Positions 1-50,830 of a stretch of 50,830 nucleotides of DNA are shown here, piece by piece (positions within the stretch are counted from its first letter, which is position 1; every line of letters begins with the position of its first letter). Both the position numbers and the translations under genes were made by a program. The stretch comes from Chloroflexota bacterium. Its GTDB lineage: Bacteria > Chloroflexota > Dormibacteria > Dormibacterales > Dormibacteraceae. The stretch spans positions 1 to 50,830 of the forward strand of contig VBHA01000076.1 of the NCBI GenBank assembly GCA_005889495.1. The letters are read 5' to 3'. Below the pieces are notes generated by a model. The model was not told the DNA's origin and did no database searches. It was given only the letters and a program-made list of their open reading frames with translations.

Positions 1-599
1 AGCTCCTCGCAGCCGAGCGCCCCAGCCCGGTTGTAGCGGTCCATCGCGCGCTCGAGGCCGTTGTCGAGGGCCACCTGGAGCGCGTCCGCGACGCCGTCGA
101 CCACGTTCGGCAGGCGTTCGGCCTCTGCCTTCGTGAAACGCCCGAGCACGTAGTGCCGGCCGGACTGGGAGCCCTTGCGCGCCGGCTTGCCGATGCCGAC
201 GCGAAACCGGACGAAATCGTCCGTGCCCAATGACTCGATGATCGAGCGGACGCCGTTGTGGCCCGCGCCCGAGCCGCCTCGCCGGATGCGCATCCGGCAC
301 ATCGGAAGGTCGAGCTCGTCGTAGACGACCCAGGTGTCCGGCGGGGAGATGCCCGTGTCCTTCATCGCCTTCGCCACCGCCTGGCCGGACAGGTTCATGT
401 AGGTCTGGGGCATCACCAGCCACAGGCCGCGCGGTTCCGAGCGTCCGACCAGCGAGTGCCAGCGCTTCTTGTCGACCCGCACGTCGAGCCGGCGCGCCAG
501 CTCGCGCACGCACGCGAAACCCAGGTTGTGCCGCGTGTCGGCATAGCCGGACTCGGGGTTGCCGAGGCCCACGATCAGATGCTCTTGATTGGTTTCCAT
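1..599 (-). CDS. pth: Peptidyl-tRNA hydrolase, 3' end outside the window
   Basis: Pth recycles peptidyl-tRNAs released from stalled ribosomes by cleaving the ester bond in the cytoplasm. Translating the minus strand from ATG at 599 gives METNQEHLIVGLGNPESGY followed by the TRHNLGF segment carrying the catalytic His (residue 24). Then come the MPQTYMNLSG substrate-binding stretch and a VVYDELDLP segment with the family's Asp, and GGSGAGHNG further on. The frame stays open for 199 codons to base 1, about the usual family length, so only the last residues are likely missing. It lies 22 bases downstream of ybeY on the same strand, a plausible two-gene translation-quality operon. Confidence 0.95.
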   Translation of the reverse strand, partial: METNQEHLIVGLGNPESGYADTRHNLGFACVRELARRLDVRVDKKRWHSLVGRSEPRGLWLVMPQTYMNLSGQAVAKAMKDTGISPPDTWVVYDELDLPMCRMRIRRGGSGAGHNGVRSIIESLGTDDFVRFRVGIGKPARKGSQSGRHYVLGRFTKAEAERLPNVVDGVADALQVALDNGLERAMDRYNRAGALGCEE

Positions 600-621
600 G
601 CAGGCGCAGTTAGGCCCGCGG

Positions 622-1086
622 CTAGTGCCGCCGGCCTCGCTCCCGAGTGTACCCAGACCACAGGGCTTTCAACGGCTCGTTCGTCAGCCGCCACATCTCT
701 TCTGTCTCGGCGGGGGTCCGGTGGTCCCAGCCCAGCAGGTGCAGAAGGCCGTGCACCGCAAGGACCGCGAGCTCCGAGATCTCGTCGTGACCCCATCGCT
801 CGGCCTGCTCGACCACGGCCGGCCACGAGATGGCGATGTCCCCAAGGTGTTCGCCTTCGCCCTCGAACGACAGCACGTCCGTCGGGCGGTCCTCGCCCGC
901 AAACGTCCGGTTGAGCCGCGCCAGCTCTTCGTTGTCCGTGATGCGCACAGCCACGGTGCTCCTGCCCTCGGGCAGGCGCGCCGCGATCTCCGGCACCTTC
1001 GCGGCCCGATTGAGGACGCGCCGGACGAGCTCCGGCGTGACGCCGGCCCTCACGGCCTTGACGACTTCGACATCGAGTACATTCAC
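622..1086 (-). CDS. ybeY: Endoribonuclease YbeY (rRNA maturation factor)
   Basis: YbeY is a metal-dependent RNase needed for 16S rRNA 3' processing and ribosome quality control. The 154-residue product has the signature zinc-binding motif HGLLHLLGWDH (His112, His116, His122) and the preceding RPTDVLSFE stretch typical of the family. The length matches family members. The start is GTG at 1086, because the N-terminal VDVE-like strand normally begins right there and the next in-frame start would cut into it. That places its start codon only 5 bp from the divergent GTG at 1092. A GAATCT -10-like hexamer lies 9 bases before the start, inside the first codons of the neighbouring gene. Confidence 0.93.
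   Translation of the reverse strand: MNVLDVEVVKAVRAGVTPELVRRVLNRAAKVPEIAARLPEGRSTVAVRITDNEELARLNRTFAGEDRPTDVLSFEGEGEHLGDIAISWPAVVEQAERWGHDEISELAVLAVHGLLHLLGWDHRTPAETEEMWRLTNEPLKALWSGYTRERGRRH
1078..1083 (+). promoter_or_regulatory. Putative -10 element (TACATT) for a leaderless epimerase mRNA
   Basis: TACATT fits the TANNNT consensus and ends 8 bases before the GTG at 1092, the spacing expected if transcription begins at the start codon. No Shine-Dalgarno sequence is present. The hexamer lies within codons 2-3 of the divergent ybeY. Confidence 0.45.
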
Positions 1087-1091
1087 GACCG

Positions 1092-2033
1092 GTGAAGATT
1101 CTCGTCACTGGCGGCGCCGGTTTCATCGGCTCGCACGTCGTCGACGCCTATATCGCGGCCGGCCACGAGGTGGCCGTGCTCGACAACCTGAGCACCGGCC
1201 GCGAGGAAAACCTGAGCGCCGAGGCGCAGGTCCACAGGGTCGACGTCCGCGACAAGGACAAGGTGCAGGGCGCGATCGCCTCGTTCAAGCCGGAGGTCGT
1301 CAACCACCACGCGGCGCAGTCCGAGGTCCCACGCTCGGTGGCCGACCCCGGCTATGACGCGCAGGTGAACCTCGTCGGCGGCCTCAACGTCCTGAAGGCT
1401 GCCGCCGACAACAGCGTGCGCAAGGTCATTTTCAGCTCCACCGGCGGAGCGCTCTACGGCGAGCCCGACATCGTGCCCGCCGGCGAGGACCATCCCATCC
1501 GCCCGCTGTCGCCTTACGGCACTAGCAAGTTTGCGTTCGAGCAGTACCTGGCGATGTTCCAGCGCACGTTTGGGCTCGCCTTCACGACGCTGCGCTACGC
1601 CAACATCTACGGCGCCCGGCAGGACTTCGCGTCCGAGGAAGGCCGGGTGGTCGCGGCCTTCGCGAGCCGGATGATCGAAGACAAGCCGGTCACCATCGAC
1701 GGCGACGGCAACCAGTCACGCGACCTCCTGCACGTCGGCGACGTCGCGACGGCGAACATCGCCGCCCTGGAGCGGGGCGACGGCGGCACCTATCACATCA
1801 GCACCGGGGTCCCGGTCACGGTCAACGACCTGTTCCGCAAGCTCGCCCTGCTCACCGAGTACAAGCTCGAGCCGCGGTTCGGCCCGCCGCGCAAGGGCGA
1901 CGTGTACCGGATCGCGCTCGACAACGCGCGGGCCGCGGAACAGCTCGGGTGGCGGCCGCAGATCCAGCTCGAGGAGGGTTTGCGGCTGACGGTCGATTAC
2001 TTCCGCGAGCAGATCGCCCGTCTCCACGCCTGA
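1092..2033 (+). CDS. NAD-dependent epimerase/dehydratase (UDP-glucose 4-epimerase type)
   Basis: This is an extended short-chain dehydrogenase of 313 residues that probably interconverts nucleotide sugars for cell-surface glycan synthesis. The Rossmann NAD-binding motif GGAGFIGSH is at residues 7-15. The catalytic Tyr142-x3-Lys146 pair lies in SPYGTSKFAF, with the Ser-rich SST motif just before it, and YANIYGARQ and the RDLLHVGDVA substrate-side motif follow. The closest recognisable type is GalE or UDP-glucuronate epimerase, but substrate cannot be decided from sequence. GTG at 1092 is the only sensible start because the first beta strand (KILVTG) follows immediately. The next gene starts directly after the stop. 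Confidence 0.9.
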   Translation: MKILVTGGAGFIGSHVVDAYIAAGHEVAVLDNLSTGREENLSAEAQVHRVDVRDKDKVQGAIASFKPEVVNHHAAQSEVPRSVADPGYDAQVNLVGGLNVLKAAADNSVRKVIFSSTGGALYGEPDIVPAGEDHPIRPLSPYGTSKFAFEQYLAMFQRTFGLAFTTLRYANIYGARQDFASEEGRVVAAFASRMIEDKPVTIDGDGNQSRDLLHVGDVATANIAALERGDGGTYHISTGVPVTVNDLFRKLALLTEYKLEPRFGPPRKGDVYRIALDNARAAEQLGWRPQIQLEEGLRLTVDYFREQIARLHA

Positions 2034-2405
2034 GTGGGAGCGACCCTCGCCTTTCTCCATGCCTACGGCGCTCGTGTGCTGGTCGTGTTCGCCGTCCTGC
2101 TCGGCCTGTGGGGCGCGTTCCAGTACTTCGCCAACCGGCCTCTCGGAGGCGGGTTTCGCGCGACCTACCTGATCATGGCCGGCCTGGTCCCTGTCCAGGG
2201 CCTGCTCGGCGTCGCCGGCCTTCTCGCGGGAAACAATCCGCGCGAAGGCATCCTCCACATGGTCTACGGGGTCTTCGCGGTGCTCTTTCTGCCCGGCGCC
2301 TACCTCTACGCGCAAAGCGGAGAAAGCCGGCGCGAGACCCTGATCCTCGCCGGCGCCTCCTGGATCGTGACGATTGCCTTCGTCAGGGGCATATCGACCG
2401 GATAA
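2034..2405 (+). CDS. Small polytopic membrane protein, unknown function
   Basis: The product has 123 residues with about four hydrophobic segments (roughly residues 12-28, 43-63, 73-93 and 103-119) and few charged residues, so it is an integral membrane protein. The GTG start at 2034 abuts the TGA of the upstream epimerase with no spacer, which implies translational coupling. I do not recognise a family. Its place between two sugar-nucleotide epimerase genes suggests a link to surface-glycan metabolism, but this is inference only. Confidence 0.7.
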   Translation: MGATLAFLHAYGARVLVVFAVLLGLWGAFQYFANRPLGGGFRATYLIMAGLVPVQGLLGVAGLLAGNNPREGILHMVYGVFAVLFLPGAYLYAQSGESRRETLILAGASWIVTIAFVRGISTG

Positions 2406-2418
2406 GGTATGCGCCGCG

Positions 2419-3311
2419 GTGGATCCCAACGCGCGGTACATCACAGATAAGGAAGAGCCGCCGGCCTCCGGGCCGGAGCGGCGGGTCTTGATCACCGGGG
2501 GAGCCGGCTTCCTGGGCGTCAACGCCGCCATCCACCTGATCAAGGACGGCTGGCACGTCACCCTGCTCGACAACCTCAGCCGCCCGGGTACGGAACGGAA
2601 CCTCAAGTGGGTCATCACCCGGTATCCCAACCGCGTCACCTTCGTCAAAGAGGACGTGAGAAACGCGCCCGGGCTGGCCGAGCACGTGGCCGACCAGGAC
2701 GCCGTCCTGCATCTCGCAGGGCAGGTCGCGGTGACGACGTCTCTGGCCGACCCCGGCACCGACTTCGACGTCAACGCCCGCGGCACGCTCAACATGCTCG
2801 AAGCCGCAAGGGCGCGGCCGACCAGTACGTGCGCGACTACGCCCGCTGCTTCGACATGAACACCGTGGTGCTGCGCCAGAGCTGCATCTACGGCGCCCAC
2901 CAGTACGGGACCGAAGACCAGGGCTGGGTCGCTCACTTCGTGCACTCGATCCTCAAGGAGCGGCCGCTCACGATCTACGGCGACGGCACGCAGGTCCGCG
3001 ACCTGCTCGACGCGCGCGACCTAAGCGCGCTCTACGCGACCGTCGTCGACAAGATCGCGATCACGAAGGGCGAGATCTACAACGTCGGCGGCGGGCCCGA
3101 AAACCAGCGCAACCTGCTCGAGGTCATCGACCAGGTCGGCGAGCTGACGGGCAGGAAGCCGCAGTTCACGTTCGCGGACTGGCGCGAGGGCGACCAGGCG
3201 TACTACGTGAGCGATACCAGCAAGGCGAAGCAGCAGCTCGCCTGGGAGCCGAAGATCGACTTCGACCGCGGCCTGCGCGACCTGATCGCCTGGGCCGAGT
3301 CGGTCAGTTAG
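2419..3311 (+). pseudogene. NDP-sugar epimerase (CDP-paratose/tyvelose 2-epimerase-like) broken by internal deletion and frameshift
   Basis: Two overlapping frames encode the two halves of one extended SDR enzyme. The first half (from GTG 2419, or TTG 2374) has VLITGGAGFLG, LLDNLSRPG and LHLAGQVAVTTSLADP and runs to NMLEAAR. The second half resumes in another frame at KGAADQYVRDYAR and runs through IYGAHQYGTEDQGW, YGDGTQVRDLL and NVGGGPEN to the end. By comparison with the family, about 60-75 residues between them are missing, including the STN strand and the catalytic Tyr of the YxxxK motif. The junction falls in GCAAGGGCG (2806-2814), which fits both reading contexts, as expected for deletion between short direct repeats. 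The protein should be inactive. An assembly collapse is the alternative explanation. Confidence 0.8.
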
Positions 3312-4131
3312 CCCGCGCGCAGGTGAAGTGACCGCAGCCTCCGGGCAGGGCGCGTAGCGCCCGAGCCTCCGCCCACGCGGTCGTCGCCACCGCCTTGCTC
3401 GCGCCGCGCATCACGCGCCCGGCGAGTCCGCCGCGCGCCGCCGACAGGTCCTCGACCGACCCGCTGACCGGTCCCCGCAGGTCCAGCCAGCTGAAGTAAA
3501 GGAGGTCGAGGACCTGGAGGGTGAGGTGATAGCTCCAGCGCGTCCGGGTCACCGGCAGGCCGCACGCCGCCACCATGGCGCGAAAGCGGTCCGCGGAGTA
3601 GGTCTGGATGTGGCCGCAGTGCCGGACCTTCGCTTTCCAGCGCGTGCCGCATCCAACCATCCGATACAACGTCCACGGCTGACCCTCCAGGGGAAGCACG
3701 ATGTGAAATCCGCCCCCCGGTTTCAATACTCGCCCGACCTCGCGCAGCACTGCTTCCGGGTCATCGACGTGCTCGAGCACGTCGAAGATCCAGACAAAAT
3801 CGAGCTCGCCGGCGGCGAACGGCAATCGTTCCGCGGTCGAGATCCGGAAATCGACTTCTTCCGACCCGGCGCCGGCCGCGGCGATCGCGCCCCGGCTCAT
3901 GTCACAGCCGTGGACCTCGAGGTCCGGTCGGGCTCGCTTGACAGCCTTTGCGACCTGGCCCGCCCCGCAACCGACGTCGAGCACGCGGCCGCGCACGGGA
4001 GTGAGGTCCTCCAGCAGGTAGCGCAGCTTCAGCCCGTTCATGTACCACGGCTTCGGGCGCACCGGGGTGGCGCCCCAGCGCTTGGCCTCGTAGTCGAACG
4101 AGGCCGCGGGCGCTAGGGGGCCGTCGCGCAC
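3304..4131 (-). CDS. Class I SAM-dependent methyltransferase
   Basis: The 275-residue product has a typical SAM-binding fold: motif I VLDVGCGAGQV, an acidic residue after strand 2 (HGCDMS), ERLPFAAGELDFVWIFDVLEH around motifs II and III, and LKPGGGFHIVLP. The C-terminal part is less conserved and probably forms the substrate lid. The last gene of the minus-strand glycan operon, it likely methylates a sugar, lipid carrier or related small molecule; the acceptor is unknown. GTG at 4131 is chosen as start, overlapping the upstream gene by 19 bases; a longer in-frame extension is just the shadow of that gene. Its 3' end overlaps the convergent epimerase pseudogene by 8 bp. Confidence 0.85.
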   Translation of the reverse strand: MRDGPLAPAASFDYEAKRWGATPVRPKPWYMNGLKLRYLLEDLTPVRGRVLDVGCGAGQVAKAVKRARPDLEVHGCDMSRGAIAAAGAGSEEVDFRISTAERLPFAAGELDFVWIFDVLEHVDDPEAVLREVGRVLKPGGGFHIVLPLEGQPWTLYRMVGCGTRWKAKVRHCGHIQTYSADRFRAMVAACGLPVTRTRWSYHLTLQVLDLLYFSWLDLRGPVSGSVEDLSAARGGLAGRVMRGASKAVATTAWAEARALRALPGGCGHFTCARAN

Positions 4132-5756
4132 GAGGTCTGGCTCATGGCCGAAAAATCGACCGCATAGACGTCCCAATGAGTCGCCTGGAGAGAGCCGATC
4201 CGCGCGAAGACCGCCGGGGTGAATCGCAGGACAAGCTGCAATTCTTGATCGCCCACGTCGACGGCGATCATCCTGATGTCGTTCTTGCCCATCCAGCACT
4301 GGACCTGCACGTTGACAGCCGCCAAATGGTCTTCATACCGGTAGCCGGACGGCAGATATGCCAGCGGGCTGTACATCTCGCTGACGATGTGCTTGCCCTC
4401 CACGCCTCCGAATCGAGCGAGGACGTACGTGATGTCCGGACGGTCAGGAGGAACGGCGAGGGCGTGGCCGGCGGACGGCGACTCCCTGTACCAACCGGCG
4501 AGCACCCGGCCCTCGGCAGCCGCGGCCTGCCAGGTCGACTCGGTCGGCCCGAACGCGTTGGCGATGGGTACCCAGAGGACCTGCAAGGCGACGATGCCCA
4601 GCACAACGGTCGCCCACGCTGGCGCGATCGATCGAGGTCCGAACCGGCGCGGCACCCACCACACAATGCCTACGACGGCCAGCGTGGCCGCGAACACGTA
4701 GGGAAACTCGAAGTGCCGTCCGATCGGCGTCCACCACGACCAGTCCGCGAGGTATGAGGTGAAGCCCATCAGCCCGGCGGTGAACACCCAGTACCCGAAC
4801 CCGAAGGTCAGGAGCATGTGCGAAGGAGGCCGCTTGACCAGGGCCCACCCCAGGCCGGCCGCTGCGCCCAGCAGGATCGCGCCTAGGGCGGGACGCATGC
4901 CCGCCTGGTAAGCGGTCACGGGCACCTCCCACTTGCCGAGCGCGTTCGCGAGGAAGTTCCACCACAGCGGGTAGATCGGGTTGCCGGTCCGATTCAGCAA
5001 CAGCAGCATGTAGAGCCCGACGACGAGCGCGAAACCGATGACAAGCGGCGCTCGCTGGGGCCGGCGGTCACGCCCGAGGTGGGCGGCCACGACCATGCCG
5101 AGACCGAAGATCCACGCTTCGGCGCGGGCCATGCTCGCCAGCCCAAACGCCGCACCGCTTCGAAAGCCCTTTTGCCGCGTCCATGCCAGGATGCCGGCCA
5201 GGCATAGCGCGATCCCGAGCGGCTCGAGCATGCCGGACGCGTCGTTCATGACGCTGGTCGGCAGCAGGCTCGCCGCAAGCGCCGCCGCCACCGCGGCGGA
5301 CGTGCCCCAGTAGTGGCGGCAGATATGAAAGAGCAGGACGACCGCGGCGACGCCGAAAGCCGCGCTCACGAGTCGGTCGAGAACGATGTCGATGGAGCCG
5401 GTGACGTCGAACACAGCGACCATCAGCAGCGGGTGCAGCACGCCCCAGAAGTAGTCGAGGCCCTTCAGGTCCCAAAGGCGCGGCCCGCCTGGCGCGGTCA
5501 GGCCGATCTCTTTCGTCAGGTACGCGATCTGCCAGTGGTGCCAGACGTCGGTGTAGAGGCCGTCGCCGGGATTCTGCGGGTCGGTGAACACGAACAGGTA
5601 CAGCAGCCTCGGCGCGGCGGCCACCGCGGCGACGGCCGCGCTCCACGTCCAGTGCAGAGGGTGCGGTTCCGGCTCCGGCTCCTCGGGCGTAACCGGGTCC
5701 GGTGAGGCGTCGAGCTCGTCCTCGGCGGCCAGGATCCTCGGCAGACGAAGCTTCAA
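4113..5756 (-). CDS. Polytopic membrane glycosyltransferase-like protein (GT-C/PMT type)
   Basis: This 547-residue protein has an acidic, proline-rich cytoplasmic N-terminus (about residues 10-33), then some ten hydrophobic segments, and a soluble C-terminal region of about 130 residues. The first extracytoplasmic loop carries DGLYTDVWHHWQIAY, in the position where dolichyl-phosphate-mannose-type (GT-C) enzymes have their acidic catalytic loop. It probably transfers a sugar from a lipid carrier outside the membrane. The TTG at 5756 is inferred as start because it forms a TTGA overlap with the upstream stop, like other junctions in this operon, and no better start exists. Family assignment rests on topology and context and is moderate. 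Confidence 0.75.
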   Translation of the reverse strand: MKLRLPRILAAEDELDASPDPVTPEEPEPEPHPLHWTWSAAVAAVAAAPRLLYLFVFTDPQNPGDGLYTDVWHHWQIAYLTKEIGLTAPGGPRLWDLKGLDYFWGVLHPLLMVAVFDVTGSIDIVLDRLVSAAFGVAAVVLLFHICRHYWGTSAAVAAALAASLLPTSVMNDASGMLEPLGIALCLAGILAWTRQKGFRSGAAFGLASMARAEAWIFGLGMVVAAHLGRDRRPQRAPLVIGFALVVGLYMLLLLNRTGNPIYPLWWNFLANALGKWEVPVTAYQAGMRPALGAILLGAAAGLGWALVKRPPSHMLLTFGFGYWVFTAGLMGFTSYLADWSWWTPIGRHFEFPYVFAATLAVVGIVWWVPRRFGPRSIAPAWATVVLGIVALQVLWVPIANAFGPTESTWQAAAAEGRVLAGWYRESPSAGHALAVPPDRPDITYVLARFGGVEGKHIVSEMYSPLAYLPSGYRYEDHLAAVNVQVQCWMGKNDIRMIAVDVGDQELQLVLRFTPAVFARIGSLQATHWDVYAVDFSAMSQTSCATAP

Positions 5757-7981
5757 GCCGTCGCTGATTCCAGTGCCAGCTGCACGTGGGTGCGAGCGAC
5801 GTCGAGGACCGCGCTCTCCATCACGTCGACGTGGCGCTCCCAGTCGAAGCGGCGCGCCCAGGCGTGCGCACGCTCCCCGGTGCGCTGGTTTTCGTCGGGG
5901 TCGTCTAGCAGTGCTGTGATACCCGCGGCGTAGTCGCCCACTTCCAGTGGCTCGGCGAGGTGGCCGGTCCCAGGCCCCACGGTGACCGTCGGCCCGGCCT
6001 GGTCCCACGCCACGACGGGCACGCCCTTGGCCATCGACTCGATCACGCCCATGCCGAAATCCTCCTCCGGCGCCGGGTAGACGTAGACGGCCGCGCCTTC
6101 GTACAGCGTCTGCAGCTCTTCCTCGCTGATCGCCCCCACGAAGAGCACCGCCTCGCCCAGGCCGAGCTCTGCGACCAGCGACTTCATCGAGGCCGTGTGC
6201 GACGTGGGCGGTCCCGGTATCACCAGTTGCGCGCGCGCGTGCTTCCTGCGCACCTCCAGCATCGCCCGGATCGCAAGGTCGAAACGCTTCTGCGGGTAGT
6301 GGCGGTTGGTCAGCAGCACGTACGGCCTGCGCACCGGATAGCCGTTGATCGTCAGGCCGCCCGAGAACCGTGACGCGATCGGCAGCGGAAAACCCGAGGA
6401 CGCCACGTGGCACCCCGCTGGGCAGTCGATCGCGTCGCGCCGGTACGTCTTGCGGATGATGTCGCCGATGTAGTCGCCGTTGACGAGCAGCTGGTCCGCC
6501 TCCTGGATGGAGCGGCGGTCCGCCCAGGCCACGAAGCGTGTCGCTCGGAGCACGATCGCCGCCAGCAGGCGGTAGTCGGCGTTTGACACCCAGCCCGTCT
6601 GGCGGTCGATGTTGCGCGGATAGACCAACCGGTTGGGCTGGTTGAGGTACACCACGTACGGCACGTCCATCAGCCGCGCCGCCCACCAGGCGATCCACGC
6701 GCTCGGCTGGTTGCAGCCGACGATGGCGTCGACGCCGCGGAAGCGCCACGCGTACAGCGGCATCAGGAGAGAGGTCGCGGCCATCTGCACCGCCTCACGG
6801 AACGGGAACCACCGCGGAAGCTGCGGGAGAAAGGTCTTGACCCGGACCTCGCCGATGAGGTCGGGGTAGCAGCGCGTGGCGTCGACGGTCGGCGCGAAGC
6901 ACTCGACCTCGTAGCCGCGCCTGCGCAGCCCGAGCACCTCCTCGATGACGAGCCGCTCGCCCCCGCCCGAGTAGGTGAACCCGCAGTGGAAGACGGCGAT
7001 CCGCCGAAGGCCGCCCGCGCGGGCGCGGCGCCGGCCGCCGACCAGGAAAAAGCTCAGCAGGCCGAGGGCGAGTGCGTTGAGCGCGGTGATCGCGTGGTAC
7101 AGGACGATCGCGCCGGCTGCCACCGCGGGCGCCAGGCCGAGACCTCCGCCCAGGACGAGCGACCCCGCGACTTCGAGGTTGCCCACGTAGCCGGGCCCGG
7201 CCGGGACCGCAAAGCTAAGCAGCAGCGCCGGGTAGGCGGCCATCGCTTTCAGCACGGGCACGTCGATGCCGACCGCCACGAACAGCAGCGTGAAGTTGAA
7301 GGCGTCGATCACGAGCGCAATCGCGGTGAGGCCGGCAAGACGGGCTGCCAGCTGAGGCGTCCACAGGCCGCGGGCGCCCGCCCGGAACGCAAATGCCTGG
7401 CCAGCGAGCGCCGACGCGAACCGCGCGGGCAACAGGCGCCGGGCCGGCGCAGAGCGCGCGACCCGCGGGCCTAGCAACGCCGTCCCCACCACGGCTCCGA
7501 GCAGCGCGATCGCGAGCGCGGCGGCCCCGGCGAGCCCTCGCGGTGCGTTGACCGCGCCGCTCAGCGCCACGACCTCGAGCGCCGCCAGGACCAGGGCGAC
7601 GGCCGCGAGGTCACATGCCTTGTCGATCACGATCGTGGCCAGCGCGGAGCCTGCGGGGATGCGGTGCCTGCGCCACAGCCACCAGGCACGCGCCGCGTCG
7701 CCGGAGCGGATGGGAAGCACGTAGTTGAGCAGGCCGCCCGCGGCGTTCATGGCGAAAGCGCGGACCATGCCCACCGGCGCGAGCGGCCGCAGGAGCAGCA
7801 GCCAGCGCCGGGCCCTGACCACGCTGGTGAACAGGAACAGGACGACCATGAACGCGACCGCCCACCAGTTGTGCACGCGCGCGTGTGTGACGATCTCCGG
7901 CAAGGAGACGGTGCGCAGCCACAGCCACAGCAGGGCCAGCCCGAACGCGGTCTGCATGGCGAGCCTGAGCCAGCGGCTCAT
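5753..7981 (-). CDS. Fusion: LPG-synthase-type transmembrane domain plus GT4 glycosyltransferase
   Basis: The 742-residue protein has two parts. Residues 1 to about 315 form a polytopic domain of the lysylphosphatidylglycerol-synthase TM/AglD type, with RARRWLLLLRPL early on and an SFAVPAGPGYVGNLE motif near its end. After a basic linker (RRRARAGG) comes a cytoplasmic GT4 retaining glycosyltransferase: FHCGFTYSGGGERLV at its start, VLLTNRHYPQKRFDLAIRA in the middle and the nucleotide-sugar site PAPEEDFGMGVIESMAKG. The two are usually separate genes. ATG 7981 overlaps the upstream exosortase stop (ATGA). Coupling suggests the membrane part handles the lipid-linked product of the GT4 part, but transport is inferred only. 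Confidence 0.85.
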   Translation of the reverse strand: MSRWLRLAMQTAFGLALLWLWLRTVSLPEIVTHARVHNWWAVAFMVVLFLFTSVVRARRWLLLLRPLAPVGMVRAFAMNAAGGLLNYVLPIRSGDAARAWWLWRRHRIPAGSALATIVIDKACDLAAVALVLAALEVVALSGAVNAPRGLAGAAALAIALLGAVVGTALLGPRVARSAPARRLLPARFASALAGQAFAFRAGARGLWTPQLAARLAGLTAIALVIDAFNFTLLFVAVGIDVPVLKAMAAYPALLLSFAVPAGPGYVGNLEVAGSLVLGGGLGLAPAVAAGAIVLYHAITALNALALGLLSFFLVGGRRRARAGGLRRIAVFHCGFTYSGGGERLVIEEVLGLRRRGYEVECFAPTVDATRCYPDLIGEVRVKTFLPQLPRWFPFREAVQMAATSLLMPLYAWRFRGVDAIVGCNQPSAWIAWWAARLMDVPYVVYLNQPNRLVYPRNIDRQTGWVSNADYRLLAAIVLRATRFVAWADRRSIQEADQLLVNGDYIGDIIRKTYRRDAIDCPAGCHVASSGFPLPIASRFSGGLTINGYPVRRPYVLLTNRHYPQKRFDLAIRAMLEVRRKHARAQLVIPGPPTSHTASMKSLVAELGLGEAVLFVGAISEEELQTLYEGAAVYVYPAPEEDFGMGVIESMAKGVPVVAWDQAGPTVTVGPGTGHLAEPLEVGDYAAGITALLDDPDENQRTGERAHAWARRFDWERHVDVMESAVLDVARTHVQLALESATA

Positions 7982-8583
7982 GCTTTCCCTGCCCACTCGC
8001 CGGGGAGGGCCAGGGTCGAACGCTCGGCCCCCGGCTGCAAGATCCAGCGCTGGGCGAACGCCCAGAACGCGAAGAGGAAGGCGACGAAAAGGATCGTCCC
8101 GCCATAGTCGTGGAAGAGCACGGCGGGCGTGACCCCGGCGGTCGCCGCGATCCAGGCGACCAGCGCGACTCGCAGCAGGTTCAGCAGCATCGTGCCGGCG
8201 ATCCCGATCAGGACCACCTGCGCGCGCGACTCCACCGAATGTCCGCCGCGAAGACCGGACGTCAGGCTGACGCCGAACAGGATCAGGCTCTGCCAGCCGA
8301 TGCAGTTCCAGGAGATGAACAGCGTGTGCATCGAGCCGGACGCATCCCAGACCACGAGGTGGCTGCCGGACGCGGCGGCGTGGACGCCCGCCAGTCCCAG
8401 GAGGCTCACCACCATCCTCGATTCCGCGGGCACGATCGCCTGGAGCGGGTTGTTGGCGCCGAGCCCCATCGCCCAGGCGGTGAGCAGCTCGTCAAATGTC
8501 GTGACCAGCGGAAGCAGCATCAGCAGCGCGCACGTGATCGCGATCAGCGTGAGGTTGACGTTGTCGCGCTCCCGCGTGGTCAC
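7978..8583 (-). CDS. Exosortase/archaeosortase family transpeptidase
   Basis: This is a 201-residue, multi-pass membrane protein with the exosortase catalytic triad: Cys94 in SWNCIGWQS, Arg138 in NLLRVALV and His158 in LFHDYGGT, each at the edge of a hydrophobic segment as in the family. Exosortases cleave proteins with a C-terminal motif-TM-basic tail on the outer face of the membrane, coupled to extracellular polymer. The WxCxGxQS form and the neighbouring GT2 recall the Gram-positive XrtG type. GTG at 8583 overlaps the upstream GT2 stop (GTGA); upstream residues in frame are shadow. The probable substrate is the C-terminus of that GT2 protein, which carries VPEG plus a hydrophobic stretch and RRRK. 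Confidence 0.85.
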   Translation of the reverse strand: MTTRERDNVNLTLIAITCALLMLLPLVTTFDELLTAWAMGLGANNPLQAIVPAESRMVVSLLGLAGVHAAASGSHLVVWDASGSMHTLFISWNCIGWQSLILFGVSLTSGLRGGHSVESRAQVVLIGIAGTMLLNLLRVALVAWIAATAGVTPAVLFHDYGGTILFVAFLFAFWAFAQRWILQPGAERSTLALPGEWAGKA

Positions 8584-11021
8584 TTCCGTCTCCTGATCAG
8601 CCGGGTCGCGAGCAGCGGGACGAACAGCGCCAGGCCGGCGGAACCGAGGAGTCCCTCGGGGACGACGATGCTCGGTGGCACCAGACCGGTGTTCGCCGTC
8701 CCGGCCGTGCCGTCGTACAGCATCGACGGCTTGCCGCCGGTGTTGTGGGTCAGGGTGACCGACAGGCACAGCGAGCCGCCGGGCGGAATCACCAGCGGCA
8801 GCTGGCTCGCGCTCGTGCTCACGGTCACCGGGCTCGTGGTGTTGGCCGTGTTACCGCCATAGGTCGTCGACCATGTGCTTCCCACGTTCGGGATGATCGC
8901 GACGAAGCCCGCGCAGCTTGCCGTGGCGGAGACGCCGGAAGTGATGCTGACCGAGTCGCTGGTGGCACCCGAGCCGCCCGACCAGTACATCGTGAAGGTC
9001 CATACCCCGGCCGCGACCGTCTGCGCCGGCAGCCCGGTCCACGCCCAGGTGGTGGTGACGCCCCCCGCCGCCGACTGGATCGCGCAGGGCGTTGCCCGGG
9101 TGCCGACGTTCGCGTCCATGGTGCTCGCGGTGCAGCCGGGCGCGGTGCCGGTGCCGTGGAGGTAGAGGGGGTTCCCCGCGGCGCTGACCGTCGGTGCGTG
9201 GGTCGAGGCCGCGGCGAGAGCGCCGAAGATCAGCGCCAGCAAGCCGATCGCCATCCACCCGAGCCAGCGCCTGCGCAACGGTGAGCGCCGGGCGGGCGAG
9301 GCGGCCACGGGGGTGGTCGGAGGTACCCAGAGCTGTTGTCCGGCGCTGCGCCTGCCCCCGAGCCACCTGCGGAGCATGTACAGCCGCCGGAGGTGGCGCA
9401 CGTTGTCCGTGACCCGTCCCGTCTTCGGGGTGCGAAACCATGGACCTTCGTCCTTGCTGATCAGGCCCTTCAGCGCCGCCCACGCCTGGAAGGGGACGAG
9501 CGCGAACGAAAGGACGACGGCGCCGAAGACTCCCTGCACGTCGCGGGCCGGCGCCTCTTCGAGGATCAACCCGCCGAGGTTCATCAGGGGCAGCGCGAAT
9601 ATGTTCGAGAAGAGGAGCGACCATCCGAGCAGCGCGGTCCATCCCGGCACGTGGGTCTGGAACACGACCTCGGAGACGAGCCAGCTGATGGAGCCGACCA
9701 GGAACAGCCCGGCCTGCAGGTAGTAGGTCGAGTCGTAGAGGAACTCGAGCTTCTCGAGCGGGGTGACGTGGGGCGACCGCATGATGGCCAAGAACCATTT
9801 GCGGACGTTGTAGGTGTGGCCCTCCGCCCAACGCATGCGCTGTCGGGCCAGCCGGGCGAACGTGCTGACGCACTCCGCCGGCGTCTCGGCCCATGGCGTG
9901 TAGACCACCTTGTACCCGCGGGCGTAGAGCTTGAGGGTCAGCTCCCAGTCCTCGGTGATGCTGGTCCCCCACCCCACCTCACGCAGCACGTCGGCCCGGA
10001 TCATGTAGGCGGTGCCGGCGATCATCTTCAAGGAGCCGATGGCGTCCTGGAAGGGGCGCTCGATCATGTAGCTGCCGGCGTACTCGGCCCGCACCGCCTC
10101 GGTGAGCCAGCTCTCCGACTTGTTCAGGACATGCCACTGATAGCTCTGCACCGCCGCGACCTCCGCGCGCCGCCTGACCTGGCCTGGCTCGGACGGCGGG
10201 TCCTCCCCTCCGGCAGGGCCGGAAGGGCTACGGCCGAACGCCGCCTCGAAGCGCCTGCTCGCAGTGCCGTCGCTCACGCGGTAGAAGTGAGGGAGCAAGC
10301 GCTCGATCGAGTCGGGGAACGGCACCGAGTCGGCGTCGAAGACGACGACATACTCCGTGCGCGGGTCCATGACCTTGAGCGCCTCGCGCAGCGCCCCGCC
10401 CTTGTAGCCGGCGCGCGATTGGCGGTGGATGATCTTGAGGCGCGGCCACGCCGCCCATCGCTGCAGGATCTGGTCTGACTCGTCGGTCGAGTCGTCGACC
10501 ATCACGACCTCGTACTCGGGGTACTCCAGCTGGGAGAGCGCCGTCAGCAGGCGCTCGATCACGCGCTTCTCGTTGTAGGCGGCGACGTGGACGGACACGA
10601 AGGGGTGATAGCCCAGGTCGATGTGGTAACCGTTGCCGTTGCCGTTGCCGTTGATGCGCTGGCTGCCGTTGGTGTCGGCCTTGGGGTGCCCGTTGGCGTT
10701 GCGCGGCCCGGCGCCGACGAGCGTGGTCAGCAGGACCATCGCCGTGCTCAGGTAGTACTTGATCGCGTAAGCGAAGAAGATGGCGCCGAGAAAGAGCCCG
10801 GCGAACGCCAGGCCGTAGGCCAGCCAATCCGCGCCGCTGCGGATCTTCGACTGCTGGACGAGCTCGACAAAGCCGTGCGCGATGGCGACCATGGGGATCG
10901 CCCCGACGACGAACGCGGCGACGAGGACGCCGTTGAGGGCAACGCTCCAGCTGAGGCTGCCGAGACCGCGTTCCGCCCGCGGTCCCCGGTGGTGAGCCGG
11001 ATCTTCTCCCTGAGCGCTCAC
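8580..11021 (-). CDS. Processive GT2 membrane glycosyltransferase with extracytoplasmic domain and C-terminal VPEG-type sorting signal
   Basis: The 813-residue protein begins with two TM segments (about 26-48 and 68-102) and a low-complexity NGNGNGNG linker. A GT2 domain follows with VDDSTD (176-180), DADS (229-232), TED (356-358) and the processive-type QRMRW (394-398), then further TM helices (430-520). After a basic stretch there is another TM (587-606), an Ala/Thr/Ser/Gly-rich ectodomain with several Cys (616-784), and a tripartite end: VPEG (787-790), a hydrophobic segment (791-809) and RRRK. The N-terminal half should polymerise a polysaccharide from nucleotide sugars. The tail looks like an exosortase target, and the exosortase is the next gene. 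GTG 11021 overlaps the regulator stop. Confidence 0.88.
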   Translation of the reverse strand: MSAQGEDPAHHRGPRAERGLGSLSWSVALNGVLVAAFVVGAIPMVAIAHGFVELVQQSKIRSGADWLAYGLAFAGLFLGAIFFAYAIKYYLSTAMVLLTTLVGAGPRNANGHPKADTNGSQRINGNGNGNGYHIDLGYHPFVSVHVAAYNEKRVIERLLTALSQLEYPEYEVVMVDDSTDESDQILQRWAAWPRLKIIHRQSRAGYKGGALREALKVMDPRTEYVVVFDADSVPFPDSIERLLPHFYRVSDGTASRRFEAAFGRSPSGPAGGEDPPSEPGQVRRRAEVAAVQSYQWHVLNKSESWLTEAVRAEYAGSYMIERPFQDAIGSLKMIAGTAYMIRADVLREVGWGTSITEDWELTLKLYARGYKVVYTPWAETPAECVSTFARLARQRMRWAEGHTYNVRKWFLAIMRSPHVTPLEKLEFLYDSTYYLQAGLFLVGSISWLVSEVVFQTHVPGWTALLGWSLLFSNIFALPLMNLGGLILEEAPARDVQGVFGAVVLSFALVPFQAWAALKGLISKDEGPWFRTPKTGRVTDNVRHLRRLYMLRRWLGGRRSAGQQLWVPPTTPVAASPARRSPLRRRWLGWMAIGLLALIFGALAAASTHAPTVSAAGNPLYLHGTGTAPGCTASTMDANVGTRATPCAIQSAAGGVTTTWAWTGLPAQTVAAGVWTFTMYWSGGSGATSDSVSITSGVSATASCAGFVAIIPNVGSTWSTTYGGNTANTTSPVTVSTSASQLPLVIPPGGSLCLSVTLTHNTGGKPSMLYDGTAGTANTGLVPPSIVVPEGLLGSAGLALFVPLLATRLIRRRK

Positions 11022-11374
11022 CGTGAGTCTTCGAAGAAGAGCGCGGCGCTGAGCTCGGCGCTGTCGAACCGGCGGTGTCCGCCGGGTGTGGTGAGGGTGG
11101 GCTGGAGCCGGCCGCGGCGGACCGCGCGGTTCAAGGTCGGCTGGCTGACGCCGAGGAGGCGCGCCGCCTCACCCGTGCTGATCAGCCTGGCGCCCTCCGG
11201 CTCATCCTGGAGCGAGCTGGCGTAAACCTCGACGTCGGCCTCGCTGAACCGGCGGTGGCCGCCGGGCGTGACGAGCGCGGCGCGAAGCACACCACGCGCC
11301 ACCGCGCGGGCCACGGTCGCCTGGCTCACGCCCAGGCGGGCTGCTACATCCCTCGAACTGATCAATCTTTGCAA
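11018..11374 (-). CDS. Tandem MerR/BldC-type helix-turn-helix regulator
   Basis: The 118-residue protein is two copies of one DNA-binding unit. Repeat 1 (about residues 4-51) has SSRDVAARLGVSQATV and ends in VTPGGHRRFSEADVEVY. Repeat 2 (about 63-111) has STGEAARLLGVSQPTL and ends in TTPGGHRRFDSAEL. Each is a winged HTH of the MerR/excisionase/BldC class with the typical TPGGHRRF wing, and there is no effector domain. A single chain with two such domains could bind direct repeats without dimerising. TTG at 11374 is the only start, since a TAG lies in frame 15 bases upstream. As first gene of the exosortase operon, coupled by GTGA to the GT2, it probably controls that operon. Confidence 0.8.
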   Translation of the reverse strand: MQRLISSRDVAARLGVSQATVARAVARGVLRAALVTPGGHRRFSEADVEVYASSLQDEPEGARLISTGEAARLLGVSQPTLNRAVRRGRLQPTLTTPGGHRRFDSAELSAALFFEDSR

Positions 11375-11399
11375 GGCGTTGTGCTGGAACTAACGAACC

Positions 11400-11659
11400 C
11401 TAATCAAAAAGCAGTCGGAGTTCAGCCCACTATCTAAAGTCGGGCCTTGGGTTTCCAAGAGTGGGGCAGGCACTTTGTCGTTGAAAATGCGCAAAGATCG
11501 ACGGGCTCGTCCTTAGATTTCGTGCCAAACTTTTCAATGCGCCAGTGCGGCGCGTGGGCCTTCAGAAAGGAAAAAGGACCTCATCCTCACTTAGAACCTC
11601 ACCCCCCGCAGCCAAGCTCGGAGCCGGTGTCGAGAAATCGCCCGGCCCGAGCCTTTTTT
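11400..11659 (+). ncRNA. Candidate structured non-coding RNA in the 283-bp gap, exact 5' end unknown
   Basis: The gap 11375-11657 is visibly richer in A and T than its surroundings and holds no convincing gene. On the plus strand it has a series of small hairpins (CTTGG-GTTT-CCAAG at about 11447-11460, GCGCC-AGTGC-GGCGC near 11540-11556, CCTT-CAGA-AAGG near 11560-11572) and ends in a strong intrinsic terminator at 11616-11659. No plus-strand gene lies upstream that would need that terminator, so a short independent RNA is the simplest reading. It matches no RNA family I recognise. The 5' boundary given is a guess. Confidence 0.3.
11616..11659 (+). terminator. Rho-independent terminator facing the plus strand
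   Basis: GCTCGG (11616-11621) pairs with CCGAGC (11647-11652). After one bulged A, GCCGG (11623-11627) pairs with CCGGC (11642-11646). An inner CGA/TCG closes a GAAA tetraloop (11634-11637). One C and six T follow (11654-11659), overlapping the minus-strand rmlD stop. On the minus strand no T-run follows the stem. Confidence 0.7.
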
Positions 11660-12464
11660 ATGGGTTCAACAGTTCGTGCAGGGCCTCGCGCCATGGCCGC
11701 AGGGGCCGAAAGCGGGTGGAGGCGAGGCAGCCGTTGAGGGGACGCCTCGCCGCCGCCGGGTAGCCCGACTTCGGCACCGATTCGACCTCGACCTCTGCGC
11801 CGGTCTCGGCCAGGACGGCGCGGGCGAGCTCGTCCCAGCCACAGCACCCTTCGGCCACGGCGTGGACGATGCCGGCAATCCCCTGCTCCGCAAGCTCCAC
11901 CGCCGCACCGGCGAGGTCTTCGGCGGAAGTCGGGTTGACGCGCTGGTCGGAGACGACTCGCAGCGCTTCGCCCGCTCGCGCCCGCGCCAGGATGCGCATC
12001 GGGAAGCTCTGCGGTCCGCCGTAGACGGCCGCAGTCCGCACCACCAGGACGTGCCCGCCGGCGTGGAGCACGCCCTGCTCGCCGGCCAGCTTCGTGCTGC
12101 CGTAGACCGAAAGCGGGATGGCTTCGTCGGCTTCGGTGTACGGCTCGACGCTATTGCCGTCGAACACGAAGTTCGTCGAGAAATGGACCAGCGACGCTCC
12201 GGTGCGCCGGCATGCGACCGCGATGTTCTTCGGCCCGTGGGCGTTGACCGCGAAGGCAAGGTCACGCTCGACTTCCGCGCGGTCGACAGCGTTGTAGGCC
12301 GCGCAGTTGAACACGACGTCGGGGCGGCGCGCGTCGATCAATGAGGAGACGGCGCCGGCGTCCGTGATCGAAAGTTGGGCGTGAGGCACGGCGGTTTCTG
12401 TCCCGAGCAGCCGGACCAGCTGCGTGCCGAGCTGGCCGCCCGCGCCCAGCACGAGGGCTTTCAA
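11658..12464 (-). CDS. rmlD: dTDP-4-dehydrorhamnose reductase family protein (RmlD-like)
   Basis: The 268-residue short-chain dehydrogenase probably reduces dTDP-4-keto-rhamnose, the last step to dTDP-rhamnose for surface glycans. The nucleotide-binding motif is GAGGQLGTQL near the N-terminus. VVFNCAAYNAVDRAE is the typical RmlD signature, followed by VHFSTNFVFDG and the catalytic Tyr/Lys in SVYGSTKLAGE. The family is usually 280-300 residues, so this copy is a little short. TTG at 12464 overlaps the stop of the upstream c-di-GMP gene (TTGA). Neither rmlA, rmlB nor rmlC is in the window, so assignment to rhamnose rather than a related sugar is probable, not certain. Confidence 0.8.
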   Translation of the reverse strand: MKALVLGAGGQLGTQLVRLLGTETAVPHAQLSITDAGAVSSLIDARRPDVVFNCAAYNAVDRAEVERDLAFAVNAHGPKNIAVACRRTGASLVHFSTNFVFDGNSVEPYTEADEAIPLSVYGSTKLAGEQGVLHAGGHVLVVRTAAVYGGPQSFPMRILARARAGEALRVVSDQRVNPTSAEDLAGAAVELAEQGIAGIVHAVAEGCCGWDELARAVLAETGAEVEVESVPKSGYPAAARRPLNGCLASTRFRPLRPWREALHELLNP

Positions 12465-15400
12465 ACCGACTGGGTCAGCGTTTCCGGCGGTATCTGGAGG
12501 ATGCCGGCCTGCTGCCGGAGGAACGCGGTGATCTCCTTCTCCTCGACGGGCCTACCGACCAGAAATCCCTGCGCGGCGTCGCAGCCCGCCTCCACCAGCA
12601 CGGTCTCGGCGAGCCGGTCCTGCAGTCCCTCGGCGACCACACGCAACCCCAGGTTGTGGCCCAGCCCCACCGCCGAGCGGACGATCGCGCCCGAGTCGGG
12701 GTCCGTGGCCAGCGCCGACACGAACGAGCGGTCGATCTTGATCTCGTGCACGGGCAGGCGCATCAGATAAAGGAGAGAGGAGTAACCGGTCCCGAAGTCG
12801 TCAAGCGCGATGCGGACCCCGATCTCGTGCAGGCGGTGCAGCGCCCTGGCCGCGGCCGCGGCCATCGCGACTCCTTCGGTGATCTCGAGGGTCAGCCGGG
12901 TCGGCTCGACTTTGAAGTTGCCGAGCGCGCGGGCGACCATCTCCTCGAGCGAGTGGTCTTCGATGTTGCGTGGGGAGACGTTCAAAGAGACGCTGACATC
13001 GATGCCCTCGGCCTGCCACCGGCACAGCTGCTCCAGCGCCGTGTCGATCACCCAGGCGGTGAGCGGGTGGATGATCCCGGTCTCCTCCGCCATCGGGATG
13101 AAGCGGTCGGGCGGCATCAGGCCCTCCCGCGGATGGTTCCAGCGGATCAGCGCCTCGACCACTCGGACCGCGCCGGTGGCGAGCGTGACCTGCGGCTGGT
13201 AGTGCAGCACGAGCTCGCCCTGCGGGATCGACCTGCGCAGCTCGCCGGCGAGGCCGGAGCGCCGTAGAGTCTGCGTCTCGTGCTCGGGCTGATATAGCGC
13301 GAATCCGCCACCGGAGCGCTTGGCCACGTACATGGCGACGTCGGCGCGCCGGAGCAGCGTGCTCGGATCGTCTCCATGCACCGGATACAGCGCAATCCCG
13401 ATCGACGCGCCTGTCTCCACCATCTGGTCGCCGATCGCAAACGGCCCCTCGAGCGAGGCGAGGATCTTCTTGGCGGTCCCGAGCACGTCCTCCGGGTGCC
13501 TCGCGTCGGTTGTCAGGACGGCAAACTCGTCGCCGCCCAGGCGCGCGATGGTGTCGGTCGCGCGCAGGACGCCCCGCAGACGGGCGGTGACCTCCTGCAG
13601 AAGGCTGTCGCCGCGGTCGTGTCCGAGAGCGTCGTTGATGTCTTTGAACCGGTCGAGGTCGAGCAGCAGCACGCCGAACATCTTCTGGTTGCGCCGCGCC
13701 GCCAGCAGCGCCTGGCGCAGGCGGTCGCCGAAAAGGCTGCGGTTCGGCAGCCCGGTCAGCGCGTCGTGGAGGGCCTGGTACTCCAGCGCGTCGGTGTGGG
13801 CCTTCCGCTCCGAGATGTCGCGCAGGGTCGCGATGAAGAGATGTCGCGCGCCGACCTGCATCGAGCTGACGACGAACTCGAGTGGAAAGAGGCTGCCGTT
13901 CTTCCGCTTGCCCATCGTCTCGTGAGAGCCGCTGACGGGGATATCCACCGACAGCCGGCGCTGCAGGTAGTTGTCGAACGCGCTCCGGTGCGTGGTCGCG
14001 ATCAGGATGCTCGCCTGCTCGCCGATGAGCTCGTGGTCGGAGTAGCCGAAGAGCTTGCCGACCGCGGGGTTGGCGGAATCGATGATGCCTGCCTGGTCGA
14101 TCGTGGCGAGACCGTCGGAGACGTTGTCCAGCACGGAGCGCATCCGCTTCTCGCTTTCCTGCAGCGCGACCTCGGCGCGCTTCCGCTCGACGAACTCGCC
14201 GATCTGCGACCCGACGTCGTTCATGACCGCGACCAGGCCGTCGTCCAGGTCGCGCGCGGCCCATGTGTGGAGCGAGATCATGCCGACGACTCGGCGGCCG
14301 CTGCGCACGGGAAACCCGACGATGCCGTGCAGCCCCGACGCGACCGCCGCCGCGGCGCGCGGCGATGTGTCGCCGGCGAGGTCGGGCATGGCCATGGGCT
14401 TGCCCGCCTCCCACACCTTTCCGGCCAGGCCCTCTCCGCGCCTGTAGGCATGGCCGGCGGCAGTCGCCTCGAACGCGGTCGTGTCCCGCCCAGGTCGCTT
14501 CCACGACGTGACGAAGTGCATGGCTTCGCGGTCGAGGTCCACCTCCCAGTACTCGGCGAGCTCCCAGTCGAGCGCGCGGCAAAGGCCCTCGAGCACGCCC
14601 GGAGCCGCCTTCTGCCAGCCAGGCGACGTCACCAGCGCCTGGGTCACCGCAAACCTCGCCGCCTGCAGGACCTCGGCGCGCTTGCGGTCGCGGATGTCGA
14701 CGGTGACCGTCTGGAAATAGCCCGGTCGCTGGTCGGCTCCACGCACCAGGCGCATCGTCAGGTCGACCCACACGTGCTCGCCGTCCTTCCGCGTGTAGCG
14801 CTTCTCGATGCGGCGCCCCTCGTCCTCGCCGGCGAGCATCGAGTGCATCGCCTCCTGCAAGGCCACGACGTCGTCGGGATGGGTGATGTCGAGCAGCGAC
14901 AGGGTGCGGAGCTCCGTCTCGCTGTAACCGACCAGCTCGCAGAACGCCGCGTTCACCGTCGTGATGTGGCCGTCCAGGCTGGCGAACGCCATGCCGGCCT
15001 GGGCCTGCTGGAAAAGGGTTCGGAACCTCGTCTCGGTCTCGTGCTCGGCGGCCTCGGCCCGCAGCTTCGCGCTGATGTCGCTGACCAGCGTGAGCAGCTG
15101 GTCCGGCCGTGTCGCGACGCGGTGGATGGCGACGTCGACTTCCACCCGCCGGCCGGCCTTGTCGATGATCGCGGAACGGTACCGGGGCGGCGCGTCGCCG
15201 CCCGACAGCCGCCGGGTCAGGTTGGCGGCCAGCAGGTCCCTGTCTTCTGGAGGGGCCAGGTCGATCAGGGACGGCAGCGCCGTCAGCTCTTCGCGCGTGT
15301 ACCCCGTGAGCTGGACGTAGGCGTCGTTGCCGACGACGAAGCGGCCGTTTTCTGTGATCACAAGGCCTTCGCCAAGGTCGCTGAGGGTCGCCAGGAGCGT

Positions 15401-16024
15401 GCTCTGCCGCTCGACCTGGATGCCGAGGTCGCGCTCGATCGTCCGGCTGGTGAGGAAGGCCAGGATCCCGAGCCCGACCAGGATCAGCGTCCAGATCGCG
15501 ACCGCCGTGATCGAGACCATCAGCTGTGTGACCGAGTAAAGCCAGAGGAGCCCCAGCGCGACGATGGCGACCGCGAATACGTAGCCAAAGCTGCGAGAAC
15601 GGAGCCCGACGTCGAACTGGAGGAACACGGCCGCGAAGCTGATCGCCGCAAACGGGGGCAGGTCGTCGCCCAGCCAGCGCCCGGCCACAGCGAAAACCAG
15701 GACGGCGAGGGTCGCGGCGGCGGCCATGATCGGGATCTGCACGGCCAGCCGGGAGGCGTACCTGGACGCGCGCGCGGCCACGGCGAAGGCACCGAGGACG
15801 ACGCCCAGGCCGATCAGCAGCGCCTCTTCTCGGAGGATGTCCTGGGGCAGGTGCGCCTGCCACAGCCGGTAGGTGACACCGCCTATGACAGCGGCCACCG
15901 CGAGGCCATTGACGAGGGGCAGGGTCCAGCGGCGCGCCGGCCGGGGAAGCCCGACCGCCGCCCATGCGGCCCCGAACAGAGGGTCGGCCGCGGCTCCAGG
16001 GGACAAGCTCAGCTGTTCAGCCAA
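12461..16024 (-). CDS. Membrane-bound PAS-PAS-GAF-PAS-GGDEF-EAL c-di-GMP turnover protein
   Basis: The 1187-residue protein has six or seven TM helices (about 33-205), a PAS domain (215-325), a second PAS (335-455, with RDRKRAE at its end), a GAF domain (465-615), a third PAS (625-750), GGDEF (755-915) and EAL (930-1180). The GGDEF motif is intact (RLGGDEFAVL, about 826-835) and so is the EAL motif (VEALIRWNHP, about 955) with DDFGTGYSS, so both cyclase and phosphodiesterase activity are possible. The start is TTG 16024, preceded at 8 bases by TATCGT, with no Shine-Dalgarno sequence. Upstream of and coupled to rmlD, it likely links an input signal to exopolysaccharide output. Confidence 0.93.
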   Translation of the reverse strand: MAEQLSLSPGAAADPLFGAAWAAVGLPRPARRWTLPLVNGLAVAAVIGGVTYRLWQAHLPQDILREEALLIGLGVVLGAFAVAARASRYASRLAVQIPIMAAAATLAVLVFAVAGRWLGDDLPPFAAISFAAVFLQFDVGLRSRSFGYVFAVAIVALGLLWLYSVTQLMVSITAVAIWTLILVGLGILAFLTSRTIERDLGIQVERQSTLLATLSDLGEGLVITENGRFVVGNDAYVQLTGYTREELTALPSLIDLAPPEDRDLLAANLTRRLSGGDAPPRYRSAIIDKAGRRVEVDVAIHRVATRPDQLLTLVSDISAKLRAEAAEHETETRFRTLFQQAQAGMAFASLDGHITTVNAAFCELVGYSETELRTLSLLDITHPDDVVALQEAMHSMLAGEDEGRRIEKRYTRKDGEHVWVDLTMRLVRGADQRPGYFQTVTVDIRDRKRAEVLQAARFAVTQALVTSPGWQKAAPGVLEGLCRALDWELAEYWEVDLDREAMHFVTSWKRPGRDTTAFEATAAGHAYRRGEGLAGKVWEAGKPMAMPDLAGDTSPRAAAAVASGLHGIVGFPVRSGRRVVGMISLHTWAARDLDDGLVAVMNDVGSQIGEFVERKRAEVALQESEKRMRSVLDNVSDGLATIDQAGIIDSANPAVGKLFGYSDHELIGEQASILIATTHRSAFDNYLQRRLSVDIPVSGSHETMGKRKNGSLFPLEFVVSSMQVGARHLFIATLRDISERKAHTDALEYQALHDALTGLPNRSLFGDRLRQALLAARRNQKMFGVLLLDLDRFKDINDALGHDRGDSLLQEVTARLRGVLRATDTIARLGGDEFAVLTTDARHPEDVLGTAKKILASLEGPFAIGDQMVETGASIGIALYPVHGDDPSTLLRRADVAMYVAKRSGGGFALYQPEHETQTLRRSGLAGELRRSIPQGELVLHYQPQVTLATGAVRVVEALIRWNHPREGLMPPDRFIPMAEETGIIHPLTAWVIDTALEQLCRWQAEGIDVSVSLNVSPRNIEDHSLEEMVARALGNFKVEPTRLTLEITEGVAMAAAAARALHRLHEIGVRIALDDFGTGYSSLLYLMRLPVHEIKIDRSFVSALATDPDSGAIVRSAVGLGHNLGLRVVAEGLQDRLAETVLVEAGCDAAQGFLVGRPVEEKEITAFLRQQAGILQIPPETLTQSV

Positions 16025-16032
16025 CGGGCTGA

Positions 16033-16038
16033 ACGATA
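16033..16038 (-). promoter_or_regulatory. Putative -10 element (TATCGT) for the GGDEF/EAL gene
   Basis: Read on the minus strand, TATCGT lies 8 bases before the TTG start at 16024. This is the TANNNT-to-start spacing seen at other gene heads here, consistent with a leaderless transcript. Confidence 0.4.
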
Positions 16039-16089
16039 GCGGCAGGGACCCGAATTTGAGTTCAGGTCTGACTTGGGCGCCCCCGGCGG

Positions 16090-16386
16090 TTACTTGCCGG
16101 TCTTGGTCTGCGGCCTCTGGGGCACCGTCCGCTTCAAGGGCGGGCGCCGGCCGGCGTGGAGAGGGTTGATCTTCTCCCCGTCACCGTCCTTGGCGGACCG
16201 CCGGCCCGCCGTGGCGTGGAGGGTGCGCAGCTTGGCCAGCCGCTCCTTCTTGGCCGCGAGGGCGGTCTTCAGGGCGTGGGAAAGCTGGGTGTCGTTCATG
16301 GGCACGACCCGGAGGCGTGCCTCAAGCTCGAGGACCTCGACTTCTGCTCGGGTGAGTTCTAGATCGATGGTTTTGGACACGTTCAT
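16090..16386 (-). CDS. Small charged helical protein, unknown function
   Basis: The product has about 98 residues. Its N-terminal half (TIDLELTRAEVEVLELEARL, then a second helix rich in Ala, Leu and Lys) looks alpha-helical and possibly coiled-coil. The C-terminal third is basic and proline-containing and probably disordered (RRPPLKRTVPQRPQTK). It has no signal peptide or TM segment. ATG 16386 is given; GTG 16380 is equally likely because AGAGAGG lies 6 bases before it as a ribosome site. I recognise no family. It stands alone between dnaJ and the c-di-GMP gene, both on the same strand. Confidence 0.55.
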   Translation of the reverse strand: MNVSKTIDLELTRAEVEVLELEARLRVVPMNDTQLSHALKTALAAKKERLAKLRTLHATAGRRSAKDGDGEKINPLHAGRRPPLKRTVPQRPQTKTGK

Positions 16387-16562
16387 CCTCTCTGTACCGA
16401 TCAAAGCTACTGAATCAGATAACTACCCCGCAAGTGGCTGGGTTATGCCACGGACAGGGTTGCGGCAGCTGTGCAATGCACTCCTGACGCGCAAAGCGCG
16501 CCGTCGGTGACCTCGAGAGTGAACGGCGATGCGCAGTGTATTTGCGCCCGGAGGGATTTCAG

Positions 16563-17681
16563 CTAGTCAAGCGAAATCGCGTCGCGCAGCTTGTCGAAGA
16601 ACCCCTTCGAAACCTTCTCCGGCTTGCCGGTGAGCCCGCCGACCTTGCGCAGCAGGGCCTTCTGCTCCGGGGTGAGGTCCTTCGGGACGACCAGCTGCAC
16701 GACCACGTACTGGTCGCCGCGCCGACCGCCGCGCACGTCGGGCATGCCCCGCCCGGCGAGCCGGAACGACTGCCCGTGCTGCGTGCCCGGCGGGATCGCG
16801 ATCTCCACCGCACCCTCGATGGTCGGGATCTCGATCCGGTCGCCGAGCGCCGCCTGGACCATGTTGACCCGAAGCTCGTAGACGATGTCCTGCTCGTGCC
16901 GCGTCAGATAGGGATGCGGCTTGACGCGCAGGACCACGTACAGATCGCCTGGAGGGCCGCCGCGCACGCCCGCCTCGCCCTCGCCGCTGATCCTGATCTG
17001 CGAACCCATGTCGACGCCCGCGGGGATATTCACCGCCAGCCGCTTCGCCTTCTGGACCCGTCCCTGCCCGCGGCACTGCTGGCAGGGGTTCTTCAGGATC
17101 CGCCCCGCGCCACCGCAGGTTGGGCAGGTCGCGGTCGTCACCACCTGGCCGAAGAAGGACTGCGCGGCGCGCCGGACGTGGCCCGAGCCGCCACATCCCG
17201 GGCACGTCTCCTGGCCGGTGCCCGGCTCTGCGCCAGTTCCTGAGCAGTGGTCGCAGGCCGCGAGCTTCGACACGTCGAGCTGCTTCTCGACGCCGCTGAA
17301 CGCCTCCTCGAAGGAGATGGTCAGGTCATAGCGGAGGTCCTCGCCGCGGTTTGAGGCCTGGCGTCGCGAGCGAGCGCCGGCACCGCCCCCGAAGAAGGTG
17401 TCGAAGATGTCGCCGAACGGCATGTCCGAGAAGTCGACCGCCGGCCCGCCGGCACCGGCCGCGGAATGGCCGAAGAGGTCGTAGCTGCGCCGCCGCTGGG
17501 GGTCGGAGAGCACGGCGTAGGCCTCGCTCGCCTCTTTGAAACGCGCGGCCGCGACCGCATCGTCCGGGTTGCGGTCGGGATGAGAGTCCATCGCGATCTT
17601 GCGAAAAGCCCGCTTCAGCTCCTCGGCCGAGGCCTGCCGCCCAACCCCGAGAACTTCGTAGTAGTCGCGCTTGACCGCCAC
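16563..17681 (-). CDS. dnaJ: Chaperone protein DnaJ
   Basis: DnaJ is the Hsp40 co-chaperone that delivers unfolded clients to DnaK and stimulates its ATPase. The 372-residue product has a J domain (about residues 5-70) with the HPD motif in DSHPDRNP, a Gly/Phe-rich linker, and four zinc-binding CxxCxGxG repeats (CDHCSGTG, CPGCGGSG, CPTCGGAG, CQQCRGQG). Two substrate-binding beta domains complete it, so all type I DnaJ modules are present. Its GTG start lies 10 bases after the grpE stop, making it the third gene of hrcA-grpE-dnaJ; dnaK is not in this window. Confidence 0.97.
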   Translation of the reverse strand: MAVKRDYYEVLGVGRQASAEELKRAFRKIAMDSHPDRNPDDAVAAARFKEASEAYAVLSDPQRRRSYDLFGHSAAGAGGPAVDFSDMPFGDIFDTFFGGGAGARSRRQASNRGEDLRYDLTISFEEAFSGVEKQLDVSKLAACDHCSGTGAEPGTGQETCPGCGGSGHVRRAAQSFFGQVVTTATCPTCGGAGRILKNPCQQCRGQGRVQKAKRLAVNIPAGVDMGSQIRISGEGEAGVRGGPPGDLYVVLRVKPHPYLTRHEQDIVYELRVNMVQAALGDRIEIPTIEGAVEIAIPPGTQHGQSFRLAGRGMPDVRGGRRGDQYVVVQLVVPKDLTPEQKALLRKVGGLTGKPEKVSKGFFDKLRDAISLD

Positions 17682-17691
17682 TATCGGTTGG

Positions 17692-18231
17692 TCAGGATTC
17701 GTCGGTTTCGGCTGGGAGGACGGGTCGCCGCGAGACCTTGACCAGGGCGGGCCTCACCACGCGGTCGCGCACGCGGTAACCGCGCCGCAGCTCCGAGACC
17801 ACGGTGTCCTCGGGATGCTCGGTGGACTCCTCGTGGCCGACCGCCTCGTGCAGCTTGGGGTCGAAGCGGGCGCCCACCGAGTCGATCGGCTCCAGGCCGT
17901 GTGTGCCCAGCGCCTCCTCGAGCTTGCGGACGCTCAGCTCCAGTCCTTTCGCCCAGCCCTCGTCGACTCCCTTCGGCTTGTGGTCGAGGACGTTCTGCAG
18001 GTCGTCGAGCACCGGCAGCAGGCGATGGATCAGCTCCGCGGACGCATGCTGCATGGTGTCCAGCTGCTCCTGGCGCATGCGCTTCTTGTAGTTGTCGAAG
18101 TCGGCGGCCAGGCGCAGGTACTTGTCCTTCGCTTCGGCCACGGCCGACTCGAGCTCGGCGATCTTGCCCTCGTACAGGGCGATGCTGGCTTCGAGCTCCT
18201 CCGGGTCGCGAGGATGCTTGCGGGTGGTCAT
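17692..18231 (-). CDS. grpE: Nucleotide exchange factor GrpE
   Basis: GrpE releases ADP from DnaK to reset the chaperone cycle. The 179-residue protein has a long helical N-terminus (ELEASIALYEGKIAELES), the conserved RLAADFDNYKKRMRQEQ segment, LLPVLDDLQNVLD, and the C-terminal beta domain with RFDPKLHEAV and GYRVRDRVVRPALVKVS. Length and domain order are normal. It sits 40 bases downstream of hrcA and 10 bases upstream of dnaJ on the same strand, so it should be co-transcribed and repressed by HrcA through the CIRCE element before hrcA. Confidence 0.96.
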   Translation of the reverse strand: MTTRKHPRDPEELEASIALYEGKIAELESAVAEAKDKYLRLAADFDNYKKRMRQEQLDTMQHASAELIHRLLPVLDDLQNVLDHKPKGVDEGWAKGLELSVRKLEEALGTHGLEPIDSVGARFDPKLHEAVGHEESTEHPEDTVVSELRRGYRVRDRVVRPALVKVSRRPVLPAETDES

Positions 18232-18271
18232 CGCTCTCTAGATACCGCGAGGAGCCTCGAGCTCAAACAGG

Positions 18272-19291
18272 TCAAACTCCAAGCTCGACCATGCGCTCGC
18301 TCGCGCTCCGAGCGACGGCCTGCAGGCGGGCGACCGTCTGGCTGTACGCCATGCGCGTCGGGCCGACCACGCCCAGCACCCCTTTCAGACGGTCCGATGG
18401 GCCGTACGTGGTCAGGACGACCGCGCACGCCTGCAGCTGGCTCGAGGCGTTCTCCGAACCGATGACGATCTGGAGGTCGGAGTCGCCGATGAGCTGGCGC
18501 AGCAGCAGCGTCAGGTAGCGCGTCTCCTCCAGGACCTCCAGCACCTGGTGGACGCGGGAGGATTCGGCAAACTCGGGCTGGCGCAGGAGGTTGCGCACGC
18601 CGTCGTGGACGACGAGGTTCTCAGAGCCCTTCTCGTATGCGTCGAGGACGGCGACGACCCGGCCCAGCAGCTCCTTCTCGAGTCCCAGCGGCGCGCTTTC
18701 GTAGCGCCGGCGGGCCTCGTCGCTCGCGCGGCCGCCCAGGCCCACATTCAACTTCGCGGTGAGCCGTGTGAGCTGCACCTGGGTCGCGGGCTGGGTCGTG
18801 TTGACGACCTGCTGACGCAGCAGGTTGCCCTCCAGGAGGAGGATCAGGAGCACGTCCCTCGGCTCGAGGGAGACCAGGTCGAGGTGCTTGACCCGCGCCA
18901 GCGCGCCCTGAGGAGCGCTCGCCACCGAAGCGTTCTGCGTCACTTCCGCCAGGGTCATCGCCACCCGCTCCACCAGCCCCTCCACATCGGCGGGTGCCTT
19001 CTCCAGCTCGTCGTGGATGTAGGCCTTGATGCGGTCGGGGATGGGCTCGAGGTCCATCAGGAAGTCGACGAAGTAGCGGTAGCCCGAGTCGGTCGGGACG
19101 CGCCCGGCCGAGGTGTGCGGCTGGGACAGGTAGCCGAGGTCGGCAAGGTCGGCGAGCTCACTTCGAATGGTCGCGGACGAAAGGTTGACGAAGTACCGGC
19201 TCTGGAGGGCCTGCGAGCCCACGGGCACGGCCCTCGACGTGAACTCATGCACCACCGCGCGCAGGATCTCCTGCTTCCTGTTCTCCATCAT
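18272..19291 (-). CDS. hrcA: Heat-inducible transcription repressor HrcA
   Basis: HrcA binds CIRCE and represses class I heat-shock genes. The 339-residue product begins ENRKQEILRAVVHEF and SRAVPVGSQAL, the family's N-terminal winged helix, continues with the SSATIRSELADLADLGYL recognition region and PTDSGYRYFVDFLM, and ends in the GAF-like part with the GVLGVVGPTRMAYSQTVA motif. Two ATG codons lie in tandem at 19291 and 19288. CIRCE ends three bases before the first, so autoregulation is direct. The first gene of hrcA-grpE-dnaJ, its upstream promoter must lie in the 3' end of hemW. Confidence 0.96.
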   Translation of the reverse strand: MMENRKQEILRAVVHEFTSRAVPVGSQALQSRYFVNLSSATIRSELADLADLGYLSQPHTSAGRVPTDSGYRYFVDFLMDLEPIPDRIKAYIHDELEKAPADVEGLVERVAMTLAEVTQNASVASAPQGALARVKHLDLVSLEPRDVLLILLLEGNLLRQQVVNTTQPATQVQLTRLTAKLNVGLGGRASDEARRRYESAPLGLEKELLGRVVAVLDAYEKGSENLVVHDGVRNLLRQPEFAESSRVHQVLEVLEETRYLTLLLRQLIGDSDLQIVIGSENASSQLQACAVVLTTYGPSDRLKGVLGVVGPTRMAYSQTVARLQAVARSASERMVELGV

Positions 19292-19294
19292 GGT

Positions 19295-19321
19295 TCAGCA
19301 CTCTCCCCAGGAGAGTGCCAA
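19295..19321 (-). promoter_or_regulatory. CIRCE operator for HrcA
   Basis: TCAGCACTC (19295-19303), a 9-bp spacer and GAGTGCCAA (19313-19321) match the CIRCE consensus TTAGCACTC-N9-GAGTGCTAA at 16 of 18 arm positions. It lies between the hemW stop codon and the hrcA start. A TACTGT hexamer (19324-19329, minus strand) could be the -10, placing the RNA start inside CIRCE. Confidence 0.93.
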
Positions 19322-20491
19322 CTACAGTACCGCCAGGGCGATCTGGTTGTGCAGGTCGAGACCCCGGCGCGTGGGGACCACCCGGCCGTCGACCCTCTCG
19401 ATCAGGCCGGCGTCCTGCAGCTCGGCCAGCTCGCCGTCGAAGCCCGCCGGCGCGACCATGCCGTCGGCCGTACGTAGCCCCAGCATCAGCGCCTCTGCGA
19501 TCGCCTTCCGCGGCTCGAGCTCCTCCCCGTCGGCCCTCGTGGCCGGCGCGGCGGAGATGTACTCACGCGGCCTGGCGACGTTCCACCAGCGCCAGGCCTT
19601 CGCCATGTCGGTGGCGTACGAGTGCGCGCCCGCGCCCGCGCCGTAAACGGGCCGGCATCGCCAGTAGGCCTGGTTGTGCCGCGACTCGAAACCGGGCCGC
19701 GCCCAGCTCGAGACCTCGTAGCGTCGGAACCCGGCGGCCCCCAGCTCCACGCACGCGGCGTCGAGCTGGTCCCACTGGAGGTCTGTCTCGACCTCGGGCA
19801 CGCGACCCTCGGCCCGCCGCCGGTGCAGGAGCGTGCCCTCCTCGAACGACAGGCAGTAGGTCGAGACGTGGTCCGGGCCGAGGGAGATCGCGCGTCCGAG
19901 TGTGTCGAGCCAGGTCGCCATGCTCTGGTAGGGGACCGCGTAGATGAGGTCGATGCTGATGTTGGGCATGCCCATCCGTCGCGCCAGGCCGAACGCGCGC
20001 GTCGCCTGCGCCGCGTCGGTCTTGCGCTCGAGCACCGCAAGCGCTTTCGGATCGAACCCCTGCACGCCCAGGCTCAAACGGTTGACGCCGCCCTCCAGCC
20101 AGGCCTCGACTCGCGCCTCATCGGTGCTCGCGGGGTTGGCCTCCAGCGTGACCTCCGCTTCGGCCGCGAGGTCGAAGTTCGCGCGGATGAACGCGAGGAG
20201 GCGCGCCGCCTCAGGAGCCGGCAGCAGGCTCGGCGTGCCGCCGCCGAAGTAGACCGTCTCGAGCGGCTGAAACGAATGACGCTCGCGCGCGAAGACAAGC
20301 TCGCGCTCCAGCGCGTCGACGTAGTCCGGCATGAGGCGGTCCATGCCCGCGTACGCGTTGAAGTCGCAGTAACCGCACTTGTGGCGGCAGAACGGGATGT
20401 GCAAATAGAGGTGGCGGAAGGGCAGAAGACCTTCTCCTCCCCATTCATGGGGAGGTGGCGCGAAGCGCCGGAGGGGCAGGTGCGCACTCAT
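19322..20491 (-). CDS. hemW: Radical SAM HemW-type protein (coproporphyrinogen III oxidase-like)
   Basis: The 389-residue protein has the radical SAM motif CRHKCGYC (Cys35, Cys39, Cys42) preceded by LYLHIPF, then ETVYFGGGTPSLLP, TLEANPAS and NRLSLGVQGFDP, which define the HemW/HemN-like family. HemW is now regarded as a heme chaperone rather than the oxidase itself. The N-terminal 25 residues (LPLRRFAPPPHEWGGEG and neighbours) are unusual: they are the translation of a double-hairpin element also found at 45401-45447. The start ATG 20491 overlaps the ybaK stop (ATGA). Its stop touches the CIRCE element of hrcA. Confidence 0.92.
   Translation of the reverse strand: MSAHLPLRRFAPPPHEWGGEGLLPFRHLYLHIPFCRHKCGYCDFNAYAGMDRLMPDYVDALERELVFARERHSFQPLETVYFGGGTPSLLPAPEAARLLAFIRANFDLAAEAEVTLEANPASTDEARVEAWLEGGVNRLSLGVQGFDPKALAVLERKTDAAQATRAFGLARRMGMPNISIDLIYAVPYQSMATWLDTLGRAISLGPDHVSTYCLSFEEGTLLHRRRAEGRVPEVETDLQWDQLDAACVELGAAGFRRYEVSSWARPGFESRHNQAYWRCRPVYGAGAGAHSYATDMAKAWRWWNVARPREYISAAPATRADGEELEPRKAIAEALMLGLRTADGMVAPAGFDGELAELQDAGLIERVDGRVVPTRRGLDLHNQIALAVL
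20437..20479 (+). repeat. Dispersed double-hairpin element, copy 1, inside hemW
   Basis: CTCCCCAT-TC-ATGGGGAG is followed two bases later by GGCGC-GAA-GCGCC and then GGAGGGGCAG. A second element of the same design and largely the same sequence lies at 45401-45447. Here it encodes part of the HemW N-terminus, antisense to the strand as written. Confidence 0.75.
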
Positions 20492-20937
20492 TTGAGGTCC
20501 ACCACCGTGGCGTTGCTCAGCTCGAGCAGTCGACCTGGCTCGATCTCGAAGACCGAGTCCGGTCTCCCGGCCGCGGCCCAGACGACCGGGAACCGGATCA
20601 GGTCGCGGTCCATGAAGACCGGGACCGCCGTCACGTGCCCGAAAGGCGGGACGCCGCCGATCGAGTAGCCGGTCGCGGCCCGGGCGGTCTCTGCGTCCGC
20701 CTTCGCCACCGGCTCACCGGCGACCTCCCCCAGCCTTCGCTCGTCGAGCCGGTTGGCGCCGCTCACCAGCGCCACGACGGGTCTGCCGGCGGCCACGAAG
20801 ACGAGCGACTTCACGATCTGGCCCAGCTCGCAGCCGACGGCCCGCGCGGCGTCCACCGCGGTGCGCGTGCCCTGCGGGAACTCCCTCACGTGCACGCCGG
20901 AGTCGGTGGCGGCGAGCCAGGCCTGGAACCGATCCAC
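20488..20937 (-). CDS. YbaK/EbsC family aminoacyl-tRNA deacylase
   Basis: YbaK-family proteins hydrolyse mischarged tRNAs such as Cys-tRNAPro in trans. The product (149 residues from GTG 20937, 151 from GTG 20943) shows the family pattern: TRTAVDAARAVGCELGQIVKSLVF with the conserved Lys, LVSGANRLDERRL, the ATGYSIGGVPPFGH glycine-rich loop and VFMDRDLIRF. The inner GTG is preferred because TATCGT lies 7 bases before it. Its stop overlaps the hemW start. The divergent epimerase begins 29 bp away. The exact substrate cannot be told from sequence. Confidence 0.9.
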   Translation of the reverse strand: MDRFQAWLAATDSGVHVREFPQGTRTAVDAARAVGCELGQIVKSLVFVAAGRPVVALVSGANRLDERRLGEVAGEPVAKADAETARAATGYSIGGVPPFGHVTAVPVFMDRDLIRFPVVWAAAGRPDSVFEIEPGRLLELSNATVVDLK

Positions 20938-20944
20938 GGCCACA

Positions 20945-20958
20945 ACGATAGGTAGTCT
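20945..20958. promoter_or_regulatory. Back-to-back -10 elements for ybaK (minus) and epimerase (plus)
   Basis: ACGATA (20945-20950) reads TATCGT on the minus strand, 7 bases before GTG 20937. TAGTCT (20953-20958) lies 8 bases before ATG 20967. Only two bases separate the hexamers, and neither gene has a Shine-Dalgarno sequence. Confidence 0.45.
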
Positions 20959-20966
20959 TTTCCGAC

Positions 20967-21947
20967 ATGCTCGAAACCCCGACCCGGGTCGTCGTCACCG
21001 GCGCGGCCGGATTCATCGGCTCGCACCTGTGCGAGCGCCTGCTCTCCGCGGGACACGAGGTGGTCGGCATCGACTCCTTCAGCGATTACTACGAGCGGGC
21101 GAGCAAGGAGCGAAACGTCGAGGCCGCGGGGAAGCACGGCAGCTTCACCCTCGAGGAGTCAGACCTCGTCGACGCCGACCTCGATCGCCTGCTTCAGGGC
21201 GCGACCGTCGTCTTCCACCTCGCGGGCCAGCCGGGCGTGCGCCCGAGCTGGGGGAGCCACTTCGACCGCTACGTGCACGACAACATCGTCGCCACCCAGC
21301 GACTGCTCGAGGCGCTGCGCGAGGAACCTGTGAAGAGACTCGTGTTCGCGTCGAGCTCATCGGTCTATGGGGACGCGGAGATGTTCCCGACCAAGGAGAC
21401 GGCCCTGCCGCGCCCAGTCTCGCCCTACGGCATGACCAAGCTGGCCGCCGAGCACCTGACCTTCGTCTACATGCGCAACTTCGGCATCCCCGCGACCTCG
21501 CTCCGCTACTTCACCGTCTATGGCCCTCGCCAGCGGCCGGACATGGCGTTCTGCCGGTTCATGGAAGCGCTGGTCGAGGAGCAGGAGATCGAGATCTTCG
21601 GTGACGGCGAGCAAACACGCGAGTTCACGTACGTCTCGGATGCCGTCGACGGGACCGTCAAGGCCGCGTCGGCCGACGTGGTCGGACAGATCATCAACCT
21701 TGGTGGTGGCAGCCGTGTCACCGTGAACAGGGTCCTCCACACGCTCGAGGAGATCAGTCACGTGCAGCCGCGGCGCAAGCATCTGCCTGCCGCGCCGGGC
21801 GACCCGCGGCACACCGGCGCTTCGATCAACCTGGCCCGTGAAAAGCTTGGTTGGGAGCCCCGCGTCTCGCTGCGCGAAGGGCTCACCAAGCAGTGGGACT
21901 GGTTCCTGGCGACCTCCGCGAAGAGCCCGGGCGTCTCGCGCCGCTAG
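20967..21947 (+). CDS. NAD-dependent epimerase/dehydratase
   Basis: The 326-residue extended SDR enzyme probably acts on a UDP-sugar, for example UDP-glucuronate or UDP-glucose 4-epimerisation. It shows GAAGFIGSHLCERL (NAD site, about 12-25), HLAGQPGVRPSWG, FASSSSVYGD, the catalytic Tyr154/Lys158 in SPYGMTKLAAEH, YFTVYGPRQRPDM and REFTYVSDAVDGT. The HLAGQPGVR segment resembles UDP-glucuronate epimerases and related decarboxylases. ATG 20967 follows a TAGTCT hexamer by 8 bases, and no ribosome site is present. Its stop TAG shares the CTAG palindrome 21944-21947 with the stop of the convergent lipoprotein gene. Confidence 0.9.
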   Translation: MLETPTRVVVTGAAGFIGSHLCERLLSAGHEVVGIDSFSDYYERASKERNVEAAGKHGSFTLEESDLVDADLDRLLQGATVVFHLAGQPGVRPSWGSHFDRYVHDNIVATQRLLEALREEPVKRLVFASSSSVYGDAEMFPTKETALPRPVSPYGMTKLAAEHLTFVYMRNFGIPATSLRYFTVYGPRQRPDMAFCRFMEALVEEQEIEIFGDGEQTREFTYVSDAVDGTVKAASADVVGQIINLGGGSRVTVNRVLHTLEEISHVQPRRKHLPAAPGDPRHTGASINLAREKLGWEPRVSLREGLTKQWDWFLATSAKSPGVSRR

Positions 21948-22987
21948 GAGGCCAGCGCCAGCTTCCAGGCGATGGCGGTGTCGTGCGACGGGTTCTCGCA
22001 TTCCTTGGAAGCCGCTTCGCCTTCGAGGCTTGCCTTGCAGATGATCATGATGCCGTAGGTGCCGGAAGACAGCACGTACTCGTACACCCCGGCCGCCGGC
22101 GTGCCGCCGATGGGGATGTAGCCGCTGTAGATGCCTTCGGCGTCAGCCGTCGGACTCGGTCCGAACAGCTTGCTGAAGGACGGGCCGTCGGCGGCGCTCG
22201 GCAGCCTCAGCAGCGCGGTCTGCACCTCCATGTGCGTGTCGTTGTTCAATGCGTAGTCGCCATAGACGAAGCTCGTGACGCCGCTGCTCCGAAGGACCTG
22301 CAGCGCGTAGTCGGGCAGAGAGGTGCGGGTCAGGGTCACGAACGCTTCGATCGGCACCTGCGTCGCGCCGAGGAACGTGATCAGGCGGCCGGGCGGCGGC
22401 AGGAGCTTGACGTCGACCGGTGTGGGCGAGGTGTGCACCTTGCTCAGGTCGCGCATCCCTGCGGCGAACTTCTTCGCGTTCTTCGCCAGCATGTCCACCT
22501 TCGTGTTGTTGTCCTTGCGCGCCCAGACGAGGGTCAGGATGACCTGTCCCACGCGGACAAAGGTCCGGGTGATGAAGGGCGCCCCGCCGCCGTTTCCCGT
22601 GACCGGGTAGTAAAGGACGTCGTCCCCCACCTTCGGCGTCGACGGCGAGGCGCCGAACGCGGCCTTGTAGTTGCTCATGGCCGTGGTGGCTGAAGCGGCT
22701 TTGTCGTAGAGGGTGTAGCGCGCGAACAGCTCCTCCGCGGTGCCCATGTGCAGGTAGTCCTCGCTGACCGAGAACTTCACCGTCGCGGGGGTGGTCTCCG
22801 CATCCAGCGGCCGCACCTCGAAGGAGGGCGCGCTCGCCCACCAGTTGCTGTCGCCCATCAGGCTTCGGACGTCAGCCATGCTCGGCATGATCGAGTAGAG
22901 GTCGGCCGGCTTCGCGTTCAGGCTCGCCGACCCGGCCGTGCACGACGCGCCGAACACCGCGAGCGCGAGCAGGGCGACTGTGCGCAT
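21944..22987 (-). CDS. Predicted lipoprotein, unknown function
   Basis: The 347-residue protein begins MRTVALLALAVFGASC, a signal peptide ending in a lipobox with Cys16, so it should be membrane-anchored and exported. The mature part is soluble, with mixed beta-alpha character (LYSIMPSMADVRSLMGD, VRPLDAETTPATVKFSVSED, FITRTFVRVGQVILTLVWAR) and resembles the sensor-like PknH-type extracellular domains only in general appearance. I recognise no family with confidence. ATG 22987 lies 4 bases after the lepA stop, so it is probably in an operon with lepA. A TTG further upstream would remove the clean signal peptide start. Confidence 0.8.
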   Translation of the reverse strand: MRTVALLALAVFGASCTAGSASLNAKPADLYSIMPSMADVRSLMGDSNWWASAPSFEVRPLDAETTPATVKFSVSEDYLHMGTAEELFARYTLYDKAASATTAMSNYKAAFGASPSTPKVGDDVLYYPVTGNGGGAPFITRTFVRVGQVILTLVWARKDNNTKVDMLAKNAKKFAAGMRDLSKVHTSPTPVDVKLLPPPGRLITFLGATQVPIEAFVTLTRTSLPDYALQVLRSSGVTSFVYGDYALNNDTHMEVQTALLRLPSAADGPSFSKLFGPSPTADAEGIYSGYIPIGGTPAAGVYEYVLSSGTYGIMIICKASLEGEAASKECENPSHDTAIAWKLALAS

Positions 22988-22991
22988 CGCT

Positions 22992-24800
22992 CTAATCAAG
23001 CTTCAGCACCGCCATGAACGCTTCCTGCGGAATCTCGACCGAACCCACCCGCTTCATCCGTCGCTTGCCTTCCTTCTGCTTCTCCAACAGTTTGCGTTTA
23101 CGGGTCACGTCTCCGCCATAGCATTTCGCGATGACGTCCTTGCGCATCGCCGGGATCGTCTCGCGGGCGATCACCTTACCGCCAATGGCAGCCTGGATCG
23201 GCACCTCGTACATCTGGCGGGGGATGATCGACTTGAGCTTCTCCGCCAGGCGGCGGCCCTGCGCCTGGGCCTTGGAACGGTGGGTGATCAGGGACAGGGC
23301 GTCCACCGGCTCGCCCGCCACCAGCACGTCGAGCTTCGAGAGGTCGCCTTCGCGGAAGCCAAGCATCTCGTAGTCCATCGACGCGTAGCCCTTGGAGCGG
23401 GACTTCAGCTGGTCGTAGAAGTCGTGGATGATCTCGCCGAGCGGGATCTCGTACTCGAGCACGACGCGGTCGCCAGGCCGGTGCTCGAGTTGCTTGAAGG
23501 ACCCTCGCCGCTCCTGGCAGAGCTCCATCATCGGACCGACGTACACCGACGGCGCGATGATCGAAAGCTTGACGAAGGGTTCGGCGATCGACTCGACCAA
23601 CGTCGGGTCGGGCAGCAGCGCCGGGTTGTCGACCTCGACCACCTCGCCGCGCCTGAGCTTGACCTGGTACGCGACCGTCGGCGCCGTGGTGATGAGGTCG
23701 AGCTCGAACTCCCGCTCCAGGCGCTCCTGCACGATCTCGAGGTGCAGCAGGCCGAGGAATCCGCACCGGAAGCCGAAGCCGAGGGCGGCCGAGTTCTCGG
23801 GCTCGTACGAGAGCGCCGCGTCGTTGAGCTGCAGCTTCTCGAGCGCCTCCTTCAGGTCTGAGAACTGGTCGGACTCGGTCGGGAACAGCCCGGCGAACAC
23901 CATCGGCTTCACCTGCCGGTAGCCCGGCAGAGGCGTGGTCGCGCCGTGCTCCGCGGTCGTGATCGTGTCGCCGACCCGCGCGTCGACCACGTTCTTGATC
24001 GCTGCGGTGACGTAGCCGACCTCGCCCGCCGTCAGCTTGTCTGCGGGCCGCGGCCGCGGCGCAAACCAGCCGACCTCGTCGACCTCGTGGACCTTGCCGG
24101 TGTTCATCATCCGGACCCGGGTGCGCGGGATGATCTCGCCGTCGACCACACGCACGTATGTGATCACGCCTCGGTAGGGGTCGTAGTGGGAGTCGAAGAT
24201 CAGCGCGCGCAGCGGCCTCGAGGGATCGCCGCGGGGAGGCGGCACCCGGTTGACGACGGCCTCGAGGATGTCGTCGGTGCCGACCCCGAGCTTGGCCGAG
24301 GCGAAGACGACCTGGTCGCGAGAGATGCCGGTGACGTCGGCGATCTCCTCGGCGACGAGCTCGGGCTGCGCGGCGTCGAGGTCGATCTTGTTGACCACCG
24401 GGACGATGGTCAGCCCCGCCTCGACCGCCTGGTAGAGGTTGGCAAGGGTCTGCGCTTCGATCCCCTGCGCCGCGTCGACGACCAGGATGGCGCCCTCGCA
24501 CGCGGCCAGGGAGCGCGAGACCTCGTAGGCGAAGTCGACGTGCCCCGGGGTGTCGATCAGGTTGAGCTCGTAAGACTGCCCGTCGTGCGCCGGGTAGGTC
24601 ATCCGGACGGCCTGGAGCTTGATCGTGATCCCGCGTTCGCGCTCCAGGTCCATGGTGTCCAGCACCTGGTCCTGCATGTCGCGCTTGCTGATCGAGCCGG
24701 TGCGCTCGAGCAGCCTGTCGGCGAGCGTCGACTTGCCGTGGTCGATGTGGGCGATGATGCAGAAGTTCCGCACCAGCGCCTGCCTGGTCGTCACTGCCAT
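22992..24800 (-). CDS. lepA: Elongation factor 4 (LepA), ribosome-associated GTPase
   Basis: LepA is a translational GTPase that acts on ribosome assembly or initiation and back-translocation. The 602-residue protein has the G1 motif AHIDHGKST, the G2 region [14 protein letters not shown] (G3), VVNKIDLD (G4), then domains II, III and V-like, and the LepA-specific C-terminus ([22 protein letters not shown]). ATG 24800 is chosen because [13 protein letters not shown] follows as in the family; upstream residues in frame belong to the antisense neighbour. TAGCAT 7 bases before the ATG is a probable -10, coinciding with the first two codons (ATG CTA) of the divergent gene. Confidence 0.97.
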
Positions 24801-24807
24801 CGTCAGA

Positions 24808-24813
24808 ATGCTA
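24808..24813 (-). promoter_or_regulatory. Putative -10 element (TAGCAT) for leaderless lepA
   Basis: TAGCAT on the minus strand lies 7 bases before the lepA ATG. The same six bases are the start codon and second codon (ATG CTA) of the divergent membrane-protein gene. Confidence 0.45.
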
Positions 24814-25152
24814 GGGATCGTGGCCGTGGTGCTCGTGATCGGAGTGGTGCTTGCGGTCGCCGGCGTGGTGCTGCTGGTCAACCTGTTCGGCGCCGGCGAC
24901 CACGTGATCAGGCGCGTCACCTCGAAGTACCTCGGCTCGCTGCCGCCTGGTTTCGCCGCCTCCAGGCGAGGCTTTCGGATCTACGCGCTCCTGGTCTTCG
25001 CGGTCGGCATCCTCTGCCTCGGCCTTGCCGCGACGTCGTGGTTCCTGCCGGCGGCCGCCGGCCTGTTGGTGGTCGGGGCGCTGATCTTCGGCATCGGTTC
25101 CGTGCTGGCGATCGCCGGCGAGGTGGAAACGGCGCGCGGCAACAAGCCCTGA
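24808..25152 (+). CDS. Small membrane protein, unknown function
   Basis: The 114-residue product has a long hydrophobic N-terminal helix (about residues 2-26), a short polar loop containing [20 protein letters not shown], and two more hydrophobic segments (about 56-74 and 77-98), so it is a three-helix membrane protein. ATG 24808 lies 7 bp from the divergent lepA start. I see no clear promoter hexamer for it, so expression is uncertain, but the clean topology and GC-rich codon use support a real gene. No family is recognised. Confidence 0.7.
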
Positions 25153-25170
25153 CCTCTCGCGAGGCCGAGA

Positions 25171-25842
25171 CTAGCCGCCGCGGACGCTGAGCGCGATCGC
25201 GAGGCCGACCAGCGCGGCGGTCTCGGCACGCAGGTTCCGAGCACCGAGAGTGGCCGTGGTTTCAGCGATCTCCAGCTCACGGTCGCTCCATCCGCCCTCG
25301 GGACCGACGAACAGCGTCAGGTGCTCCGGCTCTCTCAGGTCCGCAAGCCGGCGCGGCGCCTCTCGGACCAACAGCACCGGATTTTCCTCCACTGCGAGCG
25401 CCGCCTCGAACGACGACGCCACCGAGACCTCGGGGACGCGCAGGCGGCCCGCGAGCATCGCCGACTCCCGGCAGATCGTGCTCCACCGCTCGAGCTTCCG
25501 GCCGCGGCCGACGCTCCGGTCCGCCGGAAAGACGACGAACGCGTGCGCCCCCGCCTCGGTGCATCGGGACAGCACGAGCTCGAGAGCCGCCGCCGGCAGG
25601 TTGGCGATGGCGATGGTGACCCGTGCGGCCGGCTCAGGCCGGTGCGCTCGCTCGGCCACCACGACTCCCTCGACCCGCTCCGGCGAAACCTCTTCGAGCC
25701 GCACCGTCAGAAGGAAGCCGTCGGGGTCGAGGACCTCGATCTCCTCCCCGGGACGCGCGCGCAGCGATCGAGCCAGGTGCTGGGCGTCGGGACCTTCGAT
25801 GACCGCGCGGCCGCGCTCACGGCGCGCGAAGAACGCAGGCAA
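25171..25842 (-). CDS. rsmE: 16S rRNA (uracil(1498)-N(3))-methyltransferase
   Basis: RsmE methylates U1498 of 16S rRNA using SAM. The 223-residue protein has an N-terminal PUA-like part (HLARSLRARPGEEIEVLDPDG), the SPOUT-fold middle with ELVLSRCTEAGAHAFVVF, and the C-terminal knot motifs LFVGPEGGWSDRELE and LGARNLRAETAALVGLAIAL, which are diagnostic. Length is near normal (about 240). TTG 25842 starts 3 bases after the stop of the YCII gene, so it is the last gene of a four-gene minus-strand group with NAPRT, UDG and YCII. It ends 18 bp from the convergent membrane-protein gene. Confidence 0.95.
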   Translation of the reverse strand: MPAFFARRERGRAVIEGPDAQHLARSLRARPGEEIEVLDPDGFLLTVRLEEVSPERVEGVVVAERAHRPEPAARVTIAIANLPAAALELVLSRCTEAGAHAFVVFPADRSVGRGRKLERWSTICRESAMLAGRLRVPEVSVASSFEAALAVEENPVLLVREAPRRLADLREPEHLTLFVGPEGGWSDRELEIAETTATLGARNLRAETAALVGLAIALSVRGG

Positions 25843-25845
25843 CTC

Positions 25846-26163
25846 CTACATCACGTTGAAGGTTTCGTAGACCGCCACCTGCGCGCCGCCTTTGACCACC
25901 GGGCAGCTCCTGGCGAGCTTCGTCGCGGCGTCGAGGGACGGTGCCTCGATGATGCTGTAGCCGGAGGCGCGCTGGCCGATCGGCCCTTTGGCGACCTCGC
26001 CGTCGGGCTTGATCTTGTTGACCTTGCCGGAGAAGGGATTGCCCGGGTCGATGATGGCGGTGCCGAGCCGGGCGAACCATGTCGTCCACTGCTTCATGAC
26101 GCGCGCCTGCTGCGCCGGTGTTTGGGGCATGGTCCCGCCGTAATAGATAAGGAGATATCTCAC
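25846..26163 (-). CDS. YCII-related domain protein
   Basis: The 105-residue cytoplasmic protein has the YCII (DGPF/PhnB-like dimeric alpha-beta barrel) pattern: an N-terminal strand MRYLLIYYGG, a helix with MKQWTTWFARLGTAIIDPGNP, then SGYSIIEAPSLDAATKLARSCPVV and a last strand AQVAVYETF. Family members form dimers with a ligand or enzymatic pocket, but functions are mostly unknown. GTG 26163 overlaps the stop of the UDG gene (GTGA), which fixes the start and implies coupling. The longer open frame upstream is only antisense shadow. Confidence 0.85.
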   Translation of the reverse strand: MRYLLIYYGGTMPQTPAQQARVMKQWTTWFARLGTAIIDPGNPFSGKVNKIKPDGEVAKGPIGQRASGYSIIEAPSLDAATKLARSCPVVKGGAQVAVYETFNVM

Positions 26164-26762
26164 GGCGCAAATTTTGCTCGCTGCTCGCCGATCAGCGTGA
26201 GGGCGCGGGCAAGCCGGTCCCGGTTCGCCGGCGCGTTGAGCCATCGGTTCTGTCCCGAGGGATGCGGCAGCGGGATCATCACGGGCCGTCCGCCGAAGCT
26301 CATGCCCACGCGCTCCTCGAGCGGCGCAGGGCCGAGAAAGCGTGAGATCGCCATCTGGCCGACGAGGATCAGGACCTTCGGCTTGAGGATGTGAAGCTCG
26401 GAATCGAGCCAGTGCGCGCAGTTGGCGATCCCCGCGGGCGGCGGCGGGAGGTCGCCCGTGTTCTGCCTGTTGCGGCCGGGGAAGCACCGCATCAGCGCGG
26501 CGATGTAGGTCAGCCGGCGGAACTCGTCCTGATCGCGGAACCCGGCCCGCAGCATCCAGCGGTCGAGCTCTTTGCCCGCGCGGCCCGAGAACGGGCGCCG
26601 GGTCGCTCGCTCGGCGGGGCCAGGCGCCTGGCCGACCATGAAGAACGGAGCGCCCCAACGCCCCTCGAAAGTCGGGTTCGCCTCGGCGATGATCCCCTGG
26701 TCGGCGCAGACGCGACAGCCGCGGCAGTCCTCCTGGAGCTCGAGAAGTGCCTTCTCGGTCAG
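26160..26762 (-). CDS. Uracil-DNA glycosylase, Fe-S (family 4-like)
   Basis: This enzyme should remove uracil from DNA. The 200-residue product has an N-terminal Cys cluster (Cys13, Cys16, Cys19 in CRGCRVC), motif GQAPGPAERATRRPFSGRAG, a middle segment YIAALMRCFPGRNRQ plus NCAHWLDSEL that supplies the other 4Fe-4S cysteines, and the C-terminal motif PLPHPSGQNRW. GQAPG with PFSGRAG fits family 4 (or the related family 5) glycosylases. No ATG, GTG or TTG suits the conserved N-terminus. The best start is CTG 26762, which overlaps the upstream stop as CTGA, the same geometry as the ATGA/GTGA/TTGA junctions elsewhere here. Confidence 0.88.
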   Translation of the reverse strand: MTEKALLELQEDCRGCRVCADQGIIAEANPTFEGRWGAPFFMVGQAPGPAERATRRPFSGRAGKELDRWMLRAGFRDQDEFRRLTYIAALMRCFPGRNRQNTGDLPPPPAGIANCAHWLDSELHILKPKVLILVGQMAISRFLGPAPLEERVGMSFGGRPVMIPLPHPSGQNRWLNAPANRDRLARALTLIGEQRAKFAP

Positions 26763-27666
26763 ATGACCCTGACGAGGCGCGCGTTCGGCGCCGCGCCTGG
26801 AATCCGGCCGCGCTTGGTCACGGGCTTGCCCGCGATCTCCTTGATGTCGGCCGTGAAGGCGATCGGCGGCGCGGAGCTGATCGCCATGCCGACCCCGTAC
26901 GAGTGGATGGGGCACTTCGCGGCCTCGAACTGCGCGATGCGCGCGGCGTCCAGCCCGCCGGAGACGAAGATCCCCACGTGCTCGAAGCCGGCCAGGTCGA
27001 GTCGGGCGCGGACCTCTTTCACCAGGTCGACAGTGACCCCGCCGCGCTCGCCGGGCGTGTCCAGCCTCACGCCTCGCAGGCGCTTGCCCAGCGCCGCGGC
27101 CACCCGCAGCGCTTCCTCGGCCTCGTCCTTGAACGTGTCGACGAGCACGATCCTGAGCACGTCGTCCCCCATCGCCTCGTCGAAGGCCAGGGCGGCTTTC
27201 ACGGTGTCGCCGAACAGCAGGATCATCGCGTGCGGCATCGTCCCGGAGGCACCCTCGAGGCCGGCGAGCTCCGCGCCCAGCGGCGTGGCGCATCCGGCGC
27301 AGCCGCCGACGACGGCCGAGTACTCCATGGTCGGTGCGATCAACGGGTGGACGTGACGAGCGCCGAAGCTGATCACGCGCTTGCCGTTGGCGGCATCGAC
27401 GATCTCGCGGGCCGCGGTCGCCCAGCCCGAACAGCTGGAGAGCATGCCGAGGAGCGCTGTCTCGTAGACGCCGAAACGAGAGTACGGCGCGCGCACGCGC
27501 AGCACGGGGAGAAGAAGTCCATGGCGACGACCGCGTCGACGTTGGCCGCCGTCAGCGTCTTGTGGGCCCTCTGGAAATAGACGTCGGAGGCGGCGCCTCC
27601 GTAGTACGCGATGAGGTCGGCCGGAGGGCTCTGCGCCGTGACCTGCTTTGTCCCGACGGTCTTCAT
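26759..27666 (-). pseudogene. Nicotinate phosphoribosyltransferase interrupted by one frameshift
   Basis: NAPRT converts nicotinate and PRPP to nicotinate mononucleotide for NAD salvage. From ATG 27666 the first part reads DLIAYYGGAASDVYF and ends at AVVAMDFFSP. The rest continues in a second frame with VLRVRAPYSRFGVYETALLG, VISFGARHVHP, SGTMPHAMILLFGDT, LVDTFKDE, GVRLDTPGERGG and FTADIKEIAGKPVTKRGR, all conserved in the archaeal-type family. The break is at the four-base homopolymer 27506-27509. One extra C in the coding strand restores a single frame of about 302 residues (SPVLRVRA). A sequencing indel is the simplest cause; a recent mutation is possible. TAAGTT lies 9 bases before the ATG. 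Confidence 0.85.
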
Positions 27667-27675
27667 GGCGCAATG

Positions 27676-27697
27676 AACTTAGCAGCCTCGGTAACAT
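27676..27697. promoter_or_regulatory. Divergent -10 elements between NAPRT (minus) and mrp (plus)
   Basis: AACTTA (27676-27681) reads TAAGTT on the minus strand, 9 bases before ATG 27666. TAACAT (27692-27697) lies 10 bases before ATG 27708. Both fit TANNNT, and the gap between the two start codons is only 41 bp. Confidence 0.4.
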
Positions 27698-27707
27698 CCG
27701 GTGCCTG

Positions 27708-28787
27708 ATGGCGGTGCCCTCCTCGCAGCAGGTCCTCGACGTCCTGGCCACGATCAAAGACCCGGACCTCGGCCGTGACGTCGTCGCCCTGGGCATGATC
27801 AAGGAGCTGGAGGTGAGCCCCCAGGGCAGGGTCAGCTTCACGTTCGAGCTGACGACGCCGGCCTGCCCGGTGCGCGACAGGTTCAAGTCCCAGGCCGAGG
27901 AAGCGGTCGGGGAGCTGGCCGGTGTGACGGCCGTGGAAGTGCGAATGACGGCAAACGTCCGCCCCGCCTTCACGCGGCCGAAGCCTTCCGAGATCCTTCC
28001 CGGCGTGAAGCAGACGATCGCCGTCGCCTCAGGCAAAGGCGGCGTCGGCAAGTCGACGGTGGCGGTGAACCTCGCCGCGGCGCTGCGCCTCAGCGGTGCC
28101 TCGGTCGGCCTGCTCGACGCCGACATCTACGGCCCGTCGGTGCCGGTCATGACCGGATCCCAGACCACGCCCGAGCAGTCGAACGGCCACCTGCTGCCAG
28201 TCGAGGCGCACGGCATGAAGCTCATGTCGTTCGGCCACCTCAACCCCGGCAGCGAGCCGACGATCTATCGCGGGCCGATGGTCGGCAAGGCGATCGAGGC
28301 CATGATGGTCCAGGTCGATTGGGGACGGCTCGACTACCTCATCATCGACCTGCCGCCAGGGACCGGCGACGCGTCGCTGACCCTCGCGCAGGCAGTCCCC
28401 CTTACCGGCGTGGCGATCGTCTGCACGCCGCAGGACGTGGCCACCGACATCGCCGTCAAGGCGCTGCAGATGTTTCGCCGGCTCAACGTCACGCCGCTGG
28501 GCCTCATCGAGAACATGAGCTGGTACGTGTGCTCGGAGTGTGGACACCGCCACGAGATCTTCAGCCACGGCGGCGCCGAGGCGGCCGCCAGGCGGTTCGG
28601 TGTTCCGTTCCTCGGCGCGATCCCGCTCGAAGAGGGCATTCGCGAAGACGCGGACTCCGGGACCCCGGTGGTCATCTCGCGTCCCGAGTCGGCCGGTGCG
28701 AAGGCCTTCGTGCAGATCGCCTCCCAGGTGGCCGCGCGGACGTCCATCCAGTCGTTCCGCCAGCTGCCCGTCATCAACGTGCACTGA
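27708..28787 (+). CDS. mrp: Mrp/ApbC family iron-sulfur cluster carrier ATPase
   Basis: Mrp binds and transfers Fe-S clusters to apoproteins. The 359-residue protein has an N-terminal MIP18/DUF59 domain (about residues 5-85, with IKDPDLGRDVV and TTPACPVRD) and a C-terminal ATPase domain with the deviant Walker A SGKGGVGKST, LLDADIYGPS, YLIIDLPPGTGD and a CxxC metal site in YVCSECGHRHEI. Length and order are normal. ATG 27708 is chosen because the DUF59 helix begins directly after it. The DUF971 gene follows 55 bases downstream on the same strand, an arrangement commonly seen for Mrp. Confidence 0.95.
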   Translation: MAVPSSQQVLDVLATIKDPDLGRDVVALGMIKELEVSPQGRVSFTFELTTPACPVRDRFKSQAEEAVGELAGVTAVEVRMTANVRPAFTRPKPSEILPGVKQTIAVASGKGGVGKSTVAVNLAAALRLSGASVGLLDADIYGPSVPVMTGSQTTPEQSNGHLLPVEAHGMKLMSFGHLNPGSEPTIYRGPMVGKAIEAMMVQVDWGRLDYLIIDLPPGTGDASLTLAQAVPLTGVAIVCTPQDVATDIAVKALQMFRRLNVTPLGLIENMSWYVCSECGHRHEIFSHGGAEAAARRFGVPFLGAIPLEEGIREDADSGTPVVISRPESAGAKAFVQIASQVAARTSIQSFRQLPVINVH

Positions 28788-28842
28788 AACGCAAGACCCG
28801 GATCCGTTTCCCACCAACGTCGACGTCGACCGCGCGCGCCAG

Positions 28843-29097
28843 GTGATGGAGATCACATGGGAAGACGGCAAGCGGACGAGCTACACGGGCGAGCAGCTGC
28901 GTTGGGCTTGCCCATGCGCGGAGTGCCGCGGCGAGGCGGGAATGCCCGGACGCCTTTCGCGAGTCAAGTCGCTCGGTGATGAAGAGCTCCGCATCCGCGA
29001 CGTGACGCTGATCGGCCAGTACGCGCTGCAGATCGGGTTCGAAAGCGGCCACGCGACCGGCCTCTATAGCTTTTCCCTGTTGCGGCGCTTGGTGTAA
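28843..29097 (+). CDS. DUF971 (gamma-butyrobetaine hydroxylase-like N-terminal) domain protein
   Basis: The product is a single-domain protein of 84 residues with the DUF971 signatures: ITWEDGKRTSYTGEQLRWACPCAECR, then VTLIGQYALQIGFESGHATGLYSF. Its CPCAEC cysteines could bind a metal. The domain is often encoded next to mrp and is linked to Fe-S metabolism in several lineages. GTG 28843 or ATG 28846 is the first usable start. The open frame continues upstream with FPTNVDVDRARQ, which also looks like family sequence, so the true start may be a non-standard codon further up, after the mrp stop. Confidence 0.85.
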   Translation: MMEITWEDGKRTSYTGEQLRWACPCAECRGEAGMPGRLSRVKSLGDEELRIRDVTLIGQYALQIGFESGHATGLYSFSLLRRLV

Positions 29098-29113
29098 TAA
29101 TTCCCGCGGCCCG

Positions 29114-30709
29114 TTGTCCATCTCCACGTCACCGCCAACGCTCGAGCCTTCGTCTCTCGGGGCCTTTCCCCTAAAGCGGCCGTCGCGCCGCCGCAGGGGT
29201 CTCGGCCGCCGCGGCTGGGCTGCCGCAGGCATGGTGGTGCTCGTCGTGCTGGTCGGCGTCGGCGCGTTTCTCGCCTACCAGAACACCCTGCCTACGACCG
29301 TGACCACGAACATCAAGAGCGGTCAGAAGAACATCCCCACTGATGGCAGCTTCGCGTTCACGTTCTCCAGGTCGGTGTCGCCGGACGTCCTCAAGGCCGC
29401 CTTCTCGATCACGCCGGCGACCGACGGAGAGCTGTACGCGGTGTCGGGCCAGACGCAGTACGCATGGACGCCGTCGAAGCCGCTGGCCGAGCTGACGACT
29501 TACACCGTGGGGCTGCTCCCGATCTACGACGTCGGCCATCACCGCGTGGGGGGCGGGCAGTGGAGCTTCACCACGATCATCATCCCGCGCGTCATCGGGC
29601 TGACCGCGAGCGACGGCACGCAGCTCAAGGACGGGATGGAGATCGACCCGTCGTCGACGTTGAAGCTCACGTTCAACGACGCGATGGAACCGGTGACGAT
29701 CAAGGCCACGATCGGCGGCCAGGTCGCCAACCTCAAGTGGGCCACCGACGACCGGAGCGCCACGTTCTCGACCGCGGGACTGCCCTCCGGCCCGTTGACA
29801 GTTTCGATCGCAGCGGGCGGGCGTGACCAGACCGGTCACACCGTGCCGGCTGGATTCACGGTCAAGACCGGGATCTACTGGCACGACCGCGAGCACAGGG
29901 TCTCGCTGCGCTACCCGGCGCTGATCCAGATCCCGAACGACGAGTTCGCCCGCGACCAGAACGGCCTGCAGGCGGCGGACGTCATCTTCGAATACCTTGC
30001 CGAGGGCGGCATCACGCGCCTGACGGCGGTCTACGAAAATGCTCCGAACCTGATCGGGCCGATGCGCTCGGCGAGGTTCATCTCGTTGAAGATCGGGCGG
30101 CACTACCGCGGCCTGCTGTTCCAGTCGGGCGAGTCTGCGGCCACGCGCGCGCGGGCCGCGTCCGATCCGACCCCGCAGTTCTTCGACACCATCGGCTACC
30201 AGTACCGCACGGGCGCGCGCTATGCGCCCGACAACCTGATGATCAACGGCGACCGCGTGGCCGCGGCCGAGAACAACTTCTTCGGAGGCATCTCCGCCTA
30301 CACGATCCCGAAGGCGCGCCCGGACCTGAGCGGAGGCACGGGCGCCGGCTCGGTGGCCGTGGCCGAGCACTACTCGACCTACGCGTACGACGCCGCGACG
30401 GGCACGTACCAGAAGACCGAGGCGGGGCATCACTACGTCGACGCGAGCCTGAAGCAGCCGCTGCGGATCGAGATGGTGGTCGTTGTCCACACGCGCGAGA
30501 CACTGCTCGACGTCGGTGACGGCCACGGCGCGCACATCCACGACTTCGACCTGGACTCGAGCGGCGCGATCAACGTCTACTACAAGGGACTGGGTTACAA
30601 AGGCACGTGGAAGTCGGTGAACAGCCACCAGCCCCTGGCGTTCACCCTGGACAACGGCCAGGCGCTGACCCTACCCCCCGGCCTCGTCTGGATAGACGTC
30701 ACGCAGTAA
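29114..30709 (+). CDS. Membrane-anchored DUF3048 protein with Ig-like domains
   Basis: The 531-residue protein has a basic N-terminal tail (KRPSRRRRGLGRR), one TM anchor (about residues 37-55), two Ig-like Big_5/SbsA-type domains (about 60-150 and 155-250) and a C-terminal DUF3048 region (about 265-531). The last contains IPNDEFARDQNGLQAADVIF, EGGITRLTAVYE and GPMRSARFISLKI, as in YerB-like proteins. The bulk should be outside the membrane. Function is unknown; DUF3048 proteins are cell-envelope lipoproteins or membrane proteins. TTG 29114 is assumed as start, 16 bases after the DUF971 stop. It converges with the secreted-protein gene, 13 bp apart. Confidence 0.85.
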   Translation: MSISTSPPTLEPSSLGAFPLKRPSRRRRGLGRRGWAAAGMVVLVVLVGVGAFLAYQNTLPTTVTTNIKSGQKNIPTDGSFAFTFSRSVSPDVLKAAFSITPATDGELYAVSGQTQYAWTPSKPLAELTTYTVGLLPIYDVGHHRVGGGQWSFTTIIIPRVIGLTASDGTQLKDGMEIDPSSTLKLTFNDAMEPVTIKATIGGQVANLKWATDDRSATFSTAGLPSGPLTVSIAAGGRDQTGHTVPAGFTVKTGIYWHDREHRVSLRYPALIQIPNDEFARDQNGLQAADVIFEYLAEGGITRLTAVYENAPNLIGPMRSARFISLKIGRHYRGLLFQSGESAATRARAASDPTPQFFDTIGYQYRTGARYAPDNLMINGDRVAAAENNFFGGISAYTIPKARPDLSGGTGAGSVAVAEHYSTYAYDAATGTYQKTEAGHHYVDASLKQPLRIEMVVVVHTRETLLDVGDGHGAHIHDFDLDSSGAINVYYKGLGYKGTWKSVNSHQPLAFTLDNGQALTLPPGLVWIDVTQ

Positions 30710-30722
30710 GCGCATCAGTTCC

Positions 30723-33700
30723 TCAGGTGCCGCTTCCAGCGAGCTGCACCGTCCACGTGACGCCGCTGTCGGAGCTGAAGAGGATCAGCCCACCTGACCC
30801 TGAGGTGAAGTAGTCGATCTGGCCCATCACCCACCAGTGCGTGGCATCGACGATGTCGATGAAATGCAATTCCGTGAAGTTCGCGTTCGGAGAGCTGATC
30901 TGCCCGGGCAGGGGGCCGACCTTGCCCCACGTCGCGCCACCGTCCGCGGAGGTATAGAGGGATGGAGCTCCGTTCGAACCCGCGATCAGGGCGACGTGGG
31001 TGGCGTCGAGGTACTGGAAATCTCCGGCGTAGAACTCAGGGATCCTCGATTTGGTCCACGTCGAGCCTCCGTCCGCGGTCGAGACGAAGATCGCCGAACC
31101 GTCGCCGCTGAAGTCCTGGGTCGCGAAGGCCACGTGGTTCGGTCCAAGCGAGCGGAGCCTCGAATAAGAAACAAAGTGGTACGCGTTGAGACCGGTGTCG
31201 TGGACCGACCAGTGCGCGCCGCCGTCGTTCGTGCTCCATGCGAGCGTGAGTGGACCGGTGGCCGTATTGGTGCTGTCGAGGCAGGCCGACACGCCGAGGA
31301 TCCAACCGTTGTTGGCGTCGAGCATGTTGATCAGCTCGCTGCGCACATCGCGAGTAAGCGGGGTTGTGCAGGTCTCGGGGTTGGGCAAAGCCTGGGGGGT
31401 CCAGGTAACTCCGCCGTTGGTCGTCGCCAAGGCCGGGGTTTCTACGCAATTCTGGCCGCTCGAGTTGCACGTGTATATGTACCCGATGATCCAGCCGTGG
31501 AGAGGGTCGGTGAACACGACGTTGGACACGTCGAGCAGGAAGTTGATCACGCTGAGGCGAGCCCATGTGACCCCGCCGTCGGTGGTGTGCAGAACGATTT
31601 TGCAGCTGGCGCCCGGGAAGCAGCCAGGAGTGAATGGCGACGCCGGTTCGACGATGGACCAACCCTGGTTCGTGTCAAGCCAATGAACCACTCCCGTCCC
31701 TATGTAGCCGGTGGGATAAGGCTGCTGCGTCCATGTGTTGCCTGAATCCGTTGTTTTCAACCCGTTCACAAAAGCATGCTGGGCGTCGATGAACTGGACG
31801 TACCCGACACCGGTGAAGCCATTGACAACCGGCTGCGGACCGAATCCCCGCAGGGCGACGGACTGCGGTGAATCCAGTGCGTCGTCGGTCACCAATGCGT
31901 TCGCGGTGCTCTGGTCCTGGACCGCTGCCGTGAAGAGCACCTGGAAGGTGCAGCTGCCGCGCGGGTCGATGGTGACTCCTGAGCACTGGTCCGCCACGAT
32001 CCCGTAGTCCTCCGGGCGCGTCCCGGCCAGGGTGACGCTGGTGATGTGCAGCGAGCCTCCGCTGACCGTCACCGTCACCGTTTGCGGCTGGGCCGGGGTG
32101 CCGAGCGCATTGACCCCGAAGTCGATCGACGTGGGGGTCAGGGTCACCACCGCCTGGGTCGGCACCGTCACCGCCGGGCTGAGCGACCCGGCGCTGGTCT
32201 GGTTGCCACTGTTCGCGGCGTACACGGCGAACGTGTACGTCGTCCCCGGCGTCAGGTTGGTGAACGTCGCCGTCGTCGAGGTCCCGGCGTCGATGCTCGT
32301 CCCGTCCGATGACACGACCTTGTAGTCGGTGATCGATGCGCCGCCGTCATCGGTCGGCGCACCCCAGGTCACGGTCACCGCCGTGCCTCCCGTCAGAGAC
32401 GCTGTCACGTTCGGGGGCAGGCTCGGCGCAGTCGCGAGAACCGTGATCTGTACGTCCTGCGTTGAGGTCGGATCGTCGACCGATGCCGTGTGCACGACGT
32501 ATTTGCCCGCCCGAGTCGGTGCGGTGTAATCGGCGGACGTGACGGTGACATTGGACAACGTGCCGTTGTTGGAATCCACCGACCACAGGACGCCATGCTG
32601 GCTGTTCGAGTCGGTGGCGGCGGTGAGATGTTGCGCGCCGCCTCTGGGTACGGTCGCCGGAGATGGCGTGATGGTGATGCCGATCTTGGGGCCAGGCGAC
32701 TGAAGGACCACGATCTCATCGCATGGCAGGTCGATCGTGGCTTCCTTTTTGAACTGCAGGAACATGAAGTCGATGTCGATGCCGATGACGATGTGCTTGC
32801 AAACGCCGACCGCCACCGCCCACCATGGGTTCCCGAGCGGATCGACGGTGATCCTGTAGTACGGATTCTCGTCCGCGGCGACCACCGCGAACCCGTAAAG
32901 CACAACCCCGCCGATGAAGTGGAGCCCGGGGCGAATCTCGGCGGCAAGCGAAAAGTGCGGGCCGGTTACCGTCTTGCCGGGCGGGATGTAATCAACGCCC
33001 TTGAAGTTGCCGAAGAACGCCCCGTTGTCATAGCCGGCGGTGATGAGGCCGTACTTGTCCGCCGAAATGCTTGCCGATACCCCGCCGGAAAGGGTCAGGT
33101 CGACGGTGACCTTCAGCTCGATGAGTCCCTGGACGATGAGCGTGACGGGCCCGACCTGGACGGGCCGCGGCGAGGTCCGTTGCTCCTTGTCGTACGGCGT
33201 CCATGTCTTTCCGGCGATCTGGCCGCTGATCGAGACATCAGCCTGAAAGCGAAGAGCCGCGCTCAGCCCGATGGCGAACTGCGGATTGGTGAAGGGGTTC
33301 TTGCCGATCGCAAGGTGGGGCACGAGCTGAAGCTCGAGATCGCTGATGTCGAGCTGGCCCGACAGCGCCGAGAAGGAGGCCGAGACCGGGAAAAGTAGAT
33401 GATGCCCTTTGCCGGCAATCGCGAGCACCGGCCAGCGCGGGTCGATCGAAGTGCCGGACGGCGGCTGGAAAGGCGGTAGCGAAGCCGTGGCCGGCCTGGC
33501 GCCTCCCTGGCGGAACCCGAACGCTCCCGTCGTCGGCGGCTCAGACCAGCTCACGTCATAGGCGGTGAGCGCTTCGGGCAAAGCCGCGTTCCGCGTGCTC
33601 ACGATTGTTTGGCCCGTCGCATCGGTGCTGATCGCGAGCACACGCCGCAGGAATCCGAAGGGCGTGGTGGGTGTGATGCCGGCGTTGATGACGTCGTTGA

Positions 33701-35243
33701 GCATCACCGGCGGGCTCACCTGGACGCCCGGCCCGAACGTGATGCTCGAGTCCGTCAATGACGTGATCCCAGCAAGCAGAGTTGCGGACAGGACCTTCGT
33801 GGTCCCGGGGATGATGAGGTCGCCTGACAGATAGCCCACGAGGTCGACAGTGACGTTGGTATTGGCACCGACCGCCGACACGGCTGCCGATCCATCGCTC
33901 GCCAGCTGAACGACGTCAAGGTTTGAAACCGTGCTGCCGGCCGCGAAGTCGACCACTGAGGCGCCCCCCATGCCGAGCGAGCCGGTACCCGCGGGCGAAA
34001 CGGCGGTCACGAGGAGAACGGCGCTCGTCGCCGGCGACGTGCTGTTCATGTCCGGCGCGCCCCCCTTGCCGGACACTGGAAAGCTCGACGACTCGCCGGC
34101 AAGCAGCGGCCCGCCACTCGCAGCGGTGTCGAGCAGCCGGGCCGGCGGCAGCGAGGTGTACACGGATCCGAAAGCGGTCATGTCGGTGCCGTCCGAGAAC
34201 CAGCCCAGCGCCTCTACCTTTGCCGTTGCGGCCGCGCTCCGGTCGCTCAGCGTGATGGCGCCGTTTGCGGCCACCGGGACGATCGCCCGGTCCGCGGTGG
34301 CCTGGCCGGTCCCGAACCCGAGGGCGGTCGCCCACGTCGCGGTTGTGCCAGAAGGCCGCAGGCTCAGACCGCCGCCGGCGGTCGATCCGCTTGCGCTCAC
34401 GTTGAGGAGGACGGCCGCGACGTGGGCCGACGGCACGCCGCCCTGGCCCAGGACTGGAATGTTGATGGACGCCCCCGTCGCGATCGAACCGCTGAACAGT
34501 GTGCCCACGGGAAGCATCTGCAGCATTCCGCTGTGGTCCTTCAGCGTGCTCGGGGAGGTGAAGTAGCCGGCGAAGTCGACCTCGACGTGCGCCTTGCCCG
34601 AGCTCACCTGCACCGCGCCCTGCGCCGGTTGCGCCGGCACGGGGATCACCGCCAGGGTGGACTCCTGCCGACCGACCGCGACGGGGATCGTCTGCACGAC
34701 CTGCTGGTTGAGGACGAGCTGGACGCTGGTCGCGACCGTCGCCTGGCTCGCGGTCACGTTCAGGACCACGGCGGTCAGGCCAGGATAGTGGGCAGGGTCG
34801 TCGCCGAGGTTGGAGCCGATGGGCTTACCCGCAGTGATGTCGCTGTTGACGATCGGAGCGCTTGTCACCGCGTGGAAAGGGCTGCCGGGAGGGAGCGGCG
34901 TGACGATATTCGACGCGGCCGACGTCGCGCCGGTGCCGGAGCCGTTCGTGCCGGCCACGGTGAAGTTGTACGAGAGGCCGAAGCCCAGTCCCGTCACACT
35001 GGCGCTTCTTGCGGTTCCGGGCACCGTGGCGGTGATACCGCCCGGATTCGACGTCACCGTGAAGCTGGCCGCCGTCGCATCGGCGGCGACCCAGGTCACG
35101 GTTGCGGACAGGGTTCCGGCGGTCGCTTTGACACCCGTCGGTGCACCGGGCGGCGACGTTGCCGCTTTCGCTTGAGGCGCGCCGGTGAGAGACGAGCCCA
35201 ACACAGTCGCGACGGCCAACGCCGTGACAACCAACCGACGCAC
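30723..35243 (-). CDS. Large secreted multidomain protein with FN3, beta-rich repeats and YCF48/BNR-like repeats
   Basis: The 1506-residue protein starts with a Sec signal peptide cleaved near AKAATSP. It has an FN3 domain (about 33-117), three copies of an actinobacterial-style LNVTA...GYF beta repeat (about 130-470; VEVDFAGYF, VEALGWFSDG, VTVDLVGYLSG), and a beta-rich middle (480-890) with few Cys. Next come an Ig/Big-like domain, a second FN3 (about 995-1080), an ASPM/Hydin-like domain and C-terminal BNR-type repeats (TTDGGVTW, TTNGGVTW, STADGGSTW, TSADGGATW). It lacks a TM, LPxTG or exosortase tail, so it is released or non-covalently held. A sigma70-like promoter and a strong ribosome site precede GTG 35243. 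Confidence 0.88.
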   Translation of the reverse strand: MRRLVVTALAVATVLGSSLTGAPQAKAATSPPGAPTGVKATAGTLSATVTWVAADATAASFTVTSNPGGITATVPGTARSASVTGLGFGLSYNFTVAGTNGSGTGATSAASNIVTPLPPGSPFHAVTSAPIVNSDITAGKPIGSNLGDDPAHYPGLTAVVLNVTASQATVATSVQLVLNQQVVQTIPVAVGRQESTLAVIPVPAQPAQGAVQVSSGKAHVEVDFAGYFTSPSTLKDHSGMLQMLPVGTLFSGSIATGASINIPVLGQGGVPSAHVAAVLLNVSASGSTAGGGLSLRPSGTTATWATALGFGTGQATADRAIVPVAANGAITLSDRSAAATAKVEALGWFSDGTDMTAFGSVYTSLPPARLLDTAASGGPLLAGESSSFPVSGKGGAPDMNSTSPATSAVLLVTAVSPAGTGSLGMGGASVVDFAAGSTVSNLDVVQLASDGSAAVSAVGANTNVTVDLVGYLSGDLIIPGTTKVLSATLLAGITSLTDSSITFGPGVQVSPPVMLNDVINAGITPTTPFGFLRRVLAISTDATGQTIVSTRNAALPEALTAYDVSWSEPPTTGAFGFRQGGARPATASLPPFQPPSGTSIDPRWPVLAIAGKGHHLLFPVSASFSALSGQLDISDLELQLVPHLAIGKNPFTNPQFAIGLSAALRFQADVSISGQIAGKTWTPYDKEQRTSPRPVQVGPVTLIVQGLIELKVTVDLTLSGGVSASISADKYGLITAGYDNGAFFGNFKGVDYIPPGKTVTGPHFSLAAEIRPGLHFIGGVVLYGFAVVAADENPYYRITVDPLGNPWWAVAVGVCKHIVIGIDIDFMFLQFKKEATIDLPCDEIVVLQSPGPKIGITITPSPATVPRGGAQHLTAATDSNSQHGVLWSVDSNNGTLSNVTVTSADYTAPTRAGKYVVHTASVDDPTSTQDVQITVLATAPSLPPNVTASLTGGTAVTVTWGAPTDDGGASITDYKVVSSDGTSIDAGTSTTATFTNLTPGTTYTFAVYAANSGNQTSAGSLSPAVTVPTQAVVTLTPTSIDFGVNALGTPAQPQTVTVTVSGGSLHITSVTLAGTRPEDYGIVADQCSGVTIDPRGSCTFQVLFTAAVQDQSTANALVTDDALDSPQSVALRGFGPQPVVNGFTGVGYVQFIDAQHAFVNGLKTTDSGNTWTQQPYPTGYIGTGVVHWLDTNQGWSIVEPASPFTPGCFPGASCKIVLHTTDGGVTWARLSVINFLLDVSNVVFTDPLHGWIIGYIYTCNSSGQNCVETPALATTNGGVTWTPQALPNPETCTTPLTRDVRSELINMLDANNGWILGVSACLDSTNTATGPLTLAWSTNDGGAHWSVHDTGLNAYHFVSYSRLRSLGPNHVAFATQDFSGDGSAIFVSTADGGSTWTKSRIPEFYAGDFQYLDATHVALIAGSNGAPSLYTSADGGATWGKVGPLPGQISSPNANFTELHFIDIVDATHWWVMGQIDYFTSGSGGLILFSSDSGVTWTVQLAGSGT

Positions 35244-35281
35244 GGCGCGCCCTCCCTTCCTCCGGGTGGCCTGGTCGCCAC

Positions 35282-35310
35282 AAGCTAATTGCCGACTGTC
35301 GCCCTGTCAA
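35282..35310 (-). promoter_or_regulatory. Sigma70-like promoter of the large secreted protein
   Basis: On the minus strand TTGACA (35305-35310) is followed by a 17-base spacer and TAGCTT (35282-35287). The predicted RNA start is near 35275, giving a leader of about 30 bases with GGAGGAAGGGAGGG (about 35250-35263) before GTG 35243. It is the clearest -35/-10 pair in the window. Confidence 0.65.
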
Positions 35311-35530
35311 TCAATTAGTTATGTGGTCGCGACGACATAGTTCAGACCATCGCGCGCTTTTCGGACGACGGCTGGTGATGGATGGCGGCCGTGGATCCGG
35401 ACTTCGGACGTCGTGCTGCCTCAGCTCCGGGCGACAGCTTCCGTGCGTCCGATCGAATGGCCGACGCTCTGCGCCGCGCGCCCTCTCTTGGCCGATTCCA
35501 AGCATTGCGTAGGGCGCCGCGGCGGCGCGT

Positions 35531-35576
35531 TGACGCTTTCGGTAGACGGTCTGCTGTAAACGAACGCAAAGCGTCA
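35531..35576. promoter_or_regulatory. Inverted repeat immediately upstream of the LysM lipoprotein gene
   Basis: TGACGCTTT (35531-35539) and AAAGCGTCA (35568-35576) are perfect 9-bp inverted arms with 28 bases between them, ending 7 bases before ATG 35584. It could be an operator or an RNA stem that masks the start. No T-run follows, so it is not a terminator. Confidence 0.5.
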
Positions 35577-35583
35577 TGAAGGG

Positions 35584-36555
35584 ATGAACCCGGTGCAACG
35601 TCGCCGTCCGAGGTGGTTGGGCCCGCTCCTTGCCGCCCTCGCCCTCACCTCGGCCGCCTGTGGCCAGGGCCCGCTCTCCAACACCGAGACCTACAGGCCG
35701 CCACCGCCGCTCGCTCTCGTGGTCCTGGTCGACCCCAGCCCCGACCAGATGGCGGCCGAGCTGCACCAGCTCCAGGACGTCATCCGGGTGAACGCCACCC
35801 CTGGCGAGGCCGTGGTGGTGATGGTCCTCCAACCGTCGTACGGCCAGACGTACGTCGTGCGGCCGGGCGACAACCTCAGCTCGATCGCCTCGGCGCACAA
35901 AACGTCGCTGGCAGCGCTCGAGGCCGCCAACCCGCAGCTCGGGCCGCTCTCGGGTCGGAACTGGAAGCTGATCCACCCCAACGAGCGCGTGATCATCCCC
36001 GATGGCGCGACCCAGGATTCGCTGCTCCTCGCCTCGAGGGCGCCGACCGGGCCGCCGCCGCCCGAGCTCGTCCGGCTGCCGCGCCAGCCAAGCAACCCGA
36101 CCGACTTCCAGCGCGCCCAGTACAACCGCACCGTCGCGGCCGACAACGCGACCAACGCCGCCCGCATCGCCGCCTGGCAGGCGGAAGCCGCCCGCAGCCT
36201 GCAGCCATGGCAGCAGTCGGTCGTCGACCAGCTCGGCAAGAAAGCCTCGGCGCAGGTGGCGGGTGCGCGCACGCCCGACACCCAGATCGTCTCCGCCTCC
36301 GTGGTGGCGGGCCTGACCACGCTCAGCGGCCTGGACGGCCGCCGGACGCTGGTCCTTCTCGGCGGCGGCGACAAGGGCCCCGGGACGCTGACGCCCAAGA
36401 GCCTTGCCGACGTCAACCTCGTGGTCGCCAACCTGTCCGACACGAAGGCGGCGGCGGCCTGGACCACGGCCGCCACCAATGCGGGAGCGGTGTCGGTGAG
36501 CGCGCTCGACGCCGCGCTCACGCAGCTCCAGCTCGCGCAGGTGGTCAACCACTAA
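35584..36555 (+). CDS. LysM-domain lipoprotein, possibly with a split VWA-like fold
   Basis: The 323-residue product has a basic start, a hydrophobic segment and the lipobox LTSAAC (Cys about 25), so it should be an exported lipoprotein. A LysM domain (about residues 90-140: QTYVVRPGDNLSSIASAHKTSL...NERVIIP) binds peptidoglycan or related glycans. On either side are segments that look like Rossmann/VWA strands: LALVVLVDPSPDQMAAELHQL before it and RRTLVLLGGG plus VNLVVANLSD after it. DPSPD is similar to but not the canonical DxSxS MIDAS. The next gene encodes a coiled-coil membrane protein 18 bases downstream, so the two may form an envelope complex. Function is unknown. Confidence 0.8.
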   Translation: MNPVQRRRPRWLGPLLAALALTSAACGQGPLSNTETYRPPPPLALVVLVDPSPDQMAAELHQLQDVIRVNATPGEAVVVMVLQPSYGQTYVVRPGDNLSSIASAHKTSLAALEAANPQLGPLSGRNWKLIHPNERVIIPDGATQDSLLLASRAPTGPPPPELVRLPRQPSNPTDFQRAQYNRTVAADNATNAARIAAWQAEAARSLQPWQQSVVDQLGKKASAQVAGARTPDTQIVSASVVAGLTTLSGLDGRRTLVLLGGGDKGPGTLTPKSLADVNLVVANLSDTKAAAAWTTAATNAGAVSVSALDAALTQLQLAQVVNH

Positions 36556-36573
36556 CCCAGGAGGGAGTGAGAG

Positions 36574-37398
36574 ATGCAATCGATCGAGAGAATCGGAGCG
36601 CCGCCTCAGCGCGAGCTGAGCGCAAACGGCGACGGCTACATCACGACCATGCGGGATTTCCTGGCCAAGCCTCGGGTCGCGCGCGACTTCCAGGACCTGA
36701 AAGCCGACGCCCAGAAGCTGCACGCCGTCGAAACGGAGCGGGACCTCCTCACCCAGAAGGCGGCGGAGGCGGAGCTGGAGGCAGGTCGGCGTGCCCGCGT
36801 GCACGAGGAGCACCGGCACCATCGGCTCAGGTTTGGGGTTGGCGTCCTGCTCGCGGCGCTTTTCGTCGGCCTGGACGCGATCCCGGCCAACCTCGCCGCC
36901 CAGACGTTCGGCCTGGATCCGCTGCCCACCTGGGGCATCACCGCGGTGATCATCGGTGCCCTTGCCGCCGGCATGTGGGCCGTCGTCCACTACAAGAGCG
37001 GCTGGCCGCGCGCAGCCACCATCGCCGCCCTCACGGTCGGACTGCTCTCCATCGGCGCGCTGCGCTACTGGTTCCTGTGGGTGACCGCGGGCGATCCGCT
37101 CTCCGCAGTGCTCGAGGCGCTCGCGCTGACCGTGTTCACGACCATGATGGTCTGGCTCGGCGTCCTGGTCTTGAGCTTCACCAAGTCACGCCAGGTCTCG
37201 GTCGCGGAGGGACAGGCGGACAGGCTGCGGCGCCGGGCGGAGAAGAAAGGCTCCCAGGAGCGCTCGCTCACCCAGCGCCTGGACGCGGCGAAGAGCGAGT
37301 TCCTGGCCGACGCGCAGCTCTTCTCCTTCCAGGTCTTTCACAGCGACGGGCCTCGGAACCAGTTCCTGGACTACGTGCGCGCGGAGCTGGACCGCTAA
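36574..37398 (+). CDS. Coiled-coil membrane protein, unknown function
   Basis: The 274-residue protein has a cytoplasmic N-terminus predicted to be coiled-coil (about 35-80, rich in Glu, Ala, Leu and Lys), four TM segments (about 86-108, 120-140, 147-170 and 180-204) and a basic helical C-terminal tail (about 205-274: QADRLRRRAEKKGSQERSL). A strong ribosome site, AGGAGG at 36559-36564, lies 9 bases before ATG 36574 and fixes the start. Paired with the LysM lipoprotein upstream, it may anchor or signal to it. No family is recognised. Its TAA overlaps the stop of the convergent GMC gene. Confidence 0.8.
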   Translation: MQSIERIGAPPQRELSANGDGYITTMRDFLAKPRVARDFQDLKADAQKLHAVETERDLLTQKAAEAELEAGRRARVHEEHRHHRLRFGVGVLLAALFVGLDAIPANLAAQTFGLDPLPTWGITAVIIGALAAGMWAVVHYKSGWPRAATIAALTVGLLSIGALRYWFLWVTAGDPLSAVLEALALTVFTTMMVWLGVLVLSFTKSRQVSVAEGQADRLRRRAEKKGSQERSLTQRLDAAKSEFLADAQLFSFQVFHSDGPRNQFLDYVRAELDR

Positions 37399-39035
37399 GA
37401 GCTCGCCACCGCTGCTGCCTCCGCCGCCGCAGCGGGCAGGACCCTGGCCGGAACCTGGCTCATGGCATGCTCGGCCATGGCCGTGATCGTCAGCGCGGGG
37501 TTGACCCCGAGGTTGACGGGGACCGCGGACCCGTCGACGACGTAGAGGTTGGGGTGGCCGAAAACCCGGTTGCGCTCGTCACACACGGCGGCTTCGGGAT
37601 CGCTCCCGATGACCGCGCCGCCCAGGATGTGGGCCGTCGACGGGATGTCCAGCAAGACTTCGTTGAGCGAGCTGGAGGGCCAGCCCCCGATCTTTTTCGC
37701 CACCCTTCGCGCCATCTCGTTGGCGATCGGAATGTAAGAAGGGTTGCGCTGATCTCGCGGGGCGGGATTTCTCGAGTCGAGCCGCCGCGTGAAGGGCCAG
37801 TACCATCGCCGCCGGCGGACCAGCTCGAGATGGTTGTCGGCCGACTGCATCACCAGCAACAGGATCGAGCGGCGCGCCCAGCCGAACGGCAGCAATGAGC
37901 GCAAGAAGTCGCCTGGCTTGCTCACGCAGTTGACAAGAAAACGCAGCGGGCGCGGCAGGCCAGGACCGCCATCCGTAAGCGGTTTCGAGAGCAGGCCGAT
38001 CATGTCGGAGCCGCGCGGATAGCGCACCGGCTGGATGTGGGTGATGTCGTCGGCGTAGATGCCGGACGTGATCGCCACTCCGTCTGTGAAGTCGACGTTC
38101 TTGCTCCGCGAGGTCGCGCCGACGATCGCCTCGCTGTTGGTGCGCACGCGCCGCCCGATTGCCCGCGAAAGACCTGGAAGTGACCCGCTCTCTCGCGCGC
38201 GAAGCAGCAGGTCCACGGTGCCGAGGACACCCGCGGCCATGACCACCATCGGCGCCCGCCACTCTTTGCGACCTCGCCCCAACACGCTCGTGGCGCGAAC
38301 CGTGACGAGCCGGTAGCCGGCGCCGGCCTCCTGGTGAATCTCGTCCACGCGCGTTTCCGGAAAGATCTTCACGCCCAGCTTCTCAGCCAGGTAGAGGTAG
38401 TTCTTGTCGAGGGTGTTCTTCGCGTTGTGGCGGCATCCGACCAGGCAGCCCCCGCAGAAGACACAGCCTGCTCGCGCCGGACCCGCGCCGCCGAAGTACG
38501 GGTCCGGGACGAGCTCGCCGGGCGGACCGAAGAAGACGGCGACCTCGGTGGGTTTGAAGGTGGCGCCTCGACCCATCTCCTCCGCGCATTCCCGGAGGAC
38601 TCGGTCGGCCTCGGTGAGGCGCGGGTTGGTCGCGGCTCCCAGCATCCGCCTGGCGATCTTGTAATGCGGTGCCAGCGATTGCTCCCAGTCTTGACCCGCC
38701 GGCCAGTCCGGGCGCTGGAAAACATCCGCCCGCGGTTGCGGCAGCGTGTTCGCGTAGACCAGGCTTCCGCCTCCGACACCGACCCCTGAACCGACCAGGA
38801 CGTCGCTCAGCAGCGTCAGGCGAAAGATCCCGCGGCAGAAGAGCCTGGGCATCCACATGAAGCGCCACACCTTCCAGGTCGTGTCCGCGAAGTCCTCGGC
38901 CTGGGCACGCATGCCCGCCTCGATCACGGCGACCCGATAGCCCTTTTCGGCCAGCCGCAGAGCAGCGACCGAACCCCCAAAGCCGGAACCGACGACCAGC
39001 ACGTCGAAGCTGTCGGCGACGTCCACGGCGGGCAT
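37395..39035 (-). CDS. GMC-type FAD-dependent oxidoreductase (cholesterol-oxidase-like)
   Basis: The 546-residue flavoprotein has an N-terminal FAD-binding Rossmann motif (VLVVGSGFGGSVAALRLAE), the GSGVGVGGGSLVYAN substrate-side motif of the cholesterol oxidase branch, and the C-terminal GMC pattern VVDGSAVPVNLGVNPALTITAMAEH. It also has a Cys cluster, CVFCGGCLVGCRHNAKN, that could bind an Fe-S cluster, as in several GMC paralogs from this kind of bacterium. It should oxidise an alcohol or sterol-like compound; the substrate is unknown. ATG 39035 is preferred over an upstream TTG (39062). It converges on the coiled-coil membrane gene, sharing CTAA at the stops. Confidence 0.9.
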   Translation of the reverse strand: MPAVDVADSFDVLVVGSGFGGSVAALRLAEKGYRVAVIEAGMRAQAEDFADTTWKVWRFMWMPRLFCRGIFRLTLLSDVLVGSGVGVGGGSLVYANTLPQPRADVFQRPDWPAGQDWEQSLAPHYKIARRMLGAATNPRLTEADRVLRECAEEMGRGATFKPTEVAVFFGPPGELVPDPYFGGAGPARAGCVFCGGCLVGCRHNAKNTLDKNYLYLAEKLGVKIFPETRVDEIHQEAGAGYRLVTVRATSVLGRGRKEWRAPMVVMAAGVLGTVDLLLRARESGSLPGLSRAIGRRVRTNSEAIVGATSRSKNVDFTDGVAITSGIYADDITHIQPVRYPRGSDMIGLLSKPLTDGGPGLPRPLRFLVNCVSKPGDFLRSLLPFGWARRSILLLVMQSADNHLELVRRRRWYWPFTRRLDSRNPAPRDQRNPSYIPIANEMARRVAKKIGGWPSSSLNEVLLDIPSTAHILGGAVIGSDPEAAVCDERNRVFGHPNLYVVDGSAVPVNLGVNPALTITAMAEHAMSQVPARVLPAAAAEAAAVASS

Positions 39036-39102
39036 CGTCCGCCGCGAGGCGCGCGAAGTCAATGGTGAGAGGGGCGGCCGCCGCCCCTCTCGATGACTCG
39101 GC

Positions 39103-39444
39103 TTACATCAAGCCGACGACGTGGCCCTCCGGGTCCGCGAAGAGGGCGATCGTCGTCTCCGGCGCCACCTCGGTGAGCGGCATCAGCACTCGTCCGCCGA
39201 GCTTCTCGATCGTGGCCAGCGTGGCTTTCGGGTCGGCGGTGTGGACGTAGAACGTCACGCCGCCGGGTGAGCCCTGTGGCGCCGCACCGACGCCACCGGT
39301 GATCTTCTGGCTGTCCTGGCGGAGCATCCCGTATTCGCCGGGGTTGTTGGTGTCGAGCTTCCAGCCGAACACCTCCGAGTAGAAGCGCTGAAGCGCTTTG
39401 CCGTCCTTGCCGGTGACCTCTACGTGTACGACTTCACTGCTCAT
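39103..39444 (-). CDS. VOC family (glyoxalase/bleomycin-resistance-type) protein
   Basis: The 113-residue protein has the vicinal-oxygen-chelate fold: VVHVEVTGKDGKALQRFYSEVFGWKLD at the N-terminus, FYVHTADPKATLATIEKLGG in the middle and TTIALFADPEGHVVGLM at the end, where His and Glu would bind metal. It may be a dioxygenase, lyase or binding protein; no substrate can be named. ATG 39444 is fixed by GGAGGT 8 bases upstream, a clear Shine-Dalgarno site. A longer open frame upstream is rejected. Confidence 0.88.
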   Translation of the reverse strand: MSSEVVHVEVTGKDGKALQRFYSEVFGWKLDTNNPGEYGMLRQDSQKITGGVGAAPQGSPGGVTFYVHTADPKATLATIEKLGGRVLMPLTEVAPETTIALFADPEGHVVGLM

Positions 39445-39635
39445 GATCTCGACCTCCAAACCTGACTTGATCGGGCCGGCCTCTCCAGCCTCATACAGTG
39501 CGACGAACGGCGGCGCCGGAAATCGACGGCTACGGCCGTCGGATCGCCCAGCCCGCGCACGGCCCCACCCGTTCCTGTAGCGCATGCCAACGGGACCGGC
39601 TGGGGAGGGTCCGGCTGCCGGCCTCGTAAAGCGCC

Positions 39636-39641
39636 TACTTT
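39636..39641 (+). promoter_or_regulatory. Putative -10 element (TACTTT) for a leaderless mRNA
   Basis: TACTTT ends 6 bases before ATG 39648 with no ribosome site, matching the TANNNT pattern at other gene heads in the window. Confidence 0.4.
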
Positions 39642-39647
39642 CGGTTA

Positions 39648-40442
39648 ATGTGCGGTCGGGAAGGAACGGTGAGGGGTCGCGCTCGGCTGCTCAATCTGGT
39701 CTGGCCGATGACGACCGCGCTGTTGTGTCTCGGCCTGGTTGCACTCCTGGCGGGGGAGCTGTTGTCGCTCGACTTTCTTCTCGCGAGGCAAGTCGCCTCG
39801 AGGCAGGCTCAGCTCGCCGCGAGCAGGCAGCGGGTCGTGGTCGACAACGCCGGCTTCCTGGACGTCCGCGCGCGGTGGTTCGGCACACCGGCGCTGTTCC
39901 AGCCGGCGCCCATCTCCAATACGGCGATTGTGTTCTTCGATGTCAGTGGCGCGAGCCAGGCTCAGGTGATGGACAGCTTCGACCGAGCCGACATCTGCAC
40001 CAGGTACGGTCCCTGCGCCAAAGACCCGGCCAATCCCGGCGGCACCGCGCTGGGGCTCGAATGGTTCAAGTTCGCCGGCAGTGGCTACTACTGCTACTCC
40101 CCGCGAACCACCACGCTCTCGTTCAAGGAGTACATCCTGCTGCCTCGATGGTCGCCGCCGGCCGACGGCTCGGTGACGATCGACCTGGTCGTGAAGTGGA
40201 ACGCGCTCGCCCAGGTGATCTACGTCCACGAGGCGGGCCACGTCGCCATCGACAAGCAGGATCTCGCCGCGCTGAACGAGCAGGCCCACCGGCTCTCGAC
40301 CTGCCAGGCGGTCGTCGCTTTCTGGAACGGCCCTCATCTATATGACAAGGACGAGGCGGACCAGGCCGCCTACCACGCGCGCCTGAAAGCCGATTGCAGG
40401 CCCGAGGTCGGCTGTCTCCCTTACGGCTGGATGGGGTGGTAA
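39648..40442 (+). CDS. Membrane-anchored putative zinc metalloprotease (HEAGH motif, DUF922-like)
   Basis: The 264-residue protein has one N-terminal TM segment (about 20-42) and an exported domain. VIYVHEAGHVAIDKQDLAALN contains an HExxH zinc-protease motif near residue 199. Six Cys residues in the ectodomain could form disulfides. The arrangement resembles the DUF922 family of predicted secreted Zn-proteases, though I cannot confirm it. ATG 39648 is taken as start, with GTG 39669 as alternative. The next gene, 43 bases downstream on the same strand, is a membrane protein of unknown role that may act with it. Confidence 0.7.
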   Translation: MCGREGTVRGRARLLNLVWPMTTALLCLGLVALLAGELLSLDFLLARQVASRQAQLAASRQRVVVDNAGFLDVRARWFGTPALFQPAPISNTAIVFFDVSGASQAQVMDSFDRADICTRYGPCAKDPANPGGTALGLEWFKFAGSGYYCYSPRTTTLSFKEYILLPRWSPPADGSVTIDLVVKWNALAQVIYVHEAGHVAIDKQDLAALNEQAHRLSTCQAVVAFWNGPHLYDKDEADQAAYHARLKADCRPEVGCLPYGWMGW

Positions 40443-40470
40443 GACCGAGCCAGGCGACCTGTGCTCGACC

Positions 40471-40476
40471 TATGAT
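40471..40476 (+). promoter_or_regulatory. Putative -10 element (TATGAT)
   Basis: TATGAT, one base from the TATAAT consensus, lies 9 bases before TTG 40486. No Shine-Dalgarno sequence is present. Confidence 0.45.
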
Positions 40477-40485
40477 CGGCCCGCC

Positions 40486-41667
40486 TTGCCGTTCAGCGTC
40501 GAAGACCTCGCCCTCACCGCCCTCGTGCGCATCCTGCCGCGCAGCCGCTACCGTCTGGCCGCGCAGACCGACGCGCGTTTCCAGTCCTTCGCGGCCAACT
40601 CGACCCGCATCGCGTACCGGCAGCAGGGGGCGACGCCGGCCTTTCTGATCTTTTCCGGGCCGGGCCAGAGCCCTCACGCCGCGGCGATGGCGGCCGCGGC
40701 ATGGGCGGAGGCCAGCTGGCGCCCAAACGCGATCCAGCGCAGGGTGCGTCCAGGCGTCGTCGTGGTCCACGTCGCCCCCGGGAACCAGCTGACGCCTGCC
40801 GGACCGGTCGCGGGCGCCGCGGTGCCGGCGGCCGTCTGGACGGTCGATTCCGCGGCCGGCCGAGTGGCCACCGAAGGCCGCCCGCCAGGTTCGCCCCCAC
40901 CGTCGGAGCTTCGCCACGCGGCTTCGGCCCTGATGCGCGGGGTCCCCGCTCCATCGCTGGGGGAACTAGACCTGGCCGAGAAAGGCGTGATGCAGATGCG
41001 CACCGCCGGCACGCCACGCTGGTTGAGCGGGATCGCGGGTCTGTTCCTCTTCTACTTTGCACTTCGCTACGGGCTGACCGGGCTGTTCAGTCTCATCGCC
41101 CTGCCGTCGCTGCTCGGTCAGGCGCCAACACCGCTTTACGTGGTCGCTGGTTTCACGGCGAACGCGTTGATCCTCGTGGGAATCGTCTTCGGCGCCGCCC
41201 TGCTGTTCAACTTCCGCAACCTCGCACATCGCGCCCCCGGCTTCGCGAGCACCGTGCCGGCCCGGCGCAACCTCGCATGGGGCTCGTACATCGCAGCCAT
41301 GGTCGGTCTCGCGATCGTGCTTCAGGGCGTGGTCCCGGCGCTCGAGCGGCAGACGATCCCGAGCGCCGGACAGGGCGATGGCACGCACGTCACCGTCACC
41401 GTCCAGGACGATGGCGGCGAGGTGTTCGTCGCGACCGGCGGACAGCTCGTCGTCGACCTCACGGGATGGCCGAGCAGCGAATGGGCCGTGACCTTCAAGT
41501 CGAGCAATCCAAGCGTCCTCGAGCTGATGCCCGACAAGACGGAATCGCCCGCGACGCGCCCGGTGGCAACTTTTCGCGCCGTGAGCGCCGGGTTTGCTCG
41601 AGTCGACGCCGGCTCGGGCGACGGAAAGTACACGTTCCAGGTGCGCGTCGACATAGGGTCGCCTTAA
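40486..41667 (+). CDS. Membrane protein with C-terminal Ig/chagasin-like domain, unknown function
   Basis: The 393-residue product has an N-terminal soluble region (about 1-180, Ala- and Pro-rich, with a hydrolase-like FLIFSGPGQSP segment), three TM helices (about 183-210, 220-245 and 266-286) and an exported C-terminal beta domain (about 300-393). The latter includes GGQLVVDLTGW, WAVTFKSSNPSVLEL and ATFRAVSAGFARVDAG, reminiscent of bacterial Ig-like or chagasin-type domains. No function is recognised. TTG 40486 is the likely start. Its TAA shares TTAA with the stop of the convergent trxB at 41664-41667. Confidence 0.75.
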   Translation: MPFSVEDLALTALVRILPRSRYRLAAQTDARFQSFAANSTRIAYRQQGATPAFLIFSGPGQSPHAAAMAAAAWAEASWRPNAIQRRVRPGVVVVHVAPGNQLTPAGPVAGAAVPAAVWTVDSAAGRVATEGRPPGSPPPSELRHAASALMRGVPAPSLGELDLAEKGVMQMRTAGTPRWLSGIAGLFLFYFALRYGLTGLFSLIALPSLLGQAPTPLYVVAGFTANALILVGIVFGAALLFNFRNLAHRAPGFASTVPARRNLAWGSYIAAMVGLAIVLQGVVPALERQTIPSAGQGDGTHVTVTVQDDGGEVFVATGGQLVVDLTGWPSSEWAVTFKSSNPSVLELMPDKTESPATRPVATFRAVSAGFARVDAGSGDGKYTFQVRVDIGSP

Positions 41668-42596
41668 GCCCGGGCGGTGTCCTTCAGCGCGGTGATGTAC
41701 ATCGCTGCGGCGACGGCCGCAGTCGTGCCGTCACCGACCGCGGTCGCGATCTGCTTCGTCAGCTGCGCCCGCACGTCGCCGACGGCCCAGATGCCTTCGA
41801 CCGATGTCTGCATGTTGCGGTCGGTGAGGATGTAGCCGCCCGCGTCGTGGTCGATGTGGACCTTGAACAGCTTGGAGTTCGGCACGAAGCCGACGAAGAT
41901 GAACACGCCGCCCACGCGCAGCTCCTTGGTCGCACCGCCCTGCTCGTAACGGATGACGTGCACCTTGTCCTCGCCCACGATCTCTTTCACGTGAGCGTCG
42001 AGGACGAACTTGATCTTTGGGTTGGCCCGCGCCCGGTCGACCAGGATCGGTTGCGCGCGCAGCTCGTTCCGGCGGTGGATGATGTAGACCTTCGACGCGT
42101 ACCGCGTCAGAAAGTCGCCCTCCTCGACCGCCGCGTCGCCGCCTCCGACCACGGCCAGCTCCTGGCCCTTGAAGAAGGCGCCGTCGCAGACCGCGCAATA
42201 GCTGACCCCGCGGCCCCAGAACTCCTTCTCCCCCGGTACCTCGAGGTAGCGCGGCAGCCCGCCCGCGGCCATGATCAGCGCCGGCGCGCGCAGCTCCTCG
42301 CCCGACTCCAGGCGTACGACTTTGGTCTGGTCTTCGACGTCGATCGCCTCGACCGGTTCGAAGTCCCGGACCGCGACCCCGAACTTGCGGGCGTGCTCGC
42401 CCATCTTCAGGGCCAGCTCGGAGCCGAGCACCGACTCGAAGCCCGGGTAGTCCTCGACCAGCTCCGTGTTCAGGAGCTGCCCCCCCAGCGGGCCGCGGTC
42501 GACGACCACCGTCTTCAGGTCCATGCGGGCGGTGTAGAGCGCGGCCGCCAGGCCGGCGGGGCCGCCCCCCACGATGATCACGTCGTAGTCGCTCAC
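41664..42596 (-). CDS. trxB: Thioredoxin-disulfide reductase
   Basis: TrxB uses NADPH and FAD to reduce thioredoxin. The 310-residue protein has GGGPAGLAAALYTARMD (FAD site), the redox-active CAVCDG (Cys about 135 and 138), VVGGGDAAVEEGDFL (NADPH site) and the C-terminal GIWAVGDVRAQLTKQ with the FAD-binding Asp. Length is normal for the low-molecular-weight class. ATG 42596 follows a 134-bp gap with two perfect 22-bp palindromes (42652-42673, 42694-42715), probable operator sites. The stop overlaps the convergent gene at TTAA. Confidence 0.96.
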   Translation of the reverse strand: MSDYDVIIVGGGPAGLAAALYTARMDLKTVVVDRGPLGGQLLNTELVEDYPGFESVLGSELALKMGEHARKFGVAVRDFEPVEAIDVEDQTKVVRLESGEELRAPALIMAAGGLPRYLEVPGEKEFWGRGVSYCAVCDGAFFKGQELAVVGGGDAAVEEGDFLTRYASKVYIIHRRNELRAQPILVDRARANPKIKFVLDAHVKEIVGEDKVHVIRYEQGGATKELRVGGVFIFVGFVPNSKLFKVHIDHDAGGYILTDRNMQTSVEGIWAVGDVRAQLTKQIATAVGDGTTAAVAAAMYITALKDTARA

Positions 42597-42651
42597 AGCT
42601 TCAATAGGAAGTATTCCCAGCTCGGGTTGTATTCCTGCCTCCGCCCCATGC

Positions 42652-42673
42652 CCGGATAGTCGCGACTATCCGG
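42652..42673. promoter_or_regulatory. Perfect 22-bp palindrome, site 1, upstream of trxB
   Basis: Half-site CCGGATAGTC is repeated in inverted orientation about a central GC. The centre is 66 bp from the trxB ATG. An identical half-site pair lies 42 bp further upstream. Confidence 0.7.
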
Positions 42674-42693
42674 ACTGTCGCCGGCCGAAACCT

Positions 42694-42715
42694 CCGGATA
42701 GTCCGGACTATCCGG
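42694..42715. promoter_or_regulatory. Perfect 22-bp palindrome, site 2, upstream of trxB
   Basis: The same half-site CCGGATAGTC is inverted about a central CG. The centres of the two palindromes are 42 bp apart, four helical turns. It ends 15 bp from the fixX-like stop codon (42731). No T-run follows, so a terminator is less likely than an operator pair. Confidence 0.7.
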
Positions 42716-42730
42716 CGAATCCGGCCCCGC

Positions 42731-43018
42731 TCAGCCGAGCTGGTAGCGGACGCCGTAGCCGCCCCGCGGGGCATGGCAGGAGATGTTGTCGAAGGGGCAG
42801 CCGATGGAGCAGGCCCCGCACTCGATGCAGTTGCCGAAGCTGACCAGGTTCTTCTTCTGCTCCTCGTTCCATTCGTACACACCGGCCGGGCAGAAGTGGT
42901 TGCAGTACTTGCCCGTGCACTTCTTCAAGCACACGTTCTGGTCGACGATCTCGATGTGTGGCTTGCCGGTGTCCTCGTTGTACTTGACCGTGAACAGCTT
43001 GTCGGTCAGCTTCTCCAT
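42731..43018 (-). CDS. FixX-like ferredoxin
   Basis: The 95-residue protein has two cysteine clusters: CLKKCTGKYCNHFCPAGV and CIECGACSIGCPFDNISC. The second is a full 4Fe-4S ferredoxin motif (CxxCxxCxxxCP). FixX-type ferredoxins hand electrons from ETF (FixAB) to FixC, an ETF-quinone oxidoreductase, but none of those genes is in the window. The start overlaps the M20 peptidase stop by one base (TGATG at 43020-43016). ATG 43018 therefore fixes the start. Its job with the peptidase is unclear. Confidence 0.9.
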   Translation of the reverse strand: MEKLTDKLFTVKYNEDTGKPHIEIVDQNVCLKKCTGKYCNHFCPAGVYEWNEEQKKNLVSFGNCIECGACSIGCPFDNISCHAPRGGYGVRYQLG

Positions 43019-44376
43019 CAGCTCGCTCCGAAACGCTCCCAGATCCGGCACATGAGCTTGACCGTGTTGACGTAGTCGGCGGCCCGGATGTTCTCGTTTG
43101 GTGCGTGTATGCGGTTGTCCGGCCGGCCGACGCCGACAGGCAGGACGGTCGGGACGCCGAGGTCGGAGACGACGGGGTGCATCGGGCCGGTGGCGGGCAT
43201 GAACGGCCACAGCACCGGCTCGCCGTACATCTCCCGCACACATTCGATCGTCGTCCGGGCGATGGCAGAGGTCGGGTCGGAGCGGGCCGGCTTCTCGCCC
43301 TCACCGGCCGCGACCTCGACCTTATCGAACCCGTGCCGGTCGAGGTGCTTGCGCAGGAGGCCGAGGACGTCGTCAGGATCCTGGTCGGGGATCAGGCGGA
43401 AGTCCAGCTTGGCCGTCGCCTCGGCGGGCAGGACTGTCTTCGATCCCGGGCCCTGGTAACCGGTCGTGACCCCGGCGATGTTGCACGTCGGCAGGAACAG
43501 CATCTGCTCGATCACCTGCTCCGGTTTCGGGTCGCGGACGAGCTTGTCGAAGCCGACCAGCTTTCGCCGCTTCTCGATCTCGGGGTCGATGGTCGCCATC
43601 ATGCGGCGGTCGGCCTCGGTCGGCTTGACCACCCTGTCGTAGAAGCCGTCGATCTTGATGTTCATGTCCTGGTCGCGCAGGCTCGCAAGGGCGCCGAGCA
43701 GGTACATCGCCGCCGACGGATAGATGGAGGCCCAGCCCGAATGCTGGTCGAAGTCGAGCAGCTTGACGCGCAGGGTCACGTAGACGAGGCCGCGGCAGCC
43801 GAACTGAAGCGTCGGCCGTCCCGCGTCGTCGAACGACGACCCCGACTCCCACAGGCATCCGTCTGCCTTGAGCTTGTCGGAGTGGTCGTGGGCGATCTTC
43901 TCGAACGTCTTGGAGCCGATCTCCTCCTCGCCCTCGATCAGGAAGCGCAGCGTGACCGGGACCTCGCCGAGCTCCTTCAAGGTCTCCAGGGCGTGGATGC
44001 GGGCCATGACGTCCGCCTTGTCGTCGGCGACGCCGCGGGCCACGATGCGCCCGTCCTCCTCGGCCGGCTCGAAGGGCGGCGACTTCCAGAGGTCGACGGG
44101 GTCGACCGGCTGGACGTCGTAGTGCTCGTAGAGCAAGAGCTTGCGCCGGCCGGCGCCTTTCACCTCGGCGTAGAGGGCCGGCATGCCCCCCGCCTCGAGC
44201 GTCTCGACACGGTCGGTGTACTTCGCCAGCCGGTCGGCCAGCCAGTCACGTGCGGGCTGGACCGCGTCGCGGCCGTGATTCGAGATGCTGGGAAAGGAGC
44301 ACAGCTCCTTCAGCTCGTCGATGAAGCGCCGCGAGTGCTTCTCGACGTACGCGTCGACAGCGCTCGTCGAGATCAC
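43018..44376 (-). CDS. M20 family metallopeptidase (dipeptidase/deacylase)
   Basis: The 452-residue cytoplasmic enzyme has the M20 zinc sites: LLLYEHYDVQPVDP (His and the catalytic Asp), GVADDKADVMARI, and LIEGEEEIGSK with the catalytic Glu pair. A dimerisation domain with DQHSGWASIYPS follows, and a late His in PDNRIHAPNENI. It should hydrolyse a peptide or N-acyl bond, most like the CNDP/dipeptidase subfamily. GTG 44376 is chosen because TACGAT lies 6 bases before it and a longer frame would overlap the divergent gene's start. Its stop overlaps the fixX-like start by one base. Confidence 0.92.
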   Translation of the reverse strand: MISTSAVDAYVEKHSRRFIDELKELCSFPSISNHGRDAVQPARDWLADRLAKYTDRVETLEAGGMPALYAEVKGAGRRKLLLYEHYDVQPVDPVDLWKSPPFEPAEEDGRIVARGVADDKADVMARIHALETLKELGEVPVTLRFLIEGEEEIGSKTFEKIAHDHSDKLKADGCLWESGSSFDDAGRPTLQFGCRGLVYVTLRVKLLDFDQHSGWASIYPSAAMYLLGALASLRDQDMNIKIDGFYDRVVKPTEADRRMMATIDPEIEKRRKLVGFDKLVRDPKPEQVIEQMLFLPTCNIAGVTTGYQGPGSKTVLPAEATAKLDFRLIPDQDPDDVLGLLRKHLDRHGFDKVEVAAGEGEKPARSDPTSAIARTTIECVREMYGEPVLWPFMPATGPMHPVVSDLGVPTVLPVGVGRPDNRIHAPNENIRAADYVNTVKLMCRIWERFGAS

Positions 44377-44382
44377 GACCTC

Positions 44383-44392
44383 ATCGTAACCT
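44383..44392. promoter_or_regulatory. Overlapping divergent -10 elements (bidirectional promoter)
   Basis: ATCGTA (44383-44388) reads TACGAT on the minus strand, 6 bases before GTG 44376. TAACCT (44387-44392) lies 7 bases before GTG 44400. The two hexamers share the bases TA at 44387-44388, so RNA polymerase can engage in only one direction at a time. Confidence 0.5.
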
Positions 44393-44399
44393 TTGCCTC

Positions 44400-46088
44400 G
44401 TGAGTGAAGCTGCGGAGGAGTTTCACTTCTCTCCACGGCCCAACCGCGCGTCCGAGATCAACTGGCATGCCTGGTCGAAGGAGGCGTTCGACGAGGCTCG
44501 CTCGACCGGGCGCCCCATCCTTCTCTCCATCTCGGCGGTGTGGTGCCACTGGTGCCACGTCATGGACGAGACGACGTACTCGCACCCGAGCGTGATCGAT
44601 CTCATCAACCGCGACTACGTGCCTGTGCGAGTCGACAACGACGTCCGCCCCGACATCAACCAGCGCTACAACATGGGCGGTTGGCCGACGACCGCATTCC
44701 TCACCGCGTCGGGCGACATCCTCACCGGGGCGACATATATGCCGCCCGACCAGATGGCGAGCGCGCTGGTCCGGATCGCGAGCTACTACCGCACCAGCCA
44801 GGCCGAGATTGCGAGCCGGGTGCTGGAGGCGCGCAAGCGCACGGCTTCGGGTATCGCGCGCAGCGCGGGAGAGCTCGCCCCCGGACTCGTCGACGAGATC
44901 CTCGATGCCGTTCGCTCCTCCTATGACGAGGAGTACGGCGGCTTCGGCGGCGCGCCCAAGTTTCCGCAGACCGAGGCGCTGCTCCTGCTCCTCGAGCAGT
45001 CGGTGGTCCGCGCCGACGATTCGCTGAGGGGCATGGCCATCCACTCGCTGGAGAAGATGACCGGCGGCGGCACCTACGACCACGTGGAGGGCGGCTTTTT
45101 CCGCTACTCGACGACCCAGGACTGGAGCGTGCCTCACTTCGAGAAGATGCTCGAGGACCACGCCGGCCTGGTCCAGGCCCTTGCCCTGGCGGGCATGAAG
45201 GACGAGCTCCAGAAGACGGTCGGCTACCTCGACCGGGTGCTGCGTGATCCGAAGACGGGCCTGTACGCGGGGAGCCAGGACGCGGACGAGCACTACTACG
45301 CGATGGATGCCGAGGAACGTGCGCAGGCCACCGCACCCTACGTCGATCGCCGCGTCTACACGTCGTGGAACGCCGCCCTGGCGATCGCCCTCCTCCCCAT
45401 CTTCCCCATTCATGGGGAAGTGGCGCCGGCAGGCGCCGATGGGGCAGCCCGAACCCTCGACTCATTGTTCAAGCGCGCGTATCGCCGCGGCGACGGCATG
45501 TTGCACGCCGAGGGCGTCGGAGGTCAGCTCTCCGACCAGGTCTGGTCGCTGTGGGCGGCAGTCCGCGCATACCAGCACGGTCTCGGCGACAGATGGATGG
45601 AGATCGCGTTGGACCTCGCCGCTCACATCGAAGAGCAGTACGCCGACCCAGAGCTCGGAGGCTATCTCGATCACTCCGGTAAGGACGAGCTCGGCCGCCT
45701 GGGCGAGCGGATCAAGCCGCTGGTCGAGAACTCGGTCGCCGCGATGGCCCTGGTCGAGCTCGACATCCTGCTGGGCGATCCGTCGGCACCGCATCGCGAG
45801 CGGGCACGCAGGGCGCTCGAGTCGGTCGCGGCCCTGCCGCGGTCGTACGGGCTGATGGCCGCTGTCTTCGCGCGCGCGCTGGATCGGCTTGGCCGAGACC
45901 CGATCAAGGTCACGACCAAGAACAGGGAGCTGGCTCACGCCGCGCTTGCCGCGCACCCCTACGCGGTGATCGATCCATCCGGCGACCAGCGCGCGGTGGT
46001 GTGCGTCGGGACCATATGCTTGGCGCCGGTGTCAACACCTGGCGCCGTCAGGGACGCGATCAAAGAAGCCACGACGACTCGTGCCTGA
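44400..46088 (+). CDS. Thioredoxin-domain protein of the YyaL/SSP411 (DUF255) family
   Basis: The 562-residue protein has an N-terminal thioredoxin-like domain (about 20-150) with the redox motif CHWCH in SAVWCHWCHVMDETTY, VDNDVRPDIN and MGGWPTT, followed by a six-hairpin glycosidase-like region containing GGFGGAPKFPQ, HVEGGFFRYSTTQDWSVPHFEKML and SWNAALAIALL. The family usually has about 660-700 residues, so this copy is short. The region expected after the SWNA motif holds a translated double-hairpin element (45401-45447). The family's role is unknown; it may be a redox or sugar-epimerase-like enzyme. GTG 44400 follows TAACCT by 7 bases. Confidence 0.88.
   Translation: MSEAAEEFHFSPRPNRASEINWHAWSKEAFDEARSTGRPILLSISAVWCHWCHVMDETTYSHPSVIDLINRDYVPVRVDNDVRPDINQRYNMGGWPTTAFLTASGDILTGATYMPPDQMASALVRIASYYRTSQAEIASRVLEARKRTASGIARSAGELAPGLVDEILDAVRSSYDEEYGGFGGAPKFPQTEALLLLLEQSVVRADDSLRGMAIHSLEKMTGGGTYDHVEGGFFRYSTTQDWSVPHFEKMLEDHAGLVQALALAGMKDELQKTVGYLDRVLRDPKTGLYAGSQDADEHYYAMDAEERAQATAPYVDRRVYTSWNAALAIALLPIFPIHGEVAPAGADGAARTLDSLFKRAYRRGDGMLHAEGVGGQLSDQVWSLWAAVRAYQHGLGDRWMEIALDLAAHIEEQYADPELGGYLDHSGKDELGRLGERIKPLVENSVAAMALVELDILLGDPSAPHRERARRALESVAALPRSYGLMAAVFARALDRLGRDPIKVTTKNRELAHAALAAHPYAVIDPSGDQRAVVCVGTICLAPVSTPGAVRDAIKEATTTRA
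45401..45447 (+). repeat. Dispersed double-hairpin element, copy 2, inside the yyaL-like gene
   Basis: CTTCCCCAT-TC-ATGGGGAAG (45401-45420) is followed by GGCGCC-GGCA-GGCGCC and GATGGGGCAG. Sequence and arrangement match copy 1 at 20437-20479, including the identical core CCCCATTCATGGGGA. It is translated in frame as part of LPIFPIHGEVAPAGADGAA. Confidence 0.75.
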
Positions 46089-48171
46089 GAGTCGCGGCCA
46101 CTTCTCCCGGCGCGTCAACCGCGCCCTCGACGACCCCAAGCTGCAGCGCGCGCTCATCGGCGCCATGAGCGGCCTTCGGGCCAGGCGCAACGCCGCGTTC
46201 GAGAGCTTCGACTTCGCGGCGGGCCGGGCGGAGCTGAAGCGCCGCCGCCAGGCAAACCTCGACCGCATCCCGGAACTCCTCGAGCAGTTCGCGCAGCGCC
46301 TCGCCGCGGTGGGCGGCGTGGTCCACATCGCCAAAGACGCCGCGGAGGCGCGGGACATCATCGGCCAGATCTGCGCCGGCGCAGCCACCAATTCGGCCTC
46401 CGGCACCGGCCTACCGCCCGGCAGGCGGATGGTCGTGACCAAGAGCAAGTCGATGGCCAGCGAGGAGATCGGGCTCAACGAATACCTCGAGGGCATGGGG
46501 ATGGAGGTCGTCGAGACCGACCTCGGCGAGCGGATGGTGCAGCTGACCCACACGCACCCCTCGCACCTCATCGCGCCCGCGATCCACCTGACCAAGGAGG
46601 ATGCGGCCAAAGTCTTCGGCACGGAGCCCACGGTCGAGGCGATCCAGATGCACGCACGCCAGAGCCTGCGCGAGAAGTTCATCGAGGCGACCGTCGGCAT
46701 CTCCGGAGCAAACATGGCGATCGCCGAGACGGGCACGATCGTGCTCGTCACCAACGAGGGCAACGCGGACCTGACGACGACGCTGCCGCCCGTGCACATC
46801 GCGCTCTTCGGCATCGACAAGCTCGTCGCGAGCCTCGACGACGCGGTCGCCGTCCTGCGCATGCTCCCGCGCAGCGGGACCGGCCAGCTCATGACCAGCT
46901 ACGTGAACTGGATCACCGGCCCGTCGCGCTCGGCGGACATCGAGCAGTCGCTGACGATCGGCGTCCACGGGCCGCGCGAGATGCACTGCGTGATCCTCGA
47001 CAACGGCCGCGACGCGATGCTCGAGGAACCGCTCTTCCGCGACACGCTCACGTGCATCCGCTGCGGGGCGTGCTCCAACGCATGCCCTCCGTTCATGGCG
47101 GTCGGAGGCCACCAGTTCGGGGGGCACATCTACAACGGGCCCATCGGACTGGTCCTCACGCCTTTCCATCATGGCCTCGAGGACGCCGACCTCGCGAACA
47201 CCCTGTGCGTCCAGTGCAACGCGTGCCAGGAGGTCTGCCCGGTCGACATCCCGCTGCCGCGCCTGATCCTCGAGCACCGCCGCAAGGGCCGTAAGTCGCT
47301 GCGCAAGCGCGCTGTGCTCGGGATGTGGAAGCGGCCGGGCCTGGCGGACGCGCTGATGCGGGCGGCGGCGCCCTTCAGCGCGCTGGTGCCGGGAGCGCCG
47401 CGGCTGGCGCGCTCGCCGTACCGGGACCGCGTCCGCGACCATCAGGTCGACGGCGAGCCGCTGACGATCTTCGCCTCCTGCCTCGCCGACCGCGTGTGGC
47501 CGGAGGCCGCCGTAGCCCTCGAGCGGATCGCGACCGCTGCAGGCTTCAACGTTGGTTTTCCCAAGGATCAATGGTGTTGCGGCCTGGTGGCCGCCAACGC
47601 GGGCGACTTCAAAACCGCCGACAAATTGACGACATCCCTCGCCGAAAGCCTTCGAAACACCAAGGGATTGATCGTGACGCCCTCCGCCTCCTGCTTCGGC
47701 GCCTTCACCATGGACGCTCCGGACTGGGGCGCGGCGCCCGACGTCGGAGTCCGGGACCGGATGCGCGACTCGACCCGGTTCGTCCTCCAGCTGCTGGGGG
47801 CGAAACCACGCCTGGTCGACCCCGGGCGGATGAGCCTCAAGGTCGCCTATCACGATTCGTGCCAGACCCTGCGCCAGCTCGGGCTCAAGAGCGAGCCGCG
47901 GCGCGTCCTCGAGCTGGCCGGCTACGAGGTCGTGGACCTTCCCGACATCGCCAACTGTTGCGGGTTCGGCGGCAGCTTCAGCCTGGAGTGGCCAGGCGTG
48001 GCCGACCGCCTGGCCCAGTGGAAGCTCGACGCGATCGCGAAGACGGGTTGCGCCGTGGTGGCCTCGGACAACCCCGGATGTCTCATGCACATCGCGGCGG
48101 CTGCGCGCAGGCGCGGCCTCGATCTTCGCGTCGCCCACGTGCTCGAGTTGGTGGCGGAACACCTGGCTTAA
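46081..48171 (+). CDS. LutB-LutA fusion: LUD domain, 4Fe-4S ferredoxin domain and two CCG domains
   Basis: LutABC oxidise L-lactate to pyruvate. The 696-residue protein joins LutB and LutA: an N-terminal LUD domain (about 60-300, with SKSMASEEIGLNEYLEGMG and ANMAIAETGTIVLVTNEG), two 4Fe-4S motifs (CIRCGACSNACPP and CVQCNACQEVCPVD, about 325-390), and two C-terminal CCG domains ending in DQWCCGLV and NCCGFGGSF, as in LutA, GlpC and heterodisulfide reductase subunits. A LutC gene is not seen here. GTG 46081 overlaps the upstream gene by 8 bases, so it is coupled to the YyaL-like gene. Lactate as substrate is likely but not proven. Confidence 0.88.
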   Translation: MPESRGHFSRRVNRALDDPKLQRALIGAMSGLRARRNAAFESFDFAAGRAELKRRRQANLDRIPELLEQFAQRLAAVGGVVHIAKDAAEARDIIGQICAGAATNSASGTGLPPGRRMVVTKSKSMASEEIGLNEYLEGMGMEVVETDLGERMVQLTHTHPSHLIAPAIHLTKEDAAKVFGTEPTVEAIQMHARQSLREKFIEATVGISGANMAIAETGTIVLVTNEGNADLTTTLPPVHIALFGIDKLVASLDDAVAVLRMLPRSGTGQLMTSYVNWITGPSRSADIEQSLTIGVHGPREMHCVILDNGRDAMLEEPLFRDTLTCIRCGACSNACPPFMAVGGHQFGGHIYNGPIGLVLTPFHHGLEDADLANTLCVQCNACQEVCPVDIPLPRLILEHRRKGRKSLRKRAVLGMWKRPGLADALMRAAAPFSALVPGAPRLARSPYRDRVRDHQVDGEPLTIFASCLADRVWPEAAVALERIATAAGFNVGFPKDQWCCGLVAANAGDFKTADKLTTSLAESLRNTKGLIVTPSASCFGAFTMDAPDWGAAPDVGVRDRMRDSTRFVLQLLGAKPRLVDPGRMSLKVAYHDSCQTLRQLGLKSEPRRVLELAGYEVVDLPDIANCCGFGGSFSLEWPGVADRLAQWKLDAIAKTGCAVVASDNPGCLMHIAAAARRRGLDLRVAHVLELVAEHLA

Positions 48172-48188
48172 CGCGCCGCCGCCTCCCT

Positions 48189-48194
48189 TACCCT
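48189..48194 (+). promoter_or_regulatory. Putative -10 element (TACCCT) for leaderless pepA
   Basis: TACCCT ends 9 bases before GTG 48204, in the short 32-bp gap after the LutB-LutA gene, and no Shine-Dalgarno sequence is present. Confidence 0.35.
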
Positions 48195-48203
48195 TAAAGC
48201 GCC

Positions 48204-49748
48204 GTGAAGATCAGCCTTTCCTCGGCGCCTGCGGCCGAGCTGAACGTCGACGCGCTCGCGATCCCGATCGCCACGGGCCACCAGCTCGGCGCCTCGGCGC
48301 AGGACCTGAACAAGGCGATGGGCGGCGTGCTCGGCGAGATGGTCGCCAACGCCGAGTTCCGAGGCCGGATCCACGAGGTCCTGCCCATGCCCGGCCAGGG
48401 CCAGATCGGGCCCCGCCGCGTGATCCTGTACGGGCTCGGCGCGCTCCACGACCTCGACGGGCAGCGCCTCCGCTCGGCGCACCACGAGCTGGTGCGCGCG
48501 TCGCGGACGTGGGGCTACAAGCGTCTGGCGATCATGCGGGTCGAGCCGCTCGGCACCGACGCGCTGAAGGCGGTGGTCGAAGGCAGCGTCCTGGGCACGT
48601 TCGAGCGCCGGTCCCGGCAGACCGGGCAGGCGCCCGAGCGGCGCGAGATCGACGAGATCGTGCTCGTGGGCTTCGGCTCCGGCCGGGAGACCGAGGTCAT
48701 CGCCGCGCAGGAGAACGGCGAGGCGACCAACAGGGCGCGCGAGTGGCAGAACGCACCCGGCAACGAGCTCACGCCCGACGCGCTGGCCCAGGAGGCGACG
48801 CGCATCGCCCAGCGCCACAACCTGGAGCTCGAGGTCCTCGGCCCGGGCGAGCTCAAGTCCGGCGGCTACAACCTCCTGCTCGGCGTGGGAGGCGGCTCCG
48901 CCAAACCTCCGCGCATGATCCGGATCCGACACCACGGAAATCACCAGTCGACCGCCGGGGACGCGACGGTGCTGGCGCTGATCGGCAAGGGCATCACCTT
49001 CGACAGCGGAGGCATCTCGCTCAAAGACCCCGAGAACATGAGCCGCATGAAAGACGACATGTCGGGCGCGGCCGCCGTCCTGTCGGCGATCGACGTGATC
49101 GCCTCGCGCAAGCTGCCGCTGGACGTGATGGCGGTCATCGCCGCGGCCGAGAACATGCCCGGACCGACGGCCCAGAGGCCCGGTGACGTGATCGTCAGCG
49201 CCGACGGCAAGACCGTCGAGGTCGTGAACACCGACGCCGAAGGCCGGCTGGTGCTTGCCGACGCCCTCACCCACGCGCTGCGCAACGGCGCCACTCACCT
49301 GGTCGACCTGGCCACGCTGACCGGCGCCGCCACGGTTGCGATCGGTCACGCGGCCAGCGCCGCAGTGAGCAACGACGACGAGTTCTGGAAAGTGGTCGAG
49401 CAGGCCTCGCACGAGGCCGGCGACCGCGTTTGGCGGCTTCCGATCTACGCCGACTACCGCGTGCTCCTGAGCAGCCAGATCGCCGATGTGCGCAACTCCG
49501 AGTACGGCGAGGCCGGCACGATCATGGGCGGCATGTTCATCGCCGAGTTCGCGGGCGGGAAGCCGTGGGCGCACATCGACATCGCCGCCGCGGCGTGGAA
49601 CACGAACCTCGAGCTCACCACCGTCCTGCGCGGCCCCAGCGGCGCGGGCACTCGCCTGTGCATCGAGCTCGCAGAGCTGATGGCCCGCCGGGCCACCGAC
49701 TCCTGGCCGCCGAGCGCCTCGGAACCTGTAAGCCGAGCCAGGCGTTAG
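48204..49748 (+). CDS. pepA: Leucyl aminopeptidase (M17)
   Basis: The M17 enzyme removes N-terminal leucine and other residues from peptides using two metal ions. The 514-residue product has an N-terminal macro-like domain (about 1-170) and a C-terminal catalytic domain with the signatures GKGITFDSGGISLKD, MKDDMSGAAAVL, AAENMPGPTAQRPGDV and NTDAEGRLVLADAL, the last carrying metal ligands and the bicarbonate site. Its length is normal. GTG 48204 is the start. dxs follows 9 bases after its stop on the same strand. Confidence 0.96.
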   Translation: MKISLSSAPAAELNVDALAIPIATGHQLGASAQDLNKAMGGVLGEMVANAEFRGRIHEVLPMPGQGQIGPRRVILYGLGALHDLDGQRLRSAHHELVRASRTWGYKRLAIMRVEPLGTDALKAVVEGSVLGTFERRSRQTGQAPERREIDEIVLVGFGSGRETEVIAAQENGEATNRAREWQNAPGNELTPDALAQEATRIAQRHNLELEVLGPGELKSGGYNLLLGVGGGSAKPPRMIRIRHHGNHQSTAGDATVLALIGKGITFDSGGISLKDPENMSRMKDDMSGAAAVLSAIDVIASRKLPLDVMAVIAAAENMPGPTAQRPGDVIVSADGKTVEVVNTDAEGRLVLADALTHALRNGATHLVDLATLTGAATVAIGHAASAAVSNDDEFWKVVEQASHEAGDRVWRLPIYADYRVLLSSQIADVRNSEYGEAGTIMGGMFIAEFAGGKPWAHIDIAAAAWNTNLELTTVLRGPSGAGTRLCIELAELMARRATDSWPPSASEPVSRARR

Positions 49749-49757
49749 AACTAGGTA

Positions 49758-50830
49758 GTGGGAATCCTCGAGACGATCCACTCCCCCGCCGATCTGAGGA
49801 CGCTCAACCAATCCCAGCTGAACACGCTCGCGGGTGAGGTCCGGGCTTTCCTGGTCGAGCAGACCTCGCGCACCGGTGGCCACCTCTCACCCAACCTCGG
49901 GGTTGTCGAGCTGACGTTCGCCCTTCACCGGGTGTTCGACAGCCCCTCCGACGCGATCGTCTGGGACACCGGCCACCAGGCCTACGTGCACAAGCTCGTG
50001 ACCGGACGCGCCGCGCAGTTCTCGACCCTCCGCCAGGCCGGCGGGCTGTCGGGATACCCGTCCCGCAAGGAGTCGGAGCACGACCTGGTCGAGAACAGCC
50101 ACGCTTCGACGTCGCTCAGCTACGCGCTGGGCATCGCCGAGGCGCGCCTGCGCAAGCGCATCGGCGGGTTCGTCGTGGCCGTGATCGGCGACGGAGCGCT
50201 CACGGGCGGCATGGCATACGAGGCCCTCAACCAGATCGCGCACCTGATGCCGCCCAACCTGATCATCGTCATCAACGACAACGGCAGGTCGTACGCGCCG
50301 ACCGTGGGCGGCCTCGCGCGACATCTATCCCAGCTGCGCGTGGACCCTCGCTACGAGCGCATCAAGGACGACATCTCGCGGTTGCTGCGCGACCTTCCTC
50401 TCGTGGGATCGACGGCGGACCAGGCCGCGTACCGCGTCAAGGAAGGCTTGAAGCAGCTGCTCCAGCCCTCGACCATGTTCGAGAGCCTGGGCATCAAGTA
50501 CGCGGGCCTCGTCGACGGCCATGACGAGGCTGCGCTCGAAGAAGTCCTGAACCGGGCGAAGAAGCTGCGCGAGCCGGTGGTGGTGCACGTGGTCACAGAG
50601 AAAGGTCACGGCTACAGCCCGGCGGTCGACGACGAGGTCGACAAGCTGCACGGGGTCAGCGCCTTCGACCCGCTCACCGGCCGCCCGCGGTCCACCGAGG
50701 TGACCTACACCGACATCTTCGGCGAGGCCCTGATGTCGGCCGCGGCGCGCCGCCCGGAGGTGTGCGCGATCACCGCCGCGATGGCGTCTTCGACGGGACT
50801 GCTGAACTTCGCCAAGGAGTTTCCCGACCG
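49758..50830 (+). CDS. dxs: 1-deoxy-D-xylulose-5-phosphate synthase, 3' end outside the window
   Basis: Dxs makes 1-deoxyxylulose 5-phosphate from pyruvate and glyceraldehyde 3-phosphate, the first step of the non-mevalonate isoprenoid pathway, with thiamine diphosphate. From GTG 49758 the frame is open to the window end (357 codons). It shows LSPNLGVVELTFALHRVFD, VWDTGHQAYVHK, the TPP-binding GDGALTGGMAYEALNQ...NDN segment and LVDGHDEAALEEVL, all typical. About 250-280 residues are missing beyond 50830. The start lies 9 bases after the pepA stop. Confidence 0.96.
   Translation, partial: MGILETIHSPADLRTLNQSQLNTLAGEVRAFLVEQTSRTGGHLSPNLGVVELTFALHRVFDSPSDAIVWDTGHQAYVHKLVTGRAAQFSTLRQAGGLSGYPSRKESEHDLVENSHASTSLSYALGIAEARLRKRIGGFVVAVIGDGALTGGMAYEALNQIAHLMPPNLIIVINDNGRSYAPTVGGLARHLSQLRVDPRYERIKDDISRLLRDLPLVGSTADQAAYRVKEGLKQLLQPSTMFESLGIKYAGLVDGHDEAALEEVLNRAKKLREPVVVHVVTEKGHGYSPAVDDEVDKLHGVSAFDPLTGRPRSTEVTYTDIFGEALMSAAARRPEVCAITAAMASSTGLLNFAKEFPD

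Follow-up and report, generated by a model that had tools for sequence, protein, structure and literature searches.

The question raised by this locus is whether a membrane polysaccharide synthase can carry, on its own C-terminus, the sorting signal processed by the exosortase encoded directly behind it. The window (the whole stretch of 50,830 nucleotides that was analysed, from a soil bacterium) encodes an 813-aa protein (8580..11021, minus strand) in which a GT2 synthase, an ectodomain and a VPE tail are fused, and full-length homologues were found in the same genus and family. The GTG start was kept as in the earlier note, and its exact position is uncertain. A frame or assembly error as the source of the fusion was ruled out by full-length, one-frame homologues in many genomes. 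The catalytic domain (residues 137-402; 9816..10613, minus strand) contains DD, DAD, TED and QRMRW, and the invariance of D176/D177, D229-A-D231, T356-E-D358 and Q394-R-M-R-W398 in 30 aligned homologues bears out the full processive GT2 motif set reported previously at these positions. C-terminal to QRMRW lies W-F-R-T-P-K-T-G (residues 528-535), whose F-R-T-P-K-T-G part (529-535; 9417..9437, minus strand; R530 to G535 invariant in 30 homologues) occupies what we take to be the position of the cellulose-synthase gating loop. The best Foldseek matches of the predicted fold were BcsA (E 6.8e-18) and hyaluronan synthases (E 3e-14 to 1e-11). The GT2 part is probably a membrane polysaccharide synthase of the cellulose/hyaluronan-synthase class, with a polymer product inferred at the family level. 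The window protein shares the motif set and predicted fold of BcsA and hyaluronan synthases, but it adds a C-terminal exported jelly-roll and a sorting tail, and it does not reach the equivalog cut-offs of known synthases (PgaC 92.9 vs 422.3 bits, CelA 61 vs 699.1 bits).

Beyond W-F-R-T-P-K-T-G, the protein continues with an Arg-rich linker, a helix, a beta-rich ectodomain, V787-P-E-G, a hydrophobic helix and RRRK. The tail (8583..8663, minus strand; helix at 789-812 in the structure model) has the PEP-CTERM-like layout of motif, hydrophobic helix and basic end at the extreme C-terminus of the GT2 protein, as had been described. Across 25 aligned tails, P, E, one Gly and one Pro in the helix are invariant. 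The motif originally given as VPEG is retained as far as VPE, which is conserved as [V/I/M]PE; the G is variable (S, A, L, F, H and Y also occur), and VPEG as such was rejected. The window tail matched neither a literal Pro-Glu-Pro motif nor a curated tail model. A profile of the tail gave 38 matches at E<1e-10 in 31 of 61 related genomes, and in 37 of these 38 the frame holds GT2 sequence or is cut by a contig end. In the window's own genome the GT2 protein is the sole significant match (E 1e-17), with the next match (E 0.07) covering just a generic helix. A separate protein with the same motif, raised in the earlier note as the possible sole product of cleavage, was thus not found by the tail profile, nor was any second, unlinked exosortase substrate, although one could have been missed since the genome is 86.7% complete. 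The sorting signal is not exclusive to the polymerase, since G060 encodes one complete stand-alone ectodomain-tail protein of 287 aa and G209 a tailed 698-aa frame with no GT2 match; G060 also has a second ectodomain-tail frame whose start is cut by the contig. The idea of a polymerase with its own exosortase-type signal is supported for the GT2 tail and its dedicated exosortase.

The exosortase gene (7978..8583, minus strand, GTG start) encodes a divergent exosortase that scores 34.0 bits against TIGR04178 (exosortase/archaeosortase), above the curated cut-off of 23. C94, R138 and H158, which we take to be the catalytic residues, are invariant in 31 of 31 aligned exosortase sequences. In the archaeosortase ArtA, the Cys is described as the active site (PMC7157517). 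None of the named NCBIfam exosortase classes reached its cut-off for the window enzyme (best thaumarchaeosortase, 32.5 vs 250 bits), and none of 10 distant relatives reached that of any named class either, which suggests that the enzyme belongs to an unnamed class. The system resembles the exosortase/archaeosortase family (PEP-CTERM, PGF-CTERM) in its TIGR04178 score, its Cys/Arg/His and the motif-helix-basic tail of its predicted substrate, but it differs in that a polytopic polysaccharide synthase supplies this substrate as its own C-terminus, in the [V/I/M]PE motif, and in the lack of a named Xrt/Art class. The exosortase does start inside the GT2 stop codon, with GTG at 8583-8581 and TGA at 8582-8580 forming a 4-nt GTGA overlap (8583-8580). 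A 4-nt NTGA overlap is present in 40 of 52 GT2-exosortase pairs, and the two window genes are apparently translationally coupled through it.

The layout of GT2, ectodomain and tail followed by exosortase recurs in Chloroflexota, Patescibacteria and archaea. Among 101 genomes, 35 had both ectodomain/tail and exosortase and 3 + 3 were discordant, counts that are not independent since the homologues are related; the six comprise one contig cut, two weak matches, one diverged ectodomain with the tail present, and two exosortase remnants. An exosortase retained where the tail is absent, which had been put forward as evidence against the pairing, was seen in just G004 and G019 of these 101 genomes, and both of these exosortases are truncated remnants. 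Of 400 genomes of the phylum, 20 had this GT2 and all 20 had the exosortase, and 3 further genomes had the exosortase (one holds a remnant, and in the other two the locus is cut by the contig but the tail is still visible). Among the 25 GT2 matches of the phylum genomes, the tail was seen in 22, once beyond a break in the frame, and the other 3 are truncated where the contig stops. However, three tailed GT2s had no exosortase in the DNA examined: C13 and C94 of G209, the latter contig stopping 0.7 kb beyond the GT2, and C122 of G244, in which the tail sits in another frame.

The reverse comparison covered 88 exosortase ORFs in 79 loci, of which 47 lie directly behind a tailed GT2 and 8 more behind another tailed ORF, whereas only 63 of 6,694 closed frames in those loci have such a tail. 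One caveat is that the strict tail rule overlooked 30 of the 88, and these were re-read by eye. For 14 of them a tail was seen directly or within about 0.7 kb upstream (L195 second, L197, L198, L199, L203, L207, L208 second, L211 second, L214 twice, L220, L221 second, L222 and L227 second), some with VDE, VPD or VSE instead of VPE, and L175 also has a tail that the strict rule missed. Fifteen had no tail directly or within 0.7 kb upstream in the DNA examined (L185, L188, L192, L201 second, L204, L205 twice, L210, L212, L215, L218, L223, L224 and L225, both with the GT2 downstream, and L226 second). L185 has a tail-like stretch that is not at the frame end, and L210 has a tailed frame about 1 kb upstream. 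L220 and L226, with GT2 and tail in separate frames, and L214 were considered as unfused pairs and dropped as evidence, because their frames overlap inside the signal or ectodomain and a frameshift is as likely.

Comparison of two genomes of one genus, G033 and G022, gave identities of 86% for GT2, 67% for the linker and signal-like helix, 31% for the ectodomain, 42% for the tail, 52% for the exosortase and 88% for the gene after the exosortase. Judged from these sequences, ectodomain, tail and exosortase vary as one cassette between the two genomes, which is the one clear case on which cassette exchange rests. The partial correlation of ectodomain and exosortase divergence given GT2 is 0.77, or 0.46 without G022, and its permutation values are not probabilities since the sequences are related. 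From co-occurrence, cassette exchange and the conserved catalytic residues, we infer that the exosortase processes the GT2 protein's own tail, with a probability of roughly 0.85.

The region that such processing would deliver had been called an Ala/Thr/Ser/Gly-rich domain; a C-terminal ectodomain is present, but it is better described as a predicted jelly-roll (residues 615-786; 8664..9179, minus strand) on the basis of the structure model and Foldseek. Ectodomain and tail had no NCBIfam or Pfam match. Foldseek aligned the window ectodomain with the PepX_C jelly-roll, the C-terminal domain of CocE (E 1e-4, TMq about 0.5), although PF08530 gave no Pfam match. Among archaeal relatives, L216 matched PF08530 at E 3.3e-7 and L208 at only 0.14, and no match was found in L209 or in three exosortase-borne copies of the ectodomain. 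In Bathyarchaeota, even an exosortase bears the same domain and tag as the GT2 fusion. Four sequence-profile matches of the ectodomain in the PDB were weak and short (best adenovirus fibre, E 0.006) and were judged to be chance.

The extra transmembrane segment noted before the ectodomain is present as a helix (residues 583-607; 9201..9275, minus strand) behind the Arg-rich linker, but it looks like a cleavable signal sequence with a conserved A-x-A-like site (V612-S-A614 / A615; 9177..9188, minus strand). In all 30 homologues residue 614 agrees with the loose -3/-1 rule, as does no other position within 560-790. Taken by itself the rule is weak evidence, since its strict form is satisfied in 28 of 30 at residue 614 and in 29 of 30 at positions 309 and 382, inside the conserved catalytic part. 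The conservation of the A-x-A-like site suggests that signal peptidase also cuts the GT2 protein there, and with such a site conserved between GT2 and ectodomain the mature polymerase may lack the tail altogether. LtaS of Staphylococcus aureus, an LTA polymerase cut by SpsB (PMC10865820), is comparable in that a polymer-making membrane enzyme exports its C-terminal domain, which follows a signal-peptidase site, but its exported part is the catalytic domain, and the available text of that source mentions no sortase-type tail. An odd number of helices between QRMRW and RTPKTG would place the ectodomain inside, and the modelled count (435-453, 463-488 and a kinked 492-521; pLDDT 70, pTM 0.55) leaves the topology open.

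The model proposed here is a two-gene synthase-sortase unit. The GT2 part would make the polymer and pass it through the membrane, and the peptide would run on through the signal-sequence-like helix, placing the jelly-roll ectodomain outside. The exosortase would recognise the VPE tail and cleave or transfer there, and signal peptidase would probably cut the A-x-A-like site, as SpsB does in LtaS. Such a polyprotein would give rise to an ordinary synthase and, in a 1:1 ratio, to a sorted surface domain delivered where the polymer leaves. The new C-terminus of the ectodomain would be joined to a lipid, to a glycolipid from the neighbouring GT4-flippase/GT-C genes, or to the polymer, with a lipid or glycolipid acceptor at least as likely as the nascent polymer. 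The operon neighbours, all on the minus strand, are an LPG-synthase-type TM flippase domain fused to a GT4 glycosyltransferase (5753..7996), a PMT_2-type GT-C membrane glycosyltransferase (4113..5759, start approximate), a SAM-dependent methyltransferase (3304..4074, start approximate), RmlD, the dTDP-4-dehydrorhamnose reductase (11658..12464), and a PAS/GAF-GGDEF-EAL cyclic-di-GMP protein (12461..16024). The explanation as a whole is held at slightly better than even odds, and the full picture, with a second cut added to tail processing, at about even odds.

Its main competitor, which we consider rather unlikely, is that the synthase stays whole: the exosortase alone would cut, the last helix would be swapped for a lipid or polymer link, and the ectodomain, still attached to GT2, would act as its integral exit or binding module, in the way BcsB does for BcsA. 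A jelly-roll fold fits this, as do a weak structural match to chain B of the cellulose synthase entry 5eiy (E 0.024), which we take to be BcsB, and conservation of the fusion over long distances. Additionally, inspection by eye showed poorer A-x-A sites in the distant archaeal members L208 and L221, so cleavage by signal peptidase may not extend to all members. On the other hand, the A-x-A-like site stays the same although conservation of the adjoining helix is the lowest among nine regions (36%, against 60% at the site), that helix has only about 14 hydrophobic residues in homologue L085, and the ectodomain and tail occur as a stand-alone protein in G060. Less probable again is a link, made by the exosortase, between the ectodomain and the polymer that its own synthase produces, which would cap the polysaccharide with protein or anchor the chain. 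The polymerase is physically fused to the sorting substrate, the genes are coupled by the GTGA overlap, and exosortases were first noticed beside exopolysaccharide genes, an association described since 2006 (PMC1569441), but the acceptor chemistry is not readable from sequence and the best-studied relative, ArtA, is tied to lipid (PMC7157517). A tail that serves simply as a membrane anchor, with some other protein of the genome as the target of the exosortase, is very improbable, since a hydrophobic helix with basic residues is typical of any single-pass C-terminal anchor but the invariant PE-Gly-Pro pattern, the lack of a second tail in the 86.7% complete genome, the joint variation of tail and exosortase while GT2 does not vary, and the genome-level co-occurrence of GT2 and exosortase all speak against it.

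The polyprotein model has partial parallels in known systems. The XrtG system of Firmicutes, as far as the source describes it, comprises a Firmicu-CTERM protein, XrtG and two glycosyltransferases (PMC12854382), and like the window it has one exosortase, one tagged protein and glycosyltransferases at a single locus, but its tagged protein has a gene of its own instead of being fused to the GT2. Assignment to the XrtG/XrtP systems was rejected on scores below the cut-offs (XrtG model 17.7 vs 102.75 bits, XrtG-associated GT2 model 31.0 vs 363.95). ArtA cleaves HVO_0405 of Haloferax volcanii, also the product of a gene fusion, but at a central site, and the available text presents a strain-specific fusion and names no polymerase (PMC7157517). 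A literature search found no description of a GT2 synthase with its own exosortase tag.

The recurrence of the same gene pairing in distant bacteria and archaea suggests a physical coupling between the export of polymer and the sorting of proteins. To our knowledge, the attachment partner of bacterial exosortases and the reason they are sited beside polysaccharide genes are open questions. The predicted tag on a membrane synthase would extend sorting tags beyond secreted proteins. Chloroflexota, Patescibacteria and archaeal genomes can be annotated with a search pattern made of a GT2 containing R-T-x-K-[T/S]-G, then a helix resembling a signal sequence, then an end of [V/I/M]PE, helix and basic residues. 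The window's genome has a single substrate, a single polymerase and a single enzyme, fused or apparently coupled in translation as a minimal unit, so two genes suffice to test the attachment question. It is proposed tentatively, at somewhat less than even odds, that these pairs represent an ancient cross-domain class of sorted synthases, in which the coupled exosortase is dedicated to the synthase's own exported C-terminal domain, and one translated unit makes a polymer and delivers a covalently anchored protein at its exit, possibly onto the polymer. If this is true, the acceptor would supply the connection long sought between exosortases and exopolysaccharide.

The minus-strand frame at 8580-11021 encodes an 813-residue protein (P0001) in which both Pfam and NCBIfam place a GT2 domain at residues about 137-402. 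The GT2 motifs named in the earlier note were found at the positions it gave and are invariant in 30 homologues. The closest NCBIfam synthase was PgaC/IcaA, with 92.9 bits against a cut-off of 422.3, while the CelA model gave 61 bits against a cut-off of 699.1, so the window GT2 is none of the named synthases. When the whole fusion was modelled (mean pLDDT 70, pTM 0.55), its best PDB match was E. coli BcsA (E 6.8e-18), followed by further BcsA entries and hyaluronan synthases. GT2 domains of 21 aligned relatives are 48-82% identical to that of the window, and this synthase very likely makes a polymer. In the model, helices and an Arg-rich linker come behind the catalytic part; then follows a beta domain flanked by one helix at 583-607 and, on its C-terminal side, the last one at 789-812. 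Under the positive-inside rule, two basic stretches, the Arg-rich linker and the RRRK at the end, point to an ectodomain outside the cell. This agrees with an R-T-P-K-T-G sequence at what is presumably the place of the cytosolic gating loop in cellulose synthases; in the model, the kinked helix 492-521 could be read either way.

Asn-Gly repeats (GNGNGNG; 10631-10712, minus strand, residues about 104-130 of P0001) sit in the cytosolic linker ahead of the catalytic domain and are longer in several homologues. Two Chloroflexota homologues (L196:4550-7912 and L200:4724-7888) have an N-terminal response-regulator receiver domain, joined in L196 by an MshEN domain, which suggests a synthase under direct signal control. 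In two Patescibacteria GT2 frames (L207:3032-7957 and L220:3250-5868) the N-terminal part matches IS481/IS3-type transposase regions in NCBIfam, which may give these membrane synthases a domain for DNA binding or regulation.

The GTG start of the exosortase gene (7978-8583, minus strand) overlaps the GT2 stop codon, just as had been read from the sequence alone, and 40 of the 52 GT2-exosortase pairs examined share this 4-nt overlap. The enzyme matches the exosortase/archaeosortase signature (34.0 bits against a curated cut-off of 23) and falls under the cut-off of every named exosortase class in NCBIfam. An alignment of 31 exosortase sequences shows no change at Cys94, Arg138 or His158, the expected catalytic residues. 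The gene order is GGDEF-EAL protein, RmlD, GT2 fusion, exosortase, flippase-GT4, GT-C and methyltransferase, and it is kept wholly or partly in many relatives. The flippase-GT4 protein (5753-7996, minus strand) fuses an LPG-synthase-type transmembrane flippase domain to a GT4 glycosyltransferase, is 80-88% identical across five loci compared, and could be the enzyme that makes a glycolipid acceptor.

The tail was described in the earlier note as a VPEG signal; in 25 aligned tails the P and E are indeed invariant, as are one Gly and one Pro of the helix, but the fourth letter G varies. Run on 61 related genomes, a tail profile matched 38 times with E <1e-10, these matches being spread over 31 genomes; the best of the remaining matches was at E 0.004. 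The window's genome has a single match (E 1e-17); the second best there (E 0.07) covers only a generic helix, and no significant match other than the GT2 was found in that genome, including in a 1,506-residue protein with fibronectin type III and BNR-like repeats (30723-35243, minus strand). In 37 of the 38 matches the frame holds GT2 sequence or runs into a contig end; the remaining match lies in a complete 287-residue frame with its own signal-like helix (G060 contig C137).

Tail, synthase and exosortase also occur together. In 101 genomes the ectodomain/tail (E<=0.01) was found in 38 and the exosortase (E<=0.001) in 38, with both in 35. The ectodomain-only genomes are G031, whose contig breaks off within the GT2 gene, and G097 and G098, which have weak matches with an internal stop. 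Among the exosortase-only genomes, G030 has a tail in locus L095 with an ectodomain too diverged for the search, and G004 (L105) and G019 (L106) have exosortase remnants that lack the Cys region, with no neighbouring GT2, consistent with joint loss. When 400 genomes of the phylum were searched with profiles (GT2 E<=1e-60, exosortase E<=1e-10), GT2 was found in 20 and the exosortase in 23, including all 20 with GT2; the three extra genomes are G019, with its remnant, and G025 and G034, where contigs start inside a GT2 gene whose tail is still visible. The 20 genomes hold 25 GT2 matches, 22 tailed (G244 C122 across a frame break) and three truncated where the contig ends (G008 C115, G362 C104, G244 C5). 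For three tailed GT2s the available sequence contains no exosortase (G209 C13, G244 C122, and G209 C94, whose contig stops 0.7 kb beyond the gene), and it therefore seems that several GT2s can share one exosortase.

Two genomes of one genus, G033 and G022, are 86% identical in the GT2 part, 67% in the linker and signal-like helix, 31% in the ectodomain, 42% in the tail, 52% in the exosortase and 88% in the next gene. In ectodomain and exosortase, G022 is about evenly distant from all the other 25 loci (27-34% and 45-53% identity). These sequences are most simply read as a joint replacement of ectodomain, tail and exosortase. Across the 26 loci, ectodomain and exosortase divergence remained correlated after GT2 divergence was removed (partial r 0.77; 0.46 without G022; 0.45 in the 16 closest loci). 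None of 2,000 label permutations reached the observed values, a count that is not a probability because the sequences are related. The apparent exchange and the joint divergence are the strongest sequence evidence that the exosortase reads the tail, and we put the probability that it cuts the tail at about 85%.

A scan of named genomes, in which 79 loci were kept from 108 confirmed relatives, found the arrangement in Chloroflexota in the wide sense (Chloroflexi, Dormiibacterota, Anaerolineae and Dehalococcoidaceae records), Patescibacteria, Bathyarchaeota and Terraquivivens. Many of these loci come from genomes already in the co-occurrence counts, which makes the two sets of counts dependent on each other. 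Because its seeds were GT2-linked exosortases, the scan says nothing on how frequent the link is among exosortases at large. The 79 loci contain 88 exosortase ORFs: 47 lie directly behind a GT2 with its own tail, 6 behind a 5'-cut tailed ORF, 2 behind another tailed ORF and 3 at a contig edge, and 30 failed the strict tail rule. Half of those 30 still have a tail (14 by eye plus L175), and in the other 15 none was found directly upstream or within 0.7 kb. Tailed closed frames numbered 63 of 6,694 in these loci and three overlapping stretches. In five Bathyarchaeota loci (L208:6572-7993, L211:3892-5313, L221:5081-6466, L227:1938-3350, L215:2774-4192) an exosortase-family enzyme has a signal-like helix, a jelly-roll-like ectodomain and a V[P/S]E tail of its own. 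This ectodomain and the one on the neighbouring GT2 are homologues (blastp E 8e-24, 7e-41 and 6e-20 in three loci compared), and four of the five enzymes stand downstream of a tailed GT2 and are followed by a second, plain exosortase.

Ectodomains vary greatly in size and sequence among relatives. Residues 601-813 were modelled well separately (pLDDT 85, pTM 0.78) and matched cocaine esterase CocE and related hydrolases in Foldseek (E about 1e-4, query TM-score about 0.5). Because the query is a single jelly-roll, the match should fall on the C-terminal jelly-roll of these hydrolases. The Bathyarchaeal relative L216 matches PF08530 (PepX_C) at E 3.3e-7; of two other relatives tested, one gave E 0.14 and the other no match. 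Little common sequence is left between bacterial and archaeal modules, that is, ectodomain plus tail. Profile comparison of Dormibacterota and archaeal modules nevertheless aligned the jelly-roll end and tail over 65 columns (probability 95.9, E 5.9e-9), and by this alignment the tail end is common to bacteria and archaea, as the fold probably is. Long insertions in two ectodomains (L100:504-3821 and L101:2-1552) make the module extensible. Directly behind a tailed GT2 frame on G209 C13 is a 698-residue frame that has a VVPEG tail but does not match GT2 (L282:5999-8092), a candidate second kind of substrate. Together with the 287-residue frame of G060, it suggests that the module can exist as an ordinary secreted substrate.

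Exosortase/PEP-CTERM is described as an exopolysaccharide-linked sorting system for secreted proteins (PMC1569441), and an XrtG locus mentioned for Lactiplantibacillus has a separate CTERM protein and two glycosyltransferases (PMC12854382), a similar parts list to that of the window but unfused. The fusion protein HVO_0405 is cut by ArtA, whose substrates receive a lipid (PMC7157517). No report of a glycosyltransferase with an exosortase-type tail was found in the literature searched, though the central 2012 exosortase paper may mention one.

A second processing site may lie ahead of the ectodomain. Residue 614 (V612-S-A614 | A615) fits the loose -3/-1 rule for signal peptidase I in 30/30 homologues, the only such position in 560-790, and the strict rule in 28/30. 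Taken alone the rule is weak, as 29/30 satisfy its strict form at each of two positions inside the conserved catalytic part. Of nine regions compared, conservation is lowest in the helix that precedes the site (mean pairwise identity 0.36, against 0.60 for the site region). The hydrophobic stretch before the ectodomain of L085 has only about 14 residues, a usual length for a signal sequence but short for crossing the membrane. In distant archaeal members the signal-peptidase sites are poorer. Overall, cleavage by signal peptidase as well is somewhat favoured. The lipoteichoic acid polymerase LtaS, which signal peptidase cuts behind its membrane part (PMC10865820), is a precedent for a synthase cut in this manner. 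Given the conserved site beside a variable helix and the short stretch in L085, we favour reading the GT2 fusion as a putative polyprotein, in which signal peptidase would free the ectodomain from the GT2 and the exosortase would process its end.
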